Shown here in pieces: positions 1 through 64,000 of a stretch of 64,000 bases of DNA. A program made the translations under genes and the position numbers. A model generated the notes under the pieces. The model saw only the letters and a program-made list of their open reading frames with translations, had not been told where the DNA came from and did not search any database. Every line of letters starts with the position of its first letter. Positions within the stretch are counted from its first letter, which is position 1. The stretch lies in assembly GCF_902167145.1 (NCBI RefSeq), contig NC_050104.1:99211849-99275848 (forward strand). Reading direction: 5' to 3'. This DNA is from Zea mays. Its lineage: Eukaryota; Streptophyta; Magnoliopsida; Poales; Poaceae.

Positions 1-1982
1 TCCAATGTGGGGTCAAAAAAGAAAGAATACATCTTCTGCGAAGGAAGTTGCTTCAGCCGCTCCTAGCGAGCCGGCGCCGAAGAGAAAAAGGGTAAAGGTT
101 CTCACACACCGGCCACGTTATATTGAACCAGCCACAGTGCCTGAGTTTGTCGGTGAGACCGCTTCGGCCATCGAAGCTAAAGAACCAACTCCCCTGCCAA
201 ATATTGAAGGGCTGGCCGAAGTGCCGGCGACGGAAAAAATAGAAGAACCTAGGGCTAAAGACACAAAGACATCGGAAATTCTAAGTCCTTCAGCAAAAAT
301 TGAGGTGCCAATGCCAATGCCAATGACGACCCCAAAGAGAAAAGGAATGGTTAATGTACTGGATGTATTGAAGACAATAAAGTCTTCAAGCACTACTCCG
401 AAGAAATTTGGCGAGACTTCTGAAGTGCAAATCGAAGCCTTGGGTGCCGAAGCTTCAAAGCATCAAGTTGAAACTGAAGCTGGGCCTTCAGAGTCCGCCA
501 AGGTAAAATCCTTGGAAGCCGAAGAAACAAAAACAACAGAACAAATTTTGGCTGAAGAAACTGGCACTGCCGCCCTCGAAGCATTTTCCGAAGCTTTCGA
601 TTATATTTTATGACATGCTTCGGGGAAAGAATTGACTGCAAAAGAAAAGCGAGAGGCTCAATTTTATGCCCATAAACTGAAATATCCAAAGGGGCATTGA
701 TATTCAACGGCAGCGGAGAAGAAGACTTCTTGTATTGTCTCCCCGACAATAAGGAGATTTTTGTCTGTCGGGAGATGAGCAAGAGCTTCGGATTCCCAAC
801 ATTAGAAAACGGGCTCTCGGTGTTATCAAAAGACGAGCTAGTCGACAGCCTGGCGTATAATAGCTTAAAGGTGCGAAAATGAGGTTTTTGTATTATTTCT
901 TGAAATTTAAATTTTTCATTTACTTAAACTTATTGACGCACACACGATTTTTTGCAGGGCCTTATACTAAGCAACGCCCTCAGGGCTCAAAAAGATGCTG
1001 AAGACGAAGGGTGTGTTATGGCCCTGAGCAACCTTCGTTCCAAAGTAATTGAACTAAGGAACGAAGGTCTCGAAAAAGATAAAATATTACATTCATTGAT
1101 AAATAGAATAAAAGAAGACGAAGCTACTTTTAAAGCTCAAGCTGAGGCTCAGAAGCGTGGAATTGAAGATCTTCGAAAACAACTAGCCAGAGTTAAAGAG
1201 GAACGCACACTTGAAGAAACAAAACGAGAAATCAGTGAACAATGGGCAAATCATTTGGAGAAAAACGTTGAAGAGCTTCGTGCATCTAAGAAAAGATGCT
1301 ATGAAAATCTATAGAATGTGCTAAGAAAGTAAGAACCAGCTTCGCCTGCGTTGGGGCTTTCTCAAGTGAAGAGAAATTCATAAGGGGTGACCCCGAAGGC
1401 CCAATTGAATGGATCAGCCACGAAGCTGAAGCCTTTGAAGAAATTTTGAATAGTCGTGGAGACATATGTGCCTTTTCGGGTGCCAGGGGGATTGCTACCA
1501 TTTTGGAGAGGAAAGGCTGTGACCACGTGAAATTCTTGGCACAATCCGAAGCCGCCTTATCCTCTGAAGATATAAAAGACCCCTCGGCCGAAGCGAGCCT
1601 GGTCGGTGGAAAATTTTTCACCGACATCTGGGACAATGGTGGCCGAGAAATGGCCCAAGAAATTATACGAAAAAGTGAAAAAGGCATTCATGACGCTAGA
1701 AAAGTAGCAGAGGCCGCTGAGAAAAGTGCAGAGCCCGAAGGGCTAATAGGTATTGACTAGTGGTTTTTGACTCTTTGTTGTAATTTTTTGATTTCGAACT
1801 TGTTCACGGTTTGTAATAGTAATATAGTCGTATCTTCTCCTCCCCCAGAACCTGCCGAGCCATCTGCGGACCCCCACGCGAAGGGGGACAACGAAATTAA
1901 GAAAATGGCCGAAGCCATCATGGATAAAGTTGTTGATCAGCTACTAAACGAAGCTGTAGAAATAGTTCTAAGGGAAGATTAG
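1..1982 (+). pseudogene. Antisense spliced gene (aORF) of zeon copy 1, 3' part, broken
   Basis: This is the C-terminal part of the additional gene that Tat-type gypsy elements carry antisense to gag. Comparison with copy 3 places exons at 1-870, 958-1749 and 1849-1982, with introns starting GTGCGA or GTATTG and ending in CAG. The product begins inside a Lys/Glu/Pro-rich linker with basic patches such as PKRKRVKV, continues into a helical, charged coiled-coil-like region and ends in IVLRED. Breaks relative to copy 3 are a TGA at 611-613 in place of Arg, a one-base loss in a G run near 692, and a one-base loss near 1305. The function of this protein class is unknown. Confidence 0.72.
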
Positions 1983-2427
1983 CTGTTATTGTAAAAAGAT
2001 TTAGAATGTAACATTTGTTGAGAAACATGTGTAATATTTTGTAACTTTGAATGTAATATATTAGTTGTTTACAGTTCTATTCTTTACGATGCATGAAACT
2101 TCATATACATACAGTTTTTGAGCCTTCGGCGAAAAAACACCTTCCCTTCTTTTCATGCTTCGTAAATAATATCCGTGTTCTCATAAAATCAGTAACCAAT
2201 CCTCGTAAAATCAATAATCAATAGATCTTTTCATTTCAGAATTTGACGAAGGTATAATTCCTCGATAGTTATTTTTGTGCCCTGTCACTGTTTCTTCGAA
2301 ACAATCTTCGAATATCAATACTGAGACCCCCTTCTTGCGTTGTTGATGCAATATGATGTATGATGTTATGCTGTGCAAATGATGTGATGTTGTGCAAAAT
2401 GATATTTGCCAAAGATCGACGTTTTTT

Positions 2428-2690
2428 CACTGCAAGCCTCCCTTAGGAGCTTCTTCGCCTTTTACTTCAGCGGAATCAGCGTTTATTTTTCGCTGTAAGC
2501 CTCCCTTAGGAGCTTCTTCGCCTTTTACTTTCAGCGGAATCAGCGTTTATTTTTCGCTGTAAGCCTCCCTTAGGAGCTTCTTCGCCTTTTACTTTCAGCG
2601 GAATTAGCGTTTATTTTTCGCTGTAAGCCTCCCTTAGGAGCTTCTTCGCCTTTTACTTTCAACGGAATCAGCTTTTATTTTTCGCTATAA
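2428..2690. repeat. 64-bp tandem array between convergent genes of zeon copy 1
   Basis: About four copies of a 64-bp unit lie head to tail. The marker CGCTGTAAGCC falls at 2491, 2555 and 2619, with a variant at 2683. Each unit contains TTAGGAGCTTCTTCGCC and CAGCGGAATCAGCG. The array lies between the 3' ends of the plus-strand antisense gene and the minus-strand gag. Degenerate related pieces built on 'cccttaggaacgact' continue to about 2830. The same array occurs in copy 3. Confidence 0.85.
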
Positions 2691-3011
2691 GCTCTGCATT
2701 CCCTTCGGAACGACTTTTGAGCAGAAAACTTACATTGCGCTCCCTTAGGAACGACTTTTTGCTGCTTCGAAGAAATTACGCTGCGTTCCTTAGAACAAAA
2801 TTTTTGATAATTCGAAGGTCCTCCTTGCCACCATAAACTCTTATGCTTCGGCAACTTATGCCTATGGAGAAGATATATTTTCATTATGGTAAAAAGCGAA
2901 ACTGTTACAAGAGATTAAAAACGACAAAAAGCACTTAAGCCTCCCATAGTTGTTCCTTATTAAAAAAAATAATACTGAATGCGAAAAACTGCTGTCGGGG
3001 TAGGATATTTG

Positions 3012-4529
3012 TCAGTAAATATGCTTCGACTCTGGCACAGTGCTATTGACTGTGCGAGCTTCGGACTCTTCTTTGAAGTCCCGTTGAAGGTGAGTGTGAT
3101 GACTCCCTTCTGGCTGCTGGCCTTGTTGCGTTGGTGGTGGAGGTGGAGGCTGTTGCCAAGATGCTTGAGGTTGGCTTGCCGAAGCAACAGAAGCTGCAGG
3201 GTGGTTGCCTACATATTCTGGAATGTAAGGCGAATGGTACGAAGCAGTATGCATGACTTGCTTCGGCTGACTCTGTTGTGCTGCAGCTTCTGCTATCTCC
3301 TTTTGCTTCTGGATGGTAACATGGCACATCCTGGTGGTATGGCCCTTGTCCTCACCATAGAATAAATAATAAATTTTCCTTGGCTGATCCCCAAATCTTC
3401 CTCCGAAGCCCCTAGCGCCTCTGCCCCTTGGAGCTAGCGGCCGGAAAGAGCTTTGCTGCTGCCCCGAAGCTTGCGAGGAGTACTGTGGCCTTTGCTGTTG
3501 ATTCCCTCTATCATCACTCTGAGTAGAGTTGTGAATTGACCTGACGTGCCTCGGATGGAATCTTCCTCCGAAGCCCCTGGTCATTTCAGAGAACCTGTAT
3601 GCTTCCTCCCTTCTTTGGCGGAAGTCATTGTCAGCTCGAATATACTCGTCCATCTTCTGGAGCAGCTTCTCCAAAGTTTGAGGAGGCTTCCTGGCAAAGT
3701 ATTGAGCTGAAGGTCCCGGCCGAAGCCCCTTAATCATGGCCTCAATGACAATTTCATTGGGCACTGTTGGTGCCTGTGCCCTTAGACGCAGGAACCTTCG
3801 GACATACGCCTGAAGGTATTCTTTGTGGTCCTGGGTACACTGGAATAAAGCTTGAGCAGTGACCGGCTTCGTTTGAAACCCTTGGAAGTTGGTTATCAGC
3901 ATGTCCTTTAGCTTTTGCCATGAGGTGATTGTTCCTGGCTGAAGAGAGGAGTACCAGGTTTGTGCAACACTCTTGACAGCCATGACGAAAGATTTTGCCA
4001 TGAATGCAGTATTGCCACCATACGAAGATATGGTTGCTTCATAACTCATCAAGAATTGCTTCGGGTCTGAATGACCGTCGTACATGGGGAGCTAGGGTGG
4101 CTTGTAAGACTGGGGCCAAGGTGTAGCCTGCAGTTCTGTTGACAGAGGAGAAGTATCATCAAAAGCAAAATTTCCATGATGGAAATCTTCATACCAGTCG
4201 TCCTCGTTGTAGAAGCCCTCCTGATGAAGCTCTCTGTGCGGAGGCCTTCGGTTCTGGTCATCTTGAGTAAGATGACGAACTTCTTCAGAGGCTTCGTCTA
4301 TCTGCCTTTGCAGGTCAGCTAGACGAGCCATCTTTTCCTTCTTCTGTTGGACCTGTTGATGGAGCATCTCCAAGTTTTGGATTTCTTGATCCAAGTCGTC
4401 CTCCGGAGGCGTTGGGCTGGTGGCCTTCCTCTTCTGGCTTCGGGCCTCCCTAAGAGAAAGGACATCCTGATTGGGATCCAGCGGCTGCAGAGCGGCAGCC
4501 CCTGTTGCTGAAGCTTTCTTCGGCGGCAT
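3012..4529 (-). pseudogene. Gag of zeon copy 1, one nonsense codon
   Basis: This would be a capsid/nucleocapsid protein of about 505 residues that packages element RNA. It starts MPPKKASATG, has a predicted coiled coil near residues 45-95, then a retrotransposon gag domain (motifs MYDGHSDPKQFL, TWYSSL, FLRLRAQAP) and an Arg/Gly/Gln-rich tail. A TAG at 4092-4094 interrupts an otherwise open frame just before MYDGHSDP and fits a CAG to TAG change. The zinc knuckle is degraded: the first two cysteines are Tyr (codons at 3366-3368 and 3357-3359), whereas copy 3 keeps them. The stop is at 3012, and no pol follows. Confidence 0.85.
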
Positions 4530-4585
4530 GATGAAGGTGATGCTTGCCGAAGGTGTTCAAAACTCAAAAAATGGAAGTGAGTTCA

Positions 4586-4601
4586 CCGGAGGTGGGTGCC
4601 A
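4586..4601 (-). other. Putative primer binding site, zeon copy 1
   Basis: On the minus strand the base after the LTR is followed by TGGCACCCACCTCCGG, starting with the TGG expected opposite a tRNA CCA end. I could not assign the tRNA. Confidence 0.55.
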
Positions 4602-4602
4602 A

Positions 4603-5286
4603 TGTTGGTGACTTGTTCTCAGATGCTTAGAGTTAAGAACAAGGCAACATAAAAAGTGTTAAATATTAAAGTCCTTCGTCCTTCAAGACATTATGTCCCT
4701 TCGGATATAATGAATTCCGGACGAAGGTTATGAAGGAAAAAACCTTCGTAAGCACAATAGATGATAAGGAAGAATTCATATGCGAAATACGAAGAATAAT
4801 ATAGATATTATCATCAACTTATTTTTATTTGCATTATCATATTTAGAATAACAAATTATAAATGTACCTTCGGTTTGACGGAAAGTAAAGGTACTGGCGT
4901 GATGTAAAAAGCGAATGCCAAGTCAGCGTGAATAGTACGGGAGTACTGTTCATCTATTTATAGGCAAGGGACGCAGCCCGTGTAGAATTACATTAATGCC
5001 CTTTACATTTATCAATAACTCTATAATAATTCTTCGAGGTCTAATTTGCCTTTTCATCTTTAAGTCGGTTCCCCTTCTCTGCTATCATGCTGAAGCTTTT
5101 CTGCGCACAGCTTCGTGATCATCTTATCCTTCGTCATAATCGCCTTTCGTCTCGCTCAGGCTTCATCCTAACCATACTCTTGTATACTCATAACCCGATT
5201 CCGAAGATACCTGTTCACATATTTCACTTGGAAAATATTGTCAAATCATGTTTTTGAGGACCTTCGGAAGCCGAAGGCCCCCAACA
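4603..5286 (-). repeat. 5' LTR of zeon copy 1
   Basis: A 684-bp LTR with TG...CA ends. Read on plus it begins TGTTGGTGACTTGTTCTC and ends CCCCAACA. It matches the LTRs at 7719-8402 and 58356-58997. It is rich in 'CTTCGG' and 'CCTTCG' motifs. Confidence 0.9.
4955..4965 (-). promoter_or_regulatory. TATA box of the zeon LTR, copy 1
   Basis: The minus strand reads CCTATAAATAG, a good plant TATA box pointing toward gag. It is at the same relative place in the other two LTRs. Confidence 0.6.
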
Positions 5287-5840
5287 GTCTCGAAGGTACA
5301 TTGAAAGGGAAAAAGAACTTGGACGACGAAAAGACTTCCACTGCACTCCGGTATTAGTGTATTTAATTCCAAGTTCATACTTATGCTCTCATTGCCTTTT
5401 TGCTCTTATTTGACTTTTTGGTGAGGCAATGGGGTTAAAGGGCCAAAAGTTATCCCGTTTTGGTGCTTAATGCCAAAGGGGGAGAAATTAAGGCCAAATC
5501 AACTCGATCAACCAACCACTTGTGAATTTCAAAAATAATAGAGATGGAATTTGTATTTTATCCCAAATCCTCTTATTTGTAAAATTTGGTCTCTTATGGG
5601 GGAGAATTTTGATTATGGGAAAAGGGGGAGTTTTTGGCACTTGATCAATTTTATTCTTGGAATATCTCTCTATTTGCCCAAACAAGTGTGTTTGACCTAG
5701 AGATAGGAAAAAGAATTTGACTTGCAAAAACAAACCAAGTGGTGGCAAGAGTGATCCATATATGCCAAATCCTATGTGAGTAAATTTGGTCTCAAATTTG
5801 CACTTCTTAGTTGCTTCTTAATGTGTTGGCATAAATCACC

Positions 5841-5853
5841 AAAAAGGGGGAGA
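5841..5853 (+). other. Polypurine tract of the Opie/Ji-type element
   Basis: AAAAAGGGGGAGA and one T stand directly before the LTR start TGAAAGGG. It is the expected primer for plus-strand DNA and marks the LTR as the 3' one. Confidence 0.75.
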
Positions 5854-6039
5854 TTGAAAGGGAAATGTGCCCTTAGGCCATTTCTATTATTGTTTTGGTG
5901 ATTAGAACAAGGTATGTTTCTAGACTTAGTGAATTGTCTTTGAATGCTAACATGTTTATCTAAGTGCTAGAGACAGTGCCAAGAAAAGAAGAAAAGAGTT
6001 GGAGAAGGTATGACTCGGTGCAGCCAAACCTGCTGCAGC

Positions 6040-6515
6040 CTGGCACACCGGACTGTCCGGTGCCCCAGGCTGGCTCGGCGGCGAACTGGCCGCTCTCGGG
6101 AATCGGCGGGGCGACGTGGCTAAAAATCACCAGACTGTCCGATGGTGCACCGGACTGTCCGATGAGTCTTCAGCGCCCTCGCCCAAGTACATCGGCGACG
6201 AACTCGTCGCTCTCGGGAAAAGGAGAAAACGTCGTGGCTAAAAATCACCGGACTGTCCGGTGGTGCACCGGACTGTCCGGTGAGTCAAAGCCGCCCGAGC
6301 CAACGGTTACCAGCGCAATCAGCCGCCGACGCGTGGCCCGCGCCAACGGTCAGTTGGGCACACCGGACTGTCCGATGTGCACCGGACAGTGTCTGGTGCG
6401 CCAACGGGACCGCCGGCCCAACGGTCGAATGCGCCATATAAGGAAGGAGATCGAGCACCGGACTACTATAGGACCTGTCCGGTGGTGCACCGGACTGTCC
6501 GGTGCACCACTCGAC
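6040..6515. repeat. Palindromic CACCGGACTGTCCGGTG array in the Opie/Ji LTR
   Basis: About nine copies, exact or near-exact, of a 17-bp palindrome occur upstream of the LTR TATA box, several as pairs joined by a shared 'gtgcac'. Variants keep the ACTGTCC core. It is a plausible binding-site cluster, but no factor can be named. Confidence 0.8.
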
Positions 6516-6572
6516 AAAAGGCAGGATTTGCCTTCCAAGTTGATCCCCAACGACTCCTAGCTGCCTTGGGGC

Positions 6573-6580
6573 TATAAAAG
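6573..6580 (+). promoter_or_regulatory. TATA box of the Opie/Ji LTR
   Basis: TATAAAAG within GGCTATAAAAGGGACCCC, about 60 bp after the palindrome array. Confidence 0.65.
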
Positions 6581-7167
6581 GGACCCCTGGGCGTATGGAG
6601 CAAAAGACCAAGCATTCACTAAGCATCCTAAGACTCCCAGACTCCGACTCCACACATTTGATTCTTTGTGTTAGTGATTTGAGCTCCGTTTGAGTTGTGA
6701 ACTCCCTGTGCTGTGTTTCGAGGTCAAATCTTGGCTTGTGTGCATGTGTGTGCTACGGATTCGAGTCTTGTGTGCGTTGCTTTCCCTCCCTTACTCTTTT
6801 GCTTCTTTGTGATCTATATTGTAAGGGCGAGAGGCTCCAACTTGTGGAGATTCCTCGCAAACGGGAGAAGAACACTAAACAAAAGGACCGTGGTATTCAA
6901 GTTGATCATTGGATCACTTGAAAGGGGTTGAGTGCAACCCTCGTCCATTAGGACACCACAACGTGGAAGTAGGCAAGTGTTACTTGGCCGAACCATGGGA
7001 TAAAACACCGTGTCTCTTGTGCTGCTTTTCTCTGTGGTTGTTTTGTTCGCAAGAGCTCGCTTCATAGCAACTTGATTAACTCACACTAACACTTTTATAA
7101 TCAAGTTTGTGGCTATTTAGTGTATGATTTCACAAAATCACCTATTCACCCCCTCTTGGTGCTCTCA

Positions 7168-7674
7168 TATAGGGCAACAATTTACTTGGCAATATTATAT
7201 GGTGCTAACTGTTGTCCGATAAGAAGGCGACCTGTCCAACAACTGAGTGTAGCAGAAATGCGCATGTTACGTTGGTTTTGTGGGCACACAAGAAGGGATA
7301 GAGTTCGAAATGAAGATATCCAGGATAGATTCAGGGTGGCACCAATTAAGGCAAAATTGGTTCAACATTTGTTGAGGTGGTTTGGACATGTCCAAAAGAG
7401 ACCTTTGAAGCACCAATGTGTAGAGGGGCTTTAGAGCGGGTTGACCTAAAATGACTTGGGACGAGGCGGTTCATAGAGATTATAAGAAGTGGAATATCTC
7501 GAAGGAATTATCTAAGGATAGATGCGGTTGGAGACTAGCAATCGACATGCCTGAACCATGATCTTTGCCCTTTTTTCTATTTACTCTTAACTCTATCATC
7601 TTTCTTTTATGCTTTCGGTGTTTTTTCTTTCCTATCCTTATTTCTTGTGGGTTTCATCTCTAGTTTACCCCAAC
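7168..7674 (+). mobile_element. LINE (non-LTR) 3' end fragment with broken reverse-transcriptase C-terminus
   Basis: Translation gives the C-terminal end of a plant LINE ORF2: AEMRMLRWFCGHTRRDRVRN, then KLVQHLLRWFGHVQKRP, and after a frame change TWDEAVHRDYKKWN and a terminal MPEP stop at about 7561. A frameshift lies near 7420 and a TGA follows shortly after. A 3' UTR ends in TTTACCCCAACTT, where such LINEs normally run on into their tail. The MITE at 7678 cuts it off. Confidence 0.78.
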
Positions 7675-7677
7675 TTA

Positions 7678-7718
7678 GGGCTTGTTCGGTTAACTCTCAA
7701 TCCATGTGGATTGAGTGG
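7678..7718 (+). mobile_element. MITE end (GGGCTTGTTCGGTTA type), truncated
   Basis: GGGCTTGTTCGGTTAACTC follows a TTA and resembles the terminal inverted repeat of a common grass MITE, probably PIF/Harbinger-like. The LTR of zeon copy 2 replaces the rest. Confidence 0.45.
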
Positions 7719-8402
7719 TATTGGCCACTTGTATCAAATGCTATGAATTAAGAACAAGGCAACACAAGTGTTAATGGTTAAATACCTTCATCCTTCGAAG
7801 CATTATCTCCCTTAGGATATAATGATCTTCATATGAAGGTCATGAAGGACAAAGCTTCATCATCTTAATAAATAATAATATAAGCAGAAGCATATAAAAC
7901 ACAAAGGGAATATGGATAATTATTTAGAATCGTTAAATTATTCATCTTCTGTATTATATAAACATGAATAAATACCAATGTTATTTATATGACATTGTAC
8001 CTTCGGCTTGACAGAAGGTGATGAAACAAGAGTGACGTGCAAGTGATTACAATTCAGCATGTACAGTACGATGTTACTATTCATATATTTATAGGCACAG
8101 GACGCAGCCTGGGCAAAATTACATTCATGTCCCTGACATTCACTGTTAGCCAAAAGGTAAGCTGTCAAGGACTAAGCAGTCTTTTCCTTTTAGGCCGGTT
8201 TCATCCTCCATCATCGTCCTTGTGCTAAGCCGAAGCTTCTCCAGCCACAGCTTCGGAGTTGGTCCGTCCTTCTTCCAGATCACGCTTTTTCATACCATGC
8301 ACGCCTTCATCTTAAAGCCAAAGCTTCCTGTGACAGTGTACTATGTTGGAAAGCATGTTAGTCGTGTTTTCGAGGACCTTCGGAAAATGAAGGCCCCCAA
8401 CA
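7719..8402 (-). repeat. 3' LTR of zeon copy 2
   Basis: The outer end is decayed (expected TGTTGGAGAC, seen near 7719 as TATTGGCCAC). The inner end GGCCCCCAACA is followed by GTAGCCCCTCG, the polypurine tract on the minus strand. Confidence 0.82.
8085..8095 (-). promoter_or_regulatory. TATA box of the zeon LTR, copy 2
   Basis: The minus strand reads CCTATAAATAT, matching the TATA position in copies 1 and 3. Confidence 0.5.
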
Positions 8403-8561
8403 GTAGCCCCTCGTGGTATTAATTTGTTTTTGCTTCTAACAAATTCAGACTCCGACATGAACGAAGGCCTTTAGCCGAAGGTCCGAAAAAACACCTTCCC
8501 TTCGCTAGAATAGCGAAAGTCAATGACAAATGGGGCCCGCCAAGTTGCAATGCGCTAGGCA

Positions 8562-8570
8562 TATAAATAG
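8562..8570 (+). promoter_or_regulatory. TATA box for the antisense gene of zeon copy 2
   Basis: TATAAATAG on plus lies about 140 bp before the antisense start codon at 8711 and outside the LTR. It implies that the antisense gene has its own promoter just inside the 3' LTR. Copy 3 has a weaker GTATAATA at 59153. Confidence 0.6.
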
Positions 8571-8710
8571 AAACCTGTAGCGATAGCATTTGTTGTGCTT
8601 TTCAGTTGCTTGTGTTATTGTTTCAAGCTTGAAATTTCTTGATGTCAGATTTTTCTTGATTTGTGTGCTTCGTCATTTGAACAAGTGCTCGCTATATATC
8701 TGAAGCGAAG

Positions 8711-9845
8711 ATGTCTGGGGAGAAGAAGATTGTGGACCCTGCCCTAGCTGGGTTTTACGAAGCAATGGAAAAGAAAAACACGGAAAAGATTACGAATGAA
8801 ATATTAGCTGAGCTGTCTAAGGATTCTGGTGATAGCGATGACTTCGATGTGGAAAGCGGGAATGAAGATGCCGAAGATCGGCCCTGGCGGCCAAGTCATA
8901 CCATCTTCGGAAAGTCGTCCATCAAACAGAGTCAGATTGATGCCATGAAGGGAAGATACTTTTGTGACATGTCTATTGTGATAGTTGGGGGAGACAGTGC
9001 CGCCCCTGCACCTGAGGAAGATGAAGTTGTAGTTTATAGAAGCTTCATGAAGGCAGGTCTTCGGTTCCCATTGAGCAAATTTTTTGTTGAAGTTTTGAAG
9101 ACATTTGAGATCTTTCTTCATCAAATTACTCTCGAAGCTATAATTAGGATAGGTATTTTGTCTGGGCCATGAGAAGTCAAGGGCTGGAACCAAGCGCAAA
9201 GTGCTTCTGTAACATGCACAAACTGCTGTACGAAACGAAGGCCACTGGCAAAGAGCAATATCACAACAACTTCGGTTGTTATGGCTTCGTTCCTCATTCT
9301 GATGTAAGCTACCCAGTTCCAACTTTTCAAAAAAGGTGGTCCGGGGCCTGAATGGAGGAATGGTTTTATGTTAAGAATAATCTGATTGAAAGGGAAGACA
9401 TAAAAGGGGATTATCCAATGCCCTATCTGGTCTCTCTTCGGCCTCCAAAGGCTGGCTACTGCGCTTGGGAATGATACCGAAGCATGCCAGAAGGCCTTCA
9501 ACAATGTTTGCGCCTTCATCGGCATAAGAGACCTAGTCCAGGAGCACATAGCTTATAGGGTATGGCCGCTTGTGAATGAATGGGAGATGCCGAAGGAAGC
9601 TGCTGCCGGGTCTAGCCAAGGTGGACTGGTTTACTTGAAATACACTTTTAGATATAGAGACCGGTTTGACGAGCTAAATGATGAGTGGTTGAGCAGTATA
9701 GAGGCAACTAGTGATGAATTGCTTGGGGCATACACAAGGGCCGAAGATGATGCAATGACCTTGGCCTTCGGACGACGGGGCAGGAAAAGGTTGAACAGAG
9801 TTTTTGATGTCATTGGCTTTGTGTACCCAGACTACACCTATCCCT
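8711..9845 (+). pseudogene. Antisense gene (aORF) of zeon copy 2, N-terminal half
   Basis: Starts MSGEKKIVDPAL; the start matches MSEDKK in copy 3. An acidic N-terminus (SKDSGDSDDFDVESGNEDAE) is followed by the domain annotated in grasses as 'putative gypsy-type transposon' (AGLRFPLSKFFVEVLKTFE, RSQGLEPSAKCFCNMH). Three breaks are visible: a one-T loss near 9155, a TGA at 9349-9351 in place of Trp, and an extra G near 9412. It keeps a Gln codon (KEQYHNNFG) where copy 3 has a stop, so the two copies are independently damaged. Homology ends at NRVFDVIGFVYPDYTYP. Confidence 0.78.
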
Positions 9846-9934
9846 CGCTATTAGCGTACATGTATATGGGCCAGTCCCACTAGGAATATATACCCTGTAG
9901 CTAGGGTTTCTCTTTATTATTCCATACTGCAATA

Positions 9935-9947
9935 TGGTACCAGAGCC
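9935..9947 (+). other. Primer binding site (initiator tRNA-Met) of the copia element
   Basis: TGGTACCAGAGCC differs by one base from the usual initiator-Met site TGGTATCAGAGCC. The LTR remnant ends just before it. The preceding 85 bp are the only LTR sequence I can support. Confidence 0.65.
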
Positions 9948-10529
9948 TTAGGTTTTGCTACAGCCGCCGTCGCCCCCTGCCTGCTACAGCCACCGCCACC
10001 CCCTGCCTTCTACAGCCTCCGCCGCCCGCCGCCGTTCCCCAGCCTGACCGCGCATCTCCCTCCACCACGGCAAGCATGAGGACCGAGCTGGTGGCTGCTC
10101 GGTCGCCTTCCCATGGCGGGCCGACCGCTCTGTTTTGCTTCTGTTAGCTGCACAGAACTCCAGCCGCCGAACTCTAGCTGCCGCCCAGCCACCGTCGCCC
10201 CTCCATGGCGGGACGGCCGCCCCTCCCTTCTCCCCACACGCCGGCGAGCCCTTTCCTCCCCTCTCTTATCGCGCTGCTCTTGCCGCGCCCCCGGCGGCCA
10301 TCTTCACCGTGGCTGGCGCGCTGCCGGGCTCTGCCACGCCCATGGTGGCCTTCTCCCCAGCAGCCGGCGCGCCACCGACCAACTCCCTCGCGGCAGGAGC
10401 GCTGCCAGACCTCACCGCCCCTCCGGCGCCCGTCTCCCCTGCGGCCGGCATGCTGCCGGTACCCGCCACCCCTCCGGCACCCCTCCCCTCTGTGGTAGCC
10501 ACCTCGCCACAGCGCCGACACCTTCGAGC

Positions 10530-11288
10530 CCACACCAGCCCCGGCCTCAACCATTCGCGCTTCTATTCATGCTCAGGAGTCGGCCCTCACCAGCATCCGA
10601 GCGACCGTCACCGACGTTCTGGCGCCGGACTCCATTTAGTACCCCCGATGGCACGACCAAGTACTGCAAACCCTCCGCCGCTACGCCCTCGCCGACCACG
10701 TCCTCTCCATGGTCCCTGACCCGTTAGAGGATTGGCTTCTGATGGACGAGGTGGTGCTTTCCTGGATCCATGGCACCCTCACGGTCGAACTTCAGGACAT
10801 TGTCCGCGTGCCGGACAATACTGCTCACCAGATCTGGGGTGCCCTTGAGGCTCAGTTCCTCGGTCACCGTCAGACTCGGATCCTGTACCTCGAGACCGCC
10901 TTCCGTCAGCTTGCTCAGGGCGATCTCTCTGTGGACGAGTACTGCCGTCAGATGAAGACGATGGCGGACACTCTCCGCACCCTCGGGGCCCCCATCACCG
11001 ACGAGTGCCTCGTGCTCAACCTCCTCCGCGGTTTGAGCCCTCGCTTCGATCGTGTGACGCCCATTCTTACTCGCATGAAGCCTTTTCCAACTTTTGTGGA
11101 GACTAAGAATGATCTGCTACTCGAGGAGCTTCGCCTCTCCGCCACTGCGACCGGCGCTCCCACCACGACACTCTACAGCGCTCCTCGGGCTGCCCCCTCT
11201 GCCTCTGGGGGGGCTCCTCTTCACCGCACTTCGGACCCCCGCCCCCTAGAGCTCTTCGACAGCCTACTAGCTCCGGGGGGGTCGCGGT
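10530..11288 (+). pseudogene. Copia gag, 5' part
   Basis: The frame encodes a copia-type gag: IRATVTDVLAPDSI, then a TAG where Gln is expected (about 10636), then YPRWHDQVLQTLRRYALADH, MVPDPLEDW and the conserved EYCRQMKTMADTLRTLG and LRGLSPRFDR. The reading breaks off at 11288 at the Grande insertion and resumes at 25619. The 10-kb region upstream (9950-10530) is a GC-rich leader full of overlapping chance frames. Confidence 0.75.
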
Positions 11289-11914
11289 TGTGGGGGACAG
11301 ATATCCCCCGGGTCCACTAGAAGGATAGATGACCTCACGAAAGGCCCAAGGGCCCAATAAATCGTAAGGTCACTCCTTCATGGGCCTGGGGAGGAACGAC
11401 CAGTGAAGCAGATCGACATAAGGCCGGATTGGTGTAAGCCCGGACGGCCCCACAGCGTTGAGCAAGCGACCGCAACAGAAGATCCGACTTTCCCGCGCTG
11501 GAGCCCCGTACGACGGAACCAGGCGAGGATAAGTTGGCAGAATCATAGGAAGATAGACTAAAATAGTTCACTATCTTTTAGGTGCACATTGTTATCATAT
11601 CCACATGTATTGCCTCACGGTCGAATATATAAGGCCTAGGGGGCACCCCTTCAGATCGATTCCCACTACTCAGCCATCCACCTCAACTCTCTATGTTCTC
11701 GCTTTAGAGAGCTACCTTGTAACCCATTACACAAAGCACACTCGCCAGGACGTAGGGTGTTACGCATCTCAAAGCGGCCCGAACCTGTAAACACTGTCTA
11801 TTATTCCTCGTGCATCTGGCATGAACCATTTAGCTACAGTCGGCGACACCGTCCTACTCCTAAAACACCTTGAGGGGCAACCCCGGGTGTGCGGTCGGAC
11901 CCAAAACACCGACA
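11289..11914 (+). repeat. 5' LTR of Grande-like element
   Basis: Starts TGTGGGGGACAGATATCC and ends AAAACACCGACA. Near-identical to 24990-25613. Confidence 0.92.
11626..11634 (+). promoter_or_regulatory. TATA box, Grande 5' LTR
   Basis: TATATAAGG in the context GTCGAATATATAAGGCC. The 3' LTR has the same sequence at 25326-25334. Confidence 0.6.
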
Positions 11915-11916
11915 GC

Positions 11917-11933
11917 TGGCGCGCCAGGTAGGG
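11917..11933 (+). other. Primer binding site, Grande-like element
   Basis: TGGCGCGCCAGGTAGGG lies two bases after the LTR, the usual context in Grande/RIRE2-type elements. I leave the tRNA unnamed. Confidence 0.7.
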
Positions 11934-11959
11934 GTGTGTCGACGATCTAAGCTAGCTCA

Positions 11960-14120
11960 ATGGTCGTCACCTTTCACAGCAAGATCACCCTCCGTCCCGG
12001 ATCCATATTATGCTTTGGAACGATCTCATCCATAGCAGATGAAGAGGGAACTCTACACCGCATTGCAGATCCGCCGGAAAAGAAGTCTCCTCCAACAAAC
12101 TCCGAAAATATCGGAAAAGCGCAACCTCTAGCTTTCCGAAGAAAGATCGCCTTCAGAAAGCCAGGGGCCGAGGGCCCGCTGACCCGGAGAACTCCACTGT
12201 CTACTTCCTCGACGAAAGAATGGACGCAAATCGCAAGGAAGAAGGAGGCAAACAAGACCAGGAGGAAGCAAGTTGTTCTTTCCGTTCCTCCGCCCTCGAA
12301 GGAGAACGGAAAGAAGATCGCCACGGCCGCCGCACCATTCTACCCCGACGTCCTCTTCATCGGGAGAGTGGAGTCGCCCCCCGTCTCCGACGACGAGCCG
12401 ACCGTGCCCGGAGAAGAACCTCCTCAGCGGGAATCCCGCCGACGGAGGAACCGACGCCGAAATATCCGGCGACATCACGAGGCCAGAGAACGGGACCCAG
12501 AGCAGCCTGTCTCGCGAGACGAGGTCTCAGAGATAGGGGAAACTCCGGAGGAACGCGTCTTCAGAGAACGAAGGAACTCCCGACGGCGTGATCGCCGACG
12601 AACTCAGGAACAAGCCGAGCATGACGCAAGGCAACACCGGGAAAATCCACTTTTCGGGCGTAACCTGAATCCCGACTTCGCCCGAGCCATGAACACGCCG
12701 AGTGAAGTCGGAGGAGTACTAGCTCGGATAGCTGATGGACTCCCTCGGACTCCCGACGCTGAGGGCTATCGACGACTGTTCACCCAAGCGGCCAACCATC
12801 TTCTACCTCTTGCTCACCCGCCGAACGATCTACGACACGCCATTAACAGTCGCCAGGACGCGCGAAGCTCCATCAACGCTTTGCGTGAACGACGGCATGA
12901 GAACGAGATTCGCCGCCGGGAGGAGTACGACAGGGATCATGGCATCCCAGCTTGGAGTCAGGCCACCAGAACTGAGTCAGCAACGGCCTCAACTGGCGGT
13001 ACTACCCGGGGACGGTCGAGGAACCACAACAAATACTCCCCTCCCCGGGACAGACATCATCCCCAACGACAGGAGGACACGTGTGGAGTGACAGTCCTTA
13101 CTCCACGCCTTAGGGCCATTCAGTGGCCCCCCTAACTTCAAGGTATCCAATGTCGACAAATATGAACCTAAGCAGGATCCAGGAAGTTGGCTGGTCGTCT
13201 ACACCACCGCCGCCCGAGCCGCTGGAGCATCCGAGGACGTGATGACTGCGTACTTACCCATTGTCCTCGGACAAGACGCACTGCAATGGCTGCGACATCT
13301 ACCTCGACACTGCATCGACGACTGGAGCGACTTCAGTCGACGCTTCACCGCCAACTTTCAGTCCCTCTCCGACAAACCAGCGCAACCATGGAACCTCAAA
13401 TCCATCAAGCGCCGGGGGGACGAAACTCTTCGGTCGTACCTCAAAAGGTTCCAGACCATGAGAAATCGTATCCCCGAGGTCACGGAGGCGGCCGTGATCG
13501 AGGACTTCTATAGAGGATCCAATGACTCGGCCTTCGTCCGAGCCATACTGCAGAAAGTGCCGACTACCTCCGAGCAGCTGTTCCGGGAAGCCGACCTCTA
13601 CATCACCGCCGACGAGCGAGCTCAAGACCTCATTGGGGGAGCGAAGCCCGCACCGGCAGCACCACGACGTGACGCGAACCAGCAACCCGACAAACGCTGG
13701 GAGAAGAGACCGCGCGAAGAAGTGCACGCCGCCAGACCACCTGCCTCTCGCGCCCGGGGAGGACCTCGCGGAGGCGAGCGCACGCTGGACGACATCCTTG
13801 ACGCCCAGTGCCCGTACCACAAGGACATGCGCCACACCCTTCGGAACTGCAGGGACTTCAAGCACTCCGTCGGACACGGCCGACCCTTCCAATCTCTACC
13901 TCCTCCTCCACCGCGGGGAGGACCAGAAGAACCACGACAACCCCAGCAGCAGGAGGAGGGAAGAGGAGGAGCCTTCCCACGCGTTGACAGGGAGGTCAAC
14001 ATCATCTTCAGCGGACATGGATCGCAGGAGAACAGAATACAACAAAAGCTCAACGATCGCCAGATATTGATGGGGACCACCGGTCCTCCCGCTCCGTACC
14101 GATGGTCGGAGCACCCGATC
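11960..14120 (+). pseudogene. Gag of Grande-like element, frameshifted
   Basis: Begins MVVTFHSKITL and is followed by a long Arg/Glu-rich, poorly conserved region. The retrotransposon gag domain lies at 13140-13520 (YLPIVLGQDALQWL, LKRFQTMRNRIPE). A modified zinc knuckle of pattern C-x2-H-x4-H-x4-C (CPYHKDMRHTLRNC) follows near 13808. The run of six C at 13127-13132 adds one base: the first frame ends at 13135, while the correct one continues as SGPPNFKVSNVDKYEPK. Downstream it passes into protease in the same frame. Confidence 0.8.
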
Positions 14121-17100
14121 ACTTTCACTCGGGCAGATCAATGGCTCAACTTCGACCACCCAGGCAAATACCCGCTCCTCGTCGATCCGGTGATCCGAGA
14201 GAGCAGGGTGAAAAAGGTGTTAGTGGACGGGGGGAGCAGCATCAACGTCACCTTCCCCCGGACACTCCAAGGCTTGGGAGTTCACCTCAAAGAGCTCCGC
14301 GAGTCAGACACTCCTTTCTTCGGTATCGTGCCGACTGAAGGGGAATACCCACTGGGCCACATCTACATGCTCGTCACCTTCGGAACTCCGGAGAACTACA
14401 GAACCGAGTTCCTGAGGTTCGAAGTGGCCAACTTTGACTGCGGGTACAACACCATCATCGGGAGGCTGGGATTGGCAAAATTCATGGTCATCCCGCATTA
14501 CACGTACATGATATTGAAGATGCCAGGACCACAAGGAATCATAACTGTGCGCGCTGACTTCCAAGGCGCCGCAGAATGTTTCCGAGTGGCCATCCAAGTA
14601 GCCCTCACCACAAAACCATCGCCGACTTCTTCAGCGCAGGCGAACTCTAAGCCTGAGGAAGACCTTGCGGCACCGGCGAATGAAGCTCAAGCCGCGACCT
14701 CTATGCGGCCGACTGAAGAAACTAAAAGGATCAACCTGGGGTTTGCTGATGAGCGCAAGACCGCCATCATCAGCTCCAGCCTGGACGATAAATAGGAAGG
14801 CCCGCTCGTCCGGTTTCTGCAAGACAACCGAGACGTATTCGCATGGCAACCTGTGGATATGCCGGGAGTCCCGAGAGAACTGGCCGAGCACAAATTGAAG
14901 GTCTACCCCCAGGCAAGGCCGATTCGGCAAAAACTACGTCGCTTCACGCCCGACAAAAGAGAGGCCATTCGCGCTGAGCTGGCTCGCTTGGTCGCGGCTG
15001 GGTTTATTAGAGAGGTGTTACATCCCAAGTGGTTAGCCAACCCTGTTCTTGTACTCAAAAAGAATAAAGTGGATTGGCGCATGTGCGTCGACTATACGGA
15101 TCTCAACAAACATTGTTCGAAGGATCCCTTCGGGCTCCCTAGGATAGATCAGGTGGTAGACTCCACCGCTGGATGTTCTGTGCTATCTTTCCTGGACTGC
15201 TATTCCGGATATCATCAGATTAGCTTGGCAAAGGAAGATAAGGAAAAAACAGCGTTCATCACTCCGTTCGGTGCTTTCTGCTATACCTCCATGCCGTTTG
15301 GCCTCAAAAACGCTGGAGCGACTTATCAGAGAGCCATTCAAACATGCTTAGCCGATCACTGGGGCAAGCATGTGGAAGCCTATGTGGATGACGTGGTGAT
15401 CAAAACAGAGAGCTCGGAAAACTTCATCGAAGACTTACAGCTGGTGTTCAACAGTCTACAGCGATATCAATGGAAGCTTAATCCCGAAAAATGTGTCTTT
15501 GGGGTACCAGCAGGAAAGCTACTCGGATTTATTGTCAGCCACCGGGGAATTGAAGCTAATCCAGATAAGATTGAAGCTATCATGAAAATGGAGGCACCAC
15601 GATCACAAAAGAAGGTTCAGCGACTTACCGGATGTATGGCGGCCCTGAGCAGATTTATATCCAGGCTGGGAGAAAAAGGCTTACCATTTTACAAGCTACT
15701 CAAGAAAGTGGATAAGTTTCAGTGGACTTCAGAAGCACAGGAAGCTCTAGATGCATTGAAGAAATTCTTGACAACCCCACCAGTACTGAAGCCGCCACGG
15801 CGAGCCACATCAAGTCAACCAGCTGAAGATCTACTGTTGTATATCTCTTGCACGACTCACGTGGTAAGCACTACGCTGGTAGTCGAGCGAGCAGAAGAAG
15901 GACATGCCTACCCAGTGCAACATCCTGTTTATTTCATTAGTGAAGTGCTAGGCCCCTCGAAGAAAAAGTATCCTCAAGTTCAGAAGCTATTATATGCAGT
16001 ACTTCTAACTGCCCGCAAGCTACGTCACTACTTTGACGACCACAAAGTCATAGTAGTCACTGGTTTTCCGATAGGGGATATTCCTCACAACAAGGAAGCC
16101 ATTGGCCGAATAGCCAAGTGGGCTTGTGAACTGGGATCTCATGACATCGAATTTCGACCTCGCACTGCCATCAAAACTCAAGCATTGGTTGACTTCGTAT
16201 CAGAATGGACTGAACAACAAGTACCAGAGAACCCAGAAACTGCAGAAGTATGGCGGATGTATTTTGATGGCTCGCTGAAGCTGCAGGGAGCGGGCGCGGG
16301 AATTCTCTTCATCGCACCTGGAGGCGAGCACCTCAAATATGCCCTCCAGTTGCTATTTCCAGCCTCTAACAATGCAGCTGAGTATGAGGCTTTGATCCAT
16401 GGACTGAACATCGCCATATCATTAGGCATCAAGAGACTGATGGTATACGGAGATTCTTTGGTAGTCATAAGCCAGATAAACAAAGAATGGGACTGTTCAA
16501 ATGATTCAATGGAAAAATACTGCACTGCCGTCCGGAAACTAGAAGATAAATTTGAAGGTCTGGAATTTCACCATGTAGAAAGAGATTGAAACACGGCAGC
16601 CGATGTATTGTCCAAGCTAGGATCCAGTCGAACTCAGGTCCCACCCGGAGTCTTTGTACAAGAAATACCACAGCCAAGCATCTCAATGGATCAGGCAGAA
16701 GAATGTAATATCGTGAATCAACCAGAGTCAGGCTCTGATGACTGGAGAAGACCGATCATCAGATATATAAAGAATGAAGAGGAACCAGACGATAAAAATG
16801 CGGCCGAGCGCATCGCTAGACAGTCGGCTCACTACACGCTCATTGGGGAGACACTATACAGAAGGGGCGCATCAGGCATCTTCATGAAATGCATCCTCTC
16901 ATCTACTGGGAAGCGACTTCTAGATGAGGTCCATGCTGGACAATGTGGAATACACGCAGCGTCCAAGACACTAGTCGGGAAGGTCTTCAGGTCGGGATTC
17001 TATTGGCCAACGGCGAAAAGTGATGCTGCCGAGTTAGTTCGGAGGTGCGAAGCTTGCCAGTACTTGTCAAAGCAACAACATCTACCAGCACAGCAACTAC

Positions 17101-17981
17101 AGACCATACCGGTGACTTGGCCCTTCGCATGCTGGGGGCTAGACATGATTGGACCTTTCAAGAAAGCTCAAGGAGGATACACCCACGTGCTGGTAGCAAT
17201 CGAAAAATTCACTAAATGGATAGAGTTCGAACCCATTGCTTCTTTAACCTCAGCTAAAGCCGTGGAATTCATATAAGACATAATATTCAGGTTCGGAATA
17301 CCGAACAGTATCATAACCGACCTGGGATCCAACTTCACAAGTTCAGAGTTCTTCGATTTCTGCGAGCAAAAAAGCATTCAGGTCAAGTACGCTTTGGTAG
17401 CACACCCGAGAGCCAACGGGCAGGTCGAACGAGCTAATGGGATGATATTGGAGGCACTCAGGAAAAAGGTTTTCGATAAAAATGAAAAGTTTGCAGGAAA
17501 GTAGATAAGGGAATTGCCCTACATCGTTTGGAGCCTAAGAACCCAACCTAGCCGAGCTCTACATGGAAACACTCCTTTCTTCATGGTCTATGGGTCAAAG
17601 GCAGTACTACCTGCCGATCTCAAGTTTGGGGCGCCAAGGTTGATCTTTGAAAGCATAGCAGAGGCCAAAGCAACTAGGCTGGAAGATGTTGATGTACTCG
17701 AAGAAGAACGGCTGAACGCAGTAATTCAATCGACACGGTACCAGCAGACTCTGAGACGCTATCACGACAAGGCTGTGCGGCAACGATCCTTTTCAGTGGG
17801 AGATTTCGTCCTCCGCCGAATTCTAACGGGGGAGGGACGGCACAAGTTATCGCCCTTATGGGAAGGACCATTCATAGTAGCAGAGGTCACTCGGCCGGGA
17901 TCATACCGTCTCACTCAAATGGACGGCACAGAAATTGGGAACTCCTAGAATATAGAACACCTCAGGAAGTTTTATCCCTAG
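14121..17981 (+). pseudogene. Pol of Grande-like element (protease, RT, RNase H, integrase), five stops
   Basis: One continuous frame encodes protease (VLVDGGSS, near 14217), reverse transcriptase with FLDCYSGYHQ and the YVDD site at 15381-15392, and RNase H (MYFDGS, EYEALIHGL, YGDS). Integrase follows with an H/H/C/C zinc segment and catalytic D, D, E (WGLDMIGP, ITDLGS, GQVERAN). Catalytic residues are intact. In-frame stops are TAG 14793, TGA 16587, TAA 17274, TAG 17502 and TAG 17946. Each can be explained by one C-to-T or G-to-A change from Gln or Trp. No frameshift is seen in pol. The C-terminus HLRKFYP ends at a TAG at 17979. Confidence 0.9.
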
Positions 17982-18091
17982 CTGTATTTCAAAAGCTATC
18001 GAGACGACGATGTACTCTGTAAAATGGGAAATATGTCATCAATAAAGAAAGGCTTCAAGAATACTCGGTTTGTTCATGATTGACTTGCATT

Positions 18092-18840
18092 CTTACTTAA
18101 CTCAGGGTGACCACTATGCCCTGCTAACGGAGCAATCGGCTTAAGTCGGCGACGACTTAAGACGGTGCAACATGCTCGCGCTTACTTAACTCAGGGTGAC
18201 CACTATGCCCTGCTAACGGAGCAATCGGCTTAAGTCGACAACGATTTAAGACGGTGCAACATGCTCACGCTTACTTAACTCAGGGTGACCACTATGCCCT
18301 ACTAACGGAGCAATCGGCTTAAGTCGGCGACGACTTAAGACGGTGCAACATGCTCGCGCTTACTTAACTCAGGGTGACCACTATGCCCTGCTAACGGAGC
18401 AATCGGCTTAAGTCGGTAACGATTTAAGACGGTGCAACATGCTCACGCTTACTTAACTCAGGGTGACCACTATGCCCTACTAACGGAGCAATCGACTTAA
18501 GTCGGCGATGACTTAAGACGGTGCAACATGCTCGCGCTTACTTAACTCAGGGTGACCACTATGCCCTGCTAACGGAGCAATCGGCTTAAGTCGGCAACGA
18601 TTTAAGACGGTGCAACATGCTCACGCTTACTTAACTCGGGGTGACCACTATGCCCTGCAAACAGGAGCAATCGGCTTAAGTCGGCAACGACTTAAGACGG
18701 TGCAACATGCTCATGCTTACTCAACTCAGGGTGATCACCATCCCTATTAACAAAAGCAATCGATTTAAGTCAGCAACAACTTAAGGCGATTTCACATGCT
18801 TACGATTACTCATATAGGGGTGACTTCTATACCCCATAAA
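18092..18840. repeat. 89-bp tandem array in the Grande 3' region
   Basis: About eight copies of an 89-bp unit start at 18092, 18181, 18270, 18359, 18448, 18537, 18626 and 18716, and a decayed ninth follows. Units begin CTTACTTAACTCAGGGTGAC. Two subtypes alternate (GGCGACGACTTAAG and the ACGATTTAAG form), so there is a 178-bp higher-order period. Each unit holds a stem of CTTAAGTCG with CGACTTAAG around a four-base loop. Confidence 0.92.
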
Positions 18841-19003
18841 CAAGTTTCAAAACCATCACACAACATTTTACTACTGCAAATTTACGTACTGTTGAATTCT
18901 AAAACAATAGGAGAGTAGCAATATCATTCAAATGCTAAACTGGTGTCCTCTAACAAATATCCGACCATGCTAACCGCGCGCTCAAAGCACGCCAAATATT
19001 TCT

Positions 19004-22000
19004 CTATTTTGCAATATCTTTCTCAGGAGCAACCGACGAAGAAGGGCGACTTGAGGAATCAGGAGCAGCGTTCACGTCAGCCCTTATGTCTTCAGGAACA
19101 ACCACGCCGGGTCTCCTCATCAAGATTCGCCCCGCGCGAATGGCTTTATCCATGGCTCTGTCGCGCTGGGCTCTCAGAGTAATGGAAGTTTCTTCAGCAA
19201 CTTTGGCAGCCAATTGAGCGGTCTCTAGCTCCTGGGCGATGGATTTCTTGGAAGCACGAAGTTCTTTGATAGCAGCATCCTTAGCCGATATCAACTGCCT
19301 GAGACGGATCACATCATCCGTGGATTTCTGAAGCTTACAACGAAGATTGTCTAACTCCTCCATGGTAAAGCGATGGCTCCTCTCCAGGATGGTCAACGAG
19401 TTGCTAGAATCACGATACAGTCTGTCGAGATTGTCGCGAGAAGCAACAAGGGCACATTTTTCTTCCTGCAAACAAGAATCAACTCCTTCAAACATCAAGC
19501 AAGCAATAAGAACACAGCAATACAAGGCACAGTTTCATAAGTCACCTTTTCAGAATCAAGCTGAGCGCGAAGAGTAGAGTTCAGCGTCTTAGCGTCATTT
19601 AGAGCAGCAGAGACCTAGGCCAGCTCAGTCTGGCTTTGAGAATACTTTTCCTCAAAATCAAAACGCCACTGGACCAGTTCAGCCTGACCTTGAGAATTTT
19701 TTTCTTCAAGAATGGAAATCTGCCGAGCCATATCTAGCAAGAGACAAACGAGCAAAAAGAGTCAAAGTGTAAAGCAGTTCAATAAGGTAGACGAAGAGAA
19801 GCAAAAGAGTACTAACCAGCATTCGTCGCCTCCAAGTCAGAGACACAATGTTGGAGCAACACCGGATTCCAACGTGCCAGAGACGAAGCTCCTTCTGGAA
19901 CAGAAGCACCTTGCAACCTCAGCTGACTAGCCATCCCGTCCACCAATGCCTGATATAGAGAACAGATGAGCGTAATGACAGCAGTTCGTACGGTGTAAAA
20001 GTCAGGCCAGAATATATCACAGTACCTGGAGATTGGAGAAGAACGAAGGGATTCCCAAATCGTGAGAGATCAATTGATGACCTGGCATAAGGTCGCCACC
20101 CGAAGTAGCTTGCAATGAACCAGCAGGGACCAACTCGGTACCATCAACAGAGCCCAAAACTTGGTCAGCGGGAACGCTAGCCTCTAAAGCGACTCCCTGG
20201 CCCAAAGCTTGGGCTACCACCATGCAACCGGAGCGCGGAGAAGATCCTGCGTGAACATCCATGGAAGTACAAGAGGGAGACCCCGCTCGGACACCCTCGG
20301 GGGCTGGGCTATAGTTTGCGCTAGCCACTTGAGTCGGATCATCTCCGGCAGTACCCTCGGGGGCTGGGCAGTGGCTTGCGTTTCCCACCTGAGCCGAGTC
20401 ATCCCCGGCAACATCCTCGGGGGCTGGGTAAGTGTCAACACCATCCTTGAGGACCAAGTTCTCCGCAGTAGCCGCCTCTAAGGCTAAAGGTCCCTCAGTT
20501 ACTTCCATAGGACCAAGGCGATCCAAGTCAGTCTCCTGACCCTTAAGACCGCGCTCTAAGGTCGATGAGGCGCGGGATGACCCCAACCCGGCGTCGAACA
20601 CATCAGCACAAACCTCCATCACACCATCATCCGTTGGCTCTGATAACAGGTCTTCTGGAACCATATCTTCAAGAGTCTGATCAAAGTTTGCCAGGGACAA
20701 TTCTTGTAGACCAATGAGGGTAGACAGAGCAGGAGAAGGAACTCCACTACTTTCCCCACTGGCGACATACTGCCTACTGTTCTTCCGAGTCAAAAGGACC
20801 TCATCTTCTTCCTCCCCGTCGTTTTCATCAGCAACACAGACAACACACCCATTGGGGTCAGCAGCAGATGGAGCACCCCTATTGGGGTCAGCAGCAGATG
20901 GAGCACCCCCATTGGGGTCAGCAGCAGATGGAGCACACCCATTGGGGTCAGCAGCAGATGGAGCACACCCATTGGGGTCAGCAGCAGGTGGAGCACACCC
21001 ATTGGGGTCACCGTCAGTGAATTCAGGCACAGGCACTTCTTCAGCAGCAGGAACTGAAGGACCAACGTCCTGATCCAAACTAGATACTCGCCGAAGACGT
21101 CTCTTTTTCTTTTTCTGCTCATCAGCAGAAGGATCAAGTTGATTGGCTCGGCAAGGGCGTTTTGGGCGAACACTCACAGGTCTCTGAATATCCAAGGTTG
21201 TATCAGTTTCTAGGAGAGGCGCCACCACCAATGTCCCAGTAGGAGCAGCATCAGAAGAGTCCTCAGCCAGCAAATCAAGCATAGCACTTATCTCTGCGTC
21301 ACTAGGATCCAAAGGCACCTCAAAGTGGACCTGCCGTTCATCATCAGGAATTTCCCCGATCAAGGCAACCAAGGCGTTAACTTCTTCAGCAGAGGGTCAC
21401 ACTCTAAGGCCCAAACCGCCATCAGCAACAGGTGGATTCGAAACAAAATGAGTGAAGGCTTTGGAAGGAGGCAGGTTCCAGGCCGAGTATGCCACTGGGG
21501 CACCAACATTTGATACCTTGCCTCTAAGAATCATCTCAAGTCGGTTCACCAAGTCTACAGAGGGAATTCTTCTGTTAGTAACCCGAGTTGAGTCAGCTTG
21601 GCCTCGGTACAGATAAGTCGGGTATGCCCTGTCCTTCAATGGCTGAATGTTCTTGAAGACAAAATCAACAACCACAGCCTCAGCAGTCAGACCCCTCTCT
21701 TTCAGTAGTCCAACTTCAGCTAGCAAAGCCCCTACCTCAGCTACCTCCTGATCCGTGGGGGACTCGGTCCAACTCGGAGTGCGAACATCCGGCTGTCTTC
21801 CCGACCGTGGGGGGAGAGAATTTCCATGGTTCTCAACAATAAACCACTCCAAGCGCCATCCCTTGATACTGTCTTTGAGAGGGATTTCAAGATATTCAGT
21901 CTTCCTCCCACGGCGCATCTCCAAACTAGCACCCCCAACCAGCTGATGTTGCCCCCCGGCCATCCCAGGGCGACAATGATACAAATACTTCCACAGTCCA

Positions 22001-22389
22001 AAATGTGGCAGGACGCCAAGAAAAGCTTCGCACAAATGAACGTAAATGGAAATTTGCAGAATGGAATTGGGATTTAGATGGGTCAAGTTAAGACGATAGA
22101 AATCAAGGAGGCCGCGGAAAAAGGGGGAAATGGGGAGAGCGAGACCGCAGAGAAGAAAAGGAACGCAAATCACGGTTTCATGGGTATCCTCTGTCGGGAC
22201 AGTGACCCCATGACAAATCCGCCAAGAACAAAGCTCCCTCGGGGGAAGGACCCCGATGGACACGAGGTGGAGAAGGTCAGGCTCGGAGACAACAGACATA
22301 TGGTTACCTGTGAAAGGCAACTGGCTGTTGGGGTCGATGGGGGGAATCACCGCAGCGGATGAACTCGAGGCTTTTCTCTTGGGCGCCAT
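19004..22389 (-). pseudogene. Antisense spliced gene (aORF) of Grande-like element
   Basis: Read on minus from ATG at 22389 (MAPKRKASSSSAAV). Proposed exons are 22389-20026, 19949-19817, 19733-19546 and 19465-19004, with GT...AG borders (GTACTG, GTTAGT, GTGACT donors; CAG or TAG acceptors). The N-terminal half has the putative gypsy-type transposon domain (SWRICHGVTVPTEDTHE, LHLCEAF-like and FGLWKYLYHCRPG motifs). The middle is acidic and includes six 10-residue DPNGCAPSAA repeats. The last two exons form a coiled coil (ELDNLRCKLQKSTDDVIRLR). A TGA at 21397-21399 and a TAG at 19614-19616 break it. Its role is unknown; it lies antisense to gag-pol and ends near the tandem array. Confidence 0.75.
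20845..21012. repeat. 30-bp coding tandem repeat inside the Grande antisense gene
   Basis: Six copies of a 30-bp unit containing CCCATTGGGGTCAGCAGCAG encode DPNGCAPSAA on minus. The unit is a multiple of three, so the frame is kept. Confidence 0.9.
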
Positions 22390-22539
22390 CTCAACTCTAC
22401 TGGCGAACAGAGCGGGAGCCGAATTGCAGAGAGGATCTGGAGGCAGGAAAGCAAGAACTAGGGCACGGAAAGCAGAGGCGACTGAAAGCGCAGTACATAT
22501 GGGATATTCCCGAGTCAGATACCGTTTCCAAAAGCGACC

Positions 22540-23000
22540 AGTCAGCACCCGGCAGTTACTTCTAAAACATCGGCGTGCCACGTTATCACCCGGCAGTTAC
22601 TTCTAAAACACCGGCTGTCACGTTGTCACTCGGCGGTTACTTCTAAAACCCCGGTGTGCCACATCATCACTCGACTATTATCCTCAGAGTGGCCGACACG
22701 GCCCGTTCTAACTCGGCTGTTATTTCTAAAACGCCGACGTTATCGCCAGTTGTTCGGCATCTATCTCTAAAGCGCTGACGATATCCTCAGTCGCTCGGCA
22801 GCTATCTCTAAAGCGCCAACGATGTCCTCAGTCGCTCGGCGGTTATCTCTAAAAACGCTGGCATTGTCACAAGTCACTCGGTTGTCACCTCTAAGAGCGC
22901 CGGCGTGGTCATCAGTCATTCTGACGCTGACATGGTTTCGTCATCACTCGGACTCTATTTCAAATGCGTAAATATCGACAATAATAGCTCGGCCATCACC
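22540..23000. repeat. Degenerate ~50-60 bp repeats upstream of the antisense gene
   Basis: Repeated motifs such as CGGCAGTTACTTCTAAAAC, ending in CCGGCGTG or GCCGACG, recur with decay about nine times. They lie between the two antisense genes, in the likely promoter side of the 22389 start. Confidence 0.7.
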
Positions 23001-23179
23001 CCCAAAGCGGCGATATGATGCCCGAGTTATTTAGTTTCTATTCCGAAGGAATCAACTTCACAAATAAGAGATCAACTTACTACGAAGCAAAATAATTGAC
23101 ACAGGAGGAGACGAAGTCATTCTTCATTAAGGGAAGTAACCGCACTTACAAATCAACTCATTATGAGTTGATACTTCCC

Positions 23180-23218
23180 TACTACTACTACTACTGCTAC
23201 TACTACTACTACTACTAC
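23180..23218. repeat. (CTA)n microsatellite
   Basis: About 13 consecutive CTA triplets with one CTG, within Grande. Confidence 0.9.
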
Positions 23219-23298
23219 GCTACACTATACTACTCTACACTACTAATACTACTACATTATTTCATTATACTATACTAACATCTAAAAACCAGTGGCAT

Positions 23299-23754
23299 CT
23301 AGCCACTGGCCTTGTTGCTGCCCTTGCTGCTGCCGCCGCCGTTGCTGCCCCTGCTGCTGCCGCCGTTGCCACCCTTGCCGTCGCCGTTGCCGCCCCTGTC
23401 ATCGCCGTTGCCGCCCCTGCCGCCGCCGTCACCGTCATCGCCGCCGTCGCCTCCGTCGTCGTCGTCGTCGTCATCGTCACCATCGCCGTCTTCCTCGGGC
23501 GAGTCCTCGTCGTCCGAGGAGTACTCTGACTCATCCGAGCCCTCGAGCCCGGAGCGCTCGACGGCCCAGATGTAAGTCCAGACCTCCACGGCAATCCCCT
23601 GAGAGTCGTCCGAGTCATCAGACGACGCCGGGGGAGAGACGAGAGCCGAAAACCCCTCGGACTCAGAGGAGAACTCCTCCTCCAAGTATTCCGAGTCACC
23701 GAATTCCTCGGATGGAGGAGTCGGCTCGCGCTTGCGTTTGTTGCCCTTGCCCAT
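23299..23754 (-). CDS. Second antisense ORF of Grande-like element, acidic/Gly-rich protein
   Basis: 152 residues from ATG at 23754, starting MGKGNKRKREP, which is a likely nuclear-localisation patch. Ser/Glu-rich and Asp-rich acidic blocks (DGDGDDDDDDDDGG) follow, then a Gly/Asn/Ser-rich tail ending SNKASG. It has no known fold that I recognise. Trinucleotide repeats make up much of the tail, so composition alone is weak evidence. An open frame in an element of about 2% LTR divergence, a good start context and the position expected for the extra Grande gene support it. Confidence 0.55.
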   Translation of the reverse strand: MGKGNKRKREPTPPSEEFGDSEYLEEEFSSESEGFSALVSPPASSDDSDDSQGIAVEVWTYIWAVERSGLEGSDESEYSSDDEDSPEEDGDGDDDDDDDDGGDGGDDGDGGGRGGNGDDRGGNGDGKGGNGGSSRGSNGGGSSKGSNKASG

Positions 23755-23839
23755 GGTGGAAATGCAAGGAGAGGAAGAAAGCAAGCAGCAGAGAACAGCA
23801 AGAGATGTGAAAAAACCAGAGAGACAAAGGCACTATTTA

Positions 23840-24354
23840 TAGAAGAAGAAGGCAACCGCTCACCTCCAACCACGGTCACTGAACAGTCGCAAAGCATTCA
23901 ATACACACTTCAACCCATCTGAAGATACGTCAGGCGGCTGACGCCGTTTCACGCAACGCAACACCCATTGGGACTCCAATCAACCGCGCGGGTGATATGA
24001 TTACACCCGCTGTCACATCACATTACCACTCAGAAGCAGCCGGCTAAAACACTCAGCGTACCAAGCCGTCCCTAGCCCACACCCATTGGGGGGACGCCCA
24101 GGAATTATCAGTATATTTTTCAAAACTGTCACATCCGTGCAGGGCATGCAATGAATACCTCAAGACAAAAATGAGATATCAGTAAGGATCAAAGGAAAGC
24201 CAAATATAGCCGGTGAAGTACAAAATCTGACCGACAGAAGTGACGTGAAGACTAGCCAGGGAGCGTCCATCAAATGTCCAATCAGTCGCAGAGCAAATAA
24301 ATTGCACCACCTAGCAAGATATGGGCGGATCACGAACTCGGCTGCAAAAGACAA
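23840..24354. other. Grande interior without a recognisable gene
   Basis: No coding or structural feature was recognised. It is upstream of the second antisense ORF and would hold its promoter if that ORF is expressed. Confidence 0.5.
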
Positions 24355-24480
24355 AATACATGCTGACCTCTGAAGCATAATATTGATGACATAATGCTGA
24401 CCTCTAAAGCATATATTGATGACATAATGCTGACCTCTAAAGCATAATATTGATGACATAATGCCGACTTCTAAGGCATT
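24355..24480. repeat. Short repeats 'tgctgacctctaaagcat'
   Basis: Three to four copies of a roughly 40-bp unit, with TATTGATGACATAATGC between the shared TGACCTCTAAAGCAT blocks. Confidence 0.8.
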
Positions 24481-24527
24481 CGAAAAAAGAAAAGAAGACC
24501 CTCAGCAAAAAGACACGAAATGAAGAC

Positions 24528-24572
24528 CTTCGAGTGGATTATCTTCAAAAATCCACTCGAAGCTCGGGGGCT
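24528..24572 (+). other. Hairpin 1 plus CGGGGGCT
   Basis: A perfect 13-bp stem, CTTCGAGTGGATT with its complement, encloses a 9-base loop (24541-24549). CTCGGGGGCT follows. It is the first of three such modules before the 3' LTR. Confidence 0.88.
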
Positions 24573-24698
24573 ACACCCAATGAATCACCATTTCAAGAGA
24601 AGACAACACCAACTTCTAAGGCATAAGGCAAGATTGAAGGCAAGATCGACCCCCAACCAAAGTGCAAGTGGAAAATAAAAATAATTTCTGATGAAGAC

Positions 24699-24743
24699 CT
24701 TCGAGTGGATTATTTTCCAAAATCCACTCGAAGCTCGGGGGCT
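24699..24743 (+). other. Hairpin 2 plus CGGGGGCT
   Basis: The same 13-bp stem as hairpin 1 with a different 9-base loop (ATTTTCCAA), again followed by CTCGGGGGCT. Confidence 0.88.
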
Positions 24744-24943
24744 ACACCCATTGGGTGCACCTTCGGTGCACCCAATGAAGTTCAGGGTCCTACAATATGA
24801 AATGCCGACCTCTAAGGCACAAGCATGAAACAAGGCTCCAGTTTACGAGTGATCAAAGCAGAAGTAGACAGTAAAAAATCATTTTTACTAGACTGCTTGG
24901 AAAGCATTTCTTATCATAAACAAAGACCGCAAGCTGGACCTAG

Positions 24944-24989
24944 GATCTTTGGGCTGATTATCTCAAAATCAGCCCAAAGATCGGGGGCT
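24944..24989 (+). other. Hairpin 3 plus polypurine tract of Grande
   Basis: A perfect 16-bp stem, GATCTTTGGGCTGATT with its complement, encloses a 7-base loop (24960-24966). GGGGGCT then directly precedes the 3' LTR at 24990 and is the working polypurine tract. The stem sequence differs from hairpins 1 and 2 but the fold is the same. Confidence 0.85.
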
Positions 24990-25613
24990 TGTGGGGGACA
25001 GATATCCCCCTGGTCCACTAGAAGGATAGATGACCTCACGAAAGGCCCAAGGGCCCAATAAATCGTAAGGTCACTCCTTCATGGGCCTGGGGAGGAACGA
25101 CCAGTGAAGCAGATCGACATAAGGCAGGATTGGTGTAAGCCCGGATGGCCCCACAACGTTGAGCAAGCGACCGCAACAGAAGATCCGATTTTCCGCGCTG
25201 GAGCCCCGTACGACGGAACCAAGCGAGGATAAGTCGGCAGAATCATAGGAAGATAGACTAAAACAGTTCACTATCTTTTAGGTGCACATTGTTATCATAT
25301 CCACATGTATTGCCTCACGGTCGAATATATAAGGCCTAGGGGCACCCCTTCAGATCGATTCCCACTACTCAGCCATCCACCTCAACTCTCTATGTTCTCG
25401 CTTTAGAGAGCTACCTTGTAACCCATTACACAAAGCACACTCGCCAGGACGTAGGGTGTTACGCATCTCAAAGCGGCCCGAACCTGTAAACACTGTCTAT
25501 TATTCCTCGTGCATCTGGCACGAACCATTTAGCTACAGTCGGCGACACCGTCCTACTCCTAAAACACCTTGAGGGGCAAACCCGGGTGTGCGGTCGGACC
25601 CAAAACACCGACA
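24990..25613 (+). repeat. 3' LTR of Grande-like element
   Basis: Starts TGTGGGGGACAGATATCC and ends AACACCGACA, followed by GCGGT, the duplicated target. The TATA motif is at 25326-25334. Confidence 0.92.
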
Positions 25614-25618
25614 GCGGT

Positions 25619-26969
25619 CGTGGTTGCAAGAGTGGACGCAGTGGCACGACAGGCGGCCGAGGCACGACAGGTGGTTCTCAGTGGCCATCTATCTACAACC
25701 CGTGGACTGGCACCATCTACATGTGGCCTGGGTCGTCCGCGGCTGCCTCAGTCCCTCGCCCCACCACCCCTCAGCAGGTCCTCTTTGCCGCTCCGCCTCC
25801 GGCAGCACCCTCGGCTCCTCCTCAGCCGTAGCAGGGGCTCCTTCCCCTTCCGGGGCCTCCGACCCAGCCCGTGTGGGGGCCCTGGACAAATGGGTGGGAC
25901 ACGCAGTCTCTCGCCAACTCCTTCTCCACGATGACACTAGCCCCACCCACCTCGGTCTCTGACTGGGTGGCTGACTTCGGTGCCTCCTACCACACCACCA
26001 CGGATGCAGGTATTATGTCCTCCACCTCTCCTCCCCACCCTTCCCTTCCTTCTTCCATCATGGTTGGAAATGGCTCTACCCTTCCCGTCACCTCAGTAGG
26101 TGACGCGGTCCTTCCCAGTCCTTTCCATTTATCCAACATTCTTGTTGCTCCCCACATCATTCAAAATCTTCTCTCTGCCCGTTAGTTCACTACTGACAAC
26201 TCTTGTTCCATGGATTTTGACTCGTTTGGTCTTTCTGTGAAGGATCTTGGCACCAGGACCCTCCTCGCTCGGTGTGACAGCCCCGGACCGCTCTACACAC
26301 TTCGCCTGCCTGCTTCCACTACACCGACCTCTGCCCCACATGTTCTTGCCGCAGCCGCCTCTTCTGTGACTTGGCATCGTCATCTCGGTCACATCGGTCG
26401 TGATGTGATGTCCAAGCTCTCCAGCAGCACCTCTGGTTCAGGTTGTAGGGGATCTTTTGAGCACCTCTGTCATGCTTGTCAGTTAAGTCACCATGTTAGG
26501 CTTCCCTTCCCCATCTCCTCTTCTAGAGCAGCAGGCATTTTTGATCTGATACACTGTGATGTATGGACATCCCCTATAATCAGCATTACTGGCTATAAGT
26601 ATTATTTACTCATTCTCGATGACTTCTCGCATTATCTGTGGACTTTTCCTTTACGTCAAAAGTCCGACACTTATCCCACCTTGTCTCACTTCTTTGCTTG
26701 GGTCTCCACACAGTTTAGTCGCACCATCCGGAGCATCCAGTGCGACAACGGGCGCGAGTTCTATAACAATGCATCCCGTGACTTCTTCCTCTCTTGCGGC
26801 GTCCATCTCTACATGTCTTGCCCCTACATGTCTCCCCAGAATGGCCGGGCTGGGCGTATGATTCGCACGACGGACGATGTCGTGCGCTCTCTACATTTTC
26901 AGGCTTCCCTTCCCGCTCGTTACTGGGCTGAGGCCCTCGCCACTGCCACCTACCTGCTCAACCGTCACG
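25619..26969 (+). pseudogene. Copia gag end, protease and integrase
   Basis: Continues the copia frame after Grande: WPSIYNPWTGTIYMWPG, then protease WVADFGASYHTT, in which the usual active-site Ser of DSG is Phe. Next come the pre-integrase zinc segment (WHRHLGHIGRDVM...CHACQ) and the integrase core (HCDVWTSP, QCDNGREF). The third catalytic residue is lost: SPQNGRAGRM has Gly where Glu is expected. TAG stops at 25829 and 26183 fit CAG to TAG. The frame ends at YLLNRH, where foreign sequence begins. Confidence 0.85.
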
Positions 26970-27081
26970 TCGAGCTTGGTGAGAGAGGCAGTGGGGGTGG
27001 AGGAAAAAGGGAAATCCGACTCATCGAAAACAACATGGCGAGAAATGAGGACTCTGTGGGAGGTGAGGTCAAGACACCGAC
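26970..27081. other. 112-bp filler between copia integrase and the LARD
   Basis: From GTCGAGCTTGGTG to CACCGAC the sequence does not continue the integrase. It is purine-rich (AGAGAGGCAGTGGGGGTGG) and of unknown origin. It replaces the integrase C-terminus, whose linker reappears at 57943. Confidence 0.6.
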
Positions 27082-30000
27082 TGTAACACTCCAGGTGTTT
27101 ACCGTCCGCTCGACAACGTGTATGGGTTTAAGCACGTAATATCAGTGGATAAAATAGATGCTAAATTTTAATCATCTCGCAAAAGTTCAAGTTTGGTGCC
27201 GTTTTCATTTCCATGATTTAAGCAAAAAAAGGGGGTTCATGAAGCTTTTGGATTATCGAATTTTCGTCACAGGCAAATTTTGAACTGTTCGGATCACGCG
27301 TGTAAGTGAATACGAGAATCAGAAAACTTCTGATTTTATGGAAAATTTGGAGCCCCGCGCTGTCCGGAAAGAGTAATGTGCCAGCACATTAATTGAATTG
27401 TTCTCTAGTCGAGTGTTCGAGTAGCGAACGGAATTCGTCTAAATTCAACTAAATCAAACGTCAACTAAAATATTGAATCTGATCTCGTCTGGTTTAATAC
27501 GTCTACATCTCGCTCCTGTGACGATGCTGACATCGTCTCCGGTAGAATTCCGATTGCGATGCCGCATTCGACTCGCACAGTTTAAAATTTATTTATTTCT
27601 AAAGTGTCGAGCCTAGTGCCAATTTAAAATTAATTGATTAAGACGAACTAAAATTGTCACTTAAGTATTTCACTCGGTTCGAGCAATCTCTATATAAATT
27701 CGGTAAATGCGCTACTTGGAGCAGGCTGTTTAAATAAACCGAAATCTGAACAATTGCTAGTCAATTCGGTTTCCTATTTCAAAGTATAAGAAAATAATAT
27801 GTGTAGCCGTAACGTCTTGATCTAGCCCGTTCTCATATCGTCTACAATGTAACTCTGGAACTTGATTATAATTATATCAGCATTCATAATTTCATTTTTC
27901 TAAAAGGAAATTTACCATTTTTTATTCTTCTTGAGGCCCTCGGCTTTATCCATTTCCAATGTCCTTAAAAATCTTCCGAAGCCTTATCCTAACGTCCTTC
28001 CCACAAGCCGTTCTCCTGGCTTCATCAGCTTCATCATTATCTTCATGCCACCTCCACCACTACGTGTTCCCTGCTCGTTCGCCGCTATTCAACTGGACAC
28101 CCGTCTGTATCTATATATGCACGCACTCGCCAGGGCACTCTGGCCACGTACGTCTCCTGATTCCAGCGCTCAGTCTCCTACACATGGCGCGCGCGCTCAC
28201 CCAGCTCTTCCCCTTCCAGCAGCTGAGCACGCCGTCCCTCCCTATTTTAGCTCGCCTCTGTCCTCCATGGTCCGGTCAGGGACACCCACGTCGAGCTCCA
28301 TCACACGCACGCTCAGCTCCAGCTCAGTCGAGCTCGTCCCTGCGAGCGCGTTCTCCTGCGTCCAGCCGGGCGCGCGAAGCTTCTCTGCTCACGGCGCTCC
28401 CTGTCTGCTCGGCCATGGTGAAACCCTCCCTGCCATGGACGCCGGAGTTCCTCTGCTCGTTCTCATGGCCGCCGTCGAGCTTCCGGCGCACGCCCATCTC
28501 CTCTGCTCTCCCGCGCGCGTCCTGGAACTCTCCATCGCGTCGATCTATGCTTGTTCGTGGTCGCGCGTAGTCGTCCAGCTCAGCCTCTGCTCTGTTCCTG
28601 CTACTGCGCGCGTGCTCGTCGGTGTTCTCAGCTCGCCCGACCGGAGTTTTTCCTGCGCGCACCGTTTTCCCAGCTCGGATTTCGCGAGCCACCGTTGTCC
28701 TATCCGCGTCAGCACGTGACCGTGGTCGTGTTCATCGAGTTCGCCAACGCTTTGTTAACGATTCGATTGTCGTCGCTGCTGCGTGCCTCGTTGTGTGCTC
28801 ACGTTTGACGTCGAGCTGTTGAAACCGCTCTCCCTTGCTCGTGATCTCGTTATCGTTAGAGCCCTCTCTGGATTCGTGTCCTCACCCGAGCCCGCGCTAA
28901 CCTGCTCAACCACACCTCGCGAGCTCGCTCCAGACTCGATCTCGTCGTCGTTCCGTACGTCATCAAAAATTTCAAGAGTCGAGTGAAGATAAAGCTAGCA
29001 GCGTGATATTCACCAAGTGCTCGACAAAAAGCTTGAACAAGTCGTCGATCGTTATCCTCGTCTACGCCAAGATCCGAGAAGATTGAGTGCAGAAGAAAAT
29101 AAATCAGTACGCGGTCGGAGAATTCTCGAGTGGATAAAGATAAAGCGCGATTCGACGCAACACTTACCCTATTTTCAGTGAAATGCTGAGCTAAAAGGCG
29201 TCGTCGATTTCGTGGTTTCAAGTCAGATTTAATGAGGGTAAGTTGATTCGTTATTCTAGTCAACTAGGTATATAAATAGATTAAATAAAATTGTTGGTCG
29301 TGATAATTGTTATTAATTTAGCATACGTATATTGTGATGTTTGATCTAGATGAATCGGTAATTCAAATTAATTAAGATAAACAGTTTAAAGAGTTAATTA
29401 GATTGTTTCCATAACTATTTTAAGTCGTTGGTATTTAATAATAGCGAGTCCTGGTTTTACTAGACCTCTGAAATATATTTTACTAAAATTGATAGTGTGT
29501 GTTTATAATTTATTCTTGCTTGATAATAAAATTAGATGTGATTGAACAGGAGAAATGCACGTGATATAATTAGTATATATAGTTTATTATTTTGTGATTA
29601 TTGCGCGTAGTCATATGTCGGTAACTAGTGCTTTCGTATGAAATGGTATGACACTTTGTTATTAGGTGTTTAATTCGCTATCGTGTAGCACTATTTAGAT
29701 TTGTGCTATTTCTGTTTATATGCATTCATGTGCATTAGGCAAATCATTTAGGTATATTTGTTGACTACGGGATGTGGAGAACCAAAGCCAAGTCGACCCC
29801 AAGGTGTCGTAAAACACGATCTACTTCGAACAGTGATGCTGATGGGCCAACCGGAAGATGGATAATCGGAACAAATGCGAAGACAAAAGATGGTCGTCAA
29901 GCGGACGTCGTCTAACAAACACTAACGTGGTGTTTATCCCAGGCAAGCCCCGGTGCATGCAACCCCTTCCTTGTGTTTTTAAATAATTTTTACACAATTT

Positions 30001-30110
30001 AAGTCTAGCGAAATGTGCATTAGGTTTATAGGAGTTGCTTAGAAACCCTTTGATGCATTGCCTACCTTGAAATCCATCCCTTTATAGATACTTCTAATGA
30101 AGTATCAAAA
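27082..30110 (+). repeat. LARD 5' LTR, part before the CACTA
   Basis: Starts TGTAACACTCCAGGTGTTT and matches 53577-56603. It holds a TATA-like TATATAAAT (27691) and a GC-rich stretch at 27930-29000 that gives chance frames. An AT-rich part begins after GAGGGTAAGTTG (29232), a possible splice donor in a leader. I see no gene. Confidence 0.88.
27691..27699 (+). promoter_or_regulatory. TATA-like box, LARD 5' LTR
   Basis: TATATAAAT; the 3' LTR has the same at 54187-54195. Confidence 0.45.
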
Positions 30111-30540
30111 CACTACTACAAAACATGTTATATGAGACGGTTAATTTTCAGTTCTTAAGACGCTTATGAAGTGTCCAAATTTGATGGAGTCGTAAAAGAT
30201 GTCTCACATTTAAGATGGTTATAAACCGTCTTAAAAGATATTATATAAGACAATTTTTATTTTATAACCGTCTGTAAAAGGTATTTGTTTAAGTCATTTT
30301 GTCCGATAAACTGTCTTAAATTATTTATTTGTTTAAGACACTTCTTTTAAAGAACCGCAGAGAATACAAACATTATAAGTCATAACGTATTTATCAAACT
30401 GTCTCGAATATCCTACAATAATAGACGATTACAATAGGAAAACTATCTTATTTAGGTGACTAATATTAGACGTTTTAGAAACCGTCTTATTTAGAAGACT
30501 GATATTAGACATTTTGGTGACCGTCTTATTAAGATTTAAA
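30111..30540. repeat. CACTA left terminal and subterminal repeats
   Basis: The terminal CACTACTACAAAA is followed by repeated elements around ACCGTCTTA and TTAAGACGG in both directions, the usual binding region for CACTA transposase partners. Confidence 0.8.
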
Positions 30541-30754
30541 CGAAATGACTTACACGGCAGTACATTCTTCAATTTATAATCATTTTTTCAGATATCACGT
30601 TATAATAATTTGAAAGAAAAATATACATACACATATATTGAACAACATTATAATTAATATAATATAAATAAGTACCTTTTAATATCTCATAAATAAACAT
30701 TGTCAAACAACTCATACATAAGTGTACTCTAAATCTAAACTAAAATACAACTGT

Positions 30755-31366
30755 TTGCACTAATGTTGGATCCCTCTTTACTTTGAAAACCCATTTGAGT
30801 CCTATAGCCTTGTGATCCCTTGGCAGATCAGCAATCTCCCAGGTCTGATTTTCTTGAATTGACTTCAGTTCAACCTCCATAGCTCTTTTCAAGCAGTCCT
30901 GTGAAAGAGCCTGTTCCACACATGCAGGTTCATCAGCTGCCAGCATGCACACTCCACTGTACTCAAAGTCATGCACTTGTTCAGTTGCATCAAACAAATC
31001 AGTCAATGTTCTGAACCTGTATGGTCCTGACCCTGAGCTCTCTGATTGTTGAACAGATGGAGTTCCCATCCCTTGATTTTGCATCATACTTGATATTGGA
31101 GTGTATGGAGAAGCAGATTCATTAGCTTGTCCTGTTCCACTGCTTTGGCCAACTGAATTTTCTCCTCCTATACTTTGATCTGACAGTGTTGGGTTACTAT
31201 CATCCCCAGTTGTTACCATGTTTTGGTCAGTTAGATCATAGTGAACAATAAAAGTGTCAGTCTCCTGTTGATCTATGCTGCACTTTGAACTGTCCCAGTC
31301 CCAAGGTTTCCCTTCTTCAAATACCACATCTGAAAATACATTGTAATCATAAAATACGTCAGCCAA
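30755..31366 (-). pseudogene. Copia pol fragment (integrase end to RT start) in the CACTA
   Basis: The minus frame reads DVVFEEGKPWDWD, then a Ser/Gly-rich linker, then the start of copia reverse transcriptase (MEVELKSIQENQTWEIADLP, GLKWVFKVKRDP). After KRDP the match stops. It has no LTR. Another transposon's gene piece has been picked up or inserted. Confidence 0.8.
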
Positions 31367-31798
31367 TACTTTTTGTCTAGAAATGGAACCTGTTCATTCT
31401 TTGTTTATTGCAATAAGTGATATAGGCAATAGTAGAAAAACAAACTACAATTCATAAAGGTATTCAATATTTATCTGCATCAGATGTCAGGCCCTTCACC
31501 CGGTTTTGTAGGTCACTACAAAAAATTGACAGATGAACCGAAACTATTGGAGAAAAGAAGGCAAAAAAACCCTCCCAAAAACACTTTTTGGCTGCTCCCA
31601 AAAACAGCACTTTTTGGCTCCACTCCTGATCAAGACTAAATCACTCTAGACCTTGTCAGTCCAACAAACAGAGTTTTGATCACTCTATTGTTATTTTTCT
31701 ATTAAATAAACCTTGTAAGACTATGATACAATGGAAGATACTGCTGGCCAATTATTGTGCATGCATTTTATTGCTATAGGGAGTATAGGAGAGGCTAC

Positions 31799-31913
31799 CT
31801 GGCAATCTCTCAATAACCGCTCGTTCTTGCAGCTGAACATTATTACATACAACAGAACCTTGGATGTGGCAACCATCTTCAACAACAAGATTCATCACAA
31901 CCGAGTTGACAAT
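31799..31913 (-). pseudogene. eIF2B gamma exon fragment
   Basis: The minus strand reads CTACAG, then an exon encoding VNSVVMNLVVEDG and CHIQGSVVCNNVQLQER, then CAG/GTAGCC. This is the left-handed beta-helix repeat region of translation initiation factor eIF2B subunit gamma. The expected ending DCQ is reached only after one extra A (GAG-A-GAT), so there is a frameshift near the 3' border. A single 115-bp exon with both splice sites is present. The identification is from memory of the protein family. Confidence 0.78.
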
Positions 31914-32031
31914 CTGTAGCAAGGGTGGAAATGATCTCTTTCATGACAAGGAAGTAAAGAAGCTTCAACCAGAATGGAACTTAAATTTGGCAAGGATACC
32001 TTATAAAAGCTAGAAAATATTGTTTACTTAC
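31914..32031 (-). other. 118-bp hybrid intron between the RPS4 and eIF2B gamma exons
   Basis: Its donor GTAAGT comes from RPS4 and its acceptor CTACAG from eIF2B gamma. The length is normal for a plant intron. The neighbouring exons are both in phase 0. Confidence 0.6.
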
Positions 32032-32109
32032 AAAAGCTCCGCCAAGCTTGTCGAGCATCCAATGCTTGGGCACATTGAGCCTCTTCAAGTGCTTCTTCAA
32101 TCCCCTAGC
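32032..32109 (-). pseudogene. 40S ribosomal protein S4 exon 2 fragment
   Basis: The minus strand gives AATCCAG, then 78 bp encoding [26 protein letters not shown] (26 residues), then GTAAGT. This is residues 2-27 of RPS4, one Ala to Val change aside. It starts exactly where a phase-0 intron after the start ATG would end. The exon is intact but lacks the ATG and the rest of the gene. Confidence 0.92.
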
Positions 32110-33003
32110 CTGGATTGCAAAATAATAATGATCAACAAAAGCGCAACAGATTCCAGTATGACATTCATAGGTGACTCATCCAGATTGCATCAGCTGTTAA
32201 AAGTAACAACAACTACACACTACTTGAAAACAAAAGACCCTTTTCATACATGTCTATCTCTATTACTTATATATGAGCAGTGCCATCGTCAGCACCTCCT
32301 ATATGTATGCCTAGGACGACATCAGCTGGCGAGGGGCGCGGGGACGCACGGGCGTCTTGGACGGGCTCACCCTGAAAACACACTAGAATGACTCTATTAT
32401 CCAACCGCCCAGAAGAGCTCCTTCCTCAATGCAAAGCGTAAGAAGATCAGACAGAGTTTTACCTTATTGGCAAGGATCCCAATACCACACCGCTACAGTT
32501 GAGAGCGGCAGTAGCACTTTCTGCCTGGGAAAAAAATTGAGGCCCAGTCTTAAAAAAGCTCACAGAATAATAAGGCATTTGAACGGCAGACCAAACAACT
32601 TGCAGAATAAAAAAGAAGCTACGCAAATTTGAAGGCGAAGGTATGCTTAGCTGACCATCACGAATCCCAGTTTCAGCCCATGGAGCGGGATCTGTTGCTC
32701 ATGTCTGCCTTTCTGTCCTTTTAGATAGCCAATGCCAATAGTTCATGCAAAACTATTATCAACTGTTCCATTGTACATGTATAATACGTGGAAACAAACG
32801 CAGTCAGTAGCCACCAATACCCATTCCTTATGCCAAATTTGTGACATGAGATGGAAATAGTACATCAATAACCCTTGATATACTGAAATCCAAAATTAAA
32901 GACTTTAGCTATGCTATAAAATTAAACATTGATAAAATGTTCCAAGCAAATTGTAATATATAATTAGACAGGATACAGAGATATAAATAAGCGAATGTAA
33001 GAC
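32110..33003. other. CACTA cargo, unassigned
   Basis: Mostly intron-like AT-rich sequence with a short GC-rich piece near 32320-32385. Several stretches look exonic in composition, but I recognise no protein. Confidence 0.4.
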
Positions 33004-33092
33004 CTGGTAGAGCGCATGACTAAGTTCTTGTCTTGCTGTGTGTGTAGCTACTGCTCCAAAGCAAAATTAGAAAGCATGAGAGCATCCCACTC
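33004..33092 (-). pseudogene. PRP19 exon fragment (coiled-coil region)
   Basis: The minus strand reads TTTTGCAG, an exon encoding EWDALMLSNFALEQ, a TAG in place of Gln, then LHT and, after two extra bases in a CACACA run, ARQELSHALYQ, then GTCTTA. This is the segment following the U-box in pre-mRNA-processing factor 19, a spliceosome-associated ubiquitin ligase. The stop and frameshift make it non-coding as it stands. Confidence 0.92.
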
Positions 33093-33370
33093 CTGCAAAA
33101 TTCAAGAAAAAAAGTTCGGGTAGAGCTATAGAATCATGATTTGCATCTTTGGACAGGCCACAATAATAATAATGTGTATCACAGAGATATTAAGTATCAT
33201 GATGATCAGTGCATCCATGGGTAGTAATGGCAATCAAAGTATTTCAAGTGATTCCCAAATAAGGTCAGTTGTTAGATTCACTTAGTTTATTCTTAAAATA
33301 AGGTCAGATATCAGGTTCACTTTCAAATATAAGCCCAGAAAGGCACTTGAGATGCAAGGTTATTAATATC

Positions 33371-33410
33371 CTGGAATGCTTGCAGCCTGCAAAGGCCTGG
33401 GCTTCACGAC
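33371..33410 (-). pseudogene. PRP19 exon fragment (after the U-box)
   Basis: The minus strand reads TTTGCAG, then 40 bp encoding VVKPRPLQAASIP plus one base, then GATATT where a GT donor is expected. It precedes the next PRP19 exon in the right order and strand, 278 bp away. The exon between them in the real gene, encoding GMLGMFQN, is not seen. Confidence 0.88.
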
Positions 33411-34735
33411 CTGCAAAGAATGTAGTTCTTGAGTTTTGGCAGATTGGGACAGCAGTAATAAAATACTTTAGGTGTATATGAGACTATCAAGGTAGTTAAT
33501 GAGTATACAATATATGTTGTTGTCCTAATCAAAAACACTAATCGATGTGGATGCAGAAGTATAAACAGAGTGCACAACATCAAATTCCACCATTGATTCA
33601 AAAACATATCAATTTAGTTCTTGAAAGTTTAGCATAGCAATCTAAAACAGAATGGAGTGCAAAAGATATGAGAAAGAAACAATATGTGACCTATGCCCTA
33701 CCTATCAATGACTTTAGAATATAGAAATAAGTATACGAGTATCAACTGGTGAAAGAACACTCGTATGAGAAATGTGATAGTAGATTTAGGTCTCAAAAAA
33801 TAATATTGACTCAAATATACATACACCATATGATGTAATTGGACTAACACAAACTGAAAGTGCTGCAGTTGGATGATGAAAGAAGCTAGTAGCAACTAAA
33901 TTTAATATATTATATTTTAATAGGTTGTAAGCGTTTAGTTGTCAACTAAACTTAAACAAGATCACTTCTCATATGTCAAAGTGTAAAAAAGTAATATTTT
34001 TAGATACAATAATGTATGGCTCTAAAAAAATTCTAGACGTGCCTTTTTACTTGTCACACTTATCTAAACTATGACTAGGAACCTAACAGCCCCATGGTAA
34101 TTGTGTATTTGTCATTCTAAAAATAGTAAATAGAGAGATGACCACTGTATCGATGATAAGATTGTCAAAAGTTTCTGCTACGATAAACCAATGGATGCAG
34201 GAAGAGGACCACCCAAGTCCATGTTGTAGGAGAAATCCCTACCAAATATAGGTGGCAATCACCTCACATGCTTGAAACAAATGTTAAACTTACAATCCAT
34301 GTGCTTGTTTGGGGACTCAAATCAAATTAAATCAAAGTGTAAAAGGCGAAATATTTCATACAAGGTCTGCAATTCGGATAGAGACTGGATGTCACTTGAA
34401 AGGGACCCTGACAATCCGAAACTTGACAGTCTTCTGCAAGAATAGCCACCGTGAAACAACACAGTGAGGGATGAATTGCTCATCTATAAAAAAGAGCAAA
34501 TATACCAATCATAGTAATATCTAAAATAGAGCAATACGTTAGTATTAAGATAATATTAGTATTAAACCACTAGAAGCCATCGATACAAGAATATATTAAT
34601 AAGATAAACAAGCTTCTTAGCTAGCTGACATCTGAGGTACGAACAAAAGAAAATTACACTAGAGAATTCTAAAGCCATGAATACAAAAGAAAATTACACA
34701 AGATGAGCAGATTAATAATTCTTATATGTTATCCA
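33411..34735. other. CACTA cargo, intron-like
   Basis: AT-rich sequence without a recognisable exon. It could be PRP19 intron in its right part; nothing firm. Confidence 0.4.
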
Positions 34736-34739
34736 CCAA

Positions 34740-35170
34740 CGCACAACCGCGCCTACTCAGCATCCGCGCGCCCACGCACCGCACGCTAAACCAGAGAATG
34801 CCAGAAAAAGGACAAGCAAAAAAGGTAACTGGAAGTCTGGAACAGTGGCAGATTTGGAGCAGGGAGAGGAGACAGGCACCCGACATGGCAGGCGACATTG
34901 TTGGCCGCAGTGGCCGATGGGCGTTGGAGAGCTGAAGGTGCCAGACACGTGGTCGAGTGGTCACGTGCAGCCGTGTAGGGGCGATGGAGCACTGGAGTCA
35001 CTGTGGCGTCGCTGTGGAGGTGTGGAGGTGGAGCCGTCGGCGCTCGACGAGCCGGCGAGGGGTGGACGACGGCTCTCCCTCCCGCCGAACCCTAACCCCA
35101 TCCTCAACTCCGTTCTCAGTCGCTCAACCACTTTGCCCTGGCACAAAAAATCCCTAATCTCCACCCTCCA
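34740..35170. other. GC-rich unidentified segment in the CACTA
   Basis: About 430 bp of clearly higher GC than its surroundings. On minus it includes ATGGGGTTAGGGTTCGGC, which resembles the 5' end of a plant gene. No protein can be named, and the open frames on both strands disagree. Confidence 0.45.
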
Positions 35171-35866
35171 AGCTTATCAAATAGTCCCCAAAAAATTCCC
35201 CCAAAATGAAAACTCAGTATCAATCTAATACTAAACATCAAGCAAAAAGTGATGTTTAGCCATTTTCAGGCACAATCAAATAAAAAGTACCTGAAGGAAT
35301 ATATCTGCAAAATAACATGAAGTTTTCCTGTACAATAACATGAAGTTGCAGAAAATATGAATGTGGCAGTTTATTGAAAAGAAAAACAGAATTCACAGAG
35401 GCAAAGAGCTAACGTAAATCACATCCTACACAAGTGAAAATGCTAAGTACTATTTATTCTTAGTGTTCACCCTTTACTAACATGATACAATCCAAAGTCA
35501 CTCCCGAATGCAAGAGATTGCAAGTAACTTCAGACATTCTAGGACAAGTACAATATAATGAATAAGACACTTTACACATAAAACTGAATGACTGGACCCA
35601 CTACTGTGATTAAAAAACATTTAAACTGCATTTCAGCTATTCACTTGGAATTAAAAATGTATTTGTGACTCGTGTGATTTCATCTTTATCCCAACGCAAC
35701 TTGATTGAGACAGGTTTGTTGTTGGTGTGGAGTTGATGTAGAAGCTACCCTAGATAATTCAGAATATCATATCATCCATACGAAAAAATGTCTGGATGTT
35801 CATGTTATACCAATCAGTTCTTTTGAGAAGTATAGAAAATTACAGACAGGGAACAGAGTCAAATTT

Positions 35867-35962
35867 GATATCTGGATCCTTCAAAGATGTAATGATCTAG
35901 GCCTGGTGCCTTCTAATGATATCCTGCACATCTATTACTAACAGCATCCTAGTCATGTTTTC
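35867..35962 (-). pseudogene. AP-2 alpha adaptin exon fragment b
   Basis: The minus strand reads CTTTCAG, then 96 bp encoding ENMTRMLLVIDVQDII, RRHQA, a TAG for Gln, and IITSLKDPDI. It continues exon a at the correct residue of the AP-2 complex large subunit trunk. Homology stops at 35867 without a GT donor. Confidence 0.9.
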
Positions 35963-36084
35963 CTGAAAGATGGATCAATTACTGTCTCAATATGGTAGAT
36001 TTTACACTTGCACAACTTGATGCGGAAGCAAGACTGCCAGCAAAAGGCATTAATTAAGTAAATATTAATAAGAAATGCAATTAC

Positions 36085-36186
36085 CAGACCGAGGTACCGA
36101 ATGTTTGGCTCCCGGACTGCAATAAACTTCCCAAGAAGAGCCACACACTGTGACATCATCTCCTTCTCAGCATCCAGATGCATGAC
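36085..36186 (-). pseudogene. AP-2 alpha adaptin exon fragment a
   Basis: The minus strand reads CATATAG, then 102 bp encoding VMHLDAEKEMMSQC, VALLGKFIAV, REPNIRYLGL, then GTAATT. This is the armadillo-like trunk of clathrin adaptor AP-2 subunit alpha. It is a complete exon in phase 0, with a 122-bp intron to exon b. Confidence 0.93.
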
Positions 36187-36229
36187 CTATATGGAGTATT
36201 ATACATGCAAACAGACTTAATTAATTGAT

Positions 36230-36810
36230 CTATGTGGCGGCCACAGCCGCGGTTGCGACAAAGCGCCCGGAAGGGGGCCGCGAGAGCGCAATCGCCGCAG
36301 AGCGGGGAGGCATGACCGCGTGAGGGCTAGGGCTCAAGCTCGGGATACCGGATTGTGCGGCGGCGAGTGTGGATCGAGGGGGATGCGCGGATGGCGGGGT
36401 TTGGCGGCGGTTCCAGGGACAGCGCGAGCGGGTTCGGCGGTGGTTTCTGGGAACGGCGTGCGCGACGGATTATGCCGTGCCCAGTGCCGGCTTGTGCGGC
36501 GGCGGGTGGCCGGGCTCTAGGACGGGGCGTCAGCGCTCGGGGACGGGGATGGGGATGGCGCGGCCGAGAGGTCGAGGCGCGGCGGATTTCTGGGCTCGGG
36601 GGCGGGACGTCGGCACTCGGGGTGGGGACGTGCTGCAGGGATGGCGCGGTCATGGTCGGGCTCGGGGCTCGTCGAGGCTCAGGGATGGGGCGTTGGTGCT
36701 TGCGGACGGGGCGTCGGCGCTCGGGGACGGGGATGGCGATGGCGGGGAGGGCTGAGGGATCGGCGGGGATGGCGCGTGGGTCGGCGGGGATGGAGGGGGT
36801 GTTGTTGTAA
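36230..36810. other. GC-rich, low-complexity segment in the CACTA
   Basis: Strongly GC-rich, with repeated GGGGATGG, GGCTCGGGG and GGGGCGTCGGCGCTC blocks. CACTA elements often have a GC-rich transcription start region near one end, and its place upstream of all the minus-strand cargo suggests a promoter or leader. The frames on both strands are Pro/Arg-rich or Gly/Arg-rich and not credible as proteins. Confidence 0.5.
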
Positions 36811-37249
36811 AACGGTGACGCATGCGTTTGAGATACTCGGTGGGTTGATTGGAAGAAGTATAGGGGGTTTTTTTGTAAAAATATGACGCATGACGATCGT
36901 TGAAACTGATGCTTTAAGTATAGTAGAGATAGGAACGGGTGGTATGACGTGAGACTTAACCATCTGGTTTAGATCCCATTTCGTTTGAGCTAAATATACT
37001 GATTAAATGTCAAAAGCATAGTCTGGAGCCTGCCATGCCATGAATCATGAAATGACAATAAAACATAAACAAAAGCATAGCCTCGGAGTTTGGGGGCGCC
37101 GCGCTGGGGGCACTGAAGACGACGGATCTTGTCTCTCAGCCTCGGCGATGGGCGTCGGACGGAGGAAATGGCATTAACCATCGTTATATTAATAAAATGT
37201 ATTGTATATATGTGCAATACGGATATAAAGAGAAATATCTGTGGGATTA

Positions 37250-37847
37250 GAGCAACTCCAATAGTTCTCTAAACAACTCTCTAAATCTTAAATTTAAGAA
37301 GTGAACAGAAAAATGCTTCTCCAATGGTTCTCTAAATAAACTTGCTAAATTTACTTAGTTGCTATTCAACTCTATTTACTCTCCACATTTAGCAACTCGG
37401 TAGGAACTCCCTAAATGCAGTTGACGTCAATTTCTTCACACTAGCGTGATTATTTTTTCCTTTCTCACACGGTGAGATAGCCAGGTATAGCACGCTCTTT
37501 TTCATTTTCTAGCATAATGAGGTAGCTAGGTCAAACACGTATGACGCAAGTTTCTCCTTCATCGTCGAACCCAACTTCCTCGTAGGTTGCGCTACCGGAA
37601 CACTACTCATCCATAGTTCATATCGACCGGCCTTTTTTCTTCCGTCCTGACATCCTCAGCTCTCAACCTTATTATCAGGCATATCTCATAGGGGCAGGGT
37701 CGCTAAAGCTAGATTCAAAATCGAACTACTTCCTAAATATGGGCAACTATTGGAGACTAAGTTATTTTTTTACCTCCAATAGCTATTTAGCAACTTGCTA
37801 AACATGATTTTAGCAAGCTATTTTTTGGAGAACTACTGGAGTTGCTC
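37250..37847. mobile_element. MITE with TTA duplication inside the CACTA
   Basis: 598 bp with inverted ends GAGCAACTCCAATAGTTCTC and GAGCAACTCCAGTAGTTCTC, flanked by TTA on both sides (37247-37249, 37848-37850). The 3-bp TTA target points to PIF/Harbinger. It has no coding capacity. Confidence 0.85.
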
Positions 37848-38089
37848 TTAACCACCGCTTATCAGGTTGCTTATACCATACAAAGAGATGATATTATAAC
37901 TATAAATATACTCTTAATGAGAAAATAAAAAATAATCATATTTGAAACGTATAATTTTATTTGAAGAAGTTTCTTATTTAAGCAAGATTTTTTACCTATA
38001 TGATATATAAAAACCGTACGAACATACAGTCAGCTAACTAGTTCATTTTAAATTCCAAAAAATATTTAGTTCAATCTAATCAGAATTTA

Positions 38090-38503
38090 CTATTGACTAC
38101 GTTTTTTTCACAATATGTCTTATCAGAAATATTATACGAGACAGTTTTATGTTCACAAGTTAAGACAATTTTGTATAGTCTAGATGACTCTAATAATATC
38201 TTTATTTGAGATGGTTTCATATACATAAGTGTCTAATATACTAACCAAAATAAAAGACACTTCTTGTAAACTTAATGCCTCAAAAGGTATATTTATTTGA
38301 GACGGTTTTTAAAATCAAACTGTATTAAATCAATATAAGACATTTCCAACCATATATCTGTCTCAAAAACCTTCTTCATTAAAGACGGATGTCCAACAAA
38401 CCGTCTTACCTTACTCAGCACCATATGATAAAAGACGTTTCTATAAAATGCACTGATATTTGTCTTAAGATGTATGTCTTAAATAAGCATATTTCTAGTA
38501 GTG
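38090..38503. repeat. CACTA right terminal and subterminal repeats
   Basis: GAGACGGTTT and AACCGTCTTA-type motifs recur in both orientations, followed by the end TTTCTAGTAGTG. Confidence 0.8.
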
Positions 38504-39835
38504 AAATATGATTTACAAAAATGCTTAGCCCTGCTTAGATCTTGTGGATAGAGGTTGTCTTTCGCATTAAGGCCTAGCTCAGGGGTTATCCTGAGGAAGG
38601 ATGACTTCTACCTGCAAGAATATTTTCCTTGGGAGCGTGGTGGGATCTTACTGCAAAGTTCCCTATAATGCTCTTTTCATCCTAAGGAACACAAACAATC
38701 CTAAGGATGGAAGTACTTAAATCGGGACTTGGGCTAGGAACAGGTGATGTTCTACCCAGGTTGATTAAGGATTATACTGAATGTAGGCCTGCTGATTGAG
38801 GACCTTTTAACTGGTCACAAGCCTCATCATGGGTAAGCTTTGCCTCGTGCAGACTAATACCAGAATAAGACAACATGCAATGCGAGTGGAGAATGGCGAG
38901 AGTAGCATGTACCCTCCGTGGCAAGAGGCTGGACGGTGGTGTATCTGTGCTCTCGGTTGGCATGAACCTGATCTGGTCTTAAGAACCCCGGTGGCGAGTT
39001 GACATATGCAAGGGTTAAGTGCTACATATGTCGTGTGATTGGAGATCCCCAACTGGGTATTAATCGATTCAGGATCGCCGTTACTTCTTGGATATGAAGA
39101 CTTGGTCACTGACTTGCAATCTAAGTCATGGATGGAATCTTAATGAGCAAAAATCATGTTGGATTGATTAATGTGATGGTGAAATTAGACTAGATGCAAA
39201 CAAAGTCTATTAATACTTAATCTAGCATTAAAATGTTCAAAGTAAGGACTCACTTTAGTAAGCTATTTCTGCAAAAGTATCTAAGTTGATTCTTGCTAAA
39301 GCCTTTTCCTTGATTCCTATTTAACCAGCATATCCTTGAGAGTCTTTTCTTTAGTCGGGTAAGTCTTGCTAAGTACTTGCGTACTTAGGGTTTTACCCAT
39401 TGTTGCTGCAGGTCATGAGTCATTTTGATTGTAATTGGTGTTAAGCGCCGGTGGGCACGGCCTTCTTATAAGTCTAAGTAACTCTTCTATACTTCTTATT
39501 GAGGATGGTCACTTGAGCTAGCATATATTTCAAACTTATAAACAATTTATAATAGTTCAAAGTTATTTTTTGAATCACTTTTGTAATCACTCCGATCATG
39601 TACAATGTAAAGCCGATGTAACTTGTAAAATTTGGTAATAAGATTTCCGCTGCAAATTGTTGGTGTGTGATTTGTATTACTTAATCTTGCAGTTTTGGTT
39701 GTAAGTGGTTTATCCGAGGTCCTTGGGGCACTCGGACAGATCCTGTTAAGTTGTCTGGTGCACATGCATAGCCATCTGAGGACTTTGAGACAAGGACAGG
39801 TGCATGTGGGCCCAATAACTTGGGAGGTTCTGCCA
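38504..39835 (+). repeat. LARD 5' LTR, part after the CACTA
   Basis: Begins with the AAA duplication, then matches the 3' LTR from about 56604 to its end. It ends TGGGAGGTTCTGCCA just before the primer site. The last bases differ from the 3' LTR end (TATCACA). Confidence 0.85.
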
Positions 39836-39839
39836 GAGC

Positions 39840-39851
39840 TGGTATCGGAGC
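39840..39851 (+). other. Primer binding site of the LARD
   Basis: TGGTATCGGAGC, one base from the initiator tRNA-Met site TGGTATCAGAGC. Confidence 0.7.
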
Positions 39852-41436
39852 AGGATTAAGTTTATACTGTCACATACGTATTTTCAAAACAAAAGTTTTG
39901 GTTTCGAAAAACCTATTTTCAACTAAACACATTGTTTGGCTTTGAAAAACAGTTTTAAAAAACTATAATGCTAACGACATCCTCTATTAAGCCCTAAGTT
40001 AAGGACTATCAGGTGGCTTATTTAAAAACAACTAACCCACAACCGGGGGTATTGCATACATGTGTATTGTTATTTTTGAGGCCATTCAGTTTTGAATGGA
40101 TCGACGCTCAAGGTAAGGTGAGATGTGAGAGCATGACCGAACAAACGTCGGTCTAGGGAAGAGTGTAAAAAAAGCGCTTGACTATATACATGTTCCACAT
40201 ATGTATATATGAAGGCTGCGATATGGAGTATTTACTTTTCTGGGAATTCAGTACCCCCATGGATGTGTATGGGTATACAGACATGGGAATACTGAGAAGT
40301 GTAATGTACTTGCAACGACGCACCTACGCTCAGGTAAGAAGGTGAGTTACCATAATGAGTTGCCCTATGGTTAAAGTGTGGCAACGGCGCCTATGCGTGG
40401 CTCGACGCTTTATGATTAGCTGGCCTCCATATAGCAATATATGGAGTATAAACTGTGATAAACTGTCATGTGTGACTTGCATCATTGGAAATTGGGCTGT
40501 GATGGATATTTCTGCAGGTACACTAACCTCGAAAACGTATGTGTAGTTGACGACTAGCAAAATATCGAGAGAGTCGTAAGTATGCCACCGATATAGAACG
40601 CTGTTGCCACAGTATGTTGGCAAAACTCGTGAGGACGCATAGGACGAGCATGCATATTGATTGTTGCATTGTGTTTGTCACCTATACACCCAAGATGCTT
40701 CTCTCATCTTTATTCTAATAACCAGTGATTGTAGATAATGTGGTGTAATGTTGAATTATGAACTTCGATGAAATAGCTGTCCTCCATTCTTTAGGTAACC
40801 TATTTAGGTGTTATATATGTGTTTGCTCTGGTACTTGATGTGCTGATAGAAGGTTGGTAGTTTGTTTGCTTAAACCAAAAATTAGGCCATGTTCTTATTT
40901 AGTGAACCATGACCCAAAGTTGATTTTTCCGTTATCACTCCATGACCAAACTCATACAAATAAATGCTTAGATAATTTCCTTGTTGGACATAAAGTGTAC
41001 CCGGGCTTAAAACAAGAATATCGAGTCATGTTTCCTTCCAAAACCATTCCCTTGTTCGATTTTTGCAAACTGACGTCTCTCTTCTACTTTGTATCTTCTT
41101 GGGGATCATGTCGATATTTTATCAACCTAACCCAAGAATACATGTCCGATCATTTTCTTGAATTTGGTGCCTTTGATTTTCTCATATTTATCGAAGGGAT
41201 ACCAACTTAATCTTGTGATTGTTTTCCCTTTGTATCTAATTGGATACTAATCCTTGACCTTGTAATCTCTGCGATGGGCATAGAAATATGCTTGTGGCTG
41301 AAGTATCATTCTCCCATCATACTCCTTTCAGCAAGTTTAGGTTATGGCCATGTCTTGTTCATTTCATCGGGCCATGATCTATTTGGTTCTCTACTTGTAA
41401 CTGTTTTGACAGATAGAGTCTCTCTGTATATTGTCA

Positions 41437-41832
41437 CCCTTGCTCAATCTAATGGTGTGGCGCGAGATTTCTTATTGGTTACGTCTAGTAATGGTGTTAT
41501 GACTAAAACCGATGGTACCGTGACGACACCGAGGGCCTCCTGTAAATGTACACACATGGTTGTGCTACTTGGCACAAGCTGGTATCACAGTTAGTAGTCA
41601 TAATCCATTATGAGACTATATCAATGTGTTATCTTGGCACAATCTGTTTTTGCTACGTGAGATTCATTATTGGTGTTGTTTGGTAATGGTGTCATGGTTA
41701 AGGACTTATGGTGCCGTAGCGAAACTGAGAGCCTCTTGTGAATGTACACGCAAGGTTATGCTGCTTGGCGCATGCGGGTATCGAAGTCTCTAGTCATGAT
41801 CCATTATGGAACTACCCTAATATGTTATCTTC
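41437..41832 (+). repeat. Diverged ~197-bp tandem duplication in the LARD interior
   Basis: Two copies share GTAATGGTGT, GAGGGCCTC or GAGAGCCTC, TGTACAC, and end with ATGTGTTATCTT or ATATGTTATCTT. They are clearly diverged, so the duplication is old relative to the nested element beside it. Confidence 0.7.
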
Positions 41833-41954
41833 CGTAAACTACTCCCTTGAAACAATCTCTATGTTGTTGTGAAATAATCAAGCAACATCTATCATCTCCG
41901 TTGGATCAAAAGGGCATACCACTTTCATATATGGTTTCTTTTCTTTTGATCTTG

Positions 41955-44900
41955 TGTAACACCCGGTTTTAAGGAACAAAGCCGGGTGCATCTCATACAT
42001 GCGCCAAGAAGACAACATATATAATAACAGAGTGTATAGAGATAAATGTCATAAAACATCAGAGTATTTATTACATAGCGGAAGACTTATTACAAAATAA
42101 AAGTAATAAACATGAAACGAACTAAGGATCGTTGGCGCCAATGTCGACTGAGAAACGCCACCTAGATCAGATCGAACTCCTCAGCGTTAGGCAGCTCCTC
42201 CTGAACCACCTGCTCTTCTCCTGTGGGGGGGGTGTGAGACAGCAAGAGTGAGCTCACATACGTTCATAGCTCAACAAGTCGTGGGGAATAATGTGGCATG
42301 AACTCACCAAAGGTGGGAGTTCATGTAGTGTAAGGCTAATCAATGGAATAAAGGCTGAGGCTGAGCATTGCTTTTATAAGTTGGTCAAAATTTTATTAGC
42401 AATTACTAAGTGTAAGTAAATACCAAACCTTAATAATAATAAAGAACAATAATAGTAAAATAATCCCAAATGCGATGCAAATGTCAAATTGAATTTAAGT
42501 TCCATAATTAATCATGTGAGGGTCCGAGCCGCTCTTGACCGTGAGCACGGCTAGTATACTAGTTTTACACTCTGCAGAGGTTGCGCATCTTTACCCACAA
42601 GTCGTGTATCCCATGTCGCCTGGGTTTGCAAGGCCCTTAGACACTACCGAGGTGAATGGCTAGGGATCCACTACGAGGCCTTTACAAAGTTCCACTAGCT
42701 TCCGAAAACCCGCTACAGTTTATAGGAAGATCCAGTACAGGGTTCCTGGCTGACAGCCATCGCAGCAAAATCAACCAGGGACCTCCCCGCACTGACCTCT
42801 CCCCTACTGCCCTTGCCCCTTTCGGGTAAGGTAGTCTTCCACTAGCTTTCCTAGTTAGTCAGCCAAGGGCGTCCCATTAAACCCTTGTGGTAGCACTGTT
42901 TTCCCGGGTGGTTCTCCATGTTCCCATTAACATAATGATCTTAACATGAACAAGGAAGAATAAAACAGATAACAATAAATAGTATAACAATGAGTGATGA
43001 ATATCTCTATACCCAAATCCACATAAAGCAATAGCATGTACTACCCAAAACTTTAGTAGTAAAACCAGTGGTGAAGCAAGGTATAGAGATAGTCAAATCT
43101 AGGGTATCCTATTGGGTCCCAGCAAAAATTATCCTATGCAGATCATTATGAATAATAAGAACATGAATAGGTAAAAGAAGTGATCAAGGGCACAACTTGC
43201 CTTCAATGAGCTCCTGCTCAGCTACTTCTACTTGTTGAACCTCAGTTTCCACAGTGGCTTGCTCGTCTACTCGCATCAACACAATACATACATGGTATAG
43301 CCAAAATCAACATCACACCAAACAGATGAATAAAATATACAGTAAAAATCTATTCATTAAAATGAGATCATAGGAACTGGAATCACTGAATTTGGAGTTA
43401 TAGAATTCAAGTTATGAATTTCCTAAGATTTAAGGTGATTATAATAGGATTAAATGTTAAATTAATGTTCTTACTGTTTTTATGCCAAAACAGAGACACT
43501 AAATGGTAGAGAATAATTTTACAAAATTGTAGAAATTGGAATGGTTCAATTTGAAGTTAAAATGAATTTTCTATGCATTTTACAAGTTTCTAGATTTGTT
43601 TTTGTATTAAAAATGAATTTCTAATATCATTTCTCTATTTTAATCTTCTCTGGACTGGGCCTCATTTATCGAAAAGCGCAGGGGCTAGCTCGTAAGTTTT
43701 CCCGAGACTCAGAAGAACCCCAAGGTGGACGGCGGGTTCTATATCCTACTTCCCGAGGGGCTCTTATGCAAAAGTGCCTGGCCGAAGGGGGTATCGGCCA
43801 TCGTGAGCCGCCCGATCGCACACCAACGACGGTGATTAGAACGTATCTGGCCCGAAGCGGTACGCAATTCTGGCCGTCGAAATACGAACCAGCGGAGGAG
43901 ATTTAATTACTCGCGATCAGATCGTAGCCATCAAACGAACCTTCTACGGTTTAGATCTATCGCGCATAAGGGTATGCCACTTATTGAATCAGGGCCGCAC
44001 CTTCTCGGATCCACGGTCCCGCAATCATCTGCCCCAACGCTGGCGTTGGCAGCAAGCATGGCAGCCTAACTGCGGCGGCGCCATGGGCGCCAGCGGTGAT
44101 GGCTCACCGGAGACACGCGACCCGGCATCAGTACGCCCAAACGATCACTCAAGTGGTTCAAAACGCAGTAGGGAACAAGGCGAATCAAACTAGGGAGGGC
44201 ACACCGTGAATCACGCCGCACAACTTACTGCCCACGGTGCGCGGCGGCATCCCAAATTCTGGTGACGAATCCCGCGCAGGTACTATGACGCAAACAGTGC
44301 AAGGGCTCAGGCAGAGGAAAGAGGAGACGATGGGATAACCTAAGGAGCGGTAGATTACCGGAGGCAAAGCAACAACGAGGCCGACCATGGAGCGAAGCAA
44401 CACTGGTAGAAGACCTCAACTCCAGGAAGGAATTCAGGGCGACCCGATCACCCGCAGCCTCCAATTTGGCTTCAACGACTCCAGGCAGTGCCCCCCAACG
44501 CCACAACGCAGCTGAATCGACAGCGAATCGAGGAAGAGCTTGTGTCGATGTCTCCCTCCCTCACAGCGGCGTTTATCCCTCGGTTTGTGGAGTCACAGGG
44601 GTCTTCACCATTGGGCGCAAGCAGGTCAGGGAGGGGGAGATGTCCTCCATTTTAGGGCGCGGCAAGATGACGGCTCGCCCAGCTGGCGTCGAGTGGATGC
44701 CGCGGCGGTGGTTGCAACCACCCGCCCGAGAAAATCTCCACAGCGCCCGCGGAAATTTCGCTCAGATCCGCGCGCAAGTGAGGCGAGGTCCGCCAAACTC
44801 GGCCAGGTTCGGTACGAGCGCGGGGAAGTGGGGGAGTTCGCTCCTATGCTGACGCACTAGCCCCACCAGGCGGGGAGACGGTCATGGAGGGCAAGAGCCC

Positions 44901-45569
44901 AGGCGCGCGCGAGGTCTCGGCGGAATTGATAGTCACGCGGCGTAGTGAACGCGAGTTCTGTTATGGCGAAGGGGAAGGAACTGACATCCTGGGCCCGCCT
45001 GCAAGTCGCCACTGCATGTGCATCTGGAATGTGGCCCCCACCATCGGCACACGGTCTAATCTGTTCGTTTGGGCTGTGTGTATTTGCCCGATGGGCCGAT
45101 CACAGAAGACATTCAGCCCAGAGCGCAGGTAGACCCCCTTCTCCTTTCTTTTATTTTCTATCCTCTTATTCATGAATATTTTTGAATTCAAATTTGGATT
45201 TGAATCTGCTTTTGAGCTCTACCCCTGAGTCAGGTGTCACATTAAAGCACTAGTATAGCAATAATATTTTATTTATTTATTTTACATTATTATTTTTTTT
45301 ATCACATAAAATTTTCTTTCCTTCCCTTTCTAGGATTTCTTTAAGATTCTAAATTCTTTTTTTTTGGACTTTAATATTTTTCTTGCCACATCATTTTTAT
45401 ATTGTCACAAAGTGCACACAAAATAAGATCCAGCATGATGCACAGGTTATTTATGTGTTCTTTGTTTGATTTATCCACTTTTACTAGTGTTGATCACATG
45501 TAATGAATAGTAGAGGCCACAACTATTGAGATTATCTCTATTCCCTTTATTACACTTTTGAGTATTACA
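41955..45569 (-). repeat. 3' LTR of the Tekay-like element
   Basis: On plus it starts TGTAACACCCGGTTTTAAGG and ends GAGTATTACA. Identical in length and nearly in sequence to 48870-52484. Frames inside it (for example 43984-45132) repeat exactly in the other LTR and are not genes. Confidence 0.95.
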
Positions 45570-45589
45570 AATCCTACCCCCCTTAAAAA
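45570..45589 (-). other. Polypurine tract of the Tekay-like element
   Basis: The minus strand reads TTTTTAAGGGGGGTAGGATT directly before the 3' LTR, preceded by GAGGACGAGATT. Confidence 0.75.
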
Positions 45590-45604
45590 TAATCTCGTCC
45601 TCGA

Positions 45605-48310
45605 GATTTAAGAAGATCTAGGGAAAATGTGGGGAAAATCTATGCGGAGCTCTTCTTCTCTTTCCCAAGTTGCTTCATCTTCACCGTGGTGACTCCATTG
45701 CACTTTGCACATCTTTATAACCTTGTAACTTGAGCCAAAGTGTCAAGAATCTTGATCGGATGCTCCGTGTAAGTCAATTCTCCCTGAACACTAAGCTCTT
45801 CCATTGGTAACTATTCCTCGGGGACACGGAGGTATTTCTTAAGTTGAGACACGTGGAGTACATTATGCACATCAGATAGATTATCAGGTAGCTCGAGTTG
45901 ATAGGCCATCTCTCCAACTTGCCTAAAAAAACTCAGAATAGTCCAATGAAGCGAGGGGACAATTTGCCCTTGACTTTAAATCTCCTCATTCCACGAAGTG
46001 GTGACACCTTGAGGTCCACATGATCTCCTTCTTCAAATTCCAGTGGTCTCCTTCTATTATCAGCATAGCTCTTTTGCCTGGTTTGAGCTACCCTCAAATT
46101 CTCTCGAATTATACGAACTTGTTCTTCTGCCTCTTGAATAAGTTCAGGTCCAAAGAACTGTCTTCCTCTAGTCTGATCCCAATATAGAGGAGTCCTGCAC
46201 TTCCTTCCATATGGAGTCTCAAACGGTAACATCTTCAGACTGGCCTGGTAATTATTATCATATGAGAACTCAGCATAAGGTAGACTCTTGTCCCAACTAC
46301 TACCATGCTGAAGGGCACAAGCTCTCAACATATCTTCCAGTACTTGGTTAGTCCTTTCGGTCAGTCCATCAGTCTGAGGTAGGCCAAACTAAAATTCAAC
46401 TTCGCATCCGTATTCTCATGAAAACTTTTCCAAAATTCTGGGGGTAAACTGTGATCCTCTTATCCAAAACGATCTTCTTTGGTACTCCATGTAAACACAC
46501 AATCCGAGTCATGGGCTTCCTTTAAAATAGTCTCACGAAGGCTTTCAATCTCGGGGACACATATCTTGTCCTTGAACCATATGGCACCTTGCTCATCTTC
46601 CGTAAATTCCTGAACTCGACCTTCAGTAATCAGATCCTTAATCTCTTGTATCTTAGCATCACCAATTTGTCCTTTGCGGATCTCTTGCTCCAAAGTAGGT
46701 TCCACATCAATAGTAACTCCTTCAGTATGAGCAACTATCCTCAGGTTAAGTCTCCTGAAATCCTCAACAATCTCATCGGGTAGCTGGGCAACAATAGCTG
46801 AATGAACATGCTCCTTTCGACTCAAGGCATCTGCAACCAAATTTGCCTTGCCCGGGTGATAGTGAATCTCCAAATCATAATCCTTAATAAGCTCCAACCA
46901 ACGGCGTTGCCTAAGGTTGAGATCCTTCTGAGTGAATATATACTTCAAACTCTTATGATCCGTGTATACTTGGCACTTAGTTCCCATAATATAATGTCTC
47001 TAAATCTTAAGCGCATGCACAACGGCTGCCAATTCCAAGTCATGCGTGGGATAGTTCAACTCGTGTTTCCGCAGCTGACGAGATGCATAGGCGATCACAT
47101 GACCTTCTTGCATGAGCACACATCCAAGTCCTTGGCCACATGCATCACAGTAAATGTCAAATCCCTTCTGCAGATCTAGCATAATCAATACTGGTGGTAA
47201 CATTAACCTCTTCTTTAGTTGATCAAAGCTATCTTGGCACTTCTCGTCCCACTTGAACTCTCTTCCCTTCTCCAGAAGCGAGGTCATAGGCTTGGCAATC
47301 TTAGCGAACCCTTCAATAAACCTCCAATAATATCCTGCGAGTCCCAAGAAACTCCAAATCTCAGTAACTGTAGTGGGTATGCTCCACACCACTATCTCCT
47401 TGACTTTAGCAGGATCCGCTGATATCCCTCCATTAGAAATGATATGTACAAGGAATGACACCTCGTCAATCCAGAACTCGCATTTGCTATACTTGGCGTA
47501 GAGTTGATTATCTCTTAGCTTCTGTAGCACCAATCTCAAGTGTTCTTCATGATCACTTTCACTCTTAGAATAGATAAGAATATCTTCGATAAATACTACG
47601 ACTAATTTGTCCAAATACTCCATAAACATCTTATTCATCAAATTCATGAAATAAGCTGGTGCATTGGTTAATCCAAATGACATAACAGTAAACTCGTATA
47701 ATCCATATCGGGTTGAGAAAGCCGTCTTGGGAATATCTGATGGCCTAATCTTCACTTGGTGATAACCCGATCGGAGCTCAATCTTCGAGAATATCCTAGC
47801 ATCTCTCATCCGATCAAATAAATCCTCAATGCGGGGTAATGGGTACTTGTTCTTCATGGTAACATCATTAAGGAACCTATAATCCACGTACATCCCTTGC
47901 GATCCTTCTTTCTTCTGTACAAACAAAATCGGTGCTCTCCAAGGTGAAGACTTGGACGAATGTACCCAGCCTCTTGCAACTCCGTTAAGTGCTTTTTGAG
48001 TTCTTTTAACTCTTCTACAGACATCCTATATGGTCGTTTAAAAATAAGAGCAATTCCAGGTAAGAGATCTATGACAAACTCAACTTCTGTATCTGGTGGC
48101 ATCCCTAATAACTCCTCTGGAAAGACATCTAGAAAATCTCTAACCACATGGATGTTGACACCAACAAAATTCCCATCTAGTAAGAATGTCGCTGGTCTGG
48201 TGGAGGTAGTTACTGCAATTCCAACTTCAAATCTTTCTCCTTTAGAACTAGTGAGTTCTATGGTTCCTTTAGCACTGTGTATAAACCGCCTTTGCCTTTC
48301 TTAACCATGA
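45605..48310 (-). pseudogene. Pol remnant of the Tekay-like element
   Basis: In order on minus: the end of protease (DVILGMSWLRK, near 48290); reverse transcriptase ([53 protein letters not shown]; 48147-47000); RNase H and the integrase start ([40 protein letters not shown]; 46987-46460); integrase end (46331-45933); and a chromodomain-like tail (CKVQWSHHGEDEATWERE; near 45700-45610). Both Asp of the first and second catalytic motifs that are normally Asp-Leu and Asp-Asp have a Glu (IELRS, FIED). A frameshift lies near 47910, a TAG for Trp near 46998, and the integrase core is deleted or frameshifted around 46400. Confidence 0.85.
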
Positions 48311-48869
48311 CATACCAAGGATCACATCTATAGTGCTCTCTTCTAACACTATAGGGGTAGCTCATCTGGGTTAGAAACACAGGGTACGAAAGAAAGAATT
48401 GTAGACAAGGCGAGTAATTACGAGGAATGTTACTACGGGGGATTTATTAGCTAAGTAGATTAGTGTGTTATCCACTAAAGCTAATACATTACCTTATGGC
48501 GGTATATGCTAAGATGCCCAACTATAATGTTTCAATCAATCAAAGAAGCAAATCAGGCATTGATCATCAGAACAATCAACCAACATTTTTAATAGAGAAA
48601 ATAATTTTTAATTTTGTCTTAGGCTTCCTATCTCTAAAAAAATTCATAAATGTAGGATTCCAAGGTGTGAAATCCATCTTGTCTTGAAGTAGAAAAGGTA
48701 AGAATCATCAGAGTAGAACAGTAGAAGGTGAGACAGGATCAAGATAAGTATAGAGAGAATCAGAGTAAGGTAAGTATAGAATGAATCAGAATAAGTTAAG
48801 TAGGTAAGGGTTTTGTCAATTTCTATCTAGATTTCGTCCTACAGTCAACATTTCCTCTGATACCACTTC
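48311..48869 (-). other. 5' leader of the Tekay-like element with primer site
   Basis: The minus strand shows TGGTATCAGAGG (48854-48865), a Met-type primer site, five bases from the LTR. A leader with ATGGATTTCACACCTTGG follows, which may be the residual gag start, and then sequence without coding content. The gag gene expected here is absent. Confidence 0.65.
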
Positions 48870-51800
48870 TGTAACACCCGGTTTTAAGGAACAAAGCCGG
48901 GTGCATCTCATACATGCGCCAAGAAGACAACATATATAATAACAGAGTGTATAGAGATAAATGTCATAAAACATCAGAGTATTTATTACATAGCGGAAGA
49001 CTTATTACAAAATAAAAGTAATAAACATGAAACGAACTAAGGATCGTTGGCGCCAATGTCGACTGAGAAACGCCACCTAGATCAGATCGAACTCCTCAGC
49101 GTTAGGCAGCTCCTCCTGAACCACCTGCTCTTCTCCTGTGGGGGGGGTGTGAGACAGCAAGAGTGAGCTCACATACGTTCATAGCTCAACAAGTCGTGGG
49201 GAATAATGTGGCATGAACTCACCAAAGGTGGGAGTTCATGTAGTGTAAGGCTAATCAATGGAATAAAGGCTGAGGCTGAGCATTGCTTTTATAAGTTGGT
49301 CAAAATTTTATTAGCAATTACTAAGTGTAAGTAAATACCAAACCTTAATAATAATAAAGAACAATAATAGTAAAATAATCCCAAATGCGATGCAAATGTC
49401 AAATTGAATTTAAGTTCCATAATTAATCATGTGAGGGTCCGAGCCGCTCTTGACCGTGAGCACGGCTAGTATACTAGTTTTACACTCTGCAGAGGTTGCG
49501 CATCTTTACCCACAAGTCGTGTATCCCATGTCGCCTGGGTTTGCAAGGCCCTTAGACACTACCGAGGTGAATGGCTAGGGATCCACTACGAGGCCTTTAC
49601 AAAGTTCCACTAGCTTCCGAAAACCCGCTACAGTTTATAGGAAGATCCAGTACAGGGTTCCTGGCTGACAGCCATCGCAGCAAAATCAACCAGGGACCTC
49701 CCCGCACTGACCTCTCCCCTACTGCCCTTGCCCCTTTCGGGTAAGGTAGTCTTCCACTAGCTTTCCTAGTTAGTCAGCCAAGGGCATCCCATTAAACCCT
49801 TGTGGTAGCACTGTTTTCCCGGGTGGTTCTCCATGTTCCCATTAACATAATGATCTTAACATGAACAAGGAAGAATAAAACAGATAACAATAAATAGTAT
49901 AACAATGAGTGATGAATATCTCTATACCCAAATCCACATAAAGCAATAGCATGTACTACCCAAAACTTTAGTAGTAAAACCAGTGGTGAAGCAAGGTATA
50001 GAGATAGTCAAATCTAGGGTATCCTATTGGGTCCCAGCAAAAATTATCCTATGCAGATCATTATGAATAATAAGAACATGAATAGGTAAAAGAAGTGATC
50101 AAGGGCACAACTTGCCTTCAATGAGCTCCTGCTCAGCTACTTCTACTTGTTGAACCTCAGTTTCCACAGTGGCTTGCTCGTCTACTCGCATCAACACAAT
50201 ACATACATGGTATAGCCAAAATCAACATCACACCAAACAGATGAATAAAATATACAGTAAAAATCTATTCATTAAAATGAGATCATAGGAACTGGAATCA
50301 CTGAATTTGGAGTTATAGAATTCAAGTTATGAATTTCCTAAGATTTAAGGTGATTATAATAGGATTAAATGTTAAATTAATGTTCTTACTGTTTTTATGC
50401 CAAAACAGAGACACTAAATGGTAGAGAATAATTTTACAAAATTGTAGAAATTGGAATGGTTCAATTTGAAGTTAAAATGAATTTTCTATGCATTTTACAA
50501 GTTTCTAGATTTGTTTTTGTATTAAAAATGAATTTCTAATATCATTTCTCTATTTTAATCTTCTCTGGACTGGGCCTCATTTATCGAAAAGCGCAGGGGC
50601 TAGCTCGTAAGTTTTCCCGAGACTCAGAAGAACCCCAAGGTGGACGGCGGGTTCTATATCCTACTTCCCGAGGGGCTCTTATGCAAAAGTGCCTGGCCGA
50701 AGGGGGTATCGGCCATCGTGAGCCGCCCGATCGCACACCAACGACGGTGATTAGAACGTATCTGGCCCGAAGCGGTACGCAATTCTGGCCGTCGAAATAC
50801 GAACCAGCGGAGGAGATTTAATTACTCGCGATCAGATCGTAGCCATCAAACGAACCTTCTACGGTTTAGATCTATCGCGCATAAGGGTATGCCACTTATT
50901 GAATCAGGGCCGCACCTTCTCGGATCCACGGTCCCGCAATCATCTGCCCCAACGCTGGCGTTGGCAGCAAGCATGGCAGCCTAACTGCGGCGGCGCCATG
51001 GGCGCCAGCGGTGATGGCTCACCGGAGACACGCGACCCGGCATCAGTACGCCCAAACGATCACTCAAGTGGTTCAAAACGCAGTAGGGAACAAGGCGAAT
51101 CAAACTAGGGAGGGCACACCGTGAATCACGCCGCACAACTTACTGCCCACGGTGCGCGGCGGCATCCCAAATTCTGGTGACGAATCCCGCGCAGGTACTA
51201 TGACGCAAACAGTGCAAGGGCTCAGGCAGAGGAAAGAGGAGACGATGGGATAACCTAAGGAGCGGTAGATTACCGGAGGCAAAGCAACAACGAGGCCGAC
51301 CATGGAGCGAAGCAACACTGGTAGAAGACCTCAACTCCAGGAAGGAATTCAGGGCGACCCGATCACCCGCAGCCTCCAATTTGGCTTCAACGACTCCAGG
51401 CAGTGCCCCCCAACGCCACAACGCAGCTGAATCGACAGCGAATCGAGGAAGAGCTTGTGTCGATGTCTCCCTCCCTCACAGCGGCGTTTATCCCTCGGTT
51501 TGTGGAGTCACAGGGGTCTTCACCATTGGGCGCAAGCAGGTCAGGGAGGGGGAGATGTCCTCCATTTTAGGGCGCGGCAAGATGACGGCTCGCCCAGCTG
51601 GCGTCGAGTGGATGCCGCGGCGGTGGTTGCAACCACCCGCCCGAGAAAATCTCCACAGCGCCCGCGGAAATTTCGCTCAGATCCGCGCGCAAGTGAGGCG
51701 AGGTCCGCCAAACTCGGCCAGGTTCGGTACGAGCGCGGGGAAGTGGGGGAGTTCGCTCCTATGCTGACGCACTAGCCCCACCAGGCGGGGAGACGGTCAT

Positions 51801-52484
51801 GGAGGGCAAGAGCCCAGGCGCGCGCGAGGTCTCGGCGGAATTGATAGTCACGCGGCGTAGTGAACGCGAGTTCTGTTATGGCGAAGGGGAAGGAACTGAC
51901 ATCCTGGGCCCGCCTGCAAGTCGCCACTGCATGTGCATCTGGAATGTGGCCCCCACCATCGGCACACGGTCTAATCTGTTCGTTTGGGCTGTGTGTATTT
52001 GCCCGATGGGCCGATCACAGAAGACATTCAGCCCAGAGCGCAGGTAGACCCCCTTCTCCTTTCTTTTATTTTCTATCCTCTTATTCATGAATATTTTTGA
52101 ATTCAAATTTGGATTTGAATCTGCTTTTGAGCTCTACCCCTGAGTCAGGTGTCACATTAAAGCACTAGTATAGCAATAATATTTTATTTATTTATTTTAC
52201 ATTATTATTTTTTTTATCACATAAAATTTTCTTTCCTTCCCTTTCTAGGATTTCTTTAAGATTCTAAATTCTTTTTTTTTGGACTTTAATATTTTTCTTG
52301 CCACATCATTTTTATATTGTCACAAAGTGCACACAAAATAAGATCCAGCATGATGCACAGGTTATTTATGTGTTCTTTGTTTGATTTATCCACTTTTACT
52401 AGTGTTGATCACATGTAATGAATAGTAGAGGCCACAACTATTGAGATTATCTCTATTCCCTTTATTACACTTTTGAGTATTACA
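48870..52484 (-). repeat. 5' LTR of the Tekay-like element
   Basis: See 41955-45569; the offset is exactly 6915 bases throughout, so there are no indels. Confidence 0.95.
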
Positions 52485-53576
52485 TCTTGGTAGTGACTAC
52501 TCATGCAAGTTCCCTTTACGTCCTTTGTGTAAAGGTGAAGCCTTAGAGCTTTTTAGTGTTGGAAAACAACTGATTAGCTCTCAAAATGGAGATTGGTTTT
52601 CTCTGCTGCTGGGATGCAGGAGTTTGTTTATTCGCTCTCTTATTTAATCCATGCATTCCCCAACCAAGCCAGTTCCTCTCGCATGGAAGAAATGGATGAA
52701 CAACCTGACCAAATGGATTTCTGCCCAAGTGCATGATCAATTGTTAACAAGAGAGAACTCTCAACCCTTGGCTTACCGATGGTACTGAGAGGACCTGCTC
52801 AATGTCAAAAGTAGTTCAACAAGTTGGTTTTACTAACTTGTAACTGCTCAATGAATAAAGGTTGAGTTTAGAAATCATTTTATCGAGTTGTCTAAACTCA
52901 CTTTTGTACAACCCATCTTAAGGAAATGTTTATAAGAATCAAGACTAAGTCGGCCAGTAACCGCCTAATTATCGCTCTAGTCATTCCTCGATTGCCTCAC
53001 GTATGGTTTTCCAACGTGTGTGATCAAGTTGAGCCATGATTAATGCTGGATAAAATGGACTGGTTGCACAGTTCGCATTTACCGATCCTTTCGCTGGTGA
53101 TTTTTTGAGTCTATCATTTTTCTTGGACTTGGATTCTCTGGCTAACACGAGTTGACTGTGATGTTATTCGACATTCACACCCGTCTCGTGTGCTATGAAT
53201 TTACCGTAACCACTTGTTGGTAAACCTCTTTTTGTGTGTTTTACCAAAGAGGTTGCATCTGGTTCTGTTGGGTAAAGTCACATATCTACCGCTCGCTCAA
53301 CAGACTCAGATAGTACAGTGTTGTCAGAAAAAGCAAACTGCGCACCTGGAACTTGATGTGTTCTTGTGGCAGACATTGTCTCTATTGTTGGACATCTCTA
53401 AATTAGCCTAATGCGATATATGTTATGTCCACTAGAGAAATAATATCCTGAGACACTCGCCTTTATTTGGAACTGTCTCATGATTACCGCTGATATGGAC
53501 ATGGGTTACATGCTTCTCTACTCTTAAAAGTCTTTCGCTCCGAATCTCGGGACGAGATTCTTTTAGGGGGGAGGGC
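52485..53576 (+). other. LARD interior, right part, non-coding, with polypurine tract
   Basis: About 1.1 kb without a recognisable gene. It ends CTCGGGACGAGATTC then TTTTAGGGGGGAGGGC at the LTR; the purine run 53565-53576 is the polypurine tract. Confidence 0.7.
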
Positions 53577-56500
53577 TGTAACACTCCAGGTGTTTACCGT
53601 CCGCTCGACAACGAGTATGGGTTTAAGCACGTAATATCAGTGGATAAAACGGATGCTAAATTTTAATCATCTCGCAAAAGTTCAAGTTTGGTGTCGTTTT
53701 CATTTCCATGATTTAAGCAAAAAAAGGGGGGTTCATGAAGCTTTTGGATTATCGAATTTTCGTCACATGCAAATTTTGAACTGTTCGGATCACGCGTGTA
53801 AGTGAATACGAGAATTAGAAAACTTCTGATTTTATGGAAATTTTGGAGCCCCGCGCTGTCCGAAAAGAGTAATGCGCCAGTACATTAATTGAATTGTTCT
53901 CTAGTCGAGTGTTCGAGTAGCGAACGGAATTCGTCTAAATTCAACTAAATCAAACGTCAACTAAAATATCGAATCTGGTCCCGTCTGGTTTAATCCATCT
54001 ACATCTCGCTCACGTGACGATGCTGACATCGACTCCGGGAGAATTCCGATTGCGATGCCGCATTCGACTCGCACAGTTTAAAATTTATTTATTTCTAAAG
54101 TGTCGAGCTAGTGCCAATTTAAAATTAATTGATTAAGACGAACTAAAATTGTCACTTAAGTATTTCGCTCGGTTCGAGCAATCTCTATATAAATTCGGTA
54201 AATGCGCTACTTGGGACAGGCTGTTTAAATAAACCGAAACATGAACAATTGCTAGCCAATTTGGTTTCCTATTTCAAAGTATAAGAAAATAATATGTGTA
54301 GCCGTAACGTCTTGATCTAGCCCTTTCTCATATCGTCTACAATGTAACTCTGGAACTTGATTATAATTATATCAACATTCATAATTTCATTTTTCTAAAA
54401 GGAAATTTACCATTTTTTTCTTCTTGAGGCCCTCGGCTTTATCCATTTCCAATGTCCTTAAAAATCTTCCGAAGCCTCATCCTAACGTCCTTCCCACAAG
54501 CCGTTGTCCTGGCTTCATCAACTTCATCATTATCTTCATGCCACCTCCACTACTACCTGTTCCCTGCTCGTTCGCCGCTATTCAACTGGACACCGGTCTG
54601 TATCTATATATGCACGCACTCGCCAGGCACTCTGGCCACGTACGTCTCCTGATTCCAGCGCTCAGTCTCCTGCACATGGCGCGCGCGCTCACCCAGCTCT
54701 TCTCCTTCCAGCAGCTGAGCACGCCGTCCCTCCCTATTTTAGCTCACCTCTGTCCTCCATGGTCCGGCCAGGGACACCCACGTCGAGCTCCATCACACGC
54801 ACGCTCAGCTCCAGCTCAGTCGAGCTCGTCCCTGCGCGCGCGTTCTCCTGCGTCCAGCCGGGCGCGCGAAGCTTCTCTGCTCGCGGCGCTCCCTGTCTGC
54901 TCGGCCATGGTGAAACCCTCCCTGCCATGGACTCCGGAGTTCCTCTGCTCGTTCTCATGGACGCCGTCGAGCTTCCGGCGCACGGCCATCTCCTCTGCTC
55001 CCCCGCGCGTGTCCTGGAACTCTCCATGGCGCCGATCTGTGCTTGCCCGTGGTCGCGCGCAGTCGCCCAGCTTAGCCTCTGCTCTGTTCCTGCTGCTGCC
55101 CGCGTGCTCGTCGGTGTTCTCAGCTCGCCCGACCGGAGTTTTCCTGCGCGCGTCGTTTTCCCAGCTCGGATTTCTCCGGCCGCCGTTGTCCTATCCGCGT
55201 CAGCACACGACCGTGGTCGTGTTCATCGAGTTCGCCAACGCTTTGTTGTCGATTCGATTGTCCTCGCTGTTGCGTGCCTCGCTGCGTGCTCACGTTTGAC
55301 GTCGAGCTGTTGAAATCGTCCTCCCTTGCTCGTGACCTCGTTGTCGTCAGAGCCCTCCCTGGATTCGTGTCCTCACCCGAGCCCGCGCTAACCTGCTCAA
55401 CCACACCTCGCCAGCTCGCTCCAGACTCGATCTCGTCATCGTTCCGTACGTCATCAAGAAATCATAAGAGTCGGGTGAAGATGAAGCTAGCAGCGTGATA
55501 TTCACCAAGTGCTCGACAAAAAGTTCAAACAAGTCGTCGATCGTCATCCTCGTCTACGTCAAGATCCGAGATGATTAGGCGCAGAAGAAAATAAATCAGT
55601 ACGCGGCCAGAGAATTCTCGATGTGGATAAAGATGAAGTGCGATTCGACGCAACACTCACCCTATTTTCAGTGAAATGCTGACGCTGAAAGGCGTCGTCG
55701 ATTTCGTAGTTTCAAGTCAGATTTAATGAGGGTAAGTTGATTCGTTATTCTAGTCAACTAGGTATATAAATAGATTAAATAGAATTGTTGGTCGTGATAA
55801 TTGTTATTAATTTACCATACGTATATTGTGATGTTCGATCTAGATGAATCGGTAAATCAAGTTAATTAAGATACACAGTTTAAAGAGTTAATTAGATTGT
55901 TTCCATAACTATTTTAAGTCGTTGGCATTTAATAATAGCGAGTCCAGGTTTTACTAGACCTCTGAAATATATTTTACTAAAACTGATAGTGTGTGTTTAT
56001 AATTTATTCTTGCTTGATAATAAAATTAGATGTGATTGAACAGGAGAAATGCACGTGCTGTAATTAGTATATATAGTTTATTATTTTGTGATTATTGCGC
56101 ATAGTCATATGTCGGTAACTAGTGCTTTCGTATGAAATGGTACGACACTTTGTCATTAGGTGTTTAATTCGCTATCGTGTAGCACTATTTAGATTTGTGC
56201 TATTCCTGTTTATATGCATTCATGTACATTAGGCAAATCATTTAGGTATGTTTGTTGACTACGTGATGCGGAGAACCAAAGTCAAGTCGATCCCAAGGTG
56301 TCGTAAAGCACGATCTACTTCAAACAGTGATGCTGATCGACCAACCGGAAGATGGATAATCGGAACAAATGCGAAGACAAAAGATGGTCGTCAATCGGAC
56401 GTCGTCTAACAAACACTAACGTAGTGTTTATCCCAGGCAAGCTCCGGTGCACGCAACCCCTTCCTTATGTTTTTAAATAATTTTTACACACTTTAAGTCT

Positions 56501-57937
56501 AGCGAAATGTGCATTAGGTTTATAGGAGTTGCTTGGAAACCCTTTGATGCATTGCCTACCTTGAAATCCATCCCTTTATAGATACTTCTAATGAAGTATC
56601 AAAATATGATTTATAAAAATGCTTAGCCCTGCTTAAATCTTGTGAATAGAGGTTGTCTTTTGCATTAAGGCCTAGCTCAGGGGTTATCCTGAGGAAGGAT
56701 GACTTCTACCTGCAAGAATATTTTCCTTGGGAGCGTGGTGGGATCTTACTGCAAAGTTCCCTATAATGCTCTTTTCATCCTAAGGAACACAAACAATCCT
56801 AAGGATGGAAGTACTTAAATTGGGACTTGGGCTAGGAACAGGTGATGTTCTACTCATGTTGATTAAGGATTATACTGAATGTAGTCTTGCTGACCGAGGA
56901 CCTTTTAACTGGTCACATGCCTCATCATGGGTAAGCTTTGCCTCGTGCAGACTAATACCAGAATAAGACAACACGCAATGGGAGTGGAGAGATGGCGAGA
57001 GTAGTGTGTACCCTCCGTGGCAAGAGGCTGGACGGTGGTGTATCTGTGCTCTCGGTTGGCGTGAACTTGATCTGGTCTTAAGAACCCTGGTGGCGAGTTG
57101 ACATATGCAAGGGTTAAGTGCTACATATGTCATGTGATTGGAGATCCCCAGCTGGGTATTAATCGATTCAGGATCGCCGTTACTTCTCGGATATGAAGAC
57201 TTGGTCACTAACTTGCAATCTAAGTCATGGATGGAATCTTAATGAGCAAAAATCATGTTGGATTGATTAATGTGATGGTGAAATTAGACTAGATGCAAAC
57301 AAGGTCTATTAATACTTAATCTAGCATTAAAATGTTCAAAGTAAGGACTCACTTTAGTAAGCTATTTCTGCAAAAGTATCTATGTTGATTCTTGATAAAG
57401 CCTTTTCCTTGATTCCTATTTAACCAGCATATCCTTGAGAGTCTTTTCTTTAGTCGGGTAAGTCTTGTCGAGTACTTGCGTACTTAGGGTTTTACCCATT
57501 GTTGCTGCAGGTCACGAGTCATTTTGATTGTGATTGGTGTTAAGCGCCGGTGGGCACGACCTTCTTATAAGTCTAAGTAACTCTTCTATACTTCTTATTG
57601 AGGATGGTCACTTGAGCTAGCATATATTTCAAACTTATAAACAATTTATAACAGTTCAAAATTATTTTTTTGAATCACTTTTGTAATCACTCCGATCATG
57701 TACAATGTAAACCCGATGTAACTTGTAAAATTTGGTAATAAGATTTCTGCTGCAAATTGTTGGTGTGTGATTTGTATTACTTAATCTTGCGGTTCTGGTT
57801 GTAAGTGGTTTATCCGAGGTCCTTGGGGCACTCGGACAGATCCTGTTAAGTTGTCTGGTGCGCATGCATAGCCATCTGAGGTCTTTGAGACAAGGACAGG
57901 TGCATGTGGGCCCAATAACTTGGGAGGTTCTATCACA
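53577..57937 (+). repeat. 3' LTR of the LARD
   Basis: 4361 bp, TGTAACACTCCAGG to TTCTATCACA. It is uninterrupted, and so supplies the pre-insertion sequence for the CACTA site (ATCAAAATATGA near 56598). Confidence 0.9.
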
Positions 57938-57942
57938 CCGAC

Positions 57943-58355
57943 AACCCTTATGGTCACCCGCCGCGCGGCTGGTGTCCTTCGGCCACCTGATCGCCTGATT
58001 CTCTTCGCGACCTCCTCTTCATCTCTTCCGCCGATACCCACGACTGTCCGTGGTGCGCTTGTCGACCCATAGTGGCGGCGCGCCATGGAAGCGGAGTACG
58101 AAGCCCTTCAGGCTAACCACACCTAGGACCTGGTTCCTTCTCCTCCTGGCGCCAACGTGGTCACCGGGAAATGGATCTTCAAGCTGAAATTGCACACTGA
58201 CGGATCCCTAGAGCGGTACAAGGCCTGTTATGTGCTCTGGGGCTTCACCCAGCACCCTGGGGTCGACTACGACGAGACCTTCAGACCAGTGGTCAAGCCT
58301 GCCAGGCACCCTGATAGAGACGGTCTACTGCACCCAACCCGTCGGGTTTGTCGAC
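57943..58355 (+). pseudogene. Copia integrase-RT linker and reverse transcriptase start
   Basis: Continues the copia element: MVTRRAAGVLRPPDRLILFA, GALVDP, a TAG for Trp or similar, RRAMEAEYEALQANHT, a TAG for Trp, DLVPSPPGANVVTGKWIFK, then GFTQHPGVDYDETFRPVVKPA. The text jumps directly to ETVYCTQPVGFVD in another frame, so roughly 80 bases holding the first catalytic Asp motif are deleted. Zeon copy 3 begins right after GFVD. Confidence 0.82.
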
Positions 58356-58997
58356 TGTTGGAGACTTGTTCTCAAGTGCTAAGAGTTAAGAACAAGGCAA
58401 CACAGAAAATGTTAATCGTTATGGTCCTTCGTCCTCCGAAACATTATTTCCCTTAGGATATAATGGTCTACGGACGAAGGTTATGAAGGACGTACCTTCA
58501 TAAACTCATTAAACGATGACGAAGGTGATAGTGTAAAGGATATAAAAGACAATATGAACGATTATATATTATTATCAGGCATAAACAGAAATACTATTGA
58601 ATTACAAGTGTACCTTCAATCGAGAGAAGATGACAATACAAGCGTGACGCAAAAAGTGAATGCCAAATCAGCGTGAACAGTACGGGGATACTGTTCACCT
58701 ATTTATAGGCACGGGACACAGCCCTTACAAAATTACATTCATGCCCTTTACATTTGATAATAATTCTATAGTAGTCTATCGAGGTCTAAATAGCCTTTTC
58801 ATCTTTAAGTCGGTTCCATTCTTTGCTGTCACGCCGAAGCTTTCCTGCTCGCACCTTCGGCTCTGTATCAACCTTCGTATTATTCCGGTCTACAGCAATG
58901 CCGACTTTAGTCCGAGGATACCTGTTCACACATTGTACTCCAGAAATACTGTTAAATCCTGTTTTTGAGGACCTTCGGATGCCGAAGGTCCCCAACA
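58356..58997 (-). repeat. 3' LTR of zeon copy 3
   Basis: 642 bp; on plus TGTTGGAGACTTGTTCTC to GGTCCCCAACA. A minus-strand TATA (CCTATAAATAG) lies at 58699-58709. Confidence 0.9.
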
Positions 58998-59010
58998 GTA
59001 GCCCCTCGCA
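58998..59010 (-). other. Polypurine tract of zeon copy 3
   Basis: The minus strand reads GCGAGGGGCTAC next to the LTR. Copy 2 has the same sequence at 8403-8413. Confidence 0.6.
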
Positions 59011-59302
59011 ATATTAATTTGTTTATAATAACGAATTCAGATTGCGACCTGGACGAAGGCTTTACGCCGAAGGTCCGAAAAAACACCTTCCCTTTGCTAG
59101 AATAGCAACATTCACTGACAAGCGGGGTCTTTGAATTTTCAACGCACCGAGCGTATAATACGGCCATACCGCAAACTCATTTAGCACGCTTCCTGGCCAA
59201 CCACTCCCGCTCACTCAATTTTTAGCTCTTGTGCACTGTGATTTGCTAAGCTTTTAGCTTTGAAGCTTCGGATTTGAAAACAGTTTTTTAGTGTTTCCGA
59301 AG

Positions 59303-62300
59303 ATGTCCGAGGATAAGAAGACTGCTGCTGAGACGAAGCTGAGCCTCGACGAAGAGAAAAATTTGGGGTTTCTTATAGCGATGTCAAAGACCAACACGGA
59401 AAAGATTACCAAGGAGATTCTGGAAGGTTTGTCCGAAGATACTGGTGACAGCGACAGCTATGATGTGGACAGTGGTGGCGAGGACTCCGAAGATCGTCCA
59501 TGGCGACCAAGCCATTCAGTTTATGGTAAATCAACTATCAAAGAGAATCATCTTGCCAACATGAGAGGGAGGTATTTCCGGGATTTGTCCATTGTGAGGG
59601 CCGACGAAGGAGAAAAAACTTGCCCACACCCTGAAGAAAATGAGGTCGTAGTGTACCGAAGCTTTTTGAAAGCTGGACTGCGATTTCCTTTGAGCAGCTT
59701 CGTTGTGGAGGTACTGAAAATATTCGAAGTCTATCTCCATCAACTTACCCCCGAGGCAATTATAAGGCTAAATATCTTCGTGTGGGCCGTGAGAAGCCAA
59801 GGTCTGAAACCTGACGCAAAAAGCTTCTGCAATATACATGAATTATCATATGAAACAAAACCTTGGGGTAAGGAATAGTATCACAACAATTTTGGCTGCT
59901 ACAGTTTTGTTTCTCGGTCCGGGTCAAGCTGCCCCGTGCCAACCTTTCGGAAGAGATGGCCCGGAGACTGGATGACAGAATGGTTCTATGTGAAGAATGA
60001 TCTAACAATACGAGAAGATATCAAGGGTATAATCATGCGCCCTATTTGGCAAAGCTTCGGCCTTCGGAGGCCGAAGGTTGAAATGAATGAAGCCGCCGAA
60101 GAATGCCAAAGGGCCTTCGGCGCAGTGTGCTCTTTCATTGGAACAAGAGACTTAGTTCAAGAGCATATTGCCTTCAGGGTATGGCCACTTGCGGAAAAAT
60201 GGGAAATTCCACAAGAAACCGTAAAAGAAACCGACGAAGGTGGACTTATCAGGTTGAGGTACACTTTTAAATTTGGAGATAAATTCGTTGAGCCAGATGA
60301 TGACTGGTTGAAAAGTATTGAAAATTTAAGCGATGAACTGCTTGGGGCTTATTCGAAGGCCGAAGATACTGCAATGTCAGCAGCCTTCGGAGGCCGAAAA
60401 AAGAAAAGGCTGAATCGGGTATTTGATGCCATCGGGTTTGTCTACCCTGACTATTGCTATCTCGTTCGAAGGCAGAAGAGAAAAAACACAACCTCTGCTA
60501 AAGAAGAAGCTGTAGCTGCTCCTAGCGAGCCAGAACCGAAAAGGAAGAAGATAAAGGTTCTTACGCATCGGCCGCGTTATATTGAACCAGCTTCGGTGCC
60601 TGAGTTTGCCGGAGAAACTCCTTCGGCCACCGAAGCTGAACAACCAACCGAGCCAACTGTGCTGCCAGAAGTCGCAGAAACGGCCGAAGTGCCAAAAAAG
60701 ACAATATTGGAGCAATCAAAGATTTTGTTACCAGAAACGAAAGAGAAGGCCGAAGCGGCATCCACAGAAAAAATGGAAAAGATAAAGGAAGCAACTGAGG
60801 GCTCCAAAACATCAGAAGTTTTGAGTCCTGCAGCAATCATTGGGACAGCAAAAAATGAAAAAGTGCCAGCCGTCACTCCGAAAAGAAAGAGAATGGCTAA
60901 TGTGCTAGATGTACTGGAAACGATCAAGTCTTCAAGCACACCTCCGAAGAAGGCTGCTGTCACTCCTGAAACAACAGTTGAAACTTCTGTTTCTAAAGCT
61001 CCAGAGCAAAAGACTGAAGCCGAAGCTGGGCCCTCAGAGCCCGCAAAGATAAAACCCTTGGAAAGTGAGACAGAAAAAATAATAAAGCCAACTCTTGTTG
61101 AAGAAACCGGTGTTATTGCCCCCGAAGTATCCTCCAAAGTTCGTGATTATATTGTTCGTCATGCTTCGGGGAAAAAACTATCAGAAAAAGAAGAACAAGA
61201 GGCCCAGCACTATGCCCAAAAACTGAAATATCCAAAGGGGGCATTAATATTCAATGGCAGTGGAGAAGAAGACTTCTTGTATTGTCTCCCCGACAGCAAG
61301 GAAATTTCTGTCTGTCGGGAGATGAGCAGGAGCTTCGGATTCCCAACTTTAGAAGACGGACTTTCGGTGCTGTCAAAGAACGATCTGGCTGACAGCCTAG
61401 CTTACAATAGCTTAAAGGTGCGACAAATGAAATTCTTGTATTTTTTGTTGAGTTCAAAATTTTTCGTTTGTTTAAACCTATTGACACAGACATATTCCTC
61501 TTTGCAGGGCCTGATACTCAGCAATGCCCTCAGGGCACAGAAAGATGCTGAGGACGAAGGATGTACTATAGCCCTGAGCAACCTTCATTCCGAAGTAATT
61601 GAACTGAGGAACGAAGGTCTCGAAAAAGATAAAATATTATACTCATTGATAAATAAAATAAAGGAAGACGAAACTGCTTTTAAAAGTCAAGCTGAAGTTC
61701 AGAAACGCGAAATTGAAGACCTTCGGAAACAACTGGCCAGAGCCAAGGAAGAACGCATACTTGAAGAAACGAAGCGTGAACTCAGCGATCAATGGGCAGA
61801 TCACTTAGAAGTGACTGTTGAAGAGCTTCGTTCGTCCAAAAAGAGATGCTACAACAAATCTATAGATTGTGTTAAGAAATTAAAGGCTAGCTTCGCCAAG
61901 GTTGGCGCGTTCTCAAGTGAGGAAAACTTTTCGAGAGGCGATCCCGAAGGTGTTATCGAATGGATTGGCCACGAAGCTGAAGCCTTCGAAGAAATTTTAA
62001 ATAGCCGAGGAGATATATGTGCCTTCTCTGGAGCCAGAGGGATTGCCACCATCTTAGAGAAGAAGGGCTGCGAACATGTAAAAATTTTAGCACAGTCGAA
62101 GCTGCCTTGTCCTTTGAAGATACAAGAGATCCTTCGGCCGAAGCTAGCATAATTGGTGGAAAGTTTTTTACCGATATCTGGGATAATGGTGGCCGAGAAA
62201 TGGCCGGAGAAATTATTCGAAGAAGTGAAAAGGGCATTCACGATGCTAGAGAAGTAGCTGAGGCTGCTGAAAAGAGCGCAGGGGCCGAAGGTCAATTAGG

Positions 62301-62529
62301 TATTAAATAATAGTTTTTATCGTGTTGTAATCTTAGGCTTTAAAATTTGTTTGCGATTTGTAATAGCAATGTAGCCGTGTCCTGTCCTTCCTCAGATCCT
62401 ACTGAAGTATCTCCGGGTGCACGGCCTAGGGGTGACGATGAGATTAAAAAGATGGCTGAAGCTATTATGGATGAAGTTGTCGATCGACTGTTGAACGAAG
62501 CTGCAGAAGTGGTACTTAGGGAAGACTAA
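59303..62529 (+). pseudogene. Antisense spliced gene (aORF) of zeon copy 3, nearly complete
   Basis: Start MSEDKKTAAETK at 59303. Exons 59303-61417, 61508-62299 and 62396-62529, with GTGCGA and GTATTA donors and GCAG or CTCAG acceptors; all borders are shared with copy 1. The domain order is an acidic N-terminus, the putative gypsy-type transposon domain (AGLRFPLSSFVVEVLKIFE, RSQGLKPDAKSFCNIHE; FIGTRDLVQEHIAFRVWPL), a Lys/Glu/Pro linker with nuclear-localisation-like KKKR and PEPKRKKIKV, and a coiled coil (EVIELRNEGLEKDKILYSLI). The C-terminus is EVVLRED. Damage is limited to a TAG at 59876-59878 (Gln in copy 2) and a one-base loss near 62097. Its function is unknown. Confidence 0.8.
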
Positions 62530-63009
62530 ATGCTATTGTAAAAACATTTTAAATGTAACATGTGTAATATCTTGTAATCCTGTATGTAATATATTTGTTT
62601 TATTTTTCTTTATGGTTCAATTCTTTACGATGCATGAAACCTTACATACGTACCGTTTTTGAGTCTGGCGAAAAAAACACCTTCCCTTCTTTTCATGCTT
62701 CGTGAAGAAGAATTACCATTTATCACAACAATATCCGAAGTATCCTGAAAAGTGTTGAAGCTTCGTAGAAACATTCTTCAAGGCTATACTTCAGAGATCA
62801 ATATTATTTCTCCTTGTGACTTGGCATGATTTGCCCCTTTTTCAAAGCGTTTTCCCGAAGATTGATATCATATCTCTTTCTTATGCCACATGCAGTATGA
62901 TGTATGATGCTTATGTTATGCAAAAAATGATGTGATGATGTTATGCTATGTAAGGTGATATTCCGAAGGTACACGCATATCTGCGCGATAAAACACATAA
63001 TCTTTTTGT

Positions 63010-63260
63010 GAATCAGCGTTGACTTTTCGCTATAAGCCTCCCTTAGGAGCTTCTTCGCCTTTTACTTCAGCGGAATCAGCGTTGACTTTTCGCTGTAAGC
63101 CTCCCTTAGGAGCTTCTTCGCCTTTTACTTCAGCGGAATCAGCGTTGACTTTTCGCTGTAAGCTCTGCATTCCCTTAGGAACGACTTTGGAGCTTCTTCG
63201 CCTTTTACTTAGGCGGTATCAGCGTTGACTTTTCGCTGTATGCTCTGCATTCCTTTTGGA
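63010..63260. repeat. 63-bp tandem array between convergent genes of zeon copy 3
   Basis: Unit marker CGCTGTAAGC or CGCTATAAGC at 63028, 63091 and 63154, with a longer variant at 63234. Same unit as at 2428-2690. Confidence 0.85.
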
Positions 63261-63550
63261 ACGACTTTGGAGCAGAAAACTTACACTGCGCTCCCTTCGG
63301 AACGACTTTTTGTGACTTCGTCAAACTTACTCTGCGTTCCTTGGAACAACTTTTCGTTGCTTCGAAGAATTTTTTCGATAATTCGAAGGTCCTCTTTGTT
63401 ATGACAAATCCTTAAACTTCAACAACTGAAGCCTGTGAAGAAAATATATTTTGCTTGTGGGAACTATTTTCATGAAATCTAAACAATGTCCTTTATTACA
63501 CAAAAAAATAAAACTGAATGAAAAAGATTACTATCAAGGTAGGATATTTG

Positions 63551-64000
63551 TCAATAGATGTGCTTTGATTCTGGCACAGTGCTGTTGACCGTGCGAGCTT
63601 CGGACTGTTCTCTGAAGTCCCTTTGATGCAGATCATATTGGCTCCCTTCTGGCTGCTGGCCTTGTTGCAACGGAGGTGGAGGCGGAGGCTGTTGCCAGGA
63701 AGCTTGAGGTTGACTCGCCGAAGCAACAGAGACTGCAGGATGGTTGCCCACATATTCTGGGATGTAGGGCGAATGATACGAAGCTGTATGCATGACCTGC
63801 TTCGGCTGGGCTTGTTGTGCTGCTGCTTCAGCTATTTCCTTTTGCTTCTGAATAGTAACATGGCACATCCTGGTAGTATGGCCTTTGTTCTCACCGCAGA
63901 ATAAGCAAAAGATTCTTCTCGGTTGATCGCCAAATCTTCCTCCGAAACCCCTGGCGCCTCTACCTCTTGGAGCTGGTGGTCGGAAAGAGCTTTGCTGTTG
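63551..64000 (-). CDS. Gag of zeon copy 3, C-terminal part
   Basis: The minus frame enters from the right edge and ends at 63551 (VNSTVPESKHIY). It contains an intact zinc knuckle CLFCGENKGHTTRMC, with cysteine codons at 63905-63907 and 63896-63898, then a Gln/Pro-rich tail. It remains open over the visible 150 residues. The same ending occurs in copy 1, whose knuckle is mutated. The rest of gag is outside the window. Confidence 0.8.
   Translation of the reverse strand, partial: QQQSSFRPPAPRGRGARGFGGRFGDQPRRIFCLFCGENKGHTTRMCHVTIQKQKEIAEAAAQQAQPKQVMHTASYHSPYIPEYVGNHPAVSVASASQPQASWQQPPPPPPLQQGQQPEGSQYDLHQRDFREQSEARTVNSTVPESKHIY

Follow-up and report, generated by a model that had tools for sequence, protein, structure and literature searches.

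Pack-MULEs carry captured gene pieces between inverted ends and are recognizable by their MULE ends and 9-bp duplications; the maize element analyzed here holds captured pieces of the same kind, whereas its ends are of the CACTA type and its duplication is 3 bp. In the parts of the report by Gisby and Catoni (2022) drawn on here, maize Pack-CACTAs are the Pack-TYPE elements with the most distinct donor loci, capture from several loci is common, and exon shuffling by these elements is described (PMC8903248). Our element shares with them the CACTA ends, the lack of any observed transposase and coding pieces from multiple loci, and we found no structural difference from the elements as those parts present them. 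The soybean Tgm-Express1 is likewise a CACTA with host exon and intron pieces; as described in the excerpted account of Zabala and Vodkin (2007), the fragments in its 5.7 kb derive from five host genes and serve as cassette exons of chimeric transcripts, and it lies within an active gene's intron and is driven by the promoter of that gene, whereas the maize element resides in a long terminal repeat (LTR) (PMC1947982). Gene-collecting maize Helitrons also bear several gene pieces per element, taken up stepwise, but in the sections consulted they are characterized by rolling-circle ends TC...CTAG and an A/T insertion site (PMC3288121, PMC2267711); here the outer ends are CACTA, the duplication is 3 bp, and the search for a Helitron 3' end gave no convincing candidate.

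Because multi-donor Pack-CACTAs are published as common in maize (PMC8903248, in the same parts), the element is a good further example of an already described class and not a new class, and the view of the sequence-only reading that a four-gene capture is notable is not supported. The locus does offer a multi-gene CACTA capture that is clean and datable, with an empty site from the sister LTR and a splice model from a maize database entry; it suggests a route by which such elements reach gene catalogues as 'uncharacterized proteins', and it leaves the general picture of CACTA activity unchanged.

Ends of the element and its insertion site

An 8.4-kb CACTA had been proposed for this locus, and it is present at 30111-38503 of the window, the whole 64,000-nucleotide stretch of maize DNA analyzed (Table 1). 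Its ends are CACTACTAC at 30111 (+) and CACTACTAG at 38503 (-), with AAA outside both; these terminal inverted repeats are identical over the first 8 bases and agree at 23 of the first 40. By itself the end motif is at chance level, with five matches at no more than two mismatches against 2.38 expected, and with five reached in 12 of 100 shuffles. Self-BLAST of the window pairs the left flank (27081-30110) with 53576-56604 at 95.4% and the right flank (38504-39831) with 56602-57931 at 96.8%, and the 3-base overlap of the paired sister-LTR segments is the target-site duplication. The host of the CACTA is a retrotransposon LTR, and it is the empty site in the sister LTR, rather than the end motif, that proves the insertion. 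Since the sister LTR is exactly without the element, all gene fragments lie inside the insertion. The two LTRs diverge by K=0.041 (4355 sites).

The element displays the features of the CACTA superfamily: terminal inverted repeats, a 3-bp duplication and subterminal repeats. By raw count, six of the seven GACGGTT occurrences in the window fall in the CACTA, all near its ends, four of them at 30136-30480. No transposase domain was found in 41 of the element's 119 stop-to-stop ORFs, a set that included all 34 of at least 60 aa; the other 78 are each at most 59 aa long. With host coding DNA of four donors between its ends and no transposase domain found in those ORFs, the element is a Pack-CACTA (Pack-TYPE). 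No Rfam family reached its gathering score across 30000-38600, and no relatives were found in a viral contig collection by the CACTA end, the eS4 piece, the AP-2 exon or the Helitron-like core.

Table 1 Features of the element, in order of position in the window
Feature	Position	Strand	Remarks
Target-site duplication AAA, left	30108..30110	.	
Non-autonomous CACTA element, 8393 bp	30111..38503	.	Terminal motifs, AAA duplication, element absent from sister LTR
Left subterminal repeats (GACGGTT / AAGACG motifs)	30135..30530	.	GACGGTT count
Copia-type reverse transcriptase piece (RVT_2 start)	30767..30850	-	PF07727 1.9e-5, under curated cut-off; within ORF 30740-31393
eIF2B gamma exon piece	31799..31913	-	Flanked by CAG acceptor and GT donor; lacks one codon; apparent frame shift of 1 base close to the 3' end
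Ribosomal protein eS4 exon (ARGLKK...GGAF)	32032..32109	-	Splice sites; without stop or shift
Second Helitron-5'-like site, A before it	32257..32269	+	Fits first 13 positions of published rule
Exon-like piece, donor not assigned	32463..32524	-	AG and GT flanks
PRP19 exon	33004..33092	-	Splice sites; TAG and 2-base insertion
Third exon of A0A804UJL4, GC-rich, not AP-2	34961..35172	-	
Second exon of A0A804UJL4	35291..35327	-	
AP-2 alpha exon b	35865..35962	-	Internal TAG; GT absent at expected end
Captured AP-2 alpha intron, 122 bp	35963..36084	-	First part resembles P0018 intron read
AP-2 alpha exon a	36085..36186	-	ATG at 36183 is start of A0A804UJL4
Helitron-5'-like 9-base core TCTCTACTA, A before it	36921..36929	-	Not above chance
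MITE, inverted ends GAGCAACTCC, TTA duplication	37250..37847	.	Nested in CACTA
Right subterminal repeats	38300..38482	.	GACGGTT at 38301 and 38399, TAAGAC cluster to 38476
Target-site duplication AAA, right	38504..38506	.	

Gene pieces of four donors

The four donors named by the sequence-only reading, AP-2 alpha, PRP19, ribosomal protein eS4 and eIF2B gamma, are upheld by Pfam, PDB and database-entry matches, and all of their pieces lie on the minus strand, as had been stated. Joined, AP-2 alpha exons a and b matched Adaptin_N (7e-7, under the curated cut-off) and AP-2 alpha in the PDB (2e-4; next AP-1 gamma, 1.4e-3); at 94% identity (2.4e-31) they also matched an entry that bears the name AP-2 complex subunit alpha. 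The eS4 piece matched Pfam RS4NT at 1.5e-11 and its top PDB chain at 7.6e-12. For the PRP19 piece, stepping over one stop and one frame change gave 6.3e-11 in Pfam and 1.8e-7 in the PDB, while the unmended frame gave 0.035 in Pfam and no PDB match. The eIF2B gamma piece matched the PDB at 4.7e-4 and database exon reads at 85% identity, of which one carries the name eIF-2B gamma from its source; NCBIfam returned only weak glucose-1-phosphate adenylyltransferase matches. The read P0118 contains eIF2B with the same flanking intron at 96% identity and may be a further copy or allele. A second PRP19 piece across a 278-bp intron had also been claimed; a plant PRP19 segment aligned at the protein level gave no match there, and its top score elsewhere was equalled by 44 of 300 shuffles.

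AG and GT adjoin AP-2 exon a and the PRP19, eS4 and eIF2B exons, in agreement with the splice sites originally noted for the pieces, and the 122-bp AP-2 alpha intron was recovered as described. Because this intron and intron flanks were kept, the pieces came from genomic DNA, as the sequence-only reading had it. Its further statement that each piece has its reading frame holds for AP-2 exon a and eS4, which contain neither stops nor shifts, and fails for AP-2 exon b, PRP19 and eIF2B; the pieces of three of the four donors are damaged by stops or frameshifts (Table 1). As the pieces are mostly broken, a working donor protein is unlikely to arise from them. Single pieces are short (78-115 bases), as might be expected if they were chance matches or assembly artefacts, an explanation that is highly improbable and already contradicted by four independent family matches with splice sites next to the exons, and by an independent maize entry identical across 115 residues.

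The single orientation had been considered notable; four pieces would share one strand by chance with a probability of 1/8, or 1/16 when the copia piece is counted, and one-strandedness is therefore weak evidence. The element also contains a MITE and a copia fragment, which shows that foreign DNA accumulates in it and would suit the entry of the gene pieces singly, via several unrelated small insertions and without capture by the CACTA. We regard this as improbable: the gene pieces show exon-intron structure, a repeat scan of 20000-45000 revealed no inverted pair around any single gene piece, and the sibling gene model A0A804R2X8 has several pieces together.

A chimeric gene model and the proposed origin

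Spliced together, three exons of the window reproduce all 115 residues of the maize UniRef entry A0A804UJL4 exactly (115/115), and databases therefore already list a chimeric gene model, in which AP-2 alpha exon a is joined to two non-AP-2 exons across introns of 757 and 118 bp. Judged from this sequence identity, the entry is a candidate for one of the chimeric transcripts that had been anticipated. A second maize entry, A0A804R2X8, has the same exons with changes, and a related copy therefore exists. A literature search for A0A804UJL4 found no paper.

Taken together, we assign a probability of about 0.63 to an account in which the element is a non-autonomous maize Pack-CACTA that took up the pieces between its CACTA ends, transposed as a unit into the LTR, and yields A0A804UJL4 by splicing on the minus strand. 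Capture of the pieces by the CACTA itself is likely. Their acquisition would have occurred in earlier rounds, by hybrid-element or gap-repair capture; the finished element would then have jumped as one unit, with transposase supplied elsewhere, and its insertion into the LTR would fall within roughly the last 1.6 million years. Minus-strand transcription, perhaps from a GC-rich block near 36.2-36.8 kb, would be followed by splicing of AP-2 alpha exon a to the two non-AP-2 exons. A speculative and rather unlikely extension is that the captured array represents a small family of maize genes (at least two loci) that are young, chimeric and spliced and combine an AP-2 alpha exon with GC-rich sequence from a different source; the sibling free of the exon-b stop might interfere with AP-2 alpha through a peptide or through small RNAs.

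Helitron-like signals and other contents

Alternatively, a Helitron loaded with the gene pieces could have inserted into a plain CACTA, with its 5' end at 36929 (-) and its 3' end, unrecognised or decayed, left of 31799. The core at 36929 follows an A, and all four gene pieces lie on its downstream side and run in its direction, but among 300 Markov resamples of the element 28% contain an A-preceded 9-base core, and the CACTA contains no full match to the 18-base 5' rule (5' and 3' rules as given in the excerpted text of PMC2267711). The medium form of the published 3' pattern occurs at three places in the CACTA, twice on the minus strand (30465-30484, which is to the left of the pieces, and 32321-32354) and once on the plus strand at 36887; it appears, however, in 95% of resamples, and the 30465 match is part of the subterminal repeats of the CACTA. 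At 32257 (+) a 13-mer fits the 5' rule, as happens in 8% of resampled elements, yet this site is oriented in the opposite direction and leaves eIF2B and eS4 on its outer side, and it resembles the 36929 core no more than shuffles do (500 of 2000 equally good). No CG-palindrome plus CTAGT 3' end occurs within the CACTA, and a hairpin scan, run without a control, located no convincing end, although an absent hairpin is weak evidence, with 16 of 35 maize Helitrons lacking a strong 3' hairpin in the portion of PMC2575219 consulted. Background frequencies favor a Helitron, gene-piece Helitrons outnumbering gene-piece CACTAs by 187 to 5 in a 22-Mb maize region (PMC2773423, in part), and so does the stepwise uptake of pieces noted in the sections of PMC3288121 cited above. 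On balance, we consider a Helitron origin doubtful and retain capture by the CACTA.

In the unassigned exon-like piece, the final 30 bases weakly resemble ten residues of A0A804R2X8 (E 0.067). Neither this piece nor a second exon-like stretch at about 32270-32371 matched any family over cut-off; scores below it were CdrL_M at 0.12 for the latter and UL2 at 0.085 for the ORF containing the former. Two further candidates below cut-off, Ski_Sno_DHD (0.0018, ORF 34230-34445, +) and SLX1_C (0.067, 33304-33483, -), were judged to be chance matches. The copia piece is a fifth passenger, also on the minus strand, and its similarity extends to about 31335, as judged by eye beyond 30850.

Boundaries and age of the element

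CACTA motifs were located by a motif scan at both element termini, 30111 (+) and 38503 (−); by itself, the motif is not present in the window above chance counts. Comparing the window with itself, 27081–30110 and 38504–39831 together make up one long terminal repeat (LTR) whose partner, 53576–57931, is without the insertion, and the two matched pieces share a three-base overlap in the partner that corresponds to an AAA duplication. The insertion thus spans exactly 30111–38503, and all gene pieces lie within the CACTA ends, as the sequence-only reading had it. Subterminal GACGGTT motifs are concentrated towards both ends. No transposase domain was found in the 41 of 119 stop-to-stop open reading frames (at least 35 aa) that were scanned, which included all 34 of at least 60 aa. 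The LTR pair differs by K = 0.041 over 4355 sites and, at a substitution rate of 1.3 × 10⁻⁸ per site per year, would be about 1.6 million years old; the CACTA element is younger, being present in only one LTR.

Gene pieces and the nested Helitron alternative

The four proposed donors were borne out, with pieces of AP-2 alpha, PRP19, eS4 and eIF2B gamma located on the minus strand in this order of transcription, followed by a copia piece. The captured AP-2 alpha intron likewise has the length first read; no second piece of PRP19 could be confirmed.

Gene pieces and related features inside the CACTA element
Feature	Position	Strand	Observation
AP-2 alpha exon a	36085–36186	−	AG before, GT after
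AP-2 alpha intron	between exons a and b	−	122 bp
AP-2 alpha exon b	35865–35962	−	TAG inside; GT absent at expected end
PRP19 exon	33004–33092	−	AG/GT flanks; TAG and two extra bases
Exon-like piece, no identified donor	32463–32524
eS4 exon	32032–32109	−	AG/GT flanks
eIF2B gamma exon	31799–31913	−	AG/GT flanks; one codon missing, apparent frame shift near end
Copia reverse-transcriptase piece	30767–30850, by eye to about 31335	−

The splice sites ascribed to the pieces are in place except at AP-2 exon b; an open frame in each piece did not hold for AP-2 exon b, PRP19 or eIF2B. P0110, a database read, has no stop in AP-2 exon b and a different residue at its end which, judged from protein letters, would fit a normal splice site in this relative. 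The eIF2B lesions were seen against database reads P0119, P0120 and P0126, the last carrying the source name eIF-2B gamma. The single-strand arrangement, earlier considered notable, has a chance probability of 1/8 for four of four pieces (1/16 for five of five) and is not evidence for selection.

Captured gene pieces in maize are mostly carried by Helitrons, with 187 Helitrons, 20 LTR retrotransposons, 9 MULEs and 5 CACTAs as carriers in a 22-Mb region (PMC2773423, excerpt), and the CACTA interior was therefore searched for Helitron ends. At 36929 (−), an A is followed by a 9-base 5′ core oriented towards the gene pieces, but such a core was found in 28% of 300 resampled elements. A site at 32257 (+) matches the published 5′ rule over its first 13 positions (8% of resamples) but is oriented opposite to this core, and neither site matches the full 18-base rule (PMC2267711, excerpt). 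A pattern scan detected no strict Helitron 3′ end within the CACTA; medium patterns at 30465 (−), 32321 (−) and 36887 (+) are expected by chance (95% of resamples). Hairpins are a poor criterion, none being strong in 16 of 35 maize Helitrons (PMC2575219, excerpt), and internal Helitron ends are frequently damaged (PMC3288121, excerpt). Delivery of the gene pieces by a Helitron nested in the CACTA is a less likely but real alternative to capture by the CACTA itself.

CACTA elements with gene pieces have precedents: among the Pack-TYPE elements of maize, Pack-CACTAs contain the most distinct donor loci (PMC8903248); in the soybean Tgm-Express1, a 5.7-kb CACTA, pieces of five genes are used as cassette exons (PMC1947982, excerpt); and a 2026 review covers both a model of capture by Pack-CACTAs and the action of captured pieces on their donor genes through siRNAs (PMC13317346, excerpt). 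Given these precedents, the maize element is a well-bounded example of an already described type. An internal CACTACAAAAAAT at 31514–31526 (+) is a possible remnant CACTA end of the kind predicted by hybrid-capture models, but matches to this motif are expected by chance.

A chimeric gene model and its relatives

The AP-2 piece search retained all 114 candidate proteins at E up to 0.01, of which 20 were inspected; among the 114 is A0A804UJL4 (P0021; Zea mays, 115 aa). Window segments 36183–36085, 35327–35291 and 35172–34961, when spliced, are identical to it throughout; the database thus holds a predicted chimeric gene model derived either from this element or from a copy identical to it, and a maize origin of the window is very probable. 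A region search with A0A804UJL4 returned three proteins from 17 candidates: the query, A0A804R2X8 (Zea mays, 146 aa) and a 153-aa read. A0A804R2X8 has an altered AP-2 exon a, an AP-2 exon b lacking the stop, the second A0A804UJL4 exon in a different frame and the GC-rich third exon, here starting at an internal acceptor. Its piece order is that of the window, except for ten residues weakly resembling the end of the 32463–32524 piece (E 0.067), which in the window lies downstream of the third A0A804UJL4 exon; these residues hint that the A0A804R2X8 locus may be rearranged. All 30 eIF2B candidates were kept; the best match is the window's own reading, and the next, P0118 (96% identical, flanking intron included), is either another copy or an allele.

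Two GC-rich blocks inside the CACTA, 34719–35172 and 36240–36800, reach 0.74 GC in 250-base steps; the former contains the third A0A804UJL4 exon, and the latter could be a promoter location.

Nested and surrounding repeats

A MITE at 37250–37847, nested in the CACTA, has ends GAGCAACTCC and a TTA duplication, and we take it to be Tourist-like. The older LTR retrotransposon (27082–57937, CCGAC flanks) holds the CACTA in its first LTR and a young element in its interior; a primer-binding-like TGGTATCGGAGC follows this first LTR. The young element, a gypsy-type LTR retrotransposon at 41955–52484, is very recent (3.6-kb LTRs, 2 of 3619 aligned sites different), with a 5-bp TCTTG duplication and, on the minus strand, domains for reverse transcriptase and RNase H. 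An array of about eight 89-bp units (91% matches) occupies 18092–18810. Direct repeats at 11288–11916 and 24989–25615 (629 bp, 98% identity) are perhaps LTRs of another element, and the window ends, 14–3461 and 60473–64000, are about 77–80% identical and probably represent a pair of relatives of the same old element.
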